A DNA stretch of 64,000 bases, taken from Isoetes taiwanensis (taxonomy: Eukaryota; Streptophyta; Lycopodiopsida; Isoetales; Isoetaceae). Shown here one piece after another: positions 1-64,000 of this stretch. Each line of letters begins with the position of its first letter. Position 1 is the stretch's first letter. Below the pieces are notes generated by a model. It saw nothing but the letters and a program-made list of their open reading frames with translations. It searched no databases and had not been told where the DNA came from. The DNA lies in NCBI GenBank assembly GCA_021234155.1, contig JAJEKV010000056.1, positions 2,959,330-3,023,329 on the forward strand. Reading direction: 5' to 3'. The position numbers and the translations under genes were made by a program.

Positions 1-1116
1 ATCCTTTGTGAATATTAGCGCAACTTAGTTTGTATCTGTCTTGAATCTGTAAGGGTCTTAAGCTGTAATAAGAATCTAAATGGAATGAGTAAGCAATCAG
101 AGATAAAAAGAGAAAGAAAATCATGTTAAATGTGCTGCTCTGTTTCTAATGTCATGAAGAAAATAAATCGAAATTTTATTGAGTAAAATCAGTCATGCTG
201 GTTGCTAAACCTACAGTTCTTATCTGTAGTAAATCATAAATAAGGAAAGAACTTCGAAGCATTTGCCCGGTCTTGGATTTGCTTTGGTTCCTTGCCATAA
301 AATTGCCCATGCTTGGAAGATAGAGCCTGCAAACAACCCAGAACTTCAACCATTACCCTGTTGCCCAAGAATCGAAGCTAAATCGGCCTGTGTTTTTTCA
401 GAAATCATTACCTGCTTCGGGGAACCTTATCATGCCATTGTTAGGACCTGAAGAAGCCGAAAAAGCTGAACCCAACTAAGTCTACTAACTATTAGAGCCC
501 AAGAATAGGTCGCTCATTCTCCGCAGAACCCATCCTTGTGAAGAATCAATCTGGCAAAAGAAGAAAAAATCAGAGAAGGCAAAACCGAGTTGAGGAAGGA
601 TGGAATCGGCCGATTTGATCATGCCATAGCAGAGAGAGTGAGGAATCGAATCGATTCCAGAGAAGAGCCGGATTTGTGCATGGCCGCTGCCCCTTCTCGA
701 ACAGGTTGCAGGTTTTTGCCCTAAATCAATTTTTTTAACGTGAAGACCTAACTAAATGTTAACCTAACAATTTCATAAGTCTACATAAAAAAATTAACAT
801 TTCGATTCCATTATACATAAAAGAAAAAAAAAGAAAAAGAAAAAAATAAAATAACAAGGAGAAGACCATGTGATGCTAAAACAAATCAAGGATAATAAAT
901 ATTACAAGTTTGCACTCACATAATAATTAATGCAAGGAGTAAAAGGAAGCGGTGCGGCTAGGCTTAAGGGGTATAACGGAAGCTATGAGCCTAGTTGTGG
1001 TGGTGTTGGCGTAAGTAATTAACGGAATTATATTTTTTGCTGTCATTCGTATTATTATTTTGTCATCCATTGCCTAAGAACTCTGTCGGGCTTGGGGTAG
1101 GTTGACCCGGCCAACA
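1..1116 (+). repeat. Left (5') LTR, partial
   Basis: Near-identical to 8597-9705 with scattered small differences. It ends in CCAACA at 1111-1116, the same end as the right LTR. Its first ~570 bases are outside the window. I could not assign a primer-binding site after it: the following bases contain no clear match to the common tRNA-Met type. The short reading frame at 263-451 is repeated in the other LTR and is not evidence of a gene. Confidence 0.92.
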
Positions 1117-1296
1117 TTTAGTGGGGGGCATTGCGAGAAACTTAACTAAAGGGTAATCGTGTTGACGAATAATAGTACAACTCTTGAATTTTTTGTTATA
1201 TTTTCGAAAAATAAATAAATAAATAAATAAATAATAATAAAATAAAATAAAATAAAATTAATCAAATTTTTGTTGGATGTATAATGGCTTGCAGGA

Positions 1297-3012
1297 ATGG
1301 AAAATTGGCCACACTTACCCATCACTAAGCACAAAGTACTTATTTTAAATAATCCTCGTAAGAGAATTCAACCTAATAGTGGTTGGGGAGACGGTGGACC
1401 ATGGGAGGAACCACAACCAATTCCTGGATGGATGGGAACCGAAGCATTTGTAAGAAGACTTAGGCAATCTTCATTTGAAGAATTTGTAAGCCAAGAGGGG
1501 GCATCCACCTCTACGTAATTAAAAAAAAAAAAAAAAAAAAGTTATTTGTTCCAGTAATTAAAGTTTTTGCATGAATTGGGGCCTGGATGCTGAAAGGAGA
1601 AAGAAGAGCATCGAGAAGCAAGAGGCTGAACGTAGTGCTAGACTAGAGTTTAGGGAACAAAAAAGAAGGGAATTAAAAGAGCAAGTCTTGGAAGAAGAAA
1701 GACTGTTAGTAGAGCAAGGGTTTAGTAGCAGTAGCACCATAGCCTCTAGCCCTGGGGAAAGTAGTGAAGAGGAAACCAGTTTATTAACTCCTTCTAATAC
1801 TTCGATTCTTAATCCCATGGCAACTAAAACTTCTAAAATGAAATACCCAACCTTTTCACCTTTAAAAGGGGGGGAGGCTGATTCTCACATTCAATCATTT
1901 TTTACTATTAGTGAGGCCAATCAAGAGGATGGTAATGCCGAAAGACTTAGGCTGTTTGGAGCAACCTTAGAGGATGGGGCAATGGAATGGTATAGAACCT
2001 CTAGGAGTATTACCCCTTTTTTGACTTGGGATGACCTTAGAAAAGCATTTTTAAAGGCCTTTAGGCCTATTGGCCTTCAAGAAAGAATAAATGATGAGCT
2101 AACATATTTACGCTTGTTTGCCTAATGAAAGTCTGCTTGAGCTATGTCTTTGAGGTTTTAGGCGGTTGGTAGCCAAAAGAGAGCCCACCCCTACAGTTGA
2201 GGATCAAGTAAGATACTTTACAAATGGGTTACCACCCGGATTTGGGCTTTTTCACTAAGGGTCAAACCCCACAGATTTAGAAAGTGCCATCAAGATTGCA
2301 AAATTTAATGGAACAAGCCAAGCTAACTATGGCCCGCCATTATAATCCCGGTTGATTATGCCTTACGTGTTGGGTGGGGTAGCCCTCAAGAACCCTCTAG
2401 AACCCCTTTAGCAAGCCCTCACTTGGGAATGTTGGGTGTCACGCCTAGTGACTTGGGTACCATAGATTATAGTAGGCTAGCCACATTAGGGAGTGGTGCC
2501 CCAATAACAAAGCCAACCATAGAGGAAGGGGTTGATAAAAAGTTAGAAAAGGTGGTAGAGACTCTTACTAATAAAATGAACGAGATGCAATTGAATTGGG
2601 TAAGAGGTGTGAGTAATAAGCCACAAGTAAACAATGAGAGGACTAACATGTGGTGTGTGAAATGCAAGGGTTATGGCCATTTACCATCTGAGTGTCCTAC
2701 TCCTGCAAACATACCAATTCCTTGCAAAAGTGTGGTAAAACTAATCACCCTACAGAAAGATGCTATTTTTGGAGAATGGAAGCTAACCCTAATACCCCTA
2801 CCCCTACTTATCAAGCACAACCCTTTTATCCTGCAGCTTATGCTACCAACGTGGAGGAAAGGCAAAATCGTCCTAGAGTTATGAAGAGGCCTCCACCCCA
2901 ATGTTATAGATGTGGAGAGATAGGTCATATAGCACCTCATTGTCCTAATCCTATGAGACAAGTTGGATATCAACCCATATCTTGGGATCTGCCAAACCCA
3001 AGGCCTACATAG
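1297..3012 (+). pseudogene. gag (capsid and nucleocapsid) of Gypsy element 1, frameshifted
   Basis: Gag would form the virus-like particle that packages the element RNA. The clearest block is 1571-2125: a charged N-terminal helix rich in E/K/R followed by the retrotransposon gag core (W at the MEWY motif, then FLTWDDLRKAFLKAFRP). A second block (2423-2884) and a third in another frame (2692-3012) carry three zinc knuckles of the CX2CX4HX4C kind or close to it: CVKCKGYGHLPSEC, CGKTNHPTERC (degenerate) and CYRCGEIGHIAPHC. The region between the capsid core and the knuckles is broken by several stops. A small frame at 1297-1518 before a 20-base A run may be the original N terminus. Confidence 0.85.
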
Positions 3013-3539
3013 CCAAGAAAATTGTCCTCACAAATTAAAGGCAAGAGGGGAACCATCTTCTAATAATAAGGGAAAGGAAGTGGTGGTAGATAGTCGAGTT
3101 GTGTATGTGGACGAAGTTAATATCCCGAGTTATGTTGTGGAGACTTCGTGGGGCAAGAAGACTTCGAGAGAAGAAAAAATGAAGCACATGTGATAAATGA
3201 AGGGGATAATGAAGTTAGTGAGGTTGAGGAACCCGAAGCGTTGTTTGAAGATATTGACCAACTCCCCCATCCAATGGAAGTTAAAGAAATTTTAAATGAT
3301 TTCGAGTCTAATAAAGAAAATACGGATAAGGGTAAACGTAAGAAGTACACTAGAGTTTTGAATTTAAAGGAAGAACAACCCTATGATATTTTGAAGGATT
3401 TGGAAAATAAAAGTCCTTCCTTAACATTCAAACAATTATTGCAAATCGCCCTAGTTGTCGTAAGGTGGTCTTGGCCGCATTAAAAAGTCATAAAGAAGTA
3501 GTTGTCAATTCTCGCATGGCCTATAATTGCAGATATGAG

Positions 3540-4176
3540 TTCACCTTGTGCGGATGTGGAAATAAGTGGGCGAAGTGATACGAAAAATTGCACTATTGAT
3601 GGGGGCTCTCAGGCGTGAACATTATGCCCGAGAGTATGTGGAGGAAACTAGATTTGCGAGAACCTATGCCCCTGTAAGTTTTATAGTGAGGATGGCTGAT
3701 CAACGAAAGGTAACACCTTTGGGATTAGTTTCTTGGGATTAAAACCTTAATTCTTTGGTGTGACTTTCTTTGTGGATTATGTCATTTTAAAGATGCCAAA
3801 TAGTGCATGCACTTATCCATTATTGTTAGGAAGGCCATGGTTAATGCAAGCATCAGCTAAACATGATTGGTCTACAGGCTATTTGCAAATTGGAGATGGG
3901 AATAATTTAATCAAGATAAGGGTCCATGTTCAATCTGGTAATAAGGATGACAATGATAGTGATACTAGTTCCTCAATTGAAGATATGCATGTTGATAATA
4001 ATGATGATGATGTAGATAGTAACGAAAATAATAATGAAATAGAAGTAGACCAAGTTTATGTAGAGCAAGAGGGTTATGAAAAACTAACAATGAGGGATGA
4101 TACTTCATCTGTGGCTTTAGAGGAATGGATGAATGGTGTAAATGTTTTTCTTTGTAAATGTGGAAGAAGTAAATGA
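3540..4176 (+). pseudogene. Aspartic protease region of Gypsy element 1, broken
   Basis: The protease would cut the gag-pol polyprotein. Around 3596-3612 the sequence reads IDGGSQA, a D-G-G-S version of the retroviral D-T/S-G active site, followed after a one-base frame change by NIMPESMWRKL. The second half is at 3760-4176 (TFFVDYVILK then LLLGRPWLMQA, the conserved ILG-type motif), followed by an acidic D/N-rich linker. At least two frame breaks separate the halves. The same region of a related element is found as a relic near 52.6-52.98 kb. Confidence 0.75.
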
Positions 4177-4290
4177 AACTATAAAGGAAGAAGAAGAGGA
4201 GAGATATCCCAGTACTTCTCAAAATTTGAGGAGGGAGAACCCAAGCTAAAAGAAACCCCCTCCCATTGTGCATCCAAGGAAGTCCAACAA

Positions 4291-5790
4291 ATGCTAACCC
4301 GTCCCACTTATGATGAGTTGAATTTAGGTACTTCGGGAGAACCCAAGATGGTGCGATTGGGAAAACTTAATCTTGGTGAAGAACATAAAGAATATAAGGA
4401 TCTCCTCATGGAGTTTAAGGATGTCTTTGCATGGGCGTATGAGGATCCGAAGGGTATATCACCCGAGTTAAGTGTGCATAGAATTGTACTTGAAGCTAAC
4501 ACAAAAAGCTATAAGGCAACGACCCTACAGGATGAACCCTCATTACTCAAAGGTGGTAAGGGAAGAGCTGGATAATTTAATTAAAGCTAAGTTTATTGAA
4601 CCCGTGGAAACTAGTGAGTGGTTGTCCCCAATAGTTATAGTTCCAAAGAAGTCTAAAAAATTAAGGGTGTGTGTGGACTATAGAAAATTAAATGCTGCCA
4701 CCATTAAGGATGGGTTTCCTGTTCCTTTCACTGATAACGTTATTGATTCGGTTGCTGGCCATGAGTACTATTCTTTTCTTGACGGTTCGATTAGGGTACA
4801 ATCAAATTGAGTATTGCCAAGGAAGATAGGGAAAAAACCACATTTGTCACGGAATGGGGGTGCTACATGTATAAGGTTATGCCATTTGGGTTGTGTAATG
4901 CTCCTGCCACTTTCCAAAGGGTAGTTACGGGTGCATTTAAAGATTATCTAAGAGACTTTATGGAAGTGTTTCTTGATGATTTCTGTGTTTTTAGTACCAG
5001 GCAAGAACATCGGGAGAAACTCAGATTATGCTTTATGAAATGTCGAGAATATGGTATATCTCTAAACCCTATGAAATGTTTGTTTGGAGTTACCCATGGG
5101 ACGTTGTTGGGTAGGATCATTTCGGGCAAGGGTATTGCAATTGACCCTGATAAGACTAAAGTTATTTCGGAATTGGAGCCACCTACTAACATTAAGCAAT
5201 TACAAGCATTTCTTGGGCATATAGGGTATCATCGAAGATTCATAAGATATTATGCTAATAAGGCTTTACCCTTAACTTGCACTCCTTAAAGGGGAAAAGA
5301 ATATCGATGGACACAAGAATGTCAAAAAGCATTTACAAGTTTAAAAGAAGCACTAATAACTCTGCACCCATACTTAGTTTTTCCTAATTGGGAAAGGGAA
5401 TTTCATGTCCATGTAGACTCTTGAGGATATGCAATAGGAAGTATTTTGTCACAACCACAACAAGATGGGTGGGATCATCCAATTTATTATGCTAGTCGTC
5501 AATTGTCTAATCTTGAGAAAAGAATTATTCAACAACCGAAAGGGAAGGATTGGGCATGATTTATTCAATTATAAAGTTTAAGCCACTATTTATTGGGAAA
5601 AGAATTTGTATTTTTGTTGACCACCAAGCATTGAGATATTTAATTTTAAAACCTTGCGAGCGGGAAGAATAACTAGATGGTTACTCATGTTGCAAGAGTT
5701 TCAATTTAAATATAATTGTAAAACCGGGGAAAATCTCATGCACTGTGACCATTTATCGCGATTATTGAGTGATTCTAACGATAAAGGGTA
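4291..5790 (+). pseudogene. Reverse transcriptase and RNase H of Gypsy element 1, broken
   Basis: RT copies element RNA to DNA and RNase H removes the RNA strand. Visible RT motifs, in order: LSPIVIVPKKS and VDYRKLN (4620-4690), TFVTEWG and MPFGLCNAPATFQR (4840-4920), the catalytic FLDDF (4970-4985), then LGHIGYHRRFI (5210-5245). The coding frame changes near 4570 and 4805 and stops at 5289. RNase H-like sequence continues to about 5790, with a stop in the region corresponding to the first catalytic Asp and later breaks. An inactive copy. Confidence 0.88.
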
Positions 5791-5984
5791 AAAGATGACT
5801 TGCACGATGCTAACTTGTTTATGGTGACTGCAGTTCGAATGGTATGTTGATGTGGCGAATTCCTTTCCACCGGTGAATTTCGGATGATATGAGAGCCATA
5901 GAAAGGAAAAGATTAATTCAAAAATGTAAACCTTTCACTTTCTTTGGCGGAACCTTGTATAGGGTAGGTAAAGATGATATCTAG

Positions 5985-7085
5985 CGTAGATGCATATTCC
6001 CTCATGAAGTGCAAAAGGTCATTAGAGCTTGCCATGATTCCCCTATTTGGAGGTCATTTTGCTTTGCGGATGTCACCGCTAAGAAAGTGTTAAATGCTTG
6101 GTTATTGGTGGCCTAGTTTGTACCATGATGTAACAAACCGGGTAAAACATTGTGACCTTTGCCAAAGATTGGGTTGACCTACTAGGCGAGATTCTATGCC
6201 TCAACCCGATAGTTCCCATATTACCTTTTGAAAAATGGGGGATAGATTTTGTAGGTCCCATTAATCCTCCTTCAGCTCAAACCCGTTGTGAGTATATATT
6301 GGTGTGCACGGATTATGTTACCAAATGGGTTGAGGCAAAAGCATTGAGAAATGCTAATGCAGCTAGTGTAGCAACTTTCTTATATGAAAACATCATTACT
6401 AGGTTTGGGTGTCCCTTAGAGTTGGTTAGTGATAGAGGTTCACACTTTATCAATGATGTGGTCGCTACCTTGACTGAACGCTACGCCATAGCCCATAGAA
6501 AGAGTACACCCTATCATCCTCAAGCTAATGGCCAGGTTGAAAGAACCAATAAAACTCTATGTAATATAATGACGAAGATTTGTAACGCTAATAGGACTGA
6601 TTGGGATAAGAGATTGTTAGATGCATTATGGGCCTATAGAATAGCTTACAAAGTTACCACGAAATCTACTCCCTTCATGTTAGTGTATGGCCAAGAGGCC
6701 ATCTTACCTATTGAAATAGAAATTCCATCATTACGAGTGGTCAAGGGGAAAAGCTTGATGAAGATGGTAGTCTTAAGGCACGCTTGCAAGAATTAGAGAA
6801 GCTAGATGAAGTACGTCTTCATGCATACATGGCTAGAGAAGCACTCCAAAGGCAACGTAAAACATGGTATGATGCTCATAATAAAAATAAAGAATTTGTG
6901 GAAAATGATTTGGTATTGTTATATGATTCAAAACATTGGAAGAAACACGGAAAGTTGAGAATGAGATGGGCGTGACCATATGTAGTCCTTAAAATTTTTC
7001 CTAACGGTTCGTGTCATTGCAAGATTTGAGGGGAATGAGCTCCCAACGCGAATTAATGGTGCCCGTCTTAAGCCATATTATGCAC
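5985..7085 (+). pseudogene. Integrase of Gypsy element 1, partly intact
   Basis: Integrase would insert the cDNA. The open part is 6152-6796: KWGIDFVGP and VCTDYVTKW give the first catalytic Asp region, ELVSDRGSHF the second Asp, and STPYHPQANGQVERTNK the catalytic Glu, so the D,D-35-E core is readable. The preceding zinc-binding domain (about 5990-6170) is frameshifted. A continuation in another frame (6784-6975) holds the C-terminal DNA-binding domain (LVLLYDSKHWKKHGKL). No chromodomain follows. Confidence 0.88.
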
Positions 7086-8024
7086 CAAGGACTTTCAAGA
7101 AACTTCCAGATGCAATGTAATTCATCGAGAGCGATGAATACAAGTAAGGGGGGATAATAGCATAATAAGGGAAAAATTATTAAAAAAGTGAAAAAAATAA
7201 ATAAAAAATAAAAATAAAGAATTTGATTTTTCTTATTGTTCATCTGCTTGCTCTCCGTATTACTCAAATTCATCTCATTTTTCATTCTTACACCTCATTC
7301 AATCCATAAAGACTGCCAAATCAACTTCGCATCCAGGCAGCAATTTGTTACTAACTTTTATGGTTTCCATGATAGGTTCACCTGCTTGTCTCCATTTTTA
7401 GTCAATTCATTTCACATTACACTCATCCACTCCATGTCAATCCATTAAAGTCTGCCATGTAAGCTTTACCATCAGGCAGCAATGTTTTTACTAATTTTTT
7501 GTTTCCATGGCAGGTTCACCTGGTTGTTCTTCATAATTAGTCAAACCATACACCTTTCATTCATTCATATCATTCAAATCATAAAGTGCTGCAATCAGCT
7601 TCACCATATTAGCAGCCACATGTTCTACTAACGTTATTTTTCGCTGCAGGAGCATCATTTTTTCCATCATTTCATGTTCATCTGTTTTTAGTTGGCTTAC
7701 CAACCATGACCATTGTTTTCTTTACCATTGTTTTTTCATTTCCCGTATTGCTGGCCATTGTCTCCATCCCAGCAAGTTCAAAATAGGCACGGAATAGGAT
7801 GAGGTTGATGCGGATCGAGAGGACCCTAACAAGGGTAGTGACATCATTATTACCAGGGTTTTTCCTCGAAAACCCGAAAGGGCGAGGTTTTTTAATCCCG
7901 GTTAATAATGGTGTTGCTACCTTGCTAAGGGAAATGAGAAGTTCTAGTCCAATCTTTTATCATACTGAGCAGATTTTTTAAAGCAAGTTAAATCGAGGGC
8001 GTCGAATACAAGTAAGGGGGATAA
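7086..8024 (+). other. 3' untranslated region with tandem repeats and duplicated polypurine tract
   Basis: No protein-coding signal I trust. About 7255-7670 holds three diverged copies of a ~135-bp unit, recognisable by a CAGGCAGCAAT-type core near 7335, 7472 and 7606. A polypurine tract with its leader (GAATACAAGTAAGGGGGG, about 7136-7153) is repeated as GAATACAAGTAAGGGGG at 8004-8020, just before the right LTR. The second copy is in the right place to prime plus-strand synthesis. Confidence 0.75.
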
Positions 8025-9705
8025 TGTGGGCGGTCGGCTACAGAAATTTTGATTTTTGAGTGAAACGATTGTGGAAAGAAGTTGCAATGAAGAAGTATGG
8101 GCTCAAAATCGACCAAAGTGCATAGTTACAAGGTTATTTTTGAAGATTTTGATGCTTATATTATTGAAGACCATTAGAAATTCGAATTTTAATGGTAAGG
8201 AGAAAGCACAAAGCTTTGATTGGAGGAGACCATATTTTTGGATTGATGAGGTGTCAAAATCTTGGAGCTTAAGGAAGTTTTCCACATGGAGGGCAAAGAT
8301 TGTATTTTTAAAGGTCCGTGATTTTATTGGAATTGTATAAGAGGAAAACAACGCGTGAATGAAAAAACTACCTTTTTGTGCCTATTCGAGTCACGCTCTC
8401 TGCTTTGCTTGCACGGCCCTGATGCGGATCACGGTCCATCATTGCTTGTGCATGATGTTTTCCTTTCTAGTTTATGATGATGATGATAGTTTGTGTGAAT
8501 GAATAATTTCTTTTATATGAGTGGTGATGAAATCTAAATTAAATAAACTCTGTCTGATTGTATTGGCAGTATTCAAAGGGATTTACCCTGAAGGAAATCC
8601 TTTGTGAATATTGGCGCAACTTAGTTTGTATCTGTCTTGAATCAGTAAGGGTCTTAAGTTATAATAAGAATCTAAATGGAATGAGTAAGCAATCAGAGAT
8701 AAAAAGAGAAAGAAAATCATGTTAAATGTGCTGCTCTGTTTCTAATGTCATGAAGAAAATAAATCGAAATTTTATTGAGTAAAATCAGTCATGCTGGTTG
8801 CTAAACCTCAGTTCTTATCTGTAGTAAATCATAAATAAGGAAAGAACTTCGAAGCATTTGCCCAATCTTAGGATTTGCTGGTTCCTTGCCATAAAATTGC
8901 CCATGCTTGGAAGATAGAGCCTGCAAACAACCCAGAACTTCAACCATTACCCTGTTGCCCAAGAATCGAAGCTAAATCGGCCTGTGTTTTTTCAGAAATC
9001 ATTACCTGCTTGGGGAACCTTATCATGCCATTGTTAGGACCTGAAGAAGCCGAAAAGCTGAACCCAACTAAGTCTACTAACTATTAGAGCCCAAGAATAG
9101 GCTGTTCATTCTGCAGAACCCATCCTTGTGAAGAATCAATCTGGCAAAAGAAGAAAAAATCAGAGAAGGCAAAACCGAGTTGAGGAAGGATGGAATCGGC
9201 CGATTTGATCATGCCATAGCAGAGAGAGTGAGGAATCGAATCGATTCGAGAGAAGAGCCGTTTTGTGCATGGCGTGCCCCTTCTCGAGCGAGGTTGCGTG
9301 TTTTGCCCTAAATCAATTTTTTTAACGTGAAGACCTAACTAAATGTTAACCTAACAATTTCATAAGTCTACATAAAAAAATTAACATTTCGATTCCATTA
9401 TACATAAAAGAAAAAAAAAAAGAAAAAGAAAAAAATAAAATAACAAGGAGAAGACCATGTGATGCTAAAACAAATCAAGGATAATAAATATTACAAGTTT
9501 GCACTCACATAATAATTAATGCAAGGAGTAAAAGGAAGCGGTGCGGCTAGGCTTAAGGGGTATAACGGAAGCTATGAGCCTAGTTGTGGTGGTGTTGGCG
9601 TAAGTAATTAACGGAATTATATTTTTTGCTGTCATTCGTATTATTATTTTGTCATCCATTGCCTAAGAACTCTGTCGGGCTTGGGGTAGGTTGACCCGGC
9701 CAACA
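8025..9705 (+). repeat. Right (3') LTR, complete
   Basis: It begins TGTGGGCGG directly after a polypurine tract and ends GGCCAACA, giving TG...CA termini and a length of about 1.68 kb. Positions 8597-9705 match window positions 1-1116. The flanking sequence after 9705 is satellite-like DNA. Confidence 0.93.
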
Positions 9706-10558
9706 GTTTTCCCAGGGGATCAATCACTTACCCCTCACTAGGAGGTATTCAGCATCCACCTCCATGCCAATTGACTACAAGTGTGTAGTAAACGACCTAC
9801 TTTGGCGTTTCTTGGAGAGGGGGTGGTCTTCTGCCCACAAAACTTGGTCCCCTAGGTAATGGGGATGTTCCGGGTCCATTGGCGGAGCCAGTTCTCGGTT
9901 CCGGAGTGGGGGTCCACCCCGTCCTCAGCCCCCAGCTTGGATTAGCCTGCAAGAACAAGATACTTGGGGTTCACCCTGAGGCCCTGGTAGAAGATTGAAG
10001 TGACAATAGGAGCACTAGGACTGCTAGGTGGTATACATGTGACCACGGAGAAGAAAAGCTAGCTCCACCTTTCAAGAGGGCGTTACCCGCCGGTGGCCTC
10101 CGAAAAGGGGTTGGCTCGGGCTTCGTCTCATGCCTCTGCTTGTGCTTCTATTGTCGGTGCATTTTCTCTTGCGTGTGCGGCCATGTTGCATATCCTGCCA
10201 AGATTTCACCTTTTTTTCGAGACCCGATTTTTATCCGTGTGTTTTTTGTGTTTATGCTCCAGAAATTCATAATTAATGCATGGGGCGGGAAAAATCCTGA
10301 TTTTCAGCCAGCTGGCTTGCCAAGTGGCCTTGGCGTCTGAGGAAAATCCCGGTATTTTTGGGCGAGCTTTAGACCCTCGATTTTTGATTGGGATGGCCAC
10401 CGCTTGGCCCCGGCGAGGTTTAGACCACGTTTTTTCGATTTTTGGGGCATGGAGGAGGCCCCGGATTGGCGATCCGACCTCTCCATGTCATCTGGAACGC
10501 CGAAATTACCCTAGGGGACAAGTTCACGGCCCTCTTGATCAGAGGAGCATCCCGAGAA
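9706..10558. other. Repeat-derived DNA with an inverted satellite fragment
   Basis: No gene seen. About 9740-9870, read on the - strand, matches the ~1.1-kb satellite at 39-48 kb (the stretch around GGGACCAAGTTTTGTGG and the following TAGTCAATTGG). 9870-10558 is GC-rich with no motif I recognise. Short frames here are not supported as proteins. Confidence 0.6.
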
Positions 10559-11370
10559 TGTAAACCCTATCAAACCCTAGGGTTTGCTAGGGTTTACATC
10601 TCGAGCGTCAAGACGGAGACTCACACATCCAAAACTTTGCATGGAGTTCTCTGTGTATGCTCACAGGGACCATGCCCGGAGATGGGGTCAAATCCCCTGC
10701 TAAAGATGCTTTTTCCAAACTCCCTTCACCGGAAGGGGCTTGTGAAGGGGAGTCTCCGAAAGGTATCTTTGCATCGGGAAATTTGGCTCTGTCTCCCGTT
10801 GCCATGAGGGTAATCCAAAGACGGGTATTCCACGTCCGGATCACGGGCCCTCACGGGTCATCCGAGCATCCCGAATGTAAACCCTATCAAACCAGGGTTT
10901 ACATCTCGAGCGTCAAGACGGAGACTCACACATCCGAAACTTTGCATGGAGTTCTCTGTGTATGCTCTGGGGACCATGCCCGAGATGGGGTCGAATCCCC
11001 TGCGCAACATGCTTTTCCAGACTCCCCTTCACTGGAAAGGGGCTTGTGAAGGGAGTCTCCGAAAGGTATCTTTGCACCGGAAATTTGGCTCTGTCTCCCC
11101 GTGCCATGAGGGTAATCCAGCCAGGGTATTCCCACGTCGGATCCACGGGCCCTCACGGGTCATCGGAGCATCCCAAAATGTAAACCCTATCAAACCCTAG
11201 GGTTTGCTAGGGTTTACATCTCGAAAGGCAAAGGCGGAGACTCACACATCCGAAACTTTGCGTGGAGTTCTCTGTGTATGCTCTGGGGACCATGCCCGAA
11301 GATGGGGTCGAATCCCCCTGCGCAACATGCTGATCCAGACTCCCCTTCACTGGAAAGGGGCTTGTGAGTT
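10559..11370 (+). repeat. Three tandem copies of a ~310-bp repeat
   Basis: Units start at about 10559, 10876 and 11177, the last one partial. Each begins with TAAACCCTATCAAACC and a mirror GGGTTTACATCTCG, so the unit head is a palindrome built of AAACCCTA/TAGGGTTT telomere-like words; the middle copy has lost its inner CCTAGGGTTTGCTA. Each continues with ACGGAGACTCACACATCC and TTCTCTGTGTATGCTC. Reading frames across the units are repeated artefacts, not genes. Confidence 0.85.
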
Positions 11371-11574
11371 CTCCAAGATCCTTCTATTCTATCCCTTGCC
11401 AAACTCCTCTACAAAAATTTCAAAGGTTATCATATTTCTTGCATAAAGTCCTAGTCACGTCACCACCATCTAGCCATGTCACCCAAAATTTGCCAACATC
11501 ACCCAATGAAAAGACCAAAGATGGACATCTTTTCATTTTTGGCCTAGTCAAAACTTGGCCTTGCTTACTTGACA

Positions 11575-12285
11575 TGCCATGTCACCACTTGGAGTGCCTA
11601 GGTGGCATGCTTGAGCCTAGGTGGCATGCCTGAGCCACCTTTGCATGTTGGAACCTAGGTGGCATGTTGGAGCCTACGTGGCATATGGAGCCACATTGAC
11701 ATGTTTGAGCCTAGGTGGCATGTTAGAGCTTAGGTGGCATGTTTGAGCCACCTTGGCATGTTAGAGCCCACGTGGCATGTTAGAGCCCACGTGGCATGTT
11801 GGAGTCCACGTGGCATGTTTGAGCCACCTTGGCATGTTGGAACCTAGGTGGCATGTTGGAGCCCACGTGGCATGTTTGAGCCACCTTGTCATGTCGGAGC
11901 CTAGGTGGCATGTCTGAGCCACCTTGGCATGCCTGAGCCACCTTGGCATGTTGGAGCCCACATAGCATGTTTGAGCCAACTTGGCATGTTGGAGCCCGCA
12001 TTGCATGTTTGAGCCACCTTGGCATGTTTGAGCCACCGTGGCATGTTTGAGCCTAGGTGGCATGTTGGTGCCTAGGTGGCATGTTCGAGCCACCTTGGCA
12101 TGTTGGAGCCTAGGTTGCATGTTGGAGCCTGCGTGGCATGTTTGAGCGACCTTGGCATGTTTGGGCCGAGTGGCATCATGGCATGTTGGAGCCTAAGTGG
12201 CATGTTGGGAGCCCACGTGGCATGTTTGAGCCACCTGGCATGTTGGAGCCTAGGTGGCATGTTGGAGCCCACATGGCATGTCGAT
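11575..12285 (+). repeat. 20-bp minisatellite, forward block
   Basis: Dozens of diverged copies of GGCATGTTGGAGCCTAGGT and its variant with GGCATGTTTGAGCCACCTT alternate in tandem. Because 20 is not a multiple of 3, all frames on both strands give repetitive peptides such as GGMLEP or HAKVAQTC; these are not proteins. Confidence 0.93.
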
Positions 12286-12384
12286 AACTCCAAACCCCAT
12301 TCCATTAGTTCCTATTGCTTCATGTTCTCAATTGCAGCTTCTCAACCATGACCCAAGTGCAACCGACTAAAACTCGACCCCCAT

Positions 12385-12935
12385 AACGTAAACCCTTCAA
12401 TAACCTAGCAACACACAGGGTTTACGTTTCGGAGGCTATATCCTAGTCAGATTCGACCAAAATCTTGCACAATGTCATCACGTAGAGGGAGGGTGTTGAT
12501 GCCATAAGATGTGCCTTTAAAACCTTCCTGAGGCGGTTAAGCCCCAAAGGTCCTCTCCCAAAAGAACCTTGGCCACGGATGGGCAACTTTTCCACTCGGG
12601 CGTGGAACCGACTCGCCAATGGACTCAAAACGTTGACATTACCACTCGAGACCAAGTTTAGTGGGTAGAAGACTACCCCTTTCCAAGAAGCCAAAGTAGC
12701 TCATGTCCAACATGTTAAGTAGTCAACCGGTCTAAGAGGTGGGCTGCAGAATCTTTGCCATGTAGAGGGTTCGTATTTTTTTTTTTGCAAAAATGACCGT
12801 TTAACTTGGTCCCTAGGGTAATTTCGCCCGTTTGGGATGGCATGGCGAAGTCGAATCTCTATTTGAACCTTTGTGCTTTGCCCGACGACAAAATGCCTCT
12901 ACCAAAAGTTCCAAAGGTTATCATATTTCTTGCAT
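12385..12935 (+). repeat. Diverged copy of the ~1.1-kb satellite
   Basis: The run GGGTTTACGTTTCGGAGGCT, then CCAATGGACTC, GACCAAGTTT, AGGTGGGCTG, TTGCCATGTAG and TAACTTGGTCCCTAGGGTAA appears in the same order and spacing as in the monomers at 39-48 kb. It is more diverged than those monomers are from each other. Confidence 0.85.
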
Positions 12936-12954
12936 GAAGTCCTATCATCATGCC

Positions 12955-13715
12955 CACATGGCATGTTTAAGCCACCTTGGCATTTTTGAGCCACCTTGGC
13001 ATGTTGGAGCATAGGTGGCATGTTGGAGCCACCTTGGCATGTTTGACCCACCTTGGCATGTTCGAGCCTAGGTGGCATGTTAAATGCCTAGGTGGCATCA
13101 CCTTGGGATGTTGGAGCCTAGGTGGCATCACATGCCAAGGTGGCTCAAACATGCCACATGGGCTACAACATGCCACCTAGGCTCCAATAACATGCCAATG
13201 TGGCTCCAACATGCCACCTAGGCTCAAACATGTCAAGGTGGCTCAAACATGCCACCGAGGCACCAACATGCCAAGGTGGCTCAAACATGCCACGTGGGCT
13301 CCAACATGCCAAGGTGGCTCTAACATGCCACCTAGGCTCGAACATGCCAAGGTGGCTCAAATATGCCACACAGGCTCACCTAGGCTCCAACATGTCATGC
13401 TGGTTCAGCCACGCGGGCTCCAACGTGCCATCTAAGCTCCAACATGCCAAGGTGGCTCAAACATGCCACCTAGGCTCAAAAATGCCAAGGTGGTTCCAAC
13501 ATGCCATCTAGTGGCTCAAGCATGCCACCTAGGCTCAAGCACTCCACCTAGGCACTCCACGCATGGCATGTTTGAGCACCGGTGGCATGTTGGAGCCTAG
13601 GTGGCATGTTTCAACCACCCTCAAAGCATGTTGGAGCCCACGTGGCAGGTTTGAGCCACCTTGGCATGTTGGAGCCTAGGTGGCATGTTTGAGCCCGCGT
13701 GACATGGGCTAGTTT
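12955..13715. repeat. 20-bp minisatellite, block with internal inversions
   Basis: The same 20-bp unit as at 11.6-12.3 kb. It reads forward at 12955-13130, as the reverse complement (AACATGCCACCTAGGCTCC) at about 13125-13560, and forward again at 13563-13710. The switches give a large potential cruciform. Confidence 0.92.
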
Positions 13716-15300
13716 GAATAAACCGCCCCCCCTCTACTGTAGTATCCGGCCTGTGCAGCGATTGAAGTAGATGTCCCCACACCCCCGAGCCTATCCGCCC
13801 CCCTTTGCCCGATTTAGTACGATAAAAAAATACCAAAAATCTAGTACAGTTTGTCTTATCTGGGCGATGAGGGGCACAACATTTGAATTATAAAAAAAAA
13901 GATATGAATTAAACCATTAAAAATATTTCATTAATCAAGATGCATGGTGGAGATCTTGATCCCGTCCTATTATGTTATTGGCCCTTAAAAACGACGGCTG
14001 CGATTGATGACGCGATCAACGGCCAAGATGCTGATCCGGGTCCTCTTCCCTCATTGGCCCGCCTGAGGTTCCTTGTGTTTTTTCGTTTCCCTCCCTTGGC
14101 CATGGCGATGGCAGAGGTCCTAGGCTATGGCAATGCTCCCGCGCCTGCATTGGCTATGGCGATGCTCCATGCATTGGCTATGGCGATGCCGGAGCTCCTA
14201 TGCTATGGCGATGGCGGAGCTCCTTGGCTATGGCAATGTGCCCTGTATCTTTCCTTTCTCTCCATTGGCTGTTTCCGATCTTTGGGTTATGGCTTGTAGC
14301 GGCGGGCGCCGCCGCTCCGCTTCTTGGGGTTATGGCTTGCGGCGGCGAGGAAGGAGCCATAGATAGGTGGTAAAAACAACGGTTTTTTTGTGTATGCAGG
14401 ATAAATCCCACTCCACGGCTAAAAAGCACGCCTTTTTTTGGGTCTGCCTCACATCCGTTATTGAATCTGAGAGAGATCGGATTCTACATCGGCTCGATCT
14501 TTGCCGCAATTTTGCTTTTTGCTTCGCTGCCATTTTTTCGGATCAAAAGACCCGACCGATCTATTTCTCGGGTTATTCCTGGTTTTTCTCTTCATTTCAG
14601 ATCAATAACAATGGAAATTGTTTTATTATCATGTCGGATTTAAGGTTTTGAAGTGGCTAAAGGCAAAATGCATTCACAATAGCCGATCGGTGCGAAAAGA
14701 ACTCTTTAAGGTCCGACTCATGCAAGTTCCCATCGCAATGGTATATTTACTCATTTTCATTCCTCGATTCTTCCTTTCGTTTTCCCTTTGTTTTTCTTTT
14801 TTCGGATCAAACACAAGCAGGACTCATTTTCCCTTTGATTTTTCTTTCGGATCAACCACAAGCTTCTCCTCAACAAATTGCAGCTACAGATACATCTAAA
14901 GCTTGTGCGTCTAAAGGCAAAGAAGCTTGTGCGTTTAAAGGCCTGAAGCTTGCCCGCCTAAATCCAAAGAAGCTTGTGCATCGCCGCCTGGCTGGTTTTA
15001 CGGCCGAGCACTATTAACCCTAGAGCTAGCTAATTCAACCTTGAGCAAATCCTAGAACTGGAGTATGCATATGCGAGATGAAGCGGAGTCGGTGCTTGCT
15101 TCTCTTCCACTCTGAAAGAATTTAAAGAGCTTGTAACCATACCTGAAAAATCTGAAAAAGCTGTGGGTGAATGGTAATGGTGTTGCCTCTCCTGAAGCTT
15201 AGGGGGACATAGCATTGCGTGCTTGAACCAAGAGGTTTGATCAAAGCCGATTAGCCTGATCAATTGTGCTACATTGTTTTTAATCTTAACCATTAATTCA
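13716..15300. other. No recognised gene; two short GC-rich repeats
   Basis: 14098-14245 holds several copies of a ~36-bp unit with GGCTATGGCGATG. 14884-14985 holds four copies of a ~27-bp unit with AAGCTTGTGCGTCTAAAGGC. Frames over these repeats give low-complexity peptides. 14340-14880 is moderately AT-rich with TTTTTCGGATCAA words. I do not recognise any domain on either strand. Confidence 0.5.
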
Positions 15301-16239
15301 ATTGTTTTGGACCTTTACCATTGAATGTTTTAATCTAACGTTGAAATTTAGATTGCAATCTATTATTATGCGTGAATGAGAATCTAGATAACATTGTATA
15401 TTATGCCTTATGGACTTTTTTGGGTTCGATTCCCAAAAAGGTTTTCCTTTTTTAAAATAAAAAGAGCAATATAAAGTTCATAATATATTAGCTTTTAAAT
15501 TGTGGTCTATAGGAATTTTTTTTTTAATGTCTGCGACGTGTCAACATTTGATTTGTTAGAAGACATATTAAAAACAATACTTTGTTTTTCCTACGTGTGA
15601 TAATAATGCTTTTTTTATTTCAAAAGTATGCCACGTGTCCATATTTGATTAGCAAGAATAATGTTTTTTTTTTTAAATATGCCACGTGTTAATATCTCAT
15701 TAGTTAAACAACCACATTAGAAACACATATTTTTTTTTCTAATGTAATAATTTTATTTTTTTCAGTATGTCCTTATTTTAGGAAAACTATAGCTAGATTT
15801 CAATAACACATGTAGGGTTTTGTAAATTAAAAAAAGGCCATCACGTGATTTTTTTTAATTTTGCAAAAACAACACTTGAAACAACATGTCCACATCGCTG
15901 AAAAAGACACTTGAAAACATCAATTTTCTATTTCCTATGTGTTTTTTTTCTTTGTAGTGTTTTATTTCTACTGTTGTAATTTAGTTTTTCAGGTGTAGTA
16001 AAATTAAAACCTACACGTGCTATTTTAAAGATAAACAACGTATGGTTCCGCCAAAAAACAACAGTGAAGGAAAAAAGTACACGTTGACAAAAATTCACAA
16101 AAACCATGTCAATTTTTTCTACGCGTGGATTTTTCTGCCAAGAGACCGCTGTCTCTTTGTGCAAATCCGGATAAACAGGCCACGTGGACTTTTGGGGCCA
16201 TTTTGGTGTTGTTTTTGGCATAAAACAACACTTCCGTAC
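15301..16239. other. AT-rich spacer with repeated ACGTGT motifs
   Basis: No coding signal. Three related stretches (about 15533-15560, 15628-15655, 15680-15705) share a CACGTGTC-type word followed by ATATTTGATTAG, with further ACGTG words at 15590, 16010 and 16180. ACGTG is the plant G-box/ABRE core; here the repetition may only reflect a degenerate tandem repeat. Confidence 0.45.
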
Positions 16240-17920
16240 AACTAAAAAACAATTGTGGACCAAAAATTGGGGTCAGTGTGTCTGGTTGCTAATAGAGTTG
16301 ATTGGGTTGAGCCTGCAGTGCTTGCGGCTGATAGTGGGATTGTTGCTGAGGGGTTGTTTGCACTTGATAAACCATCTTGTTGCGGAAAGGTGTAGGATGA
16401 GTGCGAGTGCACTCTTCTGTTGCATGATTGCACATGTTGCATCTTTTACAATGAGGCGGGCCATTGGTGGAGTTGCACTCATTCGCCAAGTGGCCTTGAT
16501 ATTTGCAGATATGGCACCAGATCCGGATGCTAGCGCTGCTGGATTGGCGTGTTGAGGTTGAACAAAGATCACGTGGAACCATGGCGGGTGGAATGAAAGG
16601 GAGCTCTGAAGAGCCACGCCACGGGAGGAAACATTGGTCGAGTGATTGACAAGATCGATAGCTTGCTCCGAGTCTTGGTATGAGTATTGATCATGAGTCG
16701 GATAGCCTGGAGGAAGTCCTTGGAGAAACCGGACCAAGATCCGGCTCGTGTAGGGGTACTCCTTGAGTTTGCTTGGAGCAGAATGTGAAGACGATCTGCA
16801 AAATCCCCGCGGACTCAGTGGGGCTCTTGTTGAAGGTCATTGAGTTGCTTGAGATGAAGTTGATCATCATCCGTGGTCCCATAGTGAGAAAGAAAAGCGG
16901 TTTTCATTTCGGACCAATCTTGTTTCAGTGGCTTTTGTTGGACATGAGCCATTGATGAGGAGAACCCGCAAAGATGTGGTGGAAAAAGATGTGGAATTTC
17001 AGTTGAGGTTGCGCGATGACCATTTAGGACAGCGAGCCTCAAATTCTTCCATGTGGCCCCGAAGCACTTTGGTCTAATGGTTTGCCTTTAAGTGTTGCCA
17101 AAGGTAAGATAAGTCACTTAAAAGGGTCCGAAAGGTAGAGGTAAAAGTCTTTGGGCTGGGCAGGGAACATGATAGTGAGGATATTGAGGTGGAGTTAGGC
17201 GGTGGCATGGTGCACGAAAGACCCCGATGAAGGGGTTCTTTGGGGTGGAGAATCTTGGAGGTGCCCGATCATTGGTTTTGAGGTCAGTAAGGTTGTAAAC
17301 GGGGAAGAGTGGTGGGAAATGTAGGGAAGGGAAATTCACGGGGAGGAGCAAAAGAGACATGTGGATATCCCCGTCCACCCGTAGGAGATGATGGTTGTGA
17401 AGGCAGAGGCGGTATGGCGGAGGAAGGATGATGGATGAAGGCATGGTCTGGGGTATGAAAGTAAGGTTGAGCAGGTTGAGCCGGATAGGGCTCCTGATAG
17501 TGATGAGGAGACTGAGGCCGTGAGCAATGTTTGCCGCTTGGAGGCGGGAACCCGGGATCAGATAGGACCGAGGGGTGGGTGGCGCCGACCAGCCCTAGGC
17601 CCAAATGTGGCCTCCCTCAATGTCATAAGCAGAGCCATACATGTCGCGAACAACTTCCCTTCGATGATGGCGCTCCAAGCGAGACGCCGTCTGGGAAAGG
17701 AGTTCTTCGGGCGTGAAGTTTCTGACAGACATGGCGACAGAAGAAAGGAAAATCGAATCAGACCCAGCAGCGGCGAAAGTGTTTGGGGTCTGGGTTCGGG
17801 AACTCCTGCAAGACAACCCTCTGTGAGGACCCGTGGATCTAACAGGAGAATCCGGGGGACTATGTCACGCGGGATTTGCAAAAAGAGAACAAAAAAAAAA
17901 AGAAAACAGAACAAAAGAAA
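16240..17920 (-). pseudogene. LTR-retrotransposon gag fragment
   Basis: Read on -, the order is an N-terminal stretch with FTPEELLSQTASRLERHHR (about 17740-17690), a P/H-rich linker, a gag core (DWSEMKTAFLSHYG, 16940-16895; VRFLQGLPPGYPTHDQY, 16735-16685), then two cysteine knuckles: CHICKYQGHLANEC (CX2CX4HX4C) and CKRCNMCNHATEEC, around 16510-16410. The pieces are in different frames and no pol follows, so this is a truncated, broken copy. It belongs to a different family from elements 1 and the chromovirus. Confidence 0.75.
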
Positions 17921-17924
17921 ACAA

Positions 17925-18372
17925 TGAGAGGAAAATGATAAGCTTCCTTGATATCAATGATGAACATACATGAGCTCTCGCAATCGAGAGAAGACTGAAA
18001 AGAGACAAGACTCAAAGCTCATCTAGAAATCATGTGCTAGCTCTACTCATATATATAGTACAATGGCCTTTGGCCCAATATAGACACTCTGACTGATCTC
18101 GGTGCCGACTCCTGGAAGGAGGCATGATTTGCAGGACTACTGGCGGTGCCTCTTGAAGTGCCTAGAATCACGCTGACACTGACGCGGGCGGTGACGGGCC
18201 GTCACTTGTCTGAGCGGCGCCTTTTGGCGGGCGCGCCCTTTGACTGCGTGGTCTGCTGCTTGGTCTTCTGCTGGGCCTTTGATGGCTGACCCGTGGTTGA
18301 CTGTGGATCCTTGTTCTTGACCTGGTCCGTCGTATGCATGAATAGTCCTGTACCAGGAGGCACATGAGTAAC
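17925..18372 (-). repeat. Probable 5' LTR/leader of the gag fragment
   Basis: On -, a TATATATA promoter-like word lies at 18055-18045 and is followed by a leader running into the gag-like region at 17.9 kb, which is where a 5' LTR would sit. LTR ends are not defined. At 18372/18373 it abuts the chromovirus LTR, so one of the two has been truncated here. Confidence 0.45.
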
Positions 18373-18744
18373 ACACACTTCGGGGGATGCTGCACCAGGC
18401 TATGCTATGACGAACGATGCTCGAAACGGGGTTTCGAGCGCGTATATGAGTGTTCAGGTGCTAGAGTCAGGAAAAGGGGCCTAGGGTTAGGGTTTGAGCC
18501 AATATAGGTTAGGGTCCACATGGGATGCTACGTGGCACCAATAGGATGGGGCCGTGTGGCGGTTGCCCAATAGGATAAGGCCATGTGGAAATGGGCCTTA
18601 TCCTAAGGTTATCTAAGTTAAACAATTAACTTAGATATGTGCCCCTTGCCACTTCTAAGGTATACAAGGCTACATGTGTAGACTTGTATAGTGAGGGTCC
18701 AGGAATATATGTATTTATGGCATATATTCCCCTAGAACGTCACA
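18373..18744 (-). repeat. Chromovirus 3' LTR, truncated
   Basis: Matches 50361-50733 at about 97% by eye (about a dozen substitutions in 372 bases). Read on -, it starts TGTGACGTTC at 18744 directly after a polypurine tract, as a 3' LTR should. Only the first ~370 bases of the ~1.6-kb LTR remain; the rest is lost at 18372. Confidence 0.88.
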
Positions 18745-18760
18745 TTCTCCCCCCCTTAGG
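18745..18760 (-). other. Polypurine tract of the chromovirus
   Basis: On - this reads CCTAAGGGGGGGAGAA and directly precedes the TGTGAC start of the 3' LTR. It would prime plus-strand DNA synthesis. Confidence 0.8.
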
Positions 18761-19619
18761 ACAATGCTGTCCTCAACATTGCGCTAAGGTGACGAACCTA
18801 CACTATCCCTGCAAAACAACATAAGTATACAACTTTAATTAAAACGATCAACTTCCTATTAAACAGTTAATTGTCAGAATTTAGGCTATACTTGTATCTA
18901 TACAAAATTATATAGCCTTAACAATGTTACTCCCTATAATAATTCAAAACATTACTATAAGAGTTATTAGGGTTCATAATTTAAATCTAAATCATGGTTC
19001 CCCCATCTTCTCGTAATGCGCCCCTCCTCGATGCTCGCTTCTCACTTGCCTGCACGAGTAGCACATTACGTTAGTTTAGTTAATAAGTTTGTGGTTTTAG
19101 GGGACCACCCTCCTTACCTACCTCCTTGAGCCGAACTACTAGCTCAAGGTTACCCTACTACCTTGCACTCGATCATGGCCCTTTTGGATTTGAGCTTAAG
19201 GACCATTTAAGATGATCCTATCATTGCCCATGATCAAGTGCTACCTTGTACTCGGTTACCCGGTGCCGAGTACTCCCAGTGCATCATGCCCCAAGGGTTT
19301 GAAGCTAGGGAACGTCTCACGATCCCATCATCGCGCATGATCACTTTGACCTTCACCATGACCCCCCTATGGTCAGGTGTGCGAACCCCGCATCGTGGCA
19401 TAGAGAGCATCCGACAGATGTCCCATCATCGCCCACCATGCCTCACTTTCTCTCTCGCATGACCCTATTGGTCATGCGCACCTCTTGGTGCATGTTGGTC
19501 TAGAGAATGCCTTAAAGGCGTATCTCATCATCGCCTACACGTTCCAAGATTTTGGCATATGTATTCCACTAGCTAGAATACATCTGCCAGAGCTAAGGCT
19601 AACTAAGAAACATACTAAG
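18761..19619 (-). other. Chromovirus 3' untranslated region
   Basis: Lies between the integrase/chromodomain stop and the polypurine tract. No domain is visible on either strand; sequence is unremarkable. Confidence 0.6.
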
Positions 19620-20910
19620 CTAACCTCCTGGCAAGTCGGGGTCGACCAAGTCAGAGACGACTCGCCCATCAAACTCCTTCATGAAGTCCGGGTATTGCTT
19701 CTCCAAATCCTGCTTCAATACCCATGTCGCGTCTTCCACGGGCAAGTGTTTCCACTTGACCAAATACTGGAGGAACTGAGATCTCCTAGTCTTCTTGAAT
19801 GACTTATCAAGAAGTAACTCAGGCACAATTTTAACTTGCTCCTCCATCATTTCCAACAAAGTTGGAGTGTCCAAAACCTCCTCAGGGTTTGGGTTGTGCC
19901 TTTTTAATAAACTTACATGGAAGACCTTGTGGACTTTGAGGTGCGCCGGGAGATCCAACTTGTAGGCCTGAGAGCCCACTCTCTCCAAGATCTTGAACGG
20001 ACCGGCCCACCTAGGGGCAAGCTTCTTGCAATTCCCTATGCGAAGCTTAGCTTGCTTTACCTTGATCTTCAACCACACGCTGTCGCCTACCTTGAACTCC
20101 CTTACGGTCTTGTGCCTGTCGGCTACACTTGCTGCTAATAGGTACTCCCTTACTTCTTCCACCAGCTGCTGCATATCTCCTAGCATCTGCTGGGATACTT
20201 CAACCTTTGACACAGGATTGTATTCGGAGTGAGGCACTGATACCCGTAATTGATCATGAAGGGAGACATCTGGGATGACTCCTGCTTCGTACTGTTGTAG
20301 GCGAATTCTACCAAGTGGATGTAATCATCCCACTTGGATTGCTTATTCCACACATAACTTCTGAGCATATCTTCGATGATGCGATTCGTCCGCTCCGTCT
20401 GGCCATCCGTCTGAGGATGGTAAGCTGTGCTCATCGAGAGCTTGGTCTGGATCGTAACAAAAAGATCCTACCAGAATGCACTCATGAACTTGGAATCTCT
20501 GTCTGATATTATCTCTCGAGGCATGCCTTGGAGTCTAAAAATCTCCTTTACAAATAGAACGGCAGTGTCTAAGGCTGTGTCCATAGTTTTGCAAGGCACA
20601 AAGTGTGCCATCTTAGATAATTTATCTACGACCACCATTAGTGCATCTTTGCCACGTAGAGTTCTAGAAAGTCCTGTGATAAAATCCATGCTTACCACTT
20701 CCCATTTTGCATTCGGCACTGCTAAAGGTTCCAAGGCTCTCAGAATTCGAAGCTGCTCTGCCTTGGTCTGCTGGCACAATTGGCACTCCCGAATATATCT
20801 GGCTATCTATTTCTTCATTCCCGGCCAGAAATAGCTACTTCGAATCTTGAAGTAGGTCTTCATAAACCCCGCATGCCCTGCTATTGGGTTATTGTGTGTG
20901 TCATGAAGAA
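19620..20910 (-). pseudogene. Chromovirus integrase with C-terminal chromodomain, frameshifted
   Basis: Read on -: the end of the zinc-binding domain (HDTHNNPIAGHAG, about 20910-20870), catalytic core with VSMDFITGL (first Asp), ISDRDSKF (second Asp) and TAYHPQTDGQTERTNR (Glu), then the GPF-type C-terminal region (APRWAGPFKILERVG, about 20020) and a chromodomain (FLQYLVKWKHLPVEDATW, about 19770-19720). In chromoviruses this domain steers integration toward marked chromatin. Breaks near 20800, 20460 and 20230 divide it into pieces. Confidence 0.9.
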
Positions 20911-22760
20911 TTAACTTCCTTACACCTGATGATTCGGGCACACACAACTTGTCTTTATGGTACAACAGGTTGCCTTCCTTCTTATAATGTTTGAAGGCTT
21001 CCCGTTCCTTATCTGTTCTAGCCTCCTTAGAGAGGCTTGCCCATACTTCCTTGAAATCACTATCAGATGGCAATGTCTCCTCAATTTTCTTGCCATATCC
21101 ACTCGAAAGGGTTGATATAGCATTACAATGTGTTCTCGTCTCAAGGGGTCTTCTAGAGAGAGCATCAGCAACCCCATTCAACTTACCCGGCTTATAAGCA
21201 ATCTCGAAATTATACTCTTCGAGGGATTCCATCCACCTCCTTTGCCTTAGATTGAGGAATGGTTGGGTAAAGATGTATTGGAGGCTCTGGTGATCAGTAT
21301 CTAACTGAAATTTCCTTCCAAGCAAATAATGCCTCCAAATACGAAGAGCTCTCACAATAGCTAGAAGTTCCTGATCATGGGTTGGATAACGCTGCTCGGC
21401 GTCATCCAGCTTCTTAGAGTCATAGGCTACAACTCTTCCTTCTTGCATAAGGACTCCACCTGTTGTTATCTTACTTGCATCCGTTGCTACTAGCTCGTCC
21501 TTATCTGGATCCGGCAGGATTAGCACTGGTGCTGCTGTTAAGGCTTCCTTAAGCTTTTCAAATGAAGCTTGAACATTTTCTAGCCAATGTGTTCTCCAAT
21601 CTTTCACTTTAACGCTCTTAGTGAGGTCCGTCAAGGGGAACGCCTACTTAGCGAAGTCCTTTATGAACTTCCTATAGTATCCTGCCAGACCTAGAAAGCT
21701 CCTCACTTCTGCCACATTCTTTGGAGCTGGCCAATCAACTACTGCTTCAATCTTTGCGGGGTCGGTGGAGATCCCTTCTGCTGATATCACGTGGCCTAGA
21801 TACTCCACTCTTTCGGTAGCAAAGTGGCATTTAGAGAGCTTCCCATACAACCGATGCCGTCTCAACTTTTCCAACACTCTTCTCAAATGCTGAAAATGAT
21901 CTTCAATGGACTTGCTGTAGACTAGAATGTCGTCGAAGAAAACAATGACAAACTCATCTAAGAACTCTCTGAAGATGTCGTTCACGAGACGCATGAAAGT
22001 TGTCGGGGCATTCGATAAGCCAAAGGGCATTACCGTAAACTCAAAGTGCCCATACCGCGTTCTGAAGGCGGTCTTATGGATATCTTCTTCCTTTATCCTT
22101 ATTTGATGGTAGCCTGACCTTAAGTCAATCTTAGAAAAAACCTTCGCTCCTTGGAGCTGATCCATCAAATCATCTGCTCTTGGCAGAGAAACTTATTCTT
22201 TATTGTCTGCTTGTTAAGATGGCGATAATCTATGCACATTCTTAGGCTCCCGTATTTCTTCTTCACGAAGAGTATGGGTGCTCCAATTGGAGACACGCTT
22301 GCTCTAATAAATCCAAGGTCAAGCAATTCCTGTAGCTGCTTCTTGAGCTCAATCAACTCCAGGGTGCTCATTCTATAAGGTGCCTTGCTGGTAGGCTTAG
22401 CATCTGGAGCTAATGTGATTTCACACTCTACACCCCTATAAGGTGGTAGCTGACGGATTTGATCTGAAAATACATCATTGAACTCCCTAATAAGCCTTGC
22501 TACTGGCTTGGGCAACTGATTTCCACTTAAGTCACTTCCCTTCTCTTTAGCTGGTTCAATTGCCTCTAACCTCAGGATATAATCCACCTTATTTCTTTCT
22601 ATACTTTTCCTTAGCTGCTTTATAGAAATGCACTGCATGGGAGAAGCTACCTTCTTACCTTTTACTATGAATCTGTTGCCGTCTGGCGCCGTCATGGAGA
22701 TCTCGTTGCACTCACAGTCGATCATTGCTTTAGCTGGCTTAAGGAACTCCATTCCTACTA
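20911..22760 (-). pseudogene. Chromovirus reverse transcriptase and RNase H, frameshifted
   Basis: RT begins near 22420 ([20 protein letters not shown]) with [13 protein letters not shown] and [12 protein letters not shown], continues in a second frame from 22168 with [23 protein letters not shown] and the catalytic [11 protein letters not shown] (about 21930-21900), and ends with [15 protein letters not shown] (21660). RNase H follows from 21634: VATDASKITTGGVL and the DHQSLQYIFTQ block. Single frame breaks lie at about 22165 and 21640. The order matches Ty3/Gypsy. Confidence 0.92.
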
Positions 22761-24333
22761 TAAGGTCATACTTTCCAAAATCCATGACCTCTGCCCCCAT
22801 CGGCCACTTGCTTCCACTAAGGTCTATGTCAAATGTGATCCTCCTTCCCTTATGTGGCGAATGGCACCACTTGCCATGCTAACTGGTCTTGGCTTAGACT
22901 TCAAAACTTTATTCTTCATTAGGGCAGCAAGCCTAGAAGAGGCAAAGTTGTGAGAGCTACCTGTATCTATCAAGACTAGATATGGACTGCTATTTATGAT
23001 TCCCTCAGCCGCAATAACTGTGGACTGATTTTCAACATCACCTGACTCAATAGCTGCACAAATATGGCACTCACCATCTATGAAATCTTGGGCTTCCTGC
23101 TGGTCGTCCTCTTCGTCGTCTCCTTCGGTTGGTGACTCCCAATCTGCAAGCTCTGCCAAAGCTGCTTGCATGACAAATGGGCAGTCGTGCGTTCGATGCT
23201 CTGGCTGGAAGCACCTAAAGTATAACTTCTTTTCAATGCATTCCTGCCTCTTTTCCTTTGGCAGGCTGTCTAGAAGATGCTTGAGCGCACTGCCCCCTGA
23301 TCCATTTTGTGGTCTACAGTCCCCAAAGGGCTTTCCCTGAACTTTCCCTTGATGTTGGCCTCCGGATGGCGTAGTTGCTGATTGCTTATTCTGATACTGC
23401 CCTTGATACTGCCCTGTTGTTTTACCCTTGAATGGTAACTGCTTCTGGCCTGGAGTAACTGGTGCGTCTTCTAAACTTAGGGCTTTGTCCTCGGCTTCTA
23501 CGACTGTCCTTGGGTTGATTGCTCGAACTAATTTTCTGATGCTGCTGTTCAACCCTTCAATGTATCCGTCTACCGCTTGCCTTTCCGAGATTCCGGGAAC
23601 ATTGAGGTTGAGCCGCATGAATTCCTCTGTGTACTTAGCTACTGATAGGTTCCCCCTGGTCTAGCCTATAGAATTGCTGGATCTGCCTGCTAGTATGTGA
23701 TCTTGGCACATAGTGTTTTCGAAAGGCCTTGCTGAAGGTCTTGAATCTGCAACTGTTTCTTTTCAGCTTATTGGACTTCACGTAGCCCTTCCACCAAATT
23801 CTGGCTGCTCCTATTAAGTTTGCTGTAGCAACCTTCCCTATGTCTTTGTCCTTCATGCTATAAGAATTTCCAAACTCTTCCATCTCATCAAGCCAAGCTT
23901 CTGCCTCCATGCCTGACCTGTCCTTCCCTGAAAACTGACCCAACTTCCTAGTCTTCCATACATTGCTCATAGCGCTATCAACTTTCTTCTGATAGTCATC
24001 TGTCTTCCTTGCCCTGGCTCTTACCTGTGATGTGTCGGACTCACTCTCTGAGCTCGAACTATCCTGGCTGTCAGAAGTGTCTGATGTGCTGGAGCTAGAT
24101 GGTGTTGGGGTCCTTCTGGTTCTCCTTTTTCTCTTCCTATCCCTGACATTTCTCTGATTGTCTTCCCCTTCTGGTTGTGGAGCCTCCTCAATGCCTTGCT
24201 GAGGTAATGGTGGTGGAGGTGGTGGTGCAGGTCCATATTCCTGGGCGTTCATCAATGGGGTGGCCCAGTGAATCAGCGGGTGCATCTGGTTCCTCATTTG
24301 GGTGAGCCTTGCGTTAACTGTCTCCACCGTCAA
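22761..24333 (-). pseudogene. Chromovirus gag and protease
   Basis: Gag runs from 24333 on -: a proline-rich start, an S/E-rich stretch (24130-24030), then GQFSGKDRSGMEAEAWLDEM and the IWWKGY core, broken near 23640, and continuing in another frame through the EGLNSSIRKLVR region. A degenerate CCHC knuckle (CFQPEHRTHDCPF) is near 23200. The protease follows with VLIDTGSSHNF (about 22965), the D-T-G active site. One break lies at 22820. The gag start may be upstream of 24333 because the leader is interrupted near 24440. Confidence 0.88.
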
Positions 24334-24643
24334 TTCTTCATTATTATCGTCTTCTTCACGCCCAAATAAGTTTCTAGGTACCCATTGGTGATGCCGGCCC
24401 TGGCCTTGAGAACCTGAGCCTGTGTTCCTGGCTGCAAGTATTAGTCATCAATACTGTTACTTAAGTTATATTATTCATCCTTATTTACAAGTGAGTTATT
24501 GTTGAACATAAAAGAAATCATGTCAAAATTGCACTTATAAGTTAAGGACAATTTATAGTCATTAATATATAAAAGTTACACGTTAATATAAAATACGTGA
24601 TAGTATATAGAAGTGAAGAGATTTAGTACAATTTAGAAGATAA

Positions 24644-25195
24644 TTAAAAACAGAATTTGTTTATCTTCGATGGCCCTTCGTCAACTTGAAGAAATTCTTG
24701 ACGTCCCTCAAGCCGAAGGCCTTTGCCGAGGTTGCGCAAGATGTTCCTGGAAGATCCCCCTTCGAGTGGTCGAGCCATTTCAGGCGCCGGGAGTTCTGGT
24801 GCCGTTGTCCCTACTACCGTCAATGTTGCGTCCCTGAGGTGGCCTCTGGCGAAGTCGAGGCAGTGGAGTGCCACGGATCTCTTGAAGAGGATGACGTGAT
24901 CCGTTACGGGGTCTAATTTGGCATGCTGCCTGAAGCCAGAAATTGCTATGAGGAGTGCCACCGACTCTTCTCCCCGCGGGCTGAACTCCTTGTGGAAGGC
25001 TATCATCTGCCCTTGGCTGAGGGCTGGGAGATAGTACCGGAGTGCCTTACCCTTCCTTATGGCCTTCGAGCCTGTGCCCCTTCTCTGAGCTGCTTCGCCG
25101 TAGACGTCTAACGCCAAGAGGTCTTCATGGTCCCTCCACATGCTAGTTGCGCTCTCCAGGTTGATGCTACTGGATGCCTCCCGCATACTCCTCAT
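24644..25195 (-). pseudogene. C-terminal part of the cassette-B acidic protein (probable)
   Basis: An open frame of about 183 codons that begins at the edge of cassette A, so its apparent start is probably not a real start. It has a faint pattern match to the C-terminal extension of the cassette-A acidic protein (29219-29617): a D-x-x-G/S block, a basic run, LRYYLPAL against LLRYISRF, then MIAFHKEF against IIVFSQNF. I infer it is the tail of the gene at 33671-34672, cut off by insertion of A. I know no family for it. Confidence 0.45.
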
Positions 25196-25224
25196 TAGGG
25201 CAGATTTGGGGTCTCAAAATGGCC
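25194..25224 (+). repeat. Cassette A left terminal inverted repeat
   Basis: Starts ATTAGGGCAGATTTGGGG and ends with AAAATGGCC. It pairs with 33645-33675 with one mismatch (A against G at the ninth base). Confidence 0.75.
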
Positions 25225-25882
25225 CATATCTTGGGTTAAAGATTTCCACGTCAGATTCGCCAGGACCAATCAGGTTTGCGCCTTTTTTACGAAAGTCAGT
25301 ATTACTTGGCAGGTAGAAGGATGAGCAGGCTTACTTGGCATCCACATGGCGTATTTTCATAGGGGATGCCTGCGCTTTTATTGCAACCATTTTAATGGCC
25401 CATTTTTTTTCGGAGTCGCCATGCCAAAATAATGGTGACTTTGACCGCCCCTTGTCGGCGTCAACCAACTCCCTTGTCAAATTTTGGCGCCAAACTTCAG
25501 ATCTTGTCACTCCAAATACTCACGTGCATCCTCTCCGCCTTCACTCCTCATCCGCAATCCATGTCTCCTGTAATTTACGTGTTCTTGCCCCATTTACATA
25601 ACTCCCAAGGTGAAGAAGTGGGGGTTTTGTCTCAATAGGTTAGGTGGGTGAGTATGCCTTTGCCATCAACGAGGGGCGAGCATAGAGTTAAGCGACAAAG
25701 GCGATCGGGCGTCGGACACATTGGATAGGTAGGATAAAAGAGTTCAAGTTGAATTCTAGCGGCCGGAAAGTGGAAAGTATAACAATACGACATGCCTATA
25801 CCCCTTTTGATATGGCCAAAGAGCTAATCTCCACCAAAAACAGCTTCCCAAAATTGCCCGCAAATGGTAACCACCTTAATCG
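25225..25882. other. Non-coding end region of cassette A
   Basis: No convincing gene on either strand. It contains CACGTCA/CACGTGC words and ends at the first family-A inverted repeat. Confidence 0.5.
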
Positions 25883-25949
25883 GATCACATGACGCGAAGC
25901 TATCTGTCAGCTACTTAACTGCGTAGAGATAGTTTCGCGTCGTGTGATC
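25883..25949. repeat. Family-A intergenic inverted repeat 1
   Basis: Arms 25883-25905 and 25927-25949 (23 bases, 21-base loop) pair fully if two G-T wobbles are allowed. The arm core is GATCACATGACGCGAA against TTTCGCGTCGTGTGATC. It lies 310 bp before the 202-residue gene. Confidence 0.85.
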
Positions 25950-26258
25950 TCCTTATCTTTTCATTTCTTTCGTTGACACGTGTTTACAAACAAATCTATT
26001 GTGCAGGCTTATGTTTATCAGACGTCGTGGATGTCATTCCGGTCGAAAGTATTAGTAGTGTACTTGTCGTGTATCACATAGACATCGGAATTGTCCTTTT
26101 CCAAGGTATGGATCTTGGTGACCTTGCGGGGGTATAGGCATCCGGTTTTATGGACATGATTATAACGTAAAGGTCGTGAAACCCGAGCTTGAGGCCGTTG
26201 AATTGCCCCTTTAAGTGAACTTTGTAAGCCACAGACTAATGAGAACAATGTAATTGCA

Positions 26259-26867
26259 ATGAAGAAATGCATGGCTGATGAGGTGCAAGCGGGAATGTCT
26301 GAAAACGGAGGCGTGAGGATGAGTTTCAAAATCTTCACACCGTTTGAGGTATTTGCTAACATATTCCAGATGGTGCAGGAAGTTCGAAAAGCTCCGAAGA
26401 CATATACGTGCTTTCTCCCCCCTGCCGATTTTGTGGATGGCTTATTTTTTGTTCCGACCTGGGATGTTCGATTCCACGAATCATCCGGTCAACTAACAGA
26501 GGTCCGCGTAGTTAAGTCCTCCTTTAAGTTCAGATACTTTCTTCCAAAACAATATTTATACGTTAATTGTCGACTAGAACGAAGGAAACAGAAAAAGAGA
26601 GGTTGCACAACTTTTTGGGAGCCGTTTGAGGACCATAACAGACACTCCGATGCGGTGGATATTCGAGTATGGCGAGGGGAGGAAGTCATTTATATAGCCA
26701 CCATGGAAAGCGAATGGCCATTATCAGAGCTAAGAGTGCTAATGGAGACAGAGGAGATTGCTAACGGCTTCCATTATTTCATTGATGGCATTAGGGTTGG
26801 TTACAGGCAAGAGGGAAATGTAAAGATTAGTGAGTTCGCGATCAACAAGAAATTGTCTGTCGCCTAG
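26259..26867 (+). CDS. Unrecognised 202-residue protein of cassette A
   Basis: An intact frame from ATG at 26259 to a stop at 26867; other in-frame Met codons at residues 5 and 13 could also start it. I do not recognise a family. The middle is rich in aromatic and basic residues (VRFHESS, FKFRYFLPKQYLY, then RLERRKQKKR), and the last ~70 residues alternate short hydrophobic runs with acidic turns and end in GFHYFIDGIRVGYRQEGN. That end loosely resembles small beta-grasp domains, but this is only an impression. No signal peptide or membrane helix is seen. No counterpart is visible in cassette B. It is the first gene of the + strand set in A. Confidence 0.55.
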   Translation: MKKCMADEVQAGMSENGGVRMSFKIFTPFEVFANIFQMVQEVRKAPKTYTCFLPPADFVDGLFFVPTWDVRFHESSGQLTEVRVVKSSFKFRYFLPKQYLYVNCRLERRKQKKRGCTTFWEPFEDHNRHSDAVDIRVWRGEEVIYIATMESEWPLSELRVLMETEEIANGFHYFIDGIRVGYRQEGNVKISEFAINKKLSVA

Positions 26868-27078
26868 CGCTTTGAATCTCGGTTTTTTATTTGTGTTTTT
26901 GTCCGATGTTTTTTTAGGGTTCCGTATTTTGTCCGATATTTTTTTTAGGGTTCCGTACAATTATTTAAAAAAGTTACCATCATATTTTACTTTAACTTCT
27001 GTTTTTTACTATTTATCTCTTGCCAGTTGTCTATTTTTGTCAGTGTTCGTAGTATAAAGCGCCATCCGCTGAGAAGCC
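26868..27078 (+). other. Intergenic region with a 30-bp direct repeat
   Basis: Two tandem copies of a ~30-bp unit with TTTGTCCGAT, a T run and AGGGTTCCGTA lie at about 26898-26957. A TATAAA word is at 27053-27058, only 21 bp before the H3-like ATG, too close for a normal TATA box. Confidence 0.5.
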
Positions 27079-27955
27079 ATGGCAAGAACTAAGCAAACTG
27101 CAAGGATCCATCCAGGTGGTATAAGGCCAGATGATTACATTAGTCCGCCTCCTTCATCTGAATCTGAAGTCTCTGATAGAGATTCTTCTCCTCTGACCAT
27201 GCCTAACAGAAGACCCGGAAAAGAAATCCGCATGACAGACGGCGGGAGAAGCAGCTCCGGAGTAAGTAGGGAGGTGCACTCTCTTGAGATCGAGGATGAA
27301 AATGTGAGAGACCGGGCGAGTAGAATATGATGCGGATTAATTATTGGGCAGCCGCCTCTTCTGTTTCTCTTATCTGCTCCTCCTGCCCTCCCGTTGAGGC
27401 CCCGTGACCTTCAAATCAAAGGAGGAGGCCCAACGCCCGAAAAGGGGAAGGCGACCGTAAAATGAGGAGATCTGGGCCGGAAGAGTCGGCCGAGCAACAG
27501 CCCCAAGCAAATGCCGGGGTGAGGAGATCGCCGAAAGAGTCGGCCGAGCAAATTTTCCAAATGCCGGGGTGGGTGAGGGTAGTGGCCTGGAAGCGGAAGA
27601 CGGCTCCTGCATTAAAGAGCCAGCGAGATTAAGAAGTATCGAAGAGCAATCGAGATGGTCATTCCACGTCTCCCATTTGCCAGGCTCGTGAAAGAGATTC
27701 TGCAAGAGTGTGGTGCGATACATCATACCAGTTCAGAATTCAAGCAACTGCCTTAAATGCTCTTCAAATGGCTTCGAAGCAAGTTGGTGTCGGTCTGTTC
27801 GAGGACTCGCACTTTGCAGCAATACATGCCAAGCGAGTGGTGTCATGCCCAAGGACATGCGCCTGGTCTTACGCATAAGGGATCCCGAGTACTATGGTCA
27901 AAATTTTATGGCTGAATACAACAAGAAGAAAGACCCCCCAGAAAAAAGGCCGTGA
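27079..27955 (+). pseudogene. Histone-H3-like protein with inserted charged region (cassette A copy)
   Basis: The first eight residues after Met are ARTKQTAR, identical to the H3 tail (R2, T3, K4, R8 present). An S/P/E/D-rich stretch follows to a stop at 27330, then a region with a duplicated ~57-bp unit (RRSGPEESAEQ and RRSPKESAEQ, 27461-27580), then an H3-type fold in shifted frames: WKRKTAPALK, SEIKKYRRAIEM, IPRLPFARLVKEI (alphaN/alpha1), ALNALQMASKQVGVGLFED and AIHAKRV (alpha2), MPKDMRLVLRIRD (alpha3). A 20-odd residue tail rich in K/P/E follows. At least three one-base frame changes plus the early stop mean it is a pseudogene, unless some are assembly errors or introns. Normal H3 is 136 residues; this would be about 290. 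CENH3 also has ARTK and a long tail, but the LFED/AIHAKRV/MPKD core is more H3-like. Confidence 0.8.
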
Positions 27956-28091
27956 AGTGCCTTTGTGTTTTTTTCATATGTATAATATTCTTTAATGTAA
28001 TGGCTTTATAAGCTTAATCTCTTAGTCCATTTCTTTCTTAGAAGCCTAGGTTCGCACTTTGTATTTTTTTTTTTTAAATGTTATACGTGAG

Positions 28092-28158
28092 GATCACACG
28101 ACGCGCAGCAAGCATTGTGCTTTTTTGTTGCACATAGTAGTTTTCGCGTCGTGTGATC
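28092..28158. repeat. Family-A intergenic inverted repeat 2
   Basis: Arms GATCACACGACGCG (28092-28105) and CGCGTCGTGTGATC (28145-28158) are perfect complements. The gap also has a weaker inner pair (GCATTGTGC with GCACATAGT). It lies between the H3-like and acidic genes. Confidence 0.85.
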
Positions 28159-28159
28159 C

Positions 28160-28179
28160 AACCCTAACCCTAACCCTAA
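28160..28179 (+). repeat. Short telomere-like run
   Basis: Three CCCTAA units followed by CCCTAAA, directly after inverted repeat 2. Too short to be a telomere; see findings. Confidence 0.6.
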
Positions 28180-28306
28180 AATGTACGGACAAATCTCCCC
28201 ACAACGACTGTGTCCCCTTTCATAATCGACAACGGCTACTTGAGTTCGGTGACCATGCCGCTTTACCGCTCCTAAACATCTTCTTGCTTTCGTCGTCTGC
28301 TTCGCC

Positions 28307-29617
28307 ATGGATTGTTATGTGAAGTTCCTGGAATGGTATGCATCCGCCCCACATGACAACGAGGAAGTTGCGCTGACTACGATTTATCCGTTCTATTGCA
28401 AGGAGTTGGACATCATGGCAAACAGTAGCGAGCTTGGATGCTATCGCGAGGTTGCTTTAGCTTTCACCCGGACCGCTTGGTCTCAGCGCACGTCCTTTGC
28501 AGATGTCCCTGGCTCGTGGATTCCAAAACCAGCTCTAGAGGAGGCGGCTTCCCATTTGCAAACAGTGAAGATGTTTTTCAAGAATGCTGCGCAACGGGCT
28601 CCTCCTGGCTGCGTCCTTGTACTTAAGAAGGTATCTTATTTCTCTTTGCCGTTTGCATTTGCTAGTTATTGTATTCTACTCGGCCAAACCGAAGATACAC
28701 TGGAAACAATGAAATCTTTAAGCCAAGGGGGGTCAGTTATGTGTGATGATGCTGACTATGACGTAGAAATGGAGATAGATATACAAGAAGAAGAGCAAGA
28801 ATGTAGGAGTTTTAGCTTCGACGCAATGGCCTTGGGTGAACCAGAGGAGGAAGATGATTCTGAAGGTGATGAGGATGAGGATGAGGATGAAAAGAAGTTG
28901 TCTGACATAACGCCAATTTTAGTGGAAGGCAAAGAATACCTATTGCTAAGTGATATACCGAGGAACCCGTCTTTGTTACAAATGTGTGCTAGGGAAGACG
29001 AGCTTATCAGTACCTTGGCCGAATGGGTAAACCTAGGCCTAGATTTTGAAGAGGATTTGGACAAAGAGATGTTTGAAGTGTCTTCTTATACCGGCAATGC
29101 TATAAAGCTTAAAGAAGCCTATGAGAGGCTGGAGTCTCGATTTGCTCAAGAGGAGGCGAATCTACCAACGGAAGAAGAATTCCAAATCTGGTGCAAAGCG
29201 CCAACAGGGATCTGAGGTTTGGCAGGCCCTTCAGTCAATCGCCGCAGCATAAGCCTCATAGATGAGAAGAAATGTGAAGAAGATAAGCTTGAGGGTTCTT
29301 ATTTGTGGGAAGTAGATGATTTTTCTTGCCGACATGCACGCGGGGGACAGGAAAGATTGAAGGACTCTACATTGTTACGATATATCTCAAGATTCGTTAA
29401 TGTGGAGATAATCGTCTTCAGCCAGAACTTTCAAATCCAAAAGGTGCGAGTTTGTCTATTACATCCGTGCATTATGCATGTTCGGGAACCATTCCCAATT
29501 GGCATCAAACACCGAAAGGGTGATAGCAATTCGGGGGATGTTGTGCTACAATATTTTGACGACCAAGCGGTCTGCATGCGAAAGCAATATGTTAAATTTT
29601 TAGTCAGGCGGGCTTGA
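28307..29617 (+). CDS. Acidic protein of cassette A, with in-frame TGA at 29213
   Basis: ATG at 28307 opens 302 codons to a TGA at 29213-29215; the same frame is then open to 29617, so the gene was probably ~436 residues, or is read through. Order: an N-terminal domain beginning MDCYVKFLEWYASAP, a run of about 25 mostly acidic residues (residues 183-206), a block ITPILVEGKEYLLLSDI, a helix-rich block with SSYTGN and YERLESRFAQEE, TEEEFQIW, then a tail with LLRYISRF and IIVFSQNF. A homologue with the same order lies on - in cassette B (33671-34672). I know no named family; the acidic run next to an H3-like gene makes a histone-chaperone role worth testing, but that is a guess. Confidence 0.65.
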
Positions 29618-29743
29618 CTCACCCAAGGTTGGAAGTCAATCGATAACATGGAAGTCATTGCCTTGTTGGATCGGTCTGGCGATTGAAAGAGCATGAAATT
29701 GACGACGAAGCTTGAAAAATTGGAAGTTATATATTTTCCAACT

Positions 29744-29985
29744 TGTATCGGTAAAATTATTTATGTATAGATTGTATTACCGAAATTACTAATACAAATT
29801 ATTTTATTTGTATTTATTCACATCACGCGAAATACATCAATCTGATTTTCTGTCATATCTAGGTTTTTGCGTCGTGTGATATTTCTCTCGAAGAAATGAA
29901 ATATTATTGGAAAAAAACAATTAATTTATTTATTCCTCATATGACGCGAGAAGCAACTCGTGTGACTCAAGCTACTACGAAATCT
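29744..29985 (+). promoter_or_regulatory. Intergenic module, first copy, with family-A inverted repeats
   Basis: Contains GGTAAAATTATTTATGTATA, CCGAAATTA, a degenerate family-A inverted repeat (about 29822-29880, right arm GCGTCGTGTGAT), a second half-repeat (GACGCGAGAAG to CTCGTGTGACTC, 29942-29969) and GACTCAAGCTACTAC. The same series occurs at 30696-30900, so the module was duplicated along with the gene after it. Confidence 0.65.
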
Positions 29986-29989
29986 ATGT

Positions 29990-29997
29990 TATAAATA
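29990..29997 (+). promoter_or_regulatory. TATA box before coiled-coil gene 1
   Basis: TATAAATA 88 bp before the ATG at 30085, a normal position for a Pol II core promoter with a ~60-bp leader. Confidence 0.6.
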
Positions 29998-30084
29998 GAA
30001 GACCTATGTCTACTCTGACCTCCGATCGCCTTCCGCCTTCTGCTCATCTTCTGCTCCAGTTTCCGCCTTCCACCTTCTGCTCCG

Positions 30085-30462
30085 ATGGCATCATCATCTT
30101 CCTCTAGCAAGCGACCACGCCAAGATAGCACTCCCCATTGCCCAGAGCTGCCCGTGGACATCACCCTTGCAGTGGTGATGAAGAGATTCAAGGAGATCCA
30201 TGATGAAAACAACCGTCTCGTCGCCGAGAATATGGAGGCGGTCGACAGATTAGCCTTCACAAGGGCGCTGCTGCATGAGCGAGACATTGAGCTCGCGGAA
30301 ACATTCGCCATGTACCAAGAGGCGACGAGCCGCAGGGCCGAGGCAGTTGAAACTGCTCACAGTATTTCGCAGGCCTTAGAAGATATGGAGAAGAAGCTCC
30401 GAGCTGCAGGGGATGAGAACGCAGCCTTACGGCTTCATCTGCAGGACCATGAAAATCAGTAG
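30085..30462 (+). CDS. Small coiled-coil protein 1 of cassette A
   Basis: An intact frame of 125 residues. A serine run (MASSSSSSKRPRQD) with a short basic patch is followed by about 95 residues of charged alpha helix with heptad-like spacing (FKEIHDENNRLVAENMEA, then ERDIELAETF, EDMEKKLRAAGDENAALR), typical of a parallel coiled coil. A TATA box lies 88 bp upstream. It is paralogous to the gene at 31272: same serine start, same K/E-I...E/A-E register and AFxRxxLxxRDxxxA block. No known family is recognised; the basic patch could be a nuclear signal. Confidence 0.65.
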   Translation: MASSSSSSKRPRQDSTPHCPELPVDITLAVVMKRFKEIHDENNRLVAENMEAVDRLAFTRALLHERDIELAETFAMYQEATSRRAEAVETAHSISQALEDMEKKLRAAGDENAALRLHLQDHENQ

Positions 30463-30580
30463 AGGATCATGAAGATCCCTAGCCGTTGTATCTATCTATT
30501 TTTTGCTTCAAAGAAAAGTTTTCTCTATTTTTTGCTTCTATCTATCCTCTTGTTCCAATGTATGTTCTGTTTTATTAAAA

Positions 30581-30647
30581 GATCACACGACGCGAAATGC
30601 CTTGCTTGCAATTAGGTAGCAATCAATGGATTTCGCGTCGTGTGATC
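30581..30647. repeat. Family-A intergenic inverted repeat 3 (perfect)
   Basis: Arms GATCACACGACGCGAAAT (30581-30598) and its exact complement at 30630-30647, 31-base spacer. The best-preserved member, about 120 bp after the stop of coiled-coil gene 1. Confidence 0.9.
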
Positions 30648-30695
30648 TCCATGCCGTTCTATTTTGCTTCAATGAGAAGTTCTATCTTTAGTTAT

Positions 30696-30900
30696 GTATC
30701 AGTAAAATTACTTATGTATAGATTATATCACCGAAATTATCAATAAAAATTATCACACGAGCTTTCGCGTCGTGTGATATTTCTCTGGAAGAAAAGACGC
30801 GAGAAGAAATAACGGTCCTTTTTCCTCACACGACGCGAGAAGTAACGGTCCATTTTCTTGACCGACGGCATCCTTCGCGTCGTGTGACTCAAGCTACTAC
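30696..30900 (+). promoter_or_regulatory. Intergenic module, second copy, with two family-A inverted repeats
   Basis: A repeat of the 29744-29985 module. It holds a short perfect hairpin (TATCACACGA at 30751-30760 with TCGTGTGATA at 30770-30779) and a longer one (TCACACGACGCGA at 30826-30838 with TCGCGTCGTGTGA at 30875-30887, with an inner AACGGTC/GACCG pair), then GACTCAAGCTACTAC. Confidence 0.7.
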
Positions 30901-31173
30901 CCAAAGCACCCAAAGCACGTGGCATGTGGATGACAATGTCTATTCACATACGTGGCATGTGGATGACAACGTCATGCCAAGGACGTGGCATGCGCTGCCA
31001 CAATAACACTGTCTTTTGTACGGCCTGTATATAGTACGGCTAGGATATGACGGATCCCATGATGCGAACATAGGCTACCGTTGCCTAATTGCATGCTATA
31101 ATTTCGCCTCGTAGGATTATTACACAACTTTATCGGTACTCGCAACCGTAGATTCCAACGTACCTCTAGTTTC
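30901..31173 (+). promoter_or_regulatory. Upstream region of coiled-coil gene 2
   Basis: Two direct copies of ACGTGGCATGTGGATGACAA (about 30918 and 30951) and a third partial ACGTGGCATG lie here; CACGTGG is a plant G-box type word. A decayed family-A inverted repeat is at 31052-31117, with CATGATGCG where others have CACGACGCG. Confidence 0.5.
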
Positions 31174-31182
31174 TATATAAAA
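31174..31182 (+). promoter_or_regulatory. TATA box before coiled-coil gene 2
   Basis: TATATAAAA, 90-98 bp before the ATG at 31272, the same spacing as for coiled-coil gene 1. Confidence 0.6.
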
Positions 31183-31271
31183 CGTCGGAGGCCTTTGTCT
31201 TCTCCTATTCGCCATCTCCTGTTCTGCCACATCCGCCCTCAGCCATCTCTCTTGTCCTCCCATCACTTTCA

Positions 31272-31577
31272 ATGGCCTCCAGCTCCAGTTCCATCCCTGC
31301 CGAGATCTTGTCTCAAGTTCTGGTCAAGGAAATTAAGAACATTCGTGCTGAAGCGGAGGAATGGATCCGCCTTCTAAAAGAAAAGAATGATGAAGACGTC
31401 GCCAAGCTGGTTGCGGCAGAGGACAAGGCCGCCTTCTATAGGGAGGTGATTTTAGTGCGCGACAATCAGCGGGCTGCCTTAGACCGCGAATTGCGCGCCA
31501 CGAGATATAACTTCCAAGAGAGGCTTAGGGCCGCAATCGAAGCGGGAGAGGCTGCCCGACTCGGGATGTCAGTTTGA
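31272..31577 (+). CDS. Small coiled-coil protein 2 of cassette A, probably 3'-truncated
   Basis: An intact frame of 101 residues starting MASSSSS, then a continuous charged helix (EIKNIRAEAEEWIRLLKEK, KLVAAEDKAAFYREV, RDNQRAALDRELRATR). It is a paralogue of the gene at 30085 but about 24 residues shorter at the C terminus. Its last 112 bases overlap the 3' end of the convergent gene on -, and no inverted repeat separates them, unlike other gene borders in A. I infer that a deletion joined the two genes and removed both ends. Confidence 0.6.
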   Translation: MASSSSSIPAEILSQVLVKEIKNIRAEAEEWIRLLKEKNDEDVAKLVAAEDKAAFYREVILVRDNQRAALDRELRATRYNFQERLRAAIEAGEAARLGMSV

Positions 31578-32997
31578 TTGAACACCCATTTCAATACCTC
31601 GTGGGTTTCTTTCTGAACTTTAAAGAGACCTAACCACCAGGTGTCATCTTCAGATTGACATGAGAACCATTTTTCGGCACGCTTCTTCTCCTCGTCCGTC
31701 ACCTCTACATCTTTTTTATTATTCTTGTTGCTCTTTGATTTAGCATGTGCAATTGCATTCTCAATTGCTCTATTCATGATGACAACGGATACCCTCTCAT
31801 ACTTCTCAAACTTGGTCAGTTCCATTTCATCCAATTTTATGCAAACTTCAATCTCACCATTAGTTTCTGCAACTGTTAAGTCATAATATTTGACAAGGAA
31901 TTGTAAGAAAGTAAGCAGGTCAACCCAAAGATTATTGCGTTCATTCATTCCAACTATATCACAACAATCCTTGCCATTCTTATCTTTTATGGCTATGGCA
32001 GGACCAGCACATTCAACGTGGTGCATCTCTCCTAATATGGCATACACCATCTTTGTCCTAGTAACCCTTGTATTCTCGACAATTTGTGGAAGTGGAGCGA
32101 ATACTTTTTTTGTGCCCATTCTTTTCAACGCTTCGTGGAATGGCTTGAATAGAGAACGGTAACCAAGCCTACTGATGCCTACATCATCACAAACAGTCTG
32201 TACATCTGACGCTTCTAACTTCTTGTAGATCTCTCCTAGTAGAGAAGAGTTGTAGGGCTGACAAATCATGTCCACTATCTCCTTGTTTGTCGCTAGGTTC
32301 TTCACTACGTAACCAAGATTGCTTCTAGTTTCCCCAGATCTTAATTGGCCTTTGCTAGTGTTGTAAACGGACCTTGTGGCCGTGACCCTGCGTCTGAATG
32401 CACCTGATCCAAACTTCAGTTCCTCTATCGGTCGAAAGTGCTTCTTCCTTTCTCGCAAGCCAAGGGGTGTTTTCTTCAAATTCTTTAACCTACATTGAAG
32501 CCCAAAGTTTGCTCTTTCGAGCTCTTGGATCTTTTCTTGCAGCTGCCCTATCACCAATTTGGACTTGTCCACTTCGTATCTCAAAGAAGTTTCCCTCCCC
32601 AAGCCGTCATTCCTTTCCTTCATTACAGTAGAGAAAAAAGAGCTGCTGGTTTAAGTTATAATTCTCTTGTGACAATCGGAAGCAGCTCATCTCAAGGAAC
32701 TGTATTCGATTCCGAATGCCTTCATCCTCTCTCACAATATCCCAAGAGGCCAGAGTTACAATCACCACAAAATCGGACTAAACTTGAAACGTCCCGAAAT
32801 GACAGTTTCTTGCCACTCAACGGATCCAATGGATATAAACTGCCATCCGCCCAGATGTCGACACTTTTTGAGCCTGCAAGACGCAACACGTCGAGGTCTA
32901 AGTTCTTATTTTTTAGACCTCCTTTTTTGCGATTGAAGACTGGAGCATATTCGTGAGTCAGTTGGATCCTTATCCACACATCATTTGGAGCTTCCAT
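31466..32997 (-). pseudogene. Unrecognised ~510-residue protein of cassette A, two frameshifts
   Basis: Likely start at 32997 (MEAPNDVWIRIQLTHEY), just inside an inverted repeat. The first block has DIWADGSLYPLDPLSGK and a possible zinc site (CGDCNSGLLGYC, about 32765-32730). One-base frame changes near 32727 and in a T run near 32642 lead into a coiled coil (LQEKIQELERANFGLQ) and then a long globular part, open from 32623 to 31466, with VFAPLPQIVENTRVTR, ILGEMHHVECAGPAIAI and EVCIKLDEMELTKFEKYERV. The last ~37 codons overlap the coiled-coil gene on + and may not be original. The family is unknown to me; acidic residues in the IKLDEMEL stretch could belong to a nuclease-like fold, but that is speculative. 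It is the best candidate for an enzyme in A. Confidence 0.5.
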
Positions 32998-33004
32998 ACT
33001 GCGT

Positions 33005-33071
33005 GGATCGCACGGCGCGAAATGAAGGTGTACAATTTGTATGGCCCAGCACAATTTGCTTCGTGTGAGCC
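33005..33071. repeat. Family-A inverted repeat, decayed, before the - gene
   Basis: GGATCGCACGGCGCGAAA at 33005-33022 faces TTTGCTTCGTGTGAGCC at 33055-33071, with several mismatches. It ends 8 bp from the proposed start of the ~510-residue gene. Confidence 0.55.
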
Positions 33072-33644
33072 GAACGTCCGTACTAACCTCGTTTTTGAAA
33101 TTTGCAACGTGCATATGGAAATCGAAAAGTCCATTCTCCTACAATCCATGCTTTTATACATTAAGCAAATTCAAAATTCGAATTGTAGGGGGGGCGGGAA
33201 GCCTGTATTGGGATGAAGTAAAGATCCCGGTTTACAAACTTTTAAGGTGCAATCGCGGTGCCTCGAAACGAAAGTCTGATACAAAGCTTCAACCTACACA
33301 TTCAAATTTTGAAATATAGAAGGCGGGAAGCTTGTATGACCATGGCCTCTAAATGAAAATAGCGCAAGACAAGAATCGGGGATGCGCATGCTTGGTATCT
33401 GACAAACCAAGAGACACCGTCATGAGTTGCCGGTATGCTATAATGCAAGTGGCTTTTTAGAAGCGCCACGTGTTGCATCAATCTGTCTGACAACCAACAG
33501 AATTAAATACATATGGCGCCATAAATGTGCGATCCCCCTTATTCCGGGAGAATATTCCAAGCAAATCTGTAATTATGAGAGTTTGGTATCCTAGGTGGCA
33601 TGGGAAAAAAGGAGCGGAAATATGACGTGGAATGGCTGATAGGA
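33072..33644. other. Non-coding right end region of cassette A
   Basis: No supported gene. Two copies of a GGCGGGAAGC word occur at about 33190 and 33323. Confidence 0.45.
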
Positions 33645-33675
33645 GGCCATTTTGAGACCCCAAATCCGCCCTAAT
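33645..33675 (-). repeat. Cassette A right terminal inverted repeat
   Basis: Reverse complement of 25194-25224 with one mismatch. The TAG inside it (33671-33673) stops the cassette-B acidic frame, which is what an insertion into that gene would do. Confidence 0.75.
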
Positions 33676-34672
33676 GGGAACGAACCGTTCGGCTAGAGCT
33701 TGGGCCTCTTCCTGGTTTGTACAATCTGCTCTGTATTTGTTGAAACTCCTCCTCTGGGATGATTGGCTCCTGTTGACGATACATCTCCCTTATCCGTTCA
33801 TAGGCCGCTATATTTGACATTGTCTCCCCGGCGTATGAGTGTTGTTCCGCTAGCTCCTTTGGAATTTCTTGATAGGAGTAGTCGATAAAGTCGTTGTGCT
33901 GCTCTTTCGCCATCAACCCTAAGAGCTCGTCGATTTGGAGCCCTTCTTCTTGGCAGTAAGGAAGGTTGAGGATGTCGTTCGCCAAGATGTAATCCTCTCC
34001 ATCGATGACTATTGGTGACAGGGCTGTGATGCCAATTGGTGGTTCATAGGCCCGCTTGATTTCGTCATCATGCCTGGCTATTAGCCTCTCCATCCTCATC
34101 GCCTCTCTGCTTTCCCAATCTGGATTTTCTTCCCCTAGCTGCTCGTAGTCTTGCTCGATCTGCAGTGCTGGTGTCCCTGATGTCATGCCATGGTACTCGT
34201 ACTCCGAGGACTCGATCTCATGGATGTGGCTCTGCTCCCTTCAAGTGTCGAGTGGCGCTAGATCCAAAGGCTGAATTGAGGGCTTCCCCACCTTGTTGAT
34301 TGCCTTATACTGCATGAATAGAGCGAGGGCTACATGGGCTGATAGATATATATGCCTATTATGCTTGCAGGTCATGTAGTCGGGCATGGTTCGTGTTCTA
34401 TCCCACAGCTTGCTCTTGCCCTTGGATCCTCCCCCTACGGCTTGGCTAAGCGAATCTAGGGATACCCATTTCCCTCCCCTAGGCGGTAAGCTAACTTCCC
34501 AGGGTAGGATCTGCTGGTCATATTGGCAAATGATGTCAGTGTAGAAAGGGGTTCTGGTCAATGTTGCATGGAGGTCAAAGAGATGGTCAAATACATGGAA
34601 AACTTGATCAGCAGGAAAATCACGAATGTGGTTGGCAGCATCATACCATCTGAGAAAACTACTGGGCGCCAT
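33671..34672 (-). pseudogene. Acidic-protein homologue of cassette B, interrupted by cassette A
   Basis: ATG at 34672 (MAPSSFLRWYDAANH) opens 143 codons to a TGA at 34243-34241; the same frame is then open to the TAG inside the A terminal repeat. The N-terminal domain corresponds to FLEWYASAP in the A copy. After the TGA come an acidic stretch (IEQDYEQLGEENPDWESRE), ALSPIVIDGEDYILANDI, HSYAGE and YERIREMYRQQE, then IPEEEFQQI, each matching the A copy in order. The long acidic run of A is much shorter here. The 3' part is probably at 24644-25195. A TATAAAAG box lies about 115 bp upstream. Confidence 0.75.
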
Positions 34673-34782
34673 TGGACAGAGGTAAGTGTAGAAAATGGCT
34701 TGGGAAGATTGATAAGAGCTTGAAAAATCGCCTAAAATGATAGGAGCAGTTCTGGTAAAGGGAAAATGGCAAATGAGGCCCC

Positions 34783-34790
34783 CTTTTATA
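34783..34790 (-). promoter_or_regulatory. TATA box of the cassette-B acidic gene
   Basis: On -, TATAAAAG about 110-118 bp before the ATG at 34672. Confidence 0.55.
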
Positions 34791-34967
34791 GACTATGGCC
34801 TGCCTCGAGTTTTGTGCACAAGGTTTCTTGATGGAATAGACTTTTGTTCTAAGGCTATGGATATCCAAATGAGCTATGAAGTGCAATTCTAAGCAAAACA
34901 AAGCAAGAAACACTACATGGCAGTTTGTTGGATCGAATTTGGTCAATCCTATCCAAAATGGGGCAAC

Positions 34968-35034
34968 CCGGGTCGATTCGCACAAATGAGGTCTGCGTTG
35001 CGAACGCAAGGTGGTTTTGCGCGGATCAACCCGG
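34968..35034. repeat. Family-B intergenic inverted repeat 1
   Basis: Arms CCGGGTCGATTCGCACAAA (34968-34986) and TTTGCGCGGATCAACCCGG (35016-35034), three mismatches, all C/T or A/G type. The loop holds a small palindrome, TGCGTTGCGAACGCA. Confidence 0.85.
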
Positions 35035-35169
35035 TTTGGCTGATTTGGAAGATGATTAGGCATTTCTAGGGGTTGTAAGCTACTAACATGACTATTTGGG
35101 TGGACCCTAACCTAGCTAGCAACTTGTTTCGAGCAAAATTGATATCTAAAATTGTCAAATTGGGCTAAT

Positions 35170-35222
35170 CGGGTTGATTCGCGCAATTTGGCCCTGCGGC
35201 GCGTTTTGCGCGGATCGACTCG
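35170..35222. repeat. Family-B intergenic inverted repeat 2
   Basis: Arms CGGGTTGATTCGCGCAA (35170-35186) and TTGCGCGGATCGACTCG (35206-35222), three transitions. Confidence 0.85.
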
Positions 35223-35356
35223 GTTTCGCCTGAACTTGGCATTTTTGATGATCCATTGCTGAAATTGACTTCTAAACTAGGTTCCTAGGCAAATTCTAAG
35301 CAATCTATTATCTTTTAGCACAAATTTTCAATCATTTTCGTCCCAAATCCTGGTAC

Positions 35357-35423
35357 CCGGGTTGATTCGCGCAAAAGCGCTCTGCGTTGCGAACGCAGGT
35401 CGAATTTGCGCGGATCGACCCGG
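35357..35423. repeat. Family-B intergenic inverted repeat 3
   Basis: Arms CCGGGTTGATTCGCGCAAA (35357-35375) and TTTGCGCGGATCGACCCGG (35405-35423), two T-for-C differences. Loop again carries CTGCGTTGCGAACGCAG. Confidence 0.88.
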
Positions 35424-35647
35424 TTTCGCCGATTTTTGAGCCAAAATTGATTTTCTTGTGCTGGAATCCATGCTACTTAACTTATTATAAGCATTCTAAG
35501 CATTATACGAAGAATTCTACGACAATTTAACTTAGTTACTTACATTTTCAAAGCATAATACACTCAAATTACAGAGTAAGGAGAACTTATATTTATGGAA
35601 AAGATTAAGTACATTGAAAAACTTATTCTAATTACAAACTTGAGGCT

Positions 35648-36809
35648 TCAGGGCCTCTCTTTGCGGATCCTCCACGCCAAGTGCAGGTCCTTGGGCATAA
35701 CGGTTACCTGCTTGGCGTGGATGGCGCAAAGGTTTCCCTCCTCAAAGAGCTGGATCAGCTCTGCTTCTCAGGCTTCTTGTAGGGCCCGGGTAGTTAGAGG
35801 GGTGACCCTGTAATCAGTCCGGAACTCCTGCATTACTTCGCGAAGGAGGTGTTCGAATGGCGCCTTCCTTATTAGGAGATTAGTGCACTGTTGAAAGTGC
35901 CTAATCTCCCTAAACACCCGAGCGTGCCGGGAGTTTGGCCCGTGATGGGTCTTCTTGGGCTTCTCCGGCCTAGGTGGTGGCGGCTTCGGCTGATTCTTCG
36001 GCCGCCCTCCCTTCACGAACTTCTCTACATTCTGCTTACAGTACCAATCATTATACCTCGTCCAGCGACGGAGGTACTCCTGGTACACCTTCATTCTTCG
36101 CTTGAATTCACGATCCTGATGGAGCGTGAATTCGCGCTCGCCCACCTTCTGCTTCTTCACTACCTTAGGTGGCTTGGGCCACTTAGGGTAGGGTGGGCGT
36201 ACGTTGGGGTCTGAAGTTTCCCCAACGTCTTGCTGCTCCTCCTCCTCTTCGTTCTCCTCCCCGTCTTCCTCCTCTTCATCTTCCTCCTCGTCCTTGCGTG
36301 GGCGAGGTTCTTCGATAGTGACCGTCCCACGAGGCCTATCCCTCCTCGCTTTCTTCCTCCGCTCCTTCTCCTTCAGCTCCCTCTCTCTTTTCTTCCTGGC
36401 CGCTGTTTCTTCGGGCCACTTTGCTACTTTATCCTTCCCCTTCTTCTTTTTGCTAGAAGAAGGTATTGCCTGCTAGTCCGGCTGGGGCTGGGTCTGATGC
36501 TGCTGCTGCCGCTACTGCTCCTCGATCTCCTCCTCCCGGCGCTCCCTCCTGATGCCCCACCTCCTAGTCGGATAGGTTGCCGACGTGAATAGTCTCGTCG
36601 GTCCGCTGGGTCTCCACCGACGACGAGCTGCTCTGTGGCTCCTCCTGTGAGGCGTGGAAAGTTTCGTCTGTCGAGGACGACTCCTCCTCCCCTGGTTTCG
36701 GCCGGAGGTGCTCTGGTACCTGCTTGCCATGGCCTCCCGCTGCTGCTGCCGCCATCGAGGGTGCGGTTCTTGGGCCAGGCTTCCTATAGGTTTATTCGGT
36801 CCTTGCCAT
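35648..36809 (-). pseudogene. Histone-H3-like protein with ~280-residue insertion (cassette B copy)
   Basis: Start at 36809 gives MART, E, then TAA where the A copy has the CAA of MARTKQT, then T-Y-R-K. An S/E-rich stretch (36755-36564), a Q-rich stretch with two TAG codons, a K-rich patch (SKKKKGKDK), an R/E/K helix, a long acidic run (about 36290-36225) and a proline-rich linker follow. The H3 fold comes at the end: VFREIRHFQQCTNLLIRK, PFEHLLREVMQEFRTD, TTRALQEA, TGA at 35770, then [37 protein letters not shown] and a stop at the same point as H3. One frame change lies near 36560. About 385 residues against 136 for H3. The fold is complete and better preserved than in copy A. A TATA-like word lies ~92 bp upstream. 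Confidence 0.85.
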
Positions 36810-36900
36810 ATTTTACGGTCTGAGAAATTGGTGACGTAAGGCTGATCAAGAGAGAGAGGGTGGTAGGCAAGGTTTGGGGGGAAATGAGGTGGCAAGAAGA

Positions 36901-36908
36901 TATTTAAA
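36901..36908 (-). promoter_or_regulatory. TATA-like box of the cassette-B H3-like gene
   Basis: TTTAAATA on -, about 92 bp before the ATG at 36809, like the 88-98 bp spacing in cassette A. Confidence 0.45.
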
Positions 36909-37063
36909 AAGGAAGGCGCTCTAGGGAATATTCCCTTACCATTAATAGGTCTAATAATTAGCCCCCCTATTAATGACTCCAATATACTTAATTATTAGTA
37001 TATACTTAATACAGTATTATATTAAAATTTCGAATTTTTCCTAATGGTCACTACAAAATTAAA

Positions 37064-37446
37064 GCCCTGTTACGACGTCTATTACGACGTCCAGACGTCG
37101 TTTAGACGTCGATGATCGACGTCAAAACGTCGATAAACGACGTCTATTTCGACGTCGGAGCGTCGATAAACGACCTTTATGCGTCGCTATACGCGTCGCA
37201 ACCGCGGCGTCTTAAAGCGACGACCTGACGTCGTTCAACGGCGCCCGCGCCGCGTGGTAAGCCCACGCGGCCGGGCGCGGCGGCATGGCGTCGGCGGCGG
37301 GTTCTTGGCGGCGGCGACCACGTGTTTGGCGTCGTTAAACGGCGTCCGCATACGCGGTAATGGCGACCCGCGGTCAGCGGCGACGGCGCGTTACCCGGCC
37401 CGTTCGCGGCGTGGCGACCATTAAACAACGTCGTTTAACGACGTTG
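37064..37446 (+). repeat. Left subterminal ACGTCG repeats
   Basis: More than 20 copies of ACGTC/GACGT words, many as near-palindromes such as AACGTCGTTTAACGACGTT at about 37427-37445. Frames through it are R/A/G-rich artefacts. Confidence 0.85.
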
Positions 37447-38624
37447 CTTACGTGTATTAAAAAAAAAAAAAAAAAATTTTTTTTTAAATTGAAAAAAATA
37501 ATAATAACACATTTATTATGAATGAAGTTAATACATTTAATTTAAAGCCTATAAAATGAATTTAACCAATAAAGAAATATAAGATTTTAACGTCATTAAA
37601 TGATGTCGCTTAAATATATTAAAAAAATACAAAAATAAATGAAGCCCCAATTTTTTTAGCTAAATACATTAATCAATAAATTAAGCTAAATACATTAATC
37701 AATACATTAAGCATATTGAAAATTAAATGCTTACCTGGTACAAGGTGGCAAAGTTGTTTTGCACAAACAACGCATTTGCTAGGAGTGTACATGCAAAACA
37801 ATAAATTCAATGATTAGTAAAATATTAGTATAAATAAACAACTTAAAGGAAAAAAAAATATGGAAAATCAATGGGGGAGGGGTGGTTTCAATGACGTCCC
37901 CTTCTTGGATAACAATTTAACCTAAATAAAGCATTAGTATTTTATTAGCATATTGAAAAAACTAAATCCTTACCTGGAAGAGGTGCCAACTTGTTTTGCA
38001 AGAACAACACATTTTGCTAGGAGTGTACATGCAAAACAAAAAATTCAATGATTAGAAAGAAATAGTATAAAACAACTAATAAGGAAAAATTTTGGAAAGA
38101 AGAAGGGTCTCGTCTTTTAACGACGTCTTCTTAGATGGGAAAAAATTAGAAGAAGAATGGAAGAATTCCGAAGAAGAAAAGGCTAAGAAGAAGAGGAGGA
38201 ACCCAAAATGGGGAGGAAGAATCTGAAGAAGATGGAGCGCAAGAGGAGGATTAAGAGTAAGAATTTGAATAAGAGGAGGAAGTAGTGGTATAAGAGGAGG
38301 AAGAATCGAAGAAGAAGATGACAAAGGGAATGGAAGAATATGTATGGAAGAAGGATGCAAGAATGGAAGAAGAAGAATGAAGGTTGAAGGAAGAACAAAC
38401 AACAAATACAAAAAGCCTAAATCTACCCAAAAACAAGTTTAGATTCAAAAAAAAAACGAGTTGGTTGATCCGTGCACATACCTTATGAAGCTTGTCTTAC
38501 ACTTAGAATAGACCCCAAAGTAGATCCGCCGAAAAATCGCCTCAAAAATGCTCCTCCATAAGCTTTGCTTGCTTTCGAAAATAAGCGGCGGGATTGTTTG
38601 CTGCTTTTCGATTTAAATCCACAG
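37447..38624. other. AT-rich and purine-rich interior
   Basis: No gene. Two related ~70-bp stretches (CTTACCTGG...TGCTAGGAGTGTACATGCAAAACA) occur at about 37731-37801 and 37969-38038. 38085-38400 is a long GA-rich run with AGAAGAAG/GGAGGAAG words; frames on it are low-complexity. Confidence 0.6.
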
Positions 38625-39149
38625 TCGTCGTTTAACGACGTCGTGGCGTCGTTAAACGGCGACAAAAACGTCGTTGAACGGCGTTTGTAACGACAATTTT
38701 TTTTTTTCACCAAAAAAAAAAAAAAAAAAAAAAAATTTTTTAAATAGTATAGAATGCATGTACACTTGATACATGGGTTTATTTAACTTGGATAGGGGTT
38801 TATTTGACTTGCTACACCTGTTAAAGTTATGAAATATACCACCATAAAAATGTTCAATGTTTTGTGGTACATCCGATTGAGCTATGAGGTATATAATACG
38901 ATGATGATAACTAGTAATACCTTACACCTTTCGATAACTAATACCTTACCAACATGCAAAGATGTAGTTTATCTTAAAATTTTATTTTGTTAGATTTAAA
39001 AAGGTTAGGTTTCCACCAATAGTATATGTAGCTACGTGTTAAACATTACGGACGACATATATATATATATATATTTTATTTTTTAATTTTGTCCCCCGCT
39101 ATGAGAACTTATACCCTACCAACATGCGAAGATGTAGTTTATCTCAACA
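38625..39149. other. Middle ACGTCG cluster, A run and spacer
   Basis: 38625-38695 repeats the ACGTCG/AACGACG words of the ends. A 24-base A run lies at 38712-38735. A word of ~35 bp (ACCAACATGCAAAGATGTAGTTTATC) occurs twice at about 38948 and 39118. No gene. Confidence 0.6.
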
Positions 39150-42100
39150 AGCTAGGCGACTTAGGAAGCTAGGTGACAAAAAAATCAAAATTTAAGTCCG
39201 GTACTATGCATTAATTACAAATTTACGAATGTCTTGCTACTTGCAAAGCGGGCCTTAACTTCTAAGCGCCATTAACGGGAGGATGCAGTCCAAACTCCAT
39301 TCCGCTCGGTTCCTGCTTGCTTCGCGTTCTCAAGCGCATGTGATTGGCCACGTCCCAAGCGCCAAAGACCAAAACTTCGGCACCCAAAACGCCAAACCAC
39401 GCTGGAACACGGCAACTCATAGGGTTTACGTTTGAGGCTCTATGCTTGTCGGTTGACTAGGACCTTCTTGCCCGTGTCTTGGCGTAGGGGGGTGTTGGCC
39501 TTGAGCACGGACCCTAAAACCACCCGGGAAGCGGCTTGCCCCAAAAGTCCTCTCCCCGGCGAAGGCCACGGCGACGGACGGGCAACTTCCCTCTCGGGCC
39601 GTGATCTGTCTCTGCCAATGGACTCGAGCGTCAACATTGCCCTAGGGACCAAGTTTTGTGGCCGAAGCCCACCCTTCTCGAAGAAGCGCCAAACTATCTC
39701 ATGTGCAACGCGCACTCGTAGTCAATTGGCCTAGGAGGTGGGCTGGCGAATACTACAATGTAGGGCGTAAGTGTTTCTTTCTTTTGTAAAACCGATCGTG
39801 TAACTTGGTCCATAGGATAATTTTGGCATTCCGACGATGTGGCAAAGTCGGATCGGCATTTCGAACCTCATTAATGTCCGAAACGACAAAACACTTTGGT
39901 TTCTACTTGTCGCCCGCGGGGCGCCTTGGTTTGATATGTTCTCGGGGACGGATGTTGGATTTTTGGACCTTCTCGGACCAGGTTCCCGGAACAAAGGATT
40001 CAACGGATTGGGATCACGGAACCGAGATCCGGAGTGTGGTCTTTAGCGCCGCCCCCGTGAGGCCGCCGAGAAAGGCGCCTCGGGGAAGCTTTTGGGGCTC
40101 GCCTCACGGGGTTCGGACTCTCCCCTCTAATGAAGAGGCCTTGCAAGGTCCTGGCCTTGTTTGACTTGGGCAAGTGTGCGGCTCGGCTGCCCAACAACAG
40201 TTGCCGGACGTTCTAGTGCAATTCTAGTGCAAACTATTTGATCTAAACCATATCCAAAATTTTTGAAAGTTGGCCTGTATGTTGGCGATGACTTAGGAAG
40301 CTAGGCGACAAAAAAATCAGAATTTAAGTCCGTACTATGCATTAATTACGAATTTACGAATGTCTTGCTACCTGCAAAAGCGGCCCTTGACTTCTAACCG
40401 CCACAACGGGAGGAGTATTGTGGTCAAACTCCATTCCGTCAAACCCCTCCATTGTGATCGCGTGCAAAAGACCAAAACTTCCCCTTGCTAGAACTTTGCA
40501 ACTCATAGGGTTTACGTTCTCAATCCATGTGATTTGACCTTCCATTAGGGATTTTTGAGATCATAAAAACCCTTCTAAGAAGCTGGCCGACTAAACTTCC
40601 CTCTCCGAACTACCAATCGAGGAAAATGGACTTTTTAATCGCCGACATTGCCCTAGGGACCAAGTAACTAACGAAGCCCACCCCTTGGATCACATTTTCT
40701 AGCATAAGTGTTGATAGAAAAAGTCCAAATGAGCTCTTGTTTGGTGCAATAGATAGATCTCATTGAGATCTTTCTAACCTTAATTGGTGGTTTGCATATC
40801 TTGTAGCCCCCCAACGGGGATAGTAAAAAATGGTAAAAACTATATTTTTGGTGTTTTGACAATCATAACAAAGTGGTTAAAATATATGGTCAAAGCACCT
40901 AAGGTTGGAAAAGGCTCTCGGGAAGCTTTTGGGGCTCTATTTATTCTCACTAAATGAAGAGGCCTCATTTGGTCCACTATCAATAGTTGACTAGAAAATG
41001 TGATCCAAACAACAGTTAACAGGACCGTTCTAGTGCAAACTATTTGATCTAAACCATATCCAAAATTTTTGAAAGTTGGCCTGTTGGTAGTTCATTATCT
41101 TCATTTAAGGCTTAGTTGGCATGTTTTGAAGGCCCTTTTTGACTTCTAAAAAACCCTCAAAAACTCCATTCCCCCCTAATGCCAATTTGCATGTGATCGG
41201 CCACGCCCAAAAGACCAAAACTTCGTCACCCAAAACGCAAACCCTGCTAGAACACGGCAACTCATAGGGTTTACGTTTGAGGCTCTATCCTTGTCGGTTT
41301 GACTAGGATCTTGGCGCCGTGTCTTGAGGTAGAAGGGGTGTTGGCGCCGAGGGCACGGACCCTAAAACCACCCGGGAGGCGGCTTGTCCCAAAATTCCTC
41401 TCCCGAAGGCCCGGGCGACCGGACGGGCAACTTCCCTCTCGGAACCGTGATGATCTGTCTCTGCCAATGGACTCGAACGTCGACATTGCCCTAGGGACCA
41501 AGTTTTGTGGCCGTAAGCCCACCCCTTCTCGAAGAAGCGCAAACTATCTCATGTGCAACACACTTTCGTAGTCAATTGGCCTAGGAGGTGGGCTGGCGAA
41601 TCTTTGCAATGTAGGGGCGTAAGTGTTTCTTTCTTTTGCAAAACCGACCGTGTAACTTGGTCCCTAGGGTAATTTTGGCATTAGGACGATGTGGCGAAGT
41701 CGGATCCGCATTTCGAGCCTCCCATTAATGTCCGAACGACAAAACACTTTGGTTTCTACACCGCCGCCCAGCGCAGGCGCTTTCAGCGGTTTGATATGTT
41801 CTCCCTGGGCGGATGTTGGATTTTTGGACCTTCTCGGACCAGGTTCCCGGAACAAAGGATTCAACGGTCGGATCACGGGCCGAGATCCGGGAGTGTGGTC
41901 TTTAGCGTCGCCCCTGGGCTATTTGCGCCGAAAAAAGGCTGCCTCGGGGAAGCTTTTGGGGCTCGCCTCACGGGGTTCGGACTCTCCCTCTAATGAAGAG
42001 GCCTTGCAAGGTCCTCGCCTTGTTTGACTTGGGCAAGTGTGCGGCTTTCTACTGCCCAACAACAGCTGCCCCTTGACCGTTCTAGTGCAAACTATTTGAT

Positions 42101-45100
42101 CTAAACCATATCCAAAATTTTTGAAAGTTGGCCTGTATGTTGGCGATGACTTAGGAAGCTAGGCGACAAAAAATCAGAATTTAAGTCCGTACTATGCATT
42201 AATTACGAATTTACTTAATGTCTTGCTATCTAAAAAGCGGCCCTTGACTTCTAACCGCCACAACGGAGGAGTACAGTCCAAACTCCATTCCGCCAGTTCC
42301 CTTTGCTTCGTTCTCAACTGCATGTGATCGCCACGTCCCAAGTGCAAAAGACCAAAACTTCGGCACCCAAACGCAAAACCCCGCTAGAACACGGCAACTC
42401 ATAGGGTTTACGTTTTGAGGCTCTCTCCTTGTCGATTTGACTAGGACCTTGGCGCCGTGTCTTGAGGTAGAGGGGTGTTGACGCCGGGCACGGACCCTAA
42501 AAACCACCCGGAAGCGGCTTGCCCCAAAATTCCTCTCCCGAAGGCCACGGCGACGGACGGGCAACTTCCCCTCTCGGAACCGTGATCTGCCTCTGCCAAT
42601 GGACTCGAACGTCGACATTGCCCTAGGGACCAAGTTTTGTGGCGAAGCCCACCCCTTCGAAGCGCCAAACTATCTCATGTGCAACACACCTCGTAGTCAA
42701 TTGGCCTAGGAGGTGGGCTGGCGAATAATTGCAATGTAGGCGTAAGTGTTTCTTTCTTTTGCAAAACCCCGACCGTGTAACTTGGTCCCTAGGGTAATTT
42801 TGGCATTCCTGACGATGTGGCGGTCGGATCGGCATTTCGAACCTCCGCAATGTCCGAACGACAAAACACTTTGGTTTCTACATCGCCGCCCGCAGGCGCT
42901 TGCGGGTTTGATATGTTCTCCCGGACGGATGTTGGATTTTTGGACCTTCTCGGACCAGGTTCCCGGAACAAAGGATTCAACGGCCGGATCTGGGCACCGA
43001 GATCCGGAGTGTGGTCTTTAGCGTCGCCCCGTGAGCGAGCCGCCGCCCGAAAAAGGCTGCCTCGGGAAGCTTTTGGGGCTCGCCTCACGGGGTTCGGACT
43101 CTCCCCTCTAATGAGGAGGCCTTGCACCGTCCCCGCCTTGTTTGACTTGGGCAAGTGTGCGGCTTCGCCCAACAACGAGCTGCCGGACCGTTCTAGTGCA
43201 AACTATTTGATCTAAACCATATCCAAAATTTTTGAAAGTTGGCCTGTATGTTGGCGATGACTTAGGAAGCTAGGTGACAAAAATCAGAATTTAAGTCCGT
43301 ACTATGCATTAATTACGAATTTACGAATGTCTTGCTCTTTGCAAAAGCGGCCCTTGACTTCTAAGCGCCACAACGGGAGGAGTACAGGTCCAAACTCCAT
43401 TCCGCCGGTTCCGCTTTTGCTTGGCGTTCTCAACGCATGTGATCGGCCACGTCCCAAGTGCAAAAGACCAAAACTTCGGCACCCAAAGCGCAAACCACTG
43501 CTAGAACCCGCAACTCATAGGGTTTACGTTTGAGGCTCTATCCTTGTCGATTTGACTAGGACCTTGCGCCGTGTCTTGAGGTAGAGGGGGTTGTTGGCGC
43601 CAGGCACGGACCCTAAAACCACCCGAAGCGGCTTTGCCCCAAAAATTCCTCTCCCGGCCACAGCGACGGACGGGCAACTTCCCTCTCCTGAACGGTGATC
43701 TCTCTCGCCAATGGACTCGAGCGTCGACATTGCCCTAGGGACCAAGTTTTGTGGCGAAGCCCACCCCTTCTCGAAGAAGCCAAACTATCTCATGTGCAAC
43801 ACACCGTAGTCAATTGGCCTAGAAGGTGGGCTGGCGAATCTTTGCAATGTAGGGCGTAAGTGTTTCTTTCTTTTGCAAAACTGACCGTGTAACTTGGTCC
43901 CTAGGGTAATTTTGGCATTCCGGACGATGTGGCGAAGTCGGATCGGCATTTCGGAGCCTCCGCAATGTCCGAACGACAAAACACTTTAGTTTCTACAATC
44001 GTCGCCCAGCGGGGCGCTTGTGGTTTGATATGTTCTCCCGGACGGATGTTGGATTTTTGGACCTTCTCGACCAGGTTCCTGGAACAAAGGATTCAACGGT
44101 CGGATCACGGGAACCGAGATCCGGAGTGTGGTCTTTAGCGTCGCCCGTGGGCGCCGCCGAAAAAGGCTGCCTCGGGGAAGCTTTTGGGGCTCGCCTCACG
44201 GGTTCTGGACTCTCCCCTCTAATGAGGAGGCCTTGCACCGTCCCGGCCTTGTTTGACTTGGGCAAGTGTGCCGGCTCGGTACTGCCCAACAACAAAGCTG
44301 CCCGGACCGTTCTAGTGCAAACTATTTGATCTAAACCATATCCAAAATTTTTGAAAGTTGGCCTGTATGTTGGCGATGACTTAGGAAGCTAGGCTGACAA
44401 AAATCAGAATTTAAGTCCGTACTATGCATTAATTACGAATTTAATGAATGTCTTGCTACTGCAAAAGCGGCCCTTGACTTCTAACTCGCCACAACGGGAG
44501 GAGTACAGTCCAAACTCCATTCCGTCGGGCCCGCTTTGCTTCGTTCTCAATCGCATGTGATCGGCCACGTCCCAAGTGCAAAAGACCAAAACTTCGGCAC
44601 CCAAAACGCAAACCACCGCTAGAACCTCGGCAACTCATAGGGTTTACGTTTGGGGCTCTATCCTTGTCGGTTTGACTAGGACCTTGGCGCCGTGTCTTGA
44701 GGTAGAGGGGGTTGTTGACGCCAGAGCACGGACCCTAAAACCACCCGAAGGCGGCTTTGCCCCAAAATTCCTCTCCCGAAGGCCACGGCGGCGGACGACG
44801 GGCAACTTCCCCTCTCGAAACCGTGATCCGCCTCGCCAATGGACTCGAACGTCGACATTGCCCTAGGGACCAAGTTTTGTGGCGAAGCCCACCCCTTCTC
44901 GAACTATCTCATGTGCAACACACTTTCGTAGTCAATTGGCCTAGGAGGTGGCGGTGAATCTTGCAATGTAGGGCGTAAGTGTTTCTTTCTTTTTGCAAAA
45001 CTGACCGTGTAACTTGGTCCCTAGGGTAATTTTGGCATTCCGACGATGTGGCGAAGTCGGATCGGCATTTGAACCTCGCCGCAATGTCCGAACGACAAAA

Positions 45101-48100
45101 CACTTTTGTTTCTACACGTCGCCCTAGGGCGCTTGTTTGATATGTTCTCCCGGACGGATGTTGGATTTTTGGACCTTCTCGGACCAGGTTCTGGAACAAA
45201 GGATTCAACTGGCCGGATCGGAACCGGGATCCCAAGTGTGGTCTTTAGCGTGACACCCCGTGGGCCCGGCCGCCAGAAAGGCTGCCTCGGGAAGCTTTTT
45301 GGGGCTCGCCTCCTGGGGTTCGGACTCTCCCCTCTAACGAGGAGGCCTTGCAAGGTCCTGGCATTGTTTGACTTGGGCAAGTGTGCCAGCTCGGCTGCCC
45401 AACAACAGGCTGCCCGGACTGTTCTAGTGCAAACTATTTGATCTAAACCTTATCCAAAATTTTTGAAAGTTGGCCTATATGTTGGCGATGACTTAGGAAG
45501 CTAGCTGACAAAAAATCAGAATTTAAGTCCGTACTATGCATTAATTACGAATTTACGAATGTCTTGCTACTGCAAAAGCGGCCCTTGACTTCTAACTGCC
45601 ACAACGGGAGGAGTACAGGTCCAAACTCCATTCCGTCAGTTACCCTGCTAGAACCTGGCAACTCATAGGGTTTACGTTTCGGAGGCTCTATCCTTGTCAG
45701 ATTTGACTAGGACCTTGCGCCGTGTCTTGAGGTAGAGGGGGGGTGTTGACGCCTTGAGCACGGACCCTAAAACCACCCGAAGCAGCTTGCCCCAAAATTC
45801 CCTCTCCGAAGGCCACGGGCGACGGGCGGGCAACTTCCCTCTCCCGGAACGATGATCTCTCTCCAATGGACTCGAACGTCGACATTGCCCTAGGGACCAA
45901 GTTTTGTGGCCAAGCCCACCCCCTTCTCGAAGAAGCCAAACTATCTCATGTGCAACACACTCGTAGTCAATTGGCCTAGAAGGTGGGCTGGCCGAATCTT
46001 TGCAATGTAGGGCGTAAGTGTTTCTTTCTTTTTGCAAAACCGGCCGGTAACTTGGTCCCTAGGGTAATTTTGGCATTCCTGGACGATGTGGCGAAGTCGG
46101 ATCGGCATTTCGAACCTCGCAATGTCCGAACGACAAAACACTTTAGTTTCTACAATCGCCGCCAGCAGACGCTTCGCGGTTTGATATGTTCTCCCGGACG
46201 GATGTTGGATTTTTGGACCTTCTCGGACCGGGTTCCCGAACAAAGGATTCAACGGTGGGATACGGGAACCGAGATCCCGAGTGTGGTCTTTAGCGTCACG
46301 CCCCGTGGCGGGCCGAAAAAGGCTGCCTCGGGAAGCTTTTTGGGGCTCGCCTCTCGGGTTCTGACTCTCCCCTCTAATGAGGAGGCCTTGCACCGTCCCC
46401 GCCTTGTTTGACTTGGGCAAGTGTGCCAGCTCGGCTGCCCAACAACAGTTGCCGGACCGTTCTAGTGCAAACTATTTGATCTAAACCATATCCAAAATTT
46501 TTGAAAGTTGGCCTCAGTATGTTGGCGATGACTTAGGAAGCTAGCTGACAAAAATCAGAATTTAAGTCCGTTACTATGCATTAATTACGAATTTACGAAT
46601 GTCTTGCTACCGCAAAGCGGCCCTTGACTTCTAACCGCCACAACGGGAGAGTACAGTCCAAACTCCATTCCGCCAGTTCCGCTTTGCTTCGCGTTCTCAA
46701 TCGCATGTGATCGCCCACGTCCCAAGTGCAAAAGACCAAAACTTCGGCACCCAAAACGCAAACCCCCGCTAGAACCCGGCAACTCATAGGGTTTACGTTT
46801 GGAGGCTCTATCCTTGTCGATTTGACTAGGACCTTGGCGCCGTGTCTTGAGGTAGAGGGGGGTGTTGACGCCGCAGCACCTAAAACCACCCGAAGCGGCT
46901 TGCCCCAAAATTCCTCTCCCGAAGGCCCCCGGCGACGGGACGGGCAACTTCCCCTCCGAACCGTGATCTGCCTCTACGCCAATGGACTCGGAACGTCGAC
47001 ATTGCCCTAGGGACCAAGTTTTGTGGCCGTAAGCCCACCCCTTCTCGAAGAAGCGCCAAACTATCTCATGTGCAAATACACTCGTAGTCAATTGGCCTAG
47101 GAGGTGGCGGTGAATCTTTACCGCAATGTAGGGCGTAAGTGTTTCTTTCTTTTGCAAAACTGGCCGTGTAACTTGGTCCCTAGGGTAATTTTGGCATTCC
47201 GGGCGATGTGGCGAAGTCGGATCGGCATTTGAACCTCCGCAATGTCCGACGACAAAACACTTTGGTTTCTACTTTTATCGCCGCCCTTGGGGCGCCAGCG
47301 GTTTGATATGTTCTCCCGGACGGATGTTGGATTTTTGGACCTTCTCGGACCAGGTTCCCGGAACAAAGGATTCAACGGTCGGATACGAGGAACCGAGATC
47401 CGGAAGTGTGGTCTTTAGCGCACCCCGTGGGCGGCTTGCCGCCAGAAAGGCCGCCTCGGGAAGCTTTTTGGGGCTCGCCTCACGGGGTTGGACTCTCCCC
47501 TCTAACGAGGAGGCCTTGCAAGGTCCTGCATTGTTTGACTTGGGCAAGTGTGCCAGCTGGCTGCCCAACAACAAAGCTGCCCTGGACCGTTCTAGTGCAA
47601 ACTATTTGATCTAAACCTTATCCAAAATTTTGAAAGTTGGCCTATATGTTGGCGATGACTTAGGAAGCTAGTGACAAAAAAATCAGAATTTAAGTCCGTA
47701 CTATGCATTAATTACGAATTTACTTAATGTCTTGCTACTTTACAAAAGCGGCCCTTGACTTCTAACCGCCACAACGGAGGAGTGCGGTCCAAACTCCATT
47801 CCGTCGGTTACCTGCTAGAACCCGGCAACTCATAGGGTTTACGTTTGGAGGCTCTATCCTTGTCGATTTGACTAGGACCTTCTTGTAGGTGTCTTGAGGT
47901 AGAGGGGGTGTTGACGCCGCCCGCACGGACCCTAAAACCACCCGTAGCGGACTTGCCCCAAAATTCCTCTCCGAAGGCCACGGCGACGGGACGGGCAACT
48001 TCCCTCTCGAACCGTGATCTGTCTCGCCAATGGACTCGAGCGTCGACATTGCCCTAGGGACCAAGTTTTGTGGCCGAAGCCCACCCCTTCTCGAAGAAGC

Positions 48101-48255
48101 CAAACTATCTCATGTGCAACACACTCGTAGTCAATTGGTCTAGGAGGTGGTCTGGCGAATCTTTTAATGTAGGGCGTAAGTGTGTCGTTTTTTTGTAAAA
48201 CCGGCCCGTAACTTAGTCCATAGGGTAATTTTGGCATTCCAAACGATAAGCGGCG
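39150..48255 (+). repeat. Nine tandem copies of a ~1.1-kb satellite
   Basis: The word AGGGTTTACG recurs at 39421, 40507, 41266, 42403, 43519, 44639, 45667, 46788 and 47834, giving spacings of 1086, 759, 1137, 1116, 1120, 1028, 1121 and 1046 bp. Every monomer also has TGCATTAATTACGAATTTAC, CTAGGGACCAAGTTTTGTGG and TGATCTAAACCATATCCAAA in the same order. The second monomer is shorter and more rearranged. Long frames over it repeat from monomer to monomer with changing breaks and are not genes. Confidence 0.95.
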
Positions 48256-48259
48256 TCGG

Positions 48260-48265
<6 letters not shown>

Positions 48266-48298
<33 letters not shown>
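48266..48298 (+). repeat. 33-base T run
   Basis: Uninterrupted T run at the border between the satellite array and the right subterminal repeats. Confidence 0.9.
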
Positions 48299-48299
48299 C

Positions 48300-48836
48300 C
48301 CAAAAATGACGCCGTTAAACGACGTTGCCGTTACGTCGGCTTCTGGCGACAATAGCGTGGCGCGGACGATGCCGCCACGCCAGCAAAAACTAGCGCCCGC
48401 GTCGGATATTCTAGGCGTCGTTTAACGGCGTCCACGCCGGCGTGGCGGACACTTTGGCGTGCCGTTTGGCGCATGTCGGCAAGCCCGCGAAGCCGGCCCG
48501 TCACGCCAATTTTTAGTCGCCGCTTCAACGGCGTCATGTCGGCGTGGCGAACATGGTGGCGTGCGGCTGGCATGTCGGCAAACCCGCGGCCGGATGTGCC
48601 GCGTCGGATCCACGAGGCGGCGTTAAACGGCGTTTTGTGCACGCGTACGACGACACGCCACGCTTACCCGGCTTTTGCGGCCATACCACGCAGGCCAATC
48701 CGACACGTCATACGGTGAAACGTCGTTGAGCGGCGCCGAAGCGACGTTATGCGCCGTTGAACGACGATGTCGTCGATATTCGACGACGACCCGTCGTTCT
48801 TCGACGTCGCGACGTCGTTGGACGTCGACTATCCCT
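48300..48836 (+). repeat. Right subterminal ACGTCG repeats
   Basis: Same word family as the left end (CGTTAAACGACG, GACGTCG), closing the CACTA-like element. Confidence 0.85.
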
Positions 48837-48846
48837 TGTAGGAAGT

Positions 48847-49122
48847 GTTAATTATGAATTTGCGCAATTTTTCACCCAGATCTCGGATTGGCATGATTCT
48901 TCGACCCATAATAGGTGAAATTTGATGCTGATTCATAATTTCCACTCCAATTTTACTAGAATGTTAATTTGACTCATTCTTTTTCCTTCATCTAACAACT
49001 TAGCCTATACTCGCGGACCCACTAGAAGAAAAATTTTTCCCCTATTTTTGAGGTTCCATGGTGGAAATTTTCATTTCGCACCCTATCAGGCCTGTTAGAC
49101 TACTTTCAGGGATATGGTCAGT
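48847..49122 (-). other. Chromovirus 5' leader, outer part
   Basis: Lies between the primer-binding site and the CACTA-like element, as a leader should on -. No gene. It apparently continues at about 24440 beyond the nested insertions. Confidence 0.6.
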
Positions 49123-49134
49123 GCTCTGATACCA
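49123..49134 (-). other. Primer-binding site for initiator tRNA-Met
   Basis: On - this reads TGGTATCAGAGC, the standard plant tRNA-iMet site, one base from the LTR end. Confidence 0.92.
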
Positions 49135-49135
49135 T

Positions 49136-50733
49136 TGTGACGCTCCCTACTAAATATACGGCTCCCAGCCGTACACTCCATAGGAAATCCCCCATCCGGT
49201 CCTCCGACCGCACGGGCCCTCCGTCTATCCCGCACTCTGGGTTCACCGTAGTGCAGGAAGGGGATACGAAGGTGTCTTGCGCGCCCTTTCCCTATGGGCT
49301 CCTATCTCAGCGGAAGCATAAACATCGTCAGAACTAGCAATAACAATACATCATACTACCTCGAAGGGTAGCTCATCCACATATCCATAGCTGCAAAGAA
49401 CATAACCATATGCCATAAAACATGAGAGCTCCTACCCGTGGCTCCGACTCATAAGGAGGTCGACTGACTGGATAGACCTAAAGATAGAGCAGACCGAGTC
49501 ATAACAATGGTGGGGCTGGCTATAGACAATGGCTAGGGTTGACCACTCCATCCGCCCCTCCTGTGCATACTTTGCAGATGGGCTAGATCAAGCTCTCGCA
49601 TGACTCTAGCCTTCCGGATACGCAATCCCATGGCATGACCCATCGGGACTACTCCAGGTTGCATCTCCCCGGTCCGTCGAGGCAGGAAGGGTTGCATCTC
49701 CCCTTCTCGGGGTCTAGAGGCTCCACGGGCGGCTAGAGAATCGTGGCGACACACGATTCGTCCCCGACTTAACCCCCCAAAACAAGAGCCAAGCCAACAC
49801 TTGCAACTCTTGAGAGGCAGGGCGACACCATTGCCCCAGGAGGTGTCGGACTCATGCCCGGCCCACACGAAGTGACCGACCATAAGCCTAGCCCGCTATG
49901 GGATCCCCAGTAGCCACGCTCAGCAGGGATCCTCCCTCCGCATTGCCTCCATTCCTATGCACAGGCCGCATAATAATAATAGGAACTAAGGGGTCTCAAC
50001 TAGGAGCATACTACTAAGTAAGGCTACTAGGTCTCTACCCCCCTTCCCAATACAAGAGGAGCAAACATGATCAACCATCATCACATCACATCATATCATG
50101 GTAACATCATAAGAACATCTTAACCTAATCATACATATCTAACCTACAGTTAGGATTTCTTGATTAGGGTTCAGATGTTCAACAAGGGTTCTAGGATGGC
50201 TCTACTCTAGATACAACATACAGACCCATCTGGAGTGCTAACTTCCAGATGAACTACCATGACTCTACTCCACCTACCTACTCCAGAAGCACTTCCTCCC
50301 ATCCCTGGCGTCTACATGCTCCTTGACGTGGTCGAAGTCGTGCTCCCTTCAAGATCGTGCACACACTTCGGGGGCTGCTGCACCAGGCTACGCTACGACG
50401 AACGATGCTTGAAACGGGGTTTCGAGCGCGTAGATGAGTGTTCAGGTGCTAGAGTCAGAAAAAGGGGCCTAGGGTTAGGGTTTGAGCCAATATAGGTTAG
50501 GGTCCACATGGGATGCTACGTGGCACCAATAGGATGGGGCCGTGTGGCGGTTGCCCAATAGGATAAGGCCATGTGGAAATGGGCCTTATCCTAAGGTTAT
50601 CTAAGTTACACAATTAACTTAGATATGTGCCCCTTGCCACTTCTAAGGTATACACGGCTACATGTGTAGACTTGTATAGTGACGGGTCCAGGAATATACG
50701 TATTTATGGCGTATATTCCCCTTGAACGTCACA
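49136..50733 (-). repeat. Chromovirus 5' LTR, complete
   Basis: Runs TGTGACGCTC to GAACGTCACA on +, so TG...CA on either strand, about 1.6 kb, with a tRNA-Met primer-binding site next to its inner end. Positions 50361-50733 match the truncated LTR at 18373-18744. Contains a GTTAGGGTTT word but no gene. Confidence 0.92.
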
Positions 50734-50794
50734 GGCGTTTTTGAAGTGCTCTCTATTAAACTTGAATAAGTCCAAATTTTGTTAAATATGTCAT

Positions 50795-51501
50795 TAAGGC
50801 TGGAAAACCACATGCAGAGGTAACCTAAAACTGTCTTAACAAACTTCTGATAAGCAAATTCTAAATCTTGCAAATATGTAGGTGCATGCATTAAGAGAAG
50901 CGGGAGATGATGCCAATGGTGCCACCGCATATGTGAGCCGGGAACCCTGCAACCATTATGGCAGAACACCTCCATGCAGCCGGGCGCTAGTGCAGGCAAA
51001 GGTTAAGCGTGTTGTGGTTGGAATAGAAGACCCAAATCCATTAGTTGCTGGAAAAGGCATTGAAATGTTAAGAAGTGCTGGCATTGAAGTAGTTGTTGGA
51101 GTGGAGGAAGAACTCTGTAGAGTCACTAATGAGGCATTCATCCATCGTATGTTGACTGGAATGCCATTTACATGTCTCAGGTATATCTTACTCTGCCTTA
51201 CAACCAAAACCTAACTTACTCCATTGGAAGGTACTCTGTCTGAATATGAGTTTCTCTCTTTCTTGGTGCTCCCTTTGGTTGCTTAATACTCCTGGCGTAG
51301 ATCCCCCATGGTTTATAATATCAGATTTTCTGGGCTGGAGGAAGTGACAGGCCTGAGTGTCTTCTTGTTTGGCAAACAAATTTGTGAGAGCAATCACAAT
51401 GAGAGCCTTGGATCATTCTTTTGAGCAATTCCAAGAAAATTTGCTCACACAAATATGTCTTTCTTCGCTTTGTCTTGCAGTGCTATACCCTTTCCAATTT
51501 G
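50795..51501 (+). pseudogene. Partial duplicate of PYRD (end of exon 1, intron 1, exon 2)
   Basis: Nearly identical to 54864-55578. It holds the last 8 codons of exon 1, the 62-bp intron 1, all of exon 2 (50882-51180, still open) and ~320 bp of intron 2, then stops abruptly. The zinc-site residues are all present, but Leu118 in SLEPC has become Arg (SREPC) and Glu to Lys is seen in KAGKPHAE. It lacks the first exon and the last exon, so it cannot make the enzyme. Differences from the gene are few, so the copy is young or homogenised. Confidence 0.92.
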
Positions 51502-52100
51502 GGGAGACTTTTCGGTTCTGACCTCCCACGCGTGGACTACATGTCCACCGTGGACTATTTTTTGCTTCAAGGGCGAACGCACGACGTCAATTTTTGACTG
51601 TTTGTTGAACACGTAATAATGTAAGAACCACGTAACACACAAGAAACCTGGCTAGCCCGAAACCCAAAACCAAAAACACAATTCTTGTGGCAACCCGAAG
51701 GGAGACTTTCGGTTCTGACCCCTTCCCTTCCCCGATGTGGACTACATGTCCACCGTGGACTATTTTTTGCTTCGCGGGCGGACGCACGACGTCAATTTTT
51801 GACTATTTGTTGAACACAGAATAACAGAAGAACACAGAACACACAGTAACCGGCTAGCCCAGAACCCAAAAACCAACAAACACAATTCTTGTGGCAACCC
51901 GAAAACCCAAATAGCAGAAAACCAGAACCAGCAAACCTGTAAAAGGAGAACAACAGAAAATTCTGATTTTTCTGAATTAGGCCTCCTCAGGGCCATTTAA
52001 AACATCTCTGTTATACAAACCAGCAAACCTGTAAATGGAGAACAATAGAAAATTCTGATTTTTTCTGAATTAGGCCTCCTCAGGGCCATCATGGGGAAGT
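51502..52100 (+). repeat. Two tandem duplications next to the PYRD fragment
   Basis: A ~197-bp unit (GGGAGACTTTTCGGTTCTGAC ... TTGTGGCAACCCGAA is its start and end) occurs at about 51501-51698 and 51699-51902. A ~90-bp unit with CAGCAAACCTGTAAA and TTAGGCCTCCTCAGGGCCAT occurs at about 51930-52000 and 52020-52090. No gene. Confidence 0.85.
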
Positions 52101-52289
52101 AGCATGTCTCAAAGCAAGGTTAAGTTGGCCATGTTTCAAGGTAACAAGGCAAAAATCTGGCCCATGAGAAAAAACGCTCTAAGCGTCCTAGGTTCAACAT
52201 CTTCAACCATAAGAAATTATGAAATCATGTTCCTTCCTAAACCCATGCTTTCAGAAGGCTTGCTCTAAAGACTTCTCCCCATATGTTGC

Positions 52290-52985
52290 AACCTCCCAAA
52301 GTAAATGTTTATAGATAGTAAGGTTGTATTTGCTGAAGAGTCGGATCTTTCTATTTGTTTCATGGAGATTAGTAGAGGAACTCTTAACAATAATGTAGGG
52401 GTCGGGCAAAGTAAGAATCAGGTTAGAGTTAGAAATGAAGTTTCACATGTCAAAGGGGATGATGAATTACAAGAATTGTTGAAACCTAAGGGGATAAAAG
52501 AAATCATTGAGGTAATCGACCCATGTAAGGAGCCACGAGATAAACGTAACAAAGATATACACAATTTTGAATTTACAACAAGAGCCTCCATATAGTATTT
52601 TGAAGAATGTTTAGCAAATTGTTACAGGTAGCATCTGGATGTCGTTAGGATTGTTGCCTGCTTTGGAAAGAAAAGTGGTTGTAAATTCAGCATGACCAGT
52701 TACATCTTACATGAGTGCACCTTGTCTGGATAACTTAATACTGAAGTAAATATCATGAGTGTATAGATGAAATTAAAGTTATTCCAATTTCTTTCGTGGT
52801 AAGAACTAAGAATGCTGGTAAGGAAGAATCCAACATTTGGGATTGATTATTGGCTGTTGAACTCTCTGTGTTGTGGTAACTTTCTTTGTGGATTTTATAA
52901 TACTGGGGATGGTTAATTATAGTATGTTACTAGGGCATCCTTGGTTATTACAAGTTTCTCCTAAGCATGATTGTTGATGGCAATA
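52290..52985 (+). pseudogene. Gypsy gag-protease relic
   Basis: Corresponds to 3130-3900 of Gypsy element 1: an acidic linker frame (52305-52595), then TTTCTTTGTGGATT and a LLGHPWLLQ...SPKHDW block (about 52925-52975) matching LLLGRPWLMQASAKHDW. Heavily decayed, with no LTR found nearby. Confidence 0.65.
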
Positions 52986-54594
52986 ATGAAATCAATATAA
53001 GGAAGCTAGAAATCGAGGAAAATATACTAATTCTAGTGCTTCTAAAGAAGAGACAGTTCCAATTGATGATGATGAGATCGAGAGGAATCTTGTTTCTGCA
53101 AAAATTGGGGGATTAGAATGCTTAATGAGTAAGGTGATAAAGTGGTAAAAGTTATTGCAGGCCCTAAATATCCAATGGTTGGACACGTATACTTTTGTAG
53201 ACTTGCTATTTGTGGCTTCTTTTTCGAAGAAATTGTATTTATTGTTAGCACGCCAGCCCAACCAAGCCTGCAGCCTTTCTTGCAATTCTAGCCTATCCAC
53301 GTGTCAGTTCCATATCATCAAAATCCAATGTGGCTAATTTTACGCCCATTAAATCTCTACTTTTTCAAATGGATGGCCATGGAAATTAGATAAGGCCACA
53401 AAAATGGCATGGAGATTTCATTAGTCGTGTGCCATTTGGGAAAACGGGGCTCAGGTTGTTGGTACACAGAGATAGATCCTTTCTCGTAAAAAAGCCGGGT
53501 AGTTTCTACTTTGCGGCCCCCTGCTGGATGATGACATCTCCACCGTTGATGGCCTTTTTGAAGCCAGATCCACCGTCAGATAGGATAGGGGGGCCGTAAA
53601 CTAGAAGTGTCCCAAAAAGCCTCCCCTTTCATTTTAATTTCTGTTTCTGTTCTTTTCACTTTGTGCTAACTATGGCTATGGCTGAAGCCCTCATCCTTCT
53701 ATGTATTCCGACTTATGCCAAAATCTACAGCTGAGTATTCCAACTTATCTATGGTTGGCCCTGCTCCCTATAAGTAGAACTTTCTTGGGAGCATGCCTAT
53801 ATTGCTCTCTTGTTGGCAAAACAACAACCACAGTTGGATTTCAAAGAGACTTTTTCTTGAAGCTGCCATGGCAAGGAGCCTTGCTAACCTTTTGACAGTT
53901 TCCCACAAACGGTTCCTTTGGCCTTAAACTTGCTCCTCACAAAAAGCATTGCCAAATATCTTTCATTTCCATTTGCAAGAGGAGTGAAATTTTTACTTCC
54001 TTTGCTCGTGTTGATTCTGCCCACATAACAGGGTTTTGTGTCCTTTATTTCTCAAGCCAAATCGATTGGGGAAACATTTCCTGTTGTGGTGAGGCTTTTA
54101 ACAGTTCTGGTATCCTTCACATGATCTGCCAAGGAGAAGACAAAACAAAGATACAGGCTTGCTTCATTATGCTGTAAGCCCGCTTTTCCCGCACAGTAAT
54201 CTATAGCAGATTCCGAAGATGATTCTCATGTTCTCTATTGTTTTATTTTGCATGTTTTTATAGGTTATGGCACTAGCTGCAGAACTAGATTTTTCTCCAC
54301 ACCTGCACTTCCATGTAATCAAATGCTATGTTCTCTTGTGTCAGGCTGCCAGCACCCATGGTCCTTGGACTTCCTAACCAGACAGTACAATTACAGGATG
54401 AGACATTTACGGAACAATATCCAGAGCAGTAACAGAGCTTCATAATGCATTTTTAGAATGGATATATGTCGGCTTCCTAACAGACTAAGGTACTAAGGTA
54501 TGAAGTGTACACTGCTTTGAATCACTTCCTTGTCGGATATCTCCTGTTTGTCTCCAGATTGCCTAGAGGATGTAAGTTCTCCTTCTGATTCGAG
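52986..54594. other. Region upstream of PYRD
   Basis: No supported gene on either strand. The first ~600 bp look like repeat-derived DNA. 53640-54594 should contain the PYRD promoter and 5' leader; I could not pick a convincing TATA box or leader intron. Confidence 0.5.
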
Positions 54595-57500
54595 ATGGCC
54601 TCTCTTTGTTCGGGACTTAGTGTTCTATGGCCAACAGAATTGCCATATCGACAAATGGTATTTTGGACGAATTTTAGAAAGACTGCAAGACTTCCAGCAG
54701 CTGTAATGTCAGACCTTCCAAGTGGTGCGACAAAAACTGATGCTGAATATATGAGAGCTTGTGTAAAATTAGCAAAGAAAGCTCTTGGTCACACTTCTCC
54801 AAATCCCATGGTTGGCTGCATAATTGTTAAAAACGGGAGTATTATTGGGCATGGTTATCATCCTAAGGCTGGAGAACCACATGCAGAGGTAACCTAAAAC
54901 TGTCTTAACGAACTTCTGATAAGCAAATTCTAAAGCTTGCAAATATGTAGGTGCATGCATTAAGAGAAGCGGGAGATGATGCCAATGGTGCCACTGCATA
55001 TGTGAGCCTGGAACCCTGCAACCATTATGGCAGAACACCTCCATGCAGCCGGGCGCTAGTGCAGGCAAAGGTTAAGCGTGTTGTGGTTGGAATAGAAGAC
55101 CCAAATCCATTAGTTGCTGGAAAAGGCATTGAAACGTTAAGAAGTGCTGGCATTGAAGTAGTTGTTGGAGTGGAGGAAGAACTCTGTAGAGTCACTAATG
55201 AGGCATTCATCCATCATATGTTGACTGGAACGCCATTTACATGTCTCAGGTATATCTTACTCTGCCTTACAACCAAAACCTAACTTACTCCATTGGAAGG
55301 TACTCTTTCTGAATATGAGTTTCTCTCTTTCTTGGTGCTCCCTTTGGTTGCTTAATACTCCTGGCGTAGATCCCCCAGGGTTTATAATATCAGATTTTCT
55401 GGGCTGGAGGAAGTGACAGGCCTGAGTGTCTTCTTGTTTGGCAGATGGAACAAACAAATTTGTGAGAGCAATCACAATGAGAGCCTTGGATCATTCTTTT
55501 GAGCAATTCCAAGAAAATTTGCTCACACAAATATGTCTTTCTTCGCTTTGTCTTGCAGTGCTGTACCCCTTCCAATTTGTTTTGCCAATCGCATGCCAGA
55601 TTGTTGCACCCAAAGCCATTCCACATAACGTCTAACTCTTCTGCTATTTTGTAGTCGCAAATTCTCTCTTCCAAGACCTGTTATGGAGAAGCATCTTGCA
55701 GGCTTATTTATTTATAAACACTTGTAGAAACAGTTATCAGGTCACCATATTCTTGGCTAATTTCAACTCTGATACCATGATAAAAGTTGAGATTTACTAA
55801 TTTAAGGACAAAAGAATATAATCAAAGGAATACGCACTATATTATGGATAATAAAGCTCACACTAAACATGCATGTTGAATATGACATGTATTTGTTGGC
55901 ATAATGCGTGCCAGCAATTTGATCATGGTTTATATTTCTAACAGCAAGGTATCCCTAAGTTAAATGGGTTTTCAATATTGAATGCCTGATAGAAGCAATC
56001 TCAAGCAGAAAGCAATTGCATGCCTAGTTTCAGTCAGGTTTGTGGCCCAATTGTGGTCATGGATGTAAATTCACTTTTTCTCTAGTGAAGATTATGAATA
56101 AGGAGCTTTGTGATCAAAGAGAAAGGACATTTGGTATGAAAACCAAAAGGTTGTGAACCACAAGTCCATGCTTATGACGAGTCTATTAGTCTTCCTATAC
56201 AGATTTGAGTCTTTTATCTCAAATGGGCTGAAGATGGGATGGCTTTTCCTCTCTACGTGGATCACTTACTGCATTAGCTTATTGCTCCTCAAAACATGTG
56301 ACCATAATTTGATATATTTTGACCTACTCACCATAAGAGTGCTCAGTAGGTCACTTTGACATTGAAAATACAGCGCCTTCATGAGGCATTAGCCTACTTT
56401 ACTTCTGAATGTAGCTCGTGGGCTAGTGAACTGCACCATGGTTCCAAAGTCACACTGAAATACTCTATCAAAGAGCATATGGCTCAAGAAGTCTGCCATT
56501 GGCTTCAAGCTTCCAGTCCATTGATAGTTCTTTGTGTGGGGATTGAGTTCAAATCCCTGCAAATGATTATTTGTAGACTTGTCCATGACACGCTTGTCAA
56601 ACAATCTGAAGACTACATTAACAAGTACACAAGTTTTCTGTTCCCCCCATCCCAGAAATACAAGTCTCAAGTGAATAAAAGGCTGAACATGACATGTTAA
56701 TGCATACTTTACAGTGCATTTGTCCTTGGTCAGTTTTCTTCCTTGTATTTTTAAATCACTTCTAAGCTTGGTTTGCTTATGACAGAACTATATTATCACT
56801 TTTAAACAAGCAGCTTCTTTCTTAGTGCGATAAAAATAGTTGACACAAGTTCAAAGTATATAATCAAACAAAATGCCGATGTAACTCTGGAACGGTATTG
56901 CACATGTGAGATGATATGTGCAGCCTCTTTTTGTCTTGGTTTTGGATATATAAGGTTCAAGCGTCACTAGCATGTTTTCTCTGATGTCCTTTGTTGTGGG
57001 TATTGCTGTGAAGGTATTGTGTGTCGCTGGATGGAGGTTTTATTGGCTCGTTTGAAACTGTGGAAACGACACCTGGTAGCCATTTAAGCCAGCAGTTGCA
57101 GGAATATGATGCTGTTGTTGTTACAGATGCAGCAGTATATAATGACCCACTTCTTGTATCATCTGAACTTGGAGCAAAGCAACCCATTAGAATAGTTCTG
57201 GCAAGATCTTTAGACCTGCCAATTGATTCACAAGTATTTGACACATCAACTGCTCCAACACTTGTAGTTACAACAGAAAATGCATTAGTTTCTGATATGC
57301 TAAGCAAGAGAAATGGTGGCCTGCTTACGGAGACCCTGCTTCTCCAGAAAGGGGTGGAGGTCATTACTTTACGAGAACTTAAGCTGGATTCCGTGTTAGG
57401 CTTATGTTATGAAAGGGGTTTTTGCTCTGTGCTTTTGGATTCTCAAGGTCCAGACATGTCAGGATTAGAAAATTTCCTGGGGAAGCAGGCTGTTGAAGAG

Positions 57501-57662
57501 GAGATGGCCCAAAAGCTCTCTGTGACCGTGGCTCCAATTCTTTTAGGTAAAGAAAGACGAGGCCCAGAGTTTTTGCTTGATCAGAAATTGATCAGGTTAA
57601 AAAGGATAACCAGCAAACAAGAAGGAATGTATGTTATCATAGAAGGTTACCTCTCTACATAA
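54595..57662 (+). CDS. PYRD: Pyrimidine deaminase of riboflavin biosynthesis, three exons
   Basis: Deaminates 2,5-diamino-6-ribosylamino-pyrimidinone 5'-phosphate, the second step from GTP to riboflavin; in plants it acts in plastids. Exons 54595-54888, 54951-55249 and 57014-57662 join in frame to 413 residues; both introns are GT-AG (62 and 1764 bp). The deaminase domain covers about residues 52-190: SPNPMVGC, then H96-A-E98 (zinc ligand and catalytic Glu) across the exon 1/2 border, and PCNHYGRTPPC with zinc ligands C121 and C130. The C-terminal part (exon 3) is a RibD_C-like domain that in plant PYRD is degenerate and lacks reductase activity; the reductase is supplied by PYRR. The first ~45 residues, rich in S/L/R and poor in acid, fit a plastid transit peptide. 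No break is seen. A partial copy lies 4 kb upstream. Confidence 0.93.
55390..55800 (-). mobile_element. LTR-retroelement debris in PYRD intron 2
   Basis: On -, TGGTATCAGAGT (55777-55766) is a tRNA-iMet primer site next to an LTR end TTTTATCA, so an LTR extends rightwards from 55778. Downstream on - a 94-codon frame (55674-55390) has the look of a broken gag (KLEGVQHCKTKRRKTYLC), though the match is weak. The far LTR border was not found; the rest of the intron has no gene. Confidence 0.5.
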
Positions 57663-57835
57663 TCAGCTCTTATGCCCCTTTGGAAGAATAGTAGAAAGGC
57701 ACTTGCAATTTTGCTCGACTTTTTCTTCCAGGTAGGACAATGTTTTCTGCTTGGTGGAACTGTATCCCACGTTGCCATATCCCTAACTTCCCACATTCCT
57801 AAACTTTACAATGAACTTGTTATTCTTGTAATTGG

Positions 57836-59138
57836 TAATAAGAAAAACTGAACTGATATAATTATAGAGATGGCTGGCTAAAAAAGCCCCAGTCGTGGCA
57901 CATAGATATATGCCTTGAAGCAGCACATACGCCAACACAGCTAACAGACAGTTACGACTCTAGGCCACATTAGGGGATTGCCAAGGTAGCGATCGACGTG
58001 GCGATGTGTTTGCGAGGCTCTATATCTCAACACTCCCACTGCTTTAAACACACATGATCTATATCTCAACACTCCCACTGCCTCAAACACACATGATCTG
58101 ACTATAAATTTCCACTAAGAGCCACTTAGTAGCCCCTCAGCACATAGAGCACCACCTAGCAATTGCACACAAAGCTCCCACTTTATAACCAGTCTAGACG
58201 AAGGTTTAACTCCAGAATCCTCATGTTCTCTCTTATTCTTTTCTGGATATGCTGATCACATGATCAGGCTTCTCACAATAATAACAAACTCTCTCTCTTC
58301 TGGGCTGATTTGAGCAGATTTGAGCAACGAATGCAGGCTTGGTTGACCTTGTGTTTTCTGTTCAATGACATTTTGAGGCTTTAGTCCTTTTGCTTAACAG
58401 ATTGAATAACAAAGTATCATAAATTTTTGGTAACCCCTTCATAAGTACAAAGTATCATAAATTTTTGGAAGTTCCTATAAGTACGGCTACTCCTCCATCA
58501 TCTCCTATTGGAAATCCAATTCCATCATCTCCTATTGAAAATCCAATTGCGACTAGCTGTTGTTGCGATGTATCATATTCACTTATATATTGCACAATAG
58601 TTATTCCATTGAGCCTTAGATCCAATAGTTTACTGTGCAAAATTACCATTGTGGATTTTCCTTTCTCACCCGGCCGGGATAGGCTGAGGGGGTATTTGGA
58701 CTCTTGTTTCCTGGGGAAGCTCTGGGACCACCATGCTCTGGAACAGGTTAAGGTGGCACACTACAAACAGCACATAAACCCCACCCTGGTTCGAGGCCCA
58801 CAGCTCTACCTGCCCATCACAATTCTCTAAGAAGTTGCTCGCTTTTGAGAGAAATCCTAAAGCTTGATTGCAGAATCTGATTCGCATGTCTCTCTTGCTT
58901 CCAAGGTTACCCCGATAGCTCTGATACCGTAATAAGAAAAACTGAATTGTTATAAATATAGAGATAGGTGACTGGAAAAGCCCCATCTGTGGCACATAGA
59001 TATATGGCTTGAAAAGGCACAGACACAGGCACTAACAGACAGAGACGGCTCTAGGCCATGTAGGCGAATTGCCAAGATGGCAATCCATGTGGCAATGTGT
59101 GTGCGAGGCTCCCATAGCTCTTAGAATAATATTCAACA
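57836..59138 (-). mobile_element. Miniature Copia-like LTR element (TRIM/deleted copy)
   Basis: Two direct repeats, 57836-58032 (3' LTR on -) and 58930-59138 (5' LTR), about 200 bp each, bracket ~900 bp. On -, the 5' LTR is followed by GGTATCAGAGCT (58928-58917), a tRNA-Met site, and the 3' LTR start (TGTTGAGATATAGAGCC) is preceded by a purine tract. The PPT/LTR border (CTATATCTCAACACTCCCAC) is duplicated at 58019-58070. Lies 173 bp after the PYRD stop, in opposite orientation. Target duplications are not evident. Confidence 0.8.
58230..58649 (-). pseudogene. Copia-type gag remnant inside the miniature element
   Basis: The frame 58649-58455 reads LRLNGITIVQYISEYDTSQQ, with a later LVAIGFSIGDD, resembling the UBN2-type gag of Copia elements. 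Further on, about 58290, CYYCEKPDHVISIS is a CCHC knuckle that has lost its last Cys. No pol is present. Confidence 0.6.
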
Positions 59139-60536
59139 GCTTCAATCTTCATATGGTAGCTGTTATACATTGAAGTTTAAATCTTGTTATCTTCTAATGG
59201 AATAGAGGGTTGCCCCTGCCTTAACAGAAAATTAAAGTGTTACAGTAACAATCCAAATGTGATACCTTTATGGCAAAGAAGTTATTAACCAATCATTTTT
59301 CTTTAATTCATGATGTATTGAACAACAACTAGTAAAGATGCACCTGATGTTATGGCCCTAATGTCTTGCCGCTCTAACGTCTTGGCTTGTATTTTTACCT
59401 GCCTTCCAACGTGAACATGTGCAACTTTCGACAACACCACACGTTTGAGTTTGCAAGAATGGACATGATTTGGTTTCCTAATTATTTTTGTTGTTGAAAC
59501 TGTCTACTAATAGTTGAAACAACAACGTGTGAACGTGTGCCTAACGTTGCCGCGCTAATGTCTTGGCTTGTATTTTTACCTGCCTTTAATGTAAATGTAT
59601 GAAACTTCCCACTTCACCATAGCTTGAAGAGTGGACGTGATTTGCTTTTCTAATTTTTCTGTTCTTTTTTTTTCTCCCTTTTTGTTGTGGCTGAAATTAT
59701 CTACTAACGCATCACAAATGTATTAACTTTGTGTTTAAAGGATGGGTTTCGGTAAAGAAAATAATGCTTTATAAGGAATGTGGGGAGGCAAATAAACCTT
59801 TTTCTAAAGGGAAAAGATAAAAGTAGTTAAGTACCATCAACAAAAAATTAGGTAGATATATGCAAAACATGAATATATAATAGAGTACTTTGGTGTTTCT
59901 AGTTTATGATGGAACACAAGAACATCTTTAAGTCTCCTACAGATAACATCTTAACCAGTGTAAACGTGTACTTGCACATGCGAGCCATTGATTCGAACTA
60001 CCCATGATGTGTCACGAATGACTATCAACCACGTGAGACAACTCATCCCGAAGGTAGTCTTGTATAGTGGAATAAGATATCGCCTTATGATGAAACCATT
60101 TATAGACCCTAAAATGTGATCTCCATTACACTTACACAATTGCAGCAAGATTCAAACCCCCCCCCCCCCCCCCCCCGGGGCCAAAACAAGGAAAAAAAAA
60201 TATTAGCTGCTCCAGCATTGCAAAAATCCACTATTCAGACTAGTGGTTGCAGTACTTGACGTAGCTCTATGATTAAAATATGATCCAGAATACTGTGCCA
60301 ATACAAATCGGCCCCTCATTTACTACAACAAATGTAAATGTCATTTACAGCTAGCAATAGTTCACAAAATGACAACACATCAGATCTAGATGGCATGCAG
60401 GCAGAGCTATTGTCATGGACTGGATAGTAGATTGTCCTAGTCCTGATTAGTTTGTTCAATAGGACCCTACATAAAGGCTGGAATTTTTGAACTGATATCA
60501 TGGACAGAGGGGACAGGGTATGCGCACTTGGACATG
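59139..60536. other. No gene; a ~180-bp tandem duplication and a C20 run
   Basis: GCCGCTCTAACGTCTTGGCT at about 59367 recurs as GCCGCGCTAATGTCTTGGCT at about 59549, followed in both by the same TTTTTACCTGCC and later GTGATTTG words, so ~180 bp is duplicated and diverged. 60157-60176 is an uninterrupted run of 20 C followed by GGGG. No coding signal. Confidence 0.65.
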
Positions 60537-60558
60537 TCAATTACCCGGGGGTTTCACC
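60537..60558 (+). repeat. Left arm of an inverted repeat around the PPR pseudogene
   Basis: Contains CCCGGGGGTTTCACC (60544-60558), the exact complement of 63978-63992; the flanking AATT also matches. Confidence 0.6.
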
Positions 60559-61071
60559 TTTTGTACACGTATGACCCAAGTGCGTGACTGGATAGAGGTT
60601 TTTCAAACTTGAAACGTCTGTATACGGACTGGTCACTCATACGGCTTGGCCCCATTCTTCCGGTAGGTGGTCGAGAAGGGGGAGTTGGGCGGGACGCGCC
60701 AATCCGTCTCATACGTTAGGCCTCCGGCTCCTGTTCTAAATCTTCTCATCTGCCATCTAAACCAAGGCCCAGACATACCTCACCGGCCTTTGTTTTTTGG
60801 TCGTTGATGAGAGATATTTTTGTCAAGGGGTATGGGATTCCAGCTTTTGCATCTGAAGGACCGATGGCCTTCGGCATCAGAAGCCCATTGATACTTTAAT
60901 GGGCAGCATTGAAAGGGGATTAGGTCGTTATTCCTCCACCTCGGAATTAGTGGCTCGCCACACATACCAAGGTCGTTTTGATAGAGATAACAAAGTAAGT
61001 TTTGTATAACTACTTTGAGGCTTTATGGCTTTAGAATGTAGGAAAAGATCATCTCTTTAAACTGAAACTGA
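60559..61071. other. Spacer before the PPR pseudogene
   Basis: No gene recognised; GC-rich to 60770, then mixed sequence. Confidence 0.4.
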
Positions 61072-62637
61072 TTGAACGAGATTTGGCAGAGAGCTTCATA
61101 TTTCAAGCTTGAAACTACTAACAAGTGGACAGAGGGTTCATATAATCCAGGTCAGTTTCATGGAACTAATGAGGTCAAAAGATATGTTAAGCCAGAAGAA
61201 GGCTGCTCGAGTTTGGACTTGGCAGAGCGGTTGGGAAAAGCCAGCCAAATCTGTCAAACTAATATTATTGGTAGAGCTCAAATGGATATGTTTAAAACAC
61301 AGGAAGCACAAATAAGCAACAGCTTTCACATGTTAAATGTAAAAGGGAAAGAGCTCAGTCATTTTGACGTGGATGGCCATTCCTCTGTTGTGAACTTGGT
61401 TTACATGTTGCAGAGGTCCAGGAATAAGAAAAGTTTGAATATTGCCAAGCATTTGCATCTCTACATTCAGAATATTGGGCTTTGGGATCATAAAATGATT
61501 GGGAACCACATTGTTCCCATGTTTCTTGGATTTGTGGAAGTGTATCGGATGCCCATCAAAGTTTCAACATGATGATATACCGGAACGAGCATTCTTGGAC
61601 ATCCCTTATGTTAGGGTATATTGAATGTGGACAATCACAAAGATGCCTTTGCCGTCTACCGTGCAATGCAAGATGACGGGGTATACCCTAGTCTGTTTTA
61701 CATTTACGGCTTTGCTTGCAAGCTTGTGCGAGAGCAAAAGAGCTGGAACAAGGTCGCCGACTACACGCAGAGATTAGAAATTGGGGTTTGAGAAGAAGGT
61801 TTACGTAGGGAACGCCGATCCACATGTATGTAAAATCACGGTTCCTTTGCAGAGGCGAAGAAGTTATCAACAAGTTGCAAGTTAGAGATGTTGTTTCATG
61901 GAGTGCACTTATTTCGGATATCTTTGGAAATGGGCTTGGGCGCAAGGCGTTGGAATGCTTTAAAACAGATGGAGGTTGATGGTGTGTCTCCAAATGCAAA
62001 GTGACCTTTATTTGTACTTTGAAAGCTTGTCGAATGAAGCATTTCTAGATGAGGGGCGAAAATTACATGCTAAGATTAGGTGTAGTGGACTAGAAGAAGA
62101 CATTCTTGTTGGCGATTTTTGGTAGGTATGTATGCAAAATGTGGTTCATTTTTAGAAGCAGAGGAAGTCTTTCACAAGCTCTCTGCTCAAAACATTGTGG
62201 CATGGACTGCATTAATTTCAGGATATGTAGAACATGGACATGGACTTGAGGCACTGAAATGTTTTGAGCAAATGAAACTCAAGGGTGTGCGTCCAGATGC
62301 TGTGATGTTGGCTTGCTGTTTAAGAGTCTGTGGCAGCGCGGGGGCCTTGAATAAAGGTCGACTAATACACGCCAATGTTTCTCGAAATGGATTTGCAAAA
62401 GACTCTTTAGTTGGCATTACCCTGGTAGGCATGTATGCCAGATGTGGCGCGTTCATAGAGGTCTTTCATGACTTAGTAGTCTGTGACATCATATCCTGGA
62501 ATGCATTGGTTTTTGGATATCTTGACAATGGATATTTTGAGGAAGCTTTGAAGTGTTTTGAACAAATGCAGTCCATGGGCGTAGTGCCAAACGTTCTTAC
62601 GTTTCTTTCTAGCTGCCAGCCTGCTAATAATGTTTAA
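61072..62637 (+). pseudogene. PPR protein pseudogene, PLS class
   Basis: PPR proteins of this class bind organelle RNA and guide C-to-U editing. The first part (61072-61572) is open but only its end (NIAKHLHLYIQ, GNHIVPMF) looks PPR-like. Motifs then appear in shifting frames: HSWTSLMLGYIECGQS near 61600, VVSWSALIS near 61900, and a clean stretch from 62119 with GMYAKCGSFLEAEEVFHKL, VAWTALISGYVEHGHGLEAL, a P-type motif ending GVRPDAV, GMYARCG and ISWNALVFGYLDNGYFEEAL. The frame ends at 62637 with no E or DYW domain. Frame breaks near 61580, 61800, 62000 and 62130 make it a pseudogene. The style of repeats is like fern and lycophyte PPRs. Confidence 0.85.
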
Positions 62638-63977
62638 TACCCTTTATTTCTTAACATCATGTATTATATTATACATGTATAATTACCATGATGTATTGTC
62701 CTTACCATGTATTATTCTTATTATGATGTGTTGTCCTTACCATGTATTGTTGAGGTATTGTTCTTACCATGATGTATTTGATATGGTTTAAGGAAACTTA
62801 AAGATAATAACCACTTGTTCAACAGTTTAAGAGATAGGGAACAGAAGAATCAATTCTTAGAGTCTTATAAGAGCTCTTCTCAAAGCAATTGTACAAGGTT
62901 TCCACAACGAGGAATGGAGCATCCAGTCTCCACCCAACCGGATCCAGGGATTAAGGCAATTTTCAAGGGATTTAGAGAAAGAAAAGATCAAGGCTTAATT
63001 CCTTTCAGCACATGACCTTACACTTTACAATAGCATAAAGGCTTGGAAGCTTAGACAAGGAAAGGCTCCAAGGATTGGAATTTCGTTCACTCTCTGGCTG
63101 CACAAGAAAGGTAAAGACCTCAAAATCTGTATTCCAAGCCGTTTCAAGTCTCTGCAGCCGGATTTAGGAAGCTGCGACCAGAATCGGGCTGCAGAACCCA
63201 GATTGAAGACAAGGGCCTTCCGCTTGCCGTTGACGTCTGGGTTCTTCACCTTGTTTTCTATAACTGGCCGATTCACTAGTGGCGGATTAGCTGAGAGAAA
63301 ATCTTCTGCCTTCCGGGTCTGTGACGTCCGCCTCCCTTCTAACAGCTCGACCCCTTCTCCTTTTTGTTAAAAAGCCCTGTCCACGTTCTATTTCTGGTAA
63401 CCGCCCTTTTGTGCAGAATTGTTGCACGAACCTTTCTTTATCTTGCAAAATATCATGTTGCACGAAGGATATTGCCTCTATTCTTTTGCTTGTAATATAT
63501 GAAGGTAATATCTTGCCCCTTTTTTGCCAATTCTTGTACCGTTAATATCATTATGCCCCATTGCCTTAATCCCTTGTTATTGGACCACTCCCCCTAGCAT
63601 GCTCCATATCAGTATTGTCCTTAGCATGTATTGTCTTGGTATTGTCCTTATAAAGGCTCCTAAATACTTGTTCATAAGAAAACATAAACAAGGGCTCCTT
63701 AGAAGTAACCTTGTAATGTCGCATGCATGGGATTGATGAACTAGGGAAACATTGTGAAATTTTTCTCTTTCTCTAAATACTATTTATTCTCTACGTAAGG
63801 CGCACAAGCACAGGGGTATGTAAAAATTAGGATAGTTCGAAAGTACATCTACGGAAGGGGGCTTGGAAACTGGCTTTTCCTATTTACGTATGTAGGGGTT
63901 TTCCACCTCCAAAAAGTCGTATACAGGGGTTTTTTGTTGACCCCTTGCACGCAGATGTGGTATCCCCATATGCCTAG
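62638..63977. other. No gene; TTACCATGATGTATTGTCC-type short repeats
   Basis: Short diverged repeats with ATGTATTGTCCTTACC lie at 62650-62790 and a related stretch at 63605-63655. Small frames such as 62815-63015 have no recognisable domain. Confidence 0.5.
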
Positions 63978-63999
63978 GTGAAACCCCCGGGGTCAATTA
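63978..63999 (-). repeat. Right arm of the inverted repeat around the PPR pseudogene
   Basis: GGTGAAACCCCCGGG at 63978-63992 is the complement of 60544-60558. The window ends one base later, so its full extent is unknown. Confidence 0.6.
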
Positions 64000-64000
64000 T

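Follow-up and report, generated by a model that had tools for sequence, protein, structure and literature searches.

Histones are generally regarded as host property, and a locus of Isoetes taiwanensis where two H3-like genes lie close together, each followed by a gene for a partner protein, raises the question of what kind of DNA carries them. The window analyzed here is the whole stretch of 64,000 nucleotides in which the locus lies. A preliminary description had placed two related versions of one cassette, A and B, at 24440–37048, belonging either to a gene-bearing mobile element or to an endogenized DNA virus. The underlying sequences are real, but each cassette belongs to a mobile element of a different kind, with A inside B. 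Our overall reading, in which we have good confidence, is of two nested elements, an outer Ty3 chromodomain LTR retrotransposon and an inner DNA transposon with terminal inverted repeats (TIRs). I. taiwanensis has a retrotransposon and, nested in it, an unrelated cut-and-paste transposon, each with an H3-like gene adjoining a related partner gene. They are not versions of one cassette as stated, but they do have in common an H3-like gene, a partner gene that is homologous by sequence, and the geometry of their dyad repeats. The gene order is the same in both, as described, with the H3-like gene first and the partner second, each on its own strand (A plus, B minus).

A Ty3 retrotransposon with two extra genes

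Region B (24440–37048 without A) corresponds to the 5' internal portion of a Ty3 retrotransposon with its gag-pol at 19620–24444. The whole Ty3/chromovirus element spans 18372–50734 on the minus strand and is broken by A and by a CACTA-like insertion; its internal parts are in the same order as in a complete copy elsewhere in the genome, C1103 (blastn of the window against C1103). The same comparison places the 5' LTR at 49136–50733 (minus strand, 86% identical to the C1103 LTR) and part of the 3' LTR at 18372–18744 (minus strand), and these are 96.8% identical to each other over 374 bp. Position 37048, taken earlier as the right edge of a cassette, instead marks the start of the CACTA-like insertion (CACTACAAAA at 37049). 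The minus-strand genes at 19620–24444 code for gag, protease, reverse transcriptase, RNase H, and an integrase with a chromodomain, with the pol functions in Ty3 order; the Pfam domains are Retrotrans_gag, RVP_2, RVT_1, RT_RNaseH, and Chromo, with rve only below its cut-off, and the chromodomain (PF00385, 2.3e-11) is at the integrase C-terminus. In C1103, gag is also identified, the LTRs are 97.6% identical, and there are an iMet primer site, a polypurine tract, and a 5-bp target site duplication (TSD), GGAAC.

The plan of the retrotransposon is LTR, H3-like gene, partner gene, gag, and pol, the two extra genes being placed between the 5' LTR and gag. This order recurs: among three lists of 150 top matches, at least 46 H3-like matches have a same-strand partner match downstream, at least 42 partner matches have gag downstream, neither pair is found in the opposite order, and all three genes are in order at no fewer than 17 loci besides the window. 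One conserved host locus, which had been named beforehand as the mark of ordinary host genes, was not seen; the H3-like/partner/gag loci are multi-copy and ordered within this genome.

A DNA transposon inserted in the partner gene

Element A (25193–33676, plus strand) is an internally deleted derivative of a 10.7-kb TIR DNA transposon, delimited by its TIRs and by an empty site in C1103. The left TIR (CATTAGGGCAGATTTGGGGTCTCAAAATGGCC, 25193–25224, plus strand) and the right TIR (33645–33676, minus strand), both located by inverted-repeat match and genome-wide copies, are 97% complementary; TIRs had been correctly noticed, with a length of 31 bp where we find 32 bp. The genome-wide check for further copies yields 1553 matches to a 27-bp TIR core at ≤2 mismatches, against none for the reversed control. 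The CATTA...TAATG termini are present in 15 of the 16 fetched A-family copies with both ends, and in A itself. Insertion was within the B partner gene, which is read on the minus strand from 34672 to 33677 and then from 25192 to 24644, and it was not accompanied by target duplication: C1103 has a clean empty site between 6518 and 6519, and two further, weaker empty sites likewise have 0 bp of duplication. The term gene-bearing mobile element fits A, a multi-copy TIR DNA transposon with several additional genes, and B is part of an LTR retrotransposon.

Besides its H3-like and partner genes, A has the C-terminal part of ORF1 (202 aa; 26259–26867, plus strand), which shares 42% identity with the corresponding stretch of L061:212-1078; the full ORF1 protein is probably larger and intron-split. 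ORF1 has no Pfam match (window copy, and L061:212-1078 up to E 10), its structure model has a pLDDT of 35, and a PDB search gave no convincing match and no BAH protein at all. A BAH-domain assignment, suggested by eye only, is not supported by the Pfam and PDB results. There are two plus-strand coiled-coil genes, the first (30085–30462) an open reading frame present in C301, and the second (31272–31577) longer in C1018 and deprived of its C-terminus by the deletion. Comparisons of A-family genes between young copies give dN/dS of 0.42–1.2 at dS 0.02–0.09, with no clear selection.

The transposase of element A

No transposase had been recognized at the locus, yet the minus-strand gene of about 510 aa is the N-terminal part of one (31583–32997, ends hand-placed from the alignment), the catalytic part having been deleted; it is the same protein as L059:1079-3085 and L055:1819-2988. 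By its motifs the family is of RAG1/Transib type. Relatives have the order D...D-x20-CxxC...LH...HxxxxH-x19-E, with residues D471, D576, C597/C600, H650, H810/H815, and E835 in L070, the same order in L061, and V in place of E in L071. All 36 Foldseek matches of L061 at E ≤ 0.001 are to RAG1 (35) or HzTransib (1), with a weak model (mean pLDDT 46.5, TM 0.2), and PDB sequence matches up to E 10 are all to RAG1, in the region of its catalytic E (13 of 13 at E 0.34–1.5 and 9 of 9 at E 0.25–0.49), each individually below significance. The D-D half alone has no PDB match, RAG1 is not listed in Pfam scans of L061, L070, and L071, and profiles A1 and A4 do not retrieve it. Within A's own family, the 10.7-kb copy has its transposase divided between two frames; the long open frames are those of the relatives.

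Two better-known assignments were rejected. A hAT element of the H3-carrying fungal type does not fit the 0-bp TSD, and the transposase scans gave no hAT Pfam match, Hermes appearing only at E 0.03 in Foldseek. Transib proper has a 5-bp TSD and characteristic Transib termini; A has 0 bp and ends CATTAGGGC. An endogenized large DNA virus, suggested by the histones and hairpins of some giant viruses, is exceedingly improbable, since transposase and TIRs account for A and full LTR anatomy for B, and scans of viral contigs with two queries, the transposase and the H3-like protein of the retrotransposon, turned up no relative. In PHROGs, limited to viruses that infect bacteria and archaea, the only match was a weak one (E 0.005), between a coiled-coil protein and a family whose function is unknown.

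H3-like proteins and their partners

The H3-like genes of the preliminary description are borne out in both elements. The retrotransposon gene (35648–36809, minus strand) codes for a MART start, a long extension, and an H3 fold, with in-frame stops in this copy; 35771–36094 matches Pfam Histone at 3.7e-10, and the fold is 87.9% identical to that of L065. Intact copies are about 375 aa long, with a MARTKQTARK start, an acidic/basic extension of about 270 aa that separates tail from fold, and a complete H3 fold at the end. An intact relative matches Pfam Histone at 7.5e-29 (100.9 bits against a curated cut-off of 26.4), and residues 288–373 of 375 match H3.2 in the PDB (E 1.6e-28). Stop-free frames of 375 aa or more are present in at least 26 of the 150 genome matches scored. 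Across diverged copies the fold looks strongly constrained at the sequence level, with dN/dS of 0.024–0.115 in 17 of 21 pairs (dS is saturated in the other four), lower than the 0.155–0.191 of the whole protein; values for gag and partner are 0.092 and 0.125.

The A-type gene (27079–27955, plus strand) is frameshifted, but three-frame translation leaves pieces of the H3 fold legible, and C1018 has a homologous fold stretch and a longer open stretch. Its tail begins MARTKQTARI, with I at position 9. In the region of loop 1, which is longer in CENH3, it has four extra residues, and the retrotransposon type has no insert. The two types are 51–55% identical to each other and 57–66% identical to canonical H3; being no closer to each other than to canonical H3, they may be separate captures.

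The first part of the retrotransposon partner gene (33677–34672, minus strand) has one in-frame stop and pieces 78–80% identical to the 547-aa C1103 protein. The second part (24644–25192, minus strand), severed by the insertion of A, is 69% identical to C1103 and keeps the reading frame of uninterrupted copies, which code for about 520–547 aa. The acidic A-type partner gene (28307–29617, plus strand) also has one in-frame stop, and the piece past it does not match the retrotransposon partner. The two partners are homologous as judged from alignment: they are 31% identical over 100 aa, with BLASTP values of 5e-9 and 5e-11, an hhalign E of 1.8e-8 (95.4%), and scores of 46.2 and 49.7 bits, where 2 x 500 block-shuffles reach no more than 27.3. 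The presence of an H3-like and a partner gene in both nested elements suggests that jumping genes can carry their own chromatin parts.

Intergenic dyads

Each element has a separate family of intergenic inverted repeats, as had been noted. The A family (GATCACACGACGCGAAA) has 11 window matches at ≤3 mismatches against 0.06 expected, and a 16-mer of it has 633 exact genome-wide matches against one for the control; the B family (GGGTTGATTCGCGCAA) has six matches against 0.39 expected. The dyads of A and B differ in sequence, and their spans are mostly 65–67 bp. Three retrotransposon dyads with CCGGGTYGATYCGCGCAA-like arms lie between the H3-like and partner genes (34968–35423), two spanning 67 bp and the middle one shorter. 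Dyads of A are located within the putative ORF1 intron (25883–25949, 67 bp), upstream of the partner gene (28092–28158, 67 bp), in a group of four (29816–29881, 30581–30647, 30824–30889, and 31053–31118; 66–67 bp), and just 5' of the likely transposase start (33006–33070, 65 bp). Spacers are 31–35 bp in all 39 dyads found at five A-family loci, where 5–60 bp was allowed, and six of A's own spacers are 9–45% identical to one another. Dyads like those of the window retrotransposon exceed the threshold in four of seven copies, and those of L068 are shorter.

Possible functions

We tentatively propose, as a possibility rather than a probability, that these genes provide an element-encoded H3 chromatin that opposes silencing. 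The H3-like protein would be deposited in the element's own chromatin, the partner protein serving as its chaperone or loader and the 65–67 bp dyads as the address, and such deposition would keep element promoters open against host H3-based silencing. The action would be akin to the sequence-specific anti-silencing of VANDAL/VANC, with a histone as the effector.

Chromoviruses use chromodomain–histone contact for targeting, and a doubtful alternative is that the chromodomain of the retrotransposon integrase reads the H3-like tail, which keeps the ARTKQTARK start with its K4 and K9 positions, and tethers integration complexes to chromatin bearing the H3-like protein. The DNA transposon, however, has no recognized chromodomain gene and an I at position 9 of its tail, and targeting leaves the common partner gene and dyads unexplained. 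Similarly doubtful is a 'portable chromatin' module common to two unrelated element classes, in which the H3 variant, a dedicated partner acting as chaperone or loader, and two-fold-symmetric sites of 65–67 bp, close to what an (H3-H4)2 tetramer might span, would yield element-specific particles at the dyads that mark promoters as open. The tail of the DNA-transposon protein would, in such a module, be one without lysine 9.

Histone mimicry is used by other parasites, and the H3 tail start retained ahead of the long extension would suit a decoy acting in trans, which would weaken silencing by absorbing chaperones or H3 methyltransferases of the host and would not be placed on the element. We think this unlikely, as the fold is more conserved than the whole protein, a sign that the protein may need to assemble with other histones. 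That the genes are mere passengers, host H3 captured and amplified with no function for the element, is quite improbable: the H3-like genes of fungal hAT elements (PMC3538342, PMC6710886) and the broken copies in the window would agree with it, but the fold shows purifying selection when diverged retrotransposon copies are compared, at least 26 of 150 scored matches have long open frames, and an unrelated transposon has a homologous partner gene in the same order, all of which speak against it.

If the anti-silencing reading is true, what the elements can supply is the substrate itself that receives the host's silencing marks, and it becomes testable whether mobile elements can build chromatin of their own. 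The nested pair points to gene exchange across element classes, a DNA transposon and a retrotransposon, and the RAG1/Transib-like transposons are joined by a lineage rich in genes whose insertion produces no target duplication.

Comparison with known systems

The retrotransposon resembles plant Ty3 chromoviruses in its LTRs, iMet primer site, polypurine tract, gag-pol order, integrase chromodomain, and 5-bp TSD, and differs in the H3-like and partner genes and dyads between the 5' LTR and gag. Its H3-like protein has the tail start and complete fold of canonical H3 and H3 variants (62–66% identical over the fold), but has the tail-to-fold extension and is encoded by a retrotransposon.

Amplification of H3-like genes by fungal hAT transposons is already known (PMC3538342, PMC6710886). 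In Pyrenophora tritici-repentis there are 26 copies with little variation, the H3-like gene adjoining another ORF of unknown function (PMC3538342), and Pseudocercospora fijiensis has hundreds of inactivated copies in an element with an 8-bp TSD (PMC6710886). The sections of these reports drawn on here interpret the copies as amplified host genes, benefit to the element not being demonstrated. The likeness is that a TIR DNA transposon bears and amplifies an H3-like gene; the differences are hAT transposases and fungal hosts there, and a RAG1/Transib-type family with no TSD in A. Those sections do not mention an H3-carrying retrotransposon, dyads, or a homologous partner in a second element class, and our literature search found no published H3-carrying retrotransposon. 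Here a retrotransposon lineage retains an H3-like gene, and an unrelated RAG1/Transib-type transposon has an H3-like gene with a homologous partner.

Element A has in common with the RAG1/Transib-like CMCT clade, as portrayed in the excerpted account (PMC12730594), CA...TG termini and RAG1-like Foldseek matches, and its relatives have the DDE with C(2)C, [M/L]H, and H(3-4)H between the second D and E. It differs in the absence of a significant Pfam match, in several extra genes including the H3-like gene, and in TSD length, given as 2–5 bp for CMCT and 0 bp here, at the clean empty site and at the two weaker ones. The same account describes TET/JBP dioxygenases in fungal DNA transposons, with no retrotransposon carrier found (PMC12730594). 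There too a chromatin gene is common to unrelated transposon superfamilies and is read as anti-silencing, but here the genes are histone-like and partner genes and one carrier is a retrotransposon. As with VANDAL/VANC, in the portion of the account consulted (PMC5735166), short non-coding motifs are element-specific and differ between related elements; they are tandem repeats there and dyads of near-fixed spacing here, where the effector would be a histone.

The retrotransposon carrying cassette B

Cassette B is part of an LTR retrotransposon of the Ty3 chromodomain group. The window copy lies on the minus strand from ~50734 to 18372, is split by element A and by a CACTA-like insertion, and encodes a polyprotein with gag, protease, RT, RNase H, integrase and chromodomain. 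A complete copy on another contig (C1103) has LTRs at 1646-3290 and 12710-14340 that are 97.6% identical, an iMet primer site at 3292, a polypurine tract, and GGAAC flanking it on both sides. Between its 5' LTR and gag are an H3-like gene, with the frame shifted ahead of the fold, and then a 547-aa gene coding for the acidic protein, here called the partner; the copy on C930 has the same order.

This arrangement recurs at other loci. Order counts made by script on the closest matches, the best 150 each of 7567 H3-like, 6633 partner and 13026 gag candidates, place a partner match 0.5-5 kb downstream on the same strand for 46 H3-like matches, and gag downstream of 42 partner matches, with no case of the reverse order for either. 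All three are present at 17 loci in addition to the window, in which the insertion of A lengthens the distance; the exceptions are one H3-like/partner pair on opposite strands and one H3-like match with gag upstream.

The CACTA-like insertion (window 37049-48846) begins with CACTACAAAA, is located in the 5' untranslated region of the retrotransposon, and includes several ~1.1-kb tandem repeats at about 39-45 kb of the window; its far end (48846) is placed where the retrotransposon resumes.

Element A and its relatives

Cassette A is a DNA transposon (window 25193-33676, plus strand), with terminal repeat arms at 25193-25224 and 33645-33676 that are 97% complementary. The preliminary description had proposed looking for further copies, and a 27-bp core of the terminal repeats does find them, with 774 + 779 matches at up to two mismatches in the 1.66 Gb searched, a genome rich in nested transposons, versus none for the reversed control. 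The fetched copies, most of them picked from this list since their two ends stood close together, are ~0.57-0.59, 3.9-4.1, 8.0, 10.7 and 14.4 kb long, a range that points to many internally deleted forms. CATTA...TAATG bounds 15 of the 16 with both ends, the right end of L048 deviating. The 0.57-0.59-kb copies L052, L053 and L054 are miniature derivatives with A's terminal repeats, forming a MITE-like family.

In the C1018 copy of 10.7 kb, read from the left, a plus-strand transposase gene split over two frames is followed by four genes on the minus strand: coiled-coil gene 2, the partner gene, the H3-like gene and then ORF1, the first gene of A. On C301 the order, within the fetched extent, is transposase, both coiled-coil genes and partner gene, plus a copia insertion. 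A has a length of 8484 bp, ~2.2 kb less than the C1018 copy; set side by side, the two show that the catalytic half of A's transposase is deleted, beside the second coiled-coil gene. A BAH domain in ORF1 was a by-eye impression that Pfam, PDB and a structure model did not support.

Insertion without target duplication

C1103 is a retrotransposon copy that A does not interrupt; its adjacent bases 6518 and 6519 correspond to window positions 33677 and 25192, so that A is exactly CATTA...TAATG. The frame before insertion (...SRTVRS/RSMREASSS...) runs on as in other retrotransposon copies. A TA target duplication (flanks CAT-TA and TA-ATG) is thus ruled out, because C1103 joins exactly outside CATTA...TAATG with the frame continuing. 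The joined flanks of two further copies (L053 and L042) align across the junction to element-free sequence with 75-77% identity. In the CMCT clade of RAG1/Transib-like transposons, the accessible text of PMC12730594 gives target duplications of 2-5 bp, whereas the A family has none at these three empty sites, and this is a departure from the clade.

The transposase

The transposase is a single open frame of 931 aa in the relative L070. Two others, L061 (594 aa) and L071 (885 aa), have core identities to it of 61% and 64%, respectively, and L061 is 53% identical to the transposase of A's own family. L071 (C952:7635050-7637800) has valine in place of the catalytic glutamate (GMVKSHK) in an otherwise open frame, and may have been inactivated recently or put to another use. 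The dN/dS of 0.089 between L070 and L071 indicates constraint on the family. Two database proteins are 36-39% identical to the transposase and may lie outside this genome. L061 and L069 (C1038:13349000-13361500) represent a divergent relative with a transposase and a longer ORF1 protein; a search for its terminal inverted repeats gave none that is convincing, and its ends were not found.

In PDB sequence searches up to E 10, all 13 matches of the C301 piece (E 0.34-1.5) and all nine of L061 (E 0.25-0.49) are to RAG1, around its catalytic glutamate. The motifs in the relatives are ordered D, D, CxxC, LH, HxxxxH and E, with E 20 residues beyond the final H, an order and spacing that equal those of RAG1. 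For the clade as a whole, PMC12730594 gives C(2)C and H(3-4)H as motifs. Foldseek with the L061 model at E <= 0.001 returned 36 matches, 35 to RAG1 and one to HzTransib; Hermes follows at 0.03. As this is a low-confidence model (mean pLDDT 46.5, pTM 0.35; Foldseek TM 0.2, rmsd about 20), the local pattern counts and the overall shape does not. Pfam RAG1 appears below cut-off for two C-terminal pieces (0.16 and 0.019) and is not listed in Pfam scans of L061, L070 and L071. Its absence from two profile searches counts against the assignment. Searched by itself, the D-D half of the protein on C301 has no PDB match, an NCBIfam scan of two transposases gave only one weak and meaningless match, and none of 5537 protein-database candidates for A's truncated transposase reaches E <= 0.1.

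The shared partner gene

The partners of A and of the retrotransposon are 31% identical over ~100 residues (BLASTP E 5e-9 and 5e-11), with alignments scoring 46.2 and 49.7 bits versus a maximum of 27.3 over 2 x 500 block shuffles (block size 20), and a profile comparison gives 95.4% probability (E 1.8e-8). The C-terminal piece of A's partner does not match the retrotransposon partner. Among 5.8 billion proteins, a word-based search with A's partner picked out 1862 candidates, none of them a homologue at E <= 0.01; Pfam scans gave the partner no family above the cut-off, and the retrotransposon partner had a single PDB match, at E 0.56. In A and in the retrotransposon alike, the H3-like gene is followed by a homologous partner, and this pair is the main link between the two elements. 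A tblastn search of L061 with H3 folds found none, and the pair may therefore be a later gain within A's family.

H3-like proteins

In all four retrotransposon copies fetched for open frames (L065-L068), ~270 residues with acidic and basic stretches precede a full H3 fold. The N-terminus is MARTKQTARK in L065 and L068 and MAQTKQTARK in L066; in L067 the start is out of frame. The L065 fold matches H3.2 at E 1.6e-28, and the protein scores 100.9 bits with Pfam Histone versus a cut-off of 26.4. At least 26 of the best 150 H3-like matches have stop-free frames of at least 375 aa. The A-type gene, frameshifted in the window, starts MARTKQTARI, and in the C1018 copy the open stretch spans the second half of the fold; the identity of this type over 62-63 residues is 57% with canonical H3 and 51-55% with the retrotransposon proteins, and the two types may be separate captures. 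For comparison with CENH3, which has a longer loop 1, the retrotransposon type shows no insert there and the A type four extra residues in that region.

Among seven retrotransposon copies, pairwise dN/dS of the fold (Nei-Gojobori, skipping stop codons in the window and L064) is 0.024-0.115 in 17 of 21 pairs, dS being saturated in four, values that blend selection before and after insertion and that decay alone would shift towards 1. The whole H3-like protein gives 0.155-0.191 (three pairs), gag 0.092 and the partner 0.125 (one pair each, leaving out the second half of the window's retrotransposon partner). With the fold kept under constraint, the retrotransposon probably uses the H3-like protein as a histone.

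Inverted-repeat dyads

Every arm pair found at five A-family loci (arms with up to five mismatches, spacers of 5-60 bp allowed) has a spacer of 31-35 bp: 32 bp in 20, 33 bp in 11, 31 bp in five, 35 bp in two and 34 bp in one. Many pairs represent one site seen in several copies, and both 35-bp pairs are doubtful, so A's own seven (33, 33, 32, 33, 32, 32 and 31 bp) form the independent set; six of these spacers share 9-45% identity. The near-fixed spacing and free spacer sequence disfavor RNA hairpins and speak for the dyads as candidate sites of a protein complex on DNA.

Between its H3-like and partner genes, the retrotransposon has arms resembling CCGGGTNGATCCGCGCAA. Dyads with an outer span of 65-67 bp are present in L062 (one), L064 (two) and the window (two of three); this span would suit an (H3-H4)2 tetramer. 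The L068 pair spans 55 bp, L066 has just an AT-rich pair, and L065 and L067 have no dyad pair between these genes. Seven retrotransposon regions together have nine pairs of all kinds, versus 1.12 in two-base-block shuffles.

One dyad of A (25883-25949, within window 25692-26134) is apparently inside an ORF1 intron, an assignment made by eye with the divergent relative's reading frame as a guide. Three telomere-like CCCTAA units (window 28158-28180) adjoin the dyad upstream of A's partner gene, and translations of the matching stretch suggest that they are also kept in C458 and C320.

Proposed working

The retrotransposon's own genes probably supply both the H3-like protein and the partner, and TATA-like boxes are seen by eye upstream of the partner genes. 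In our preferred reading, the H3-like protein would be placed on the element and oppose its silencing. One rival is targeting through the integrase chromodomain, which the window polyprotein includes; another is that the H3-like protein acts as a decoy. A third, that the H3-like genes are mere passengers, is unlikely; it has a printed precedent in the H3-like genes of fungal hAT transposons (Pyrenophora tritici-repentis, PMC3538342; Pseudocercospora fijiensis, PMC6710886), and the low dN/dS of the fold speaks against it. The endogenised DNA virus-like cassette of the preliminary description is rejected, A being a terminal-inverted-repeat transposon with a transposase family and B part of an LTR retrotransposon.

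Comparison with known systems

The accessible parts of the literature searched, mostly other than subscription journals, gave no retrotransposon and no plant transposon with a histone gene, and the word 'histone' is absent from a 2026 review on how plant transposons capture genes (PMC13317346). Within the scope of these searches, what is new is a retrotransposon that carries an H3-like gene, a partner gene with homologues in two classes of element, and the geometry of the dyads. The sharing of a chromatin gene has a precedent in fungi, where a TET/JBP gene is common to unrelated DNA transposons, with no retrotransposon among them in the accessible text of PMC12730594, whereas the pair described here is shared between a DNA transposon and a retrotransposon. 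Both elements are of known kinds and it is their cargo that is new; for H3 genes as cargo, fungi provide a precedent.
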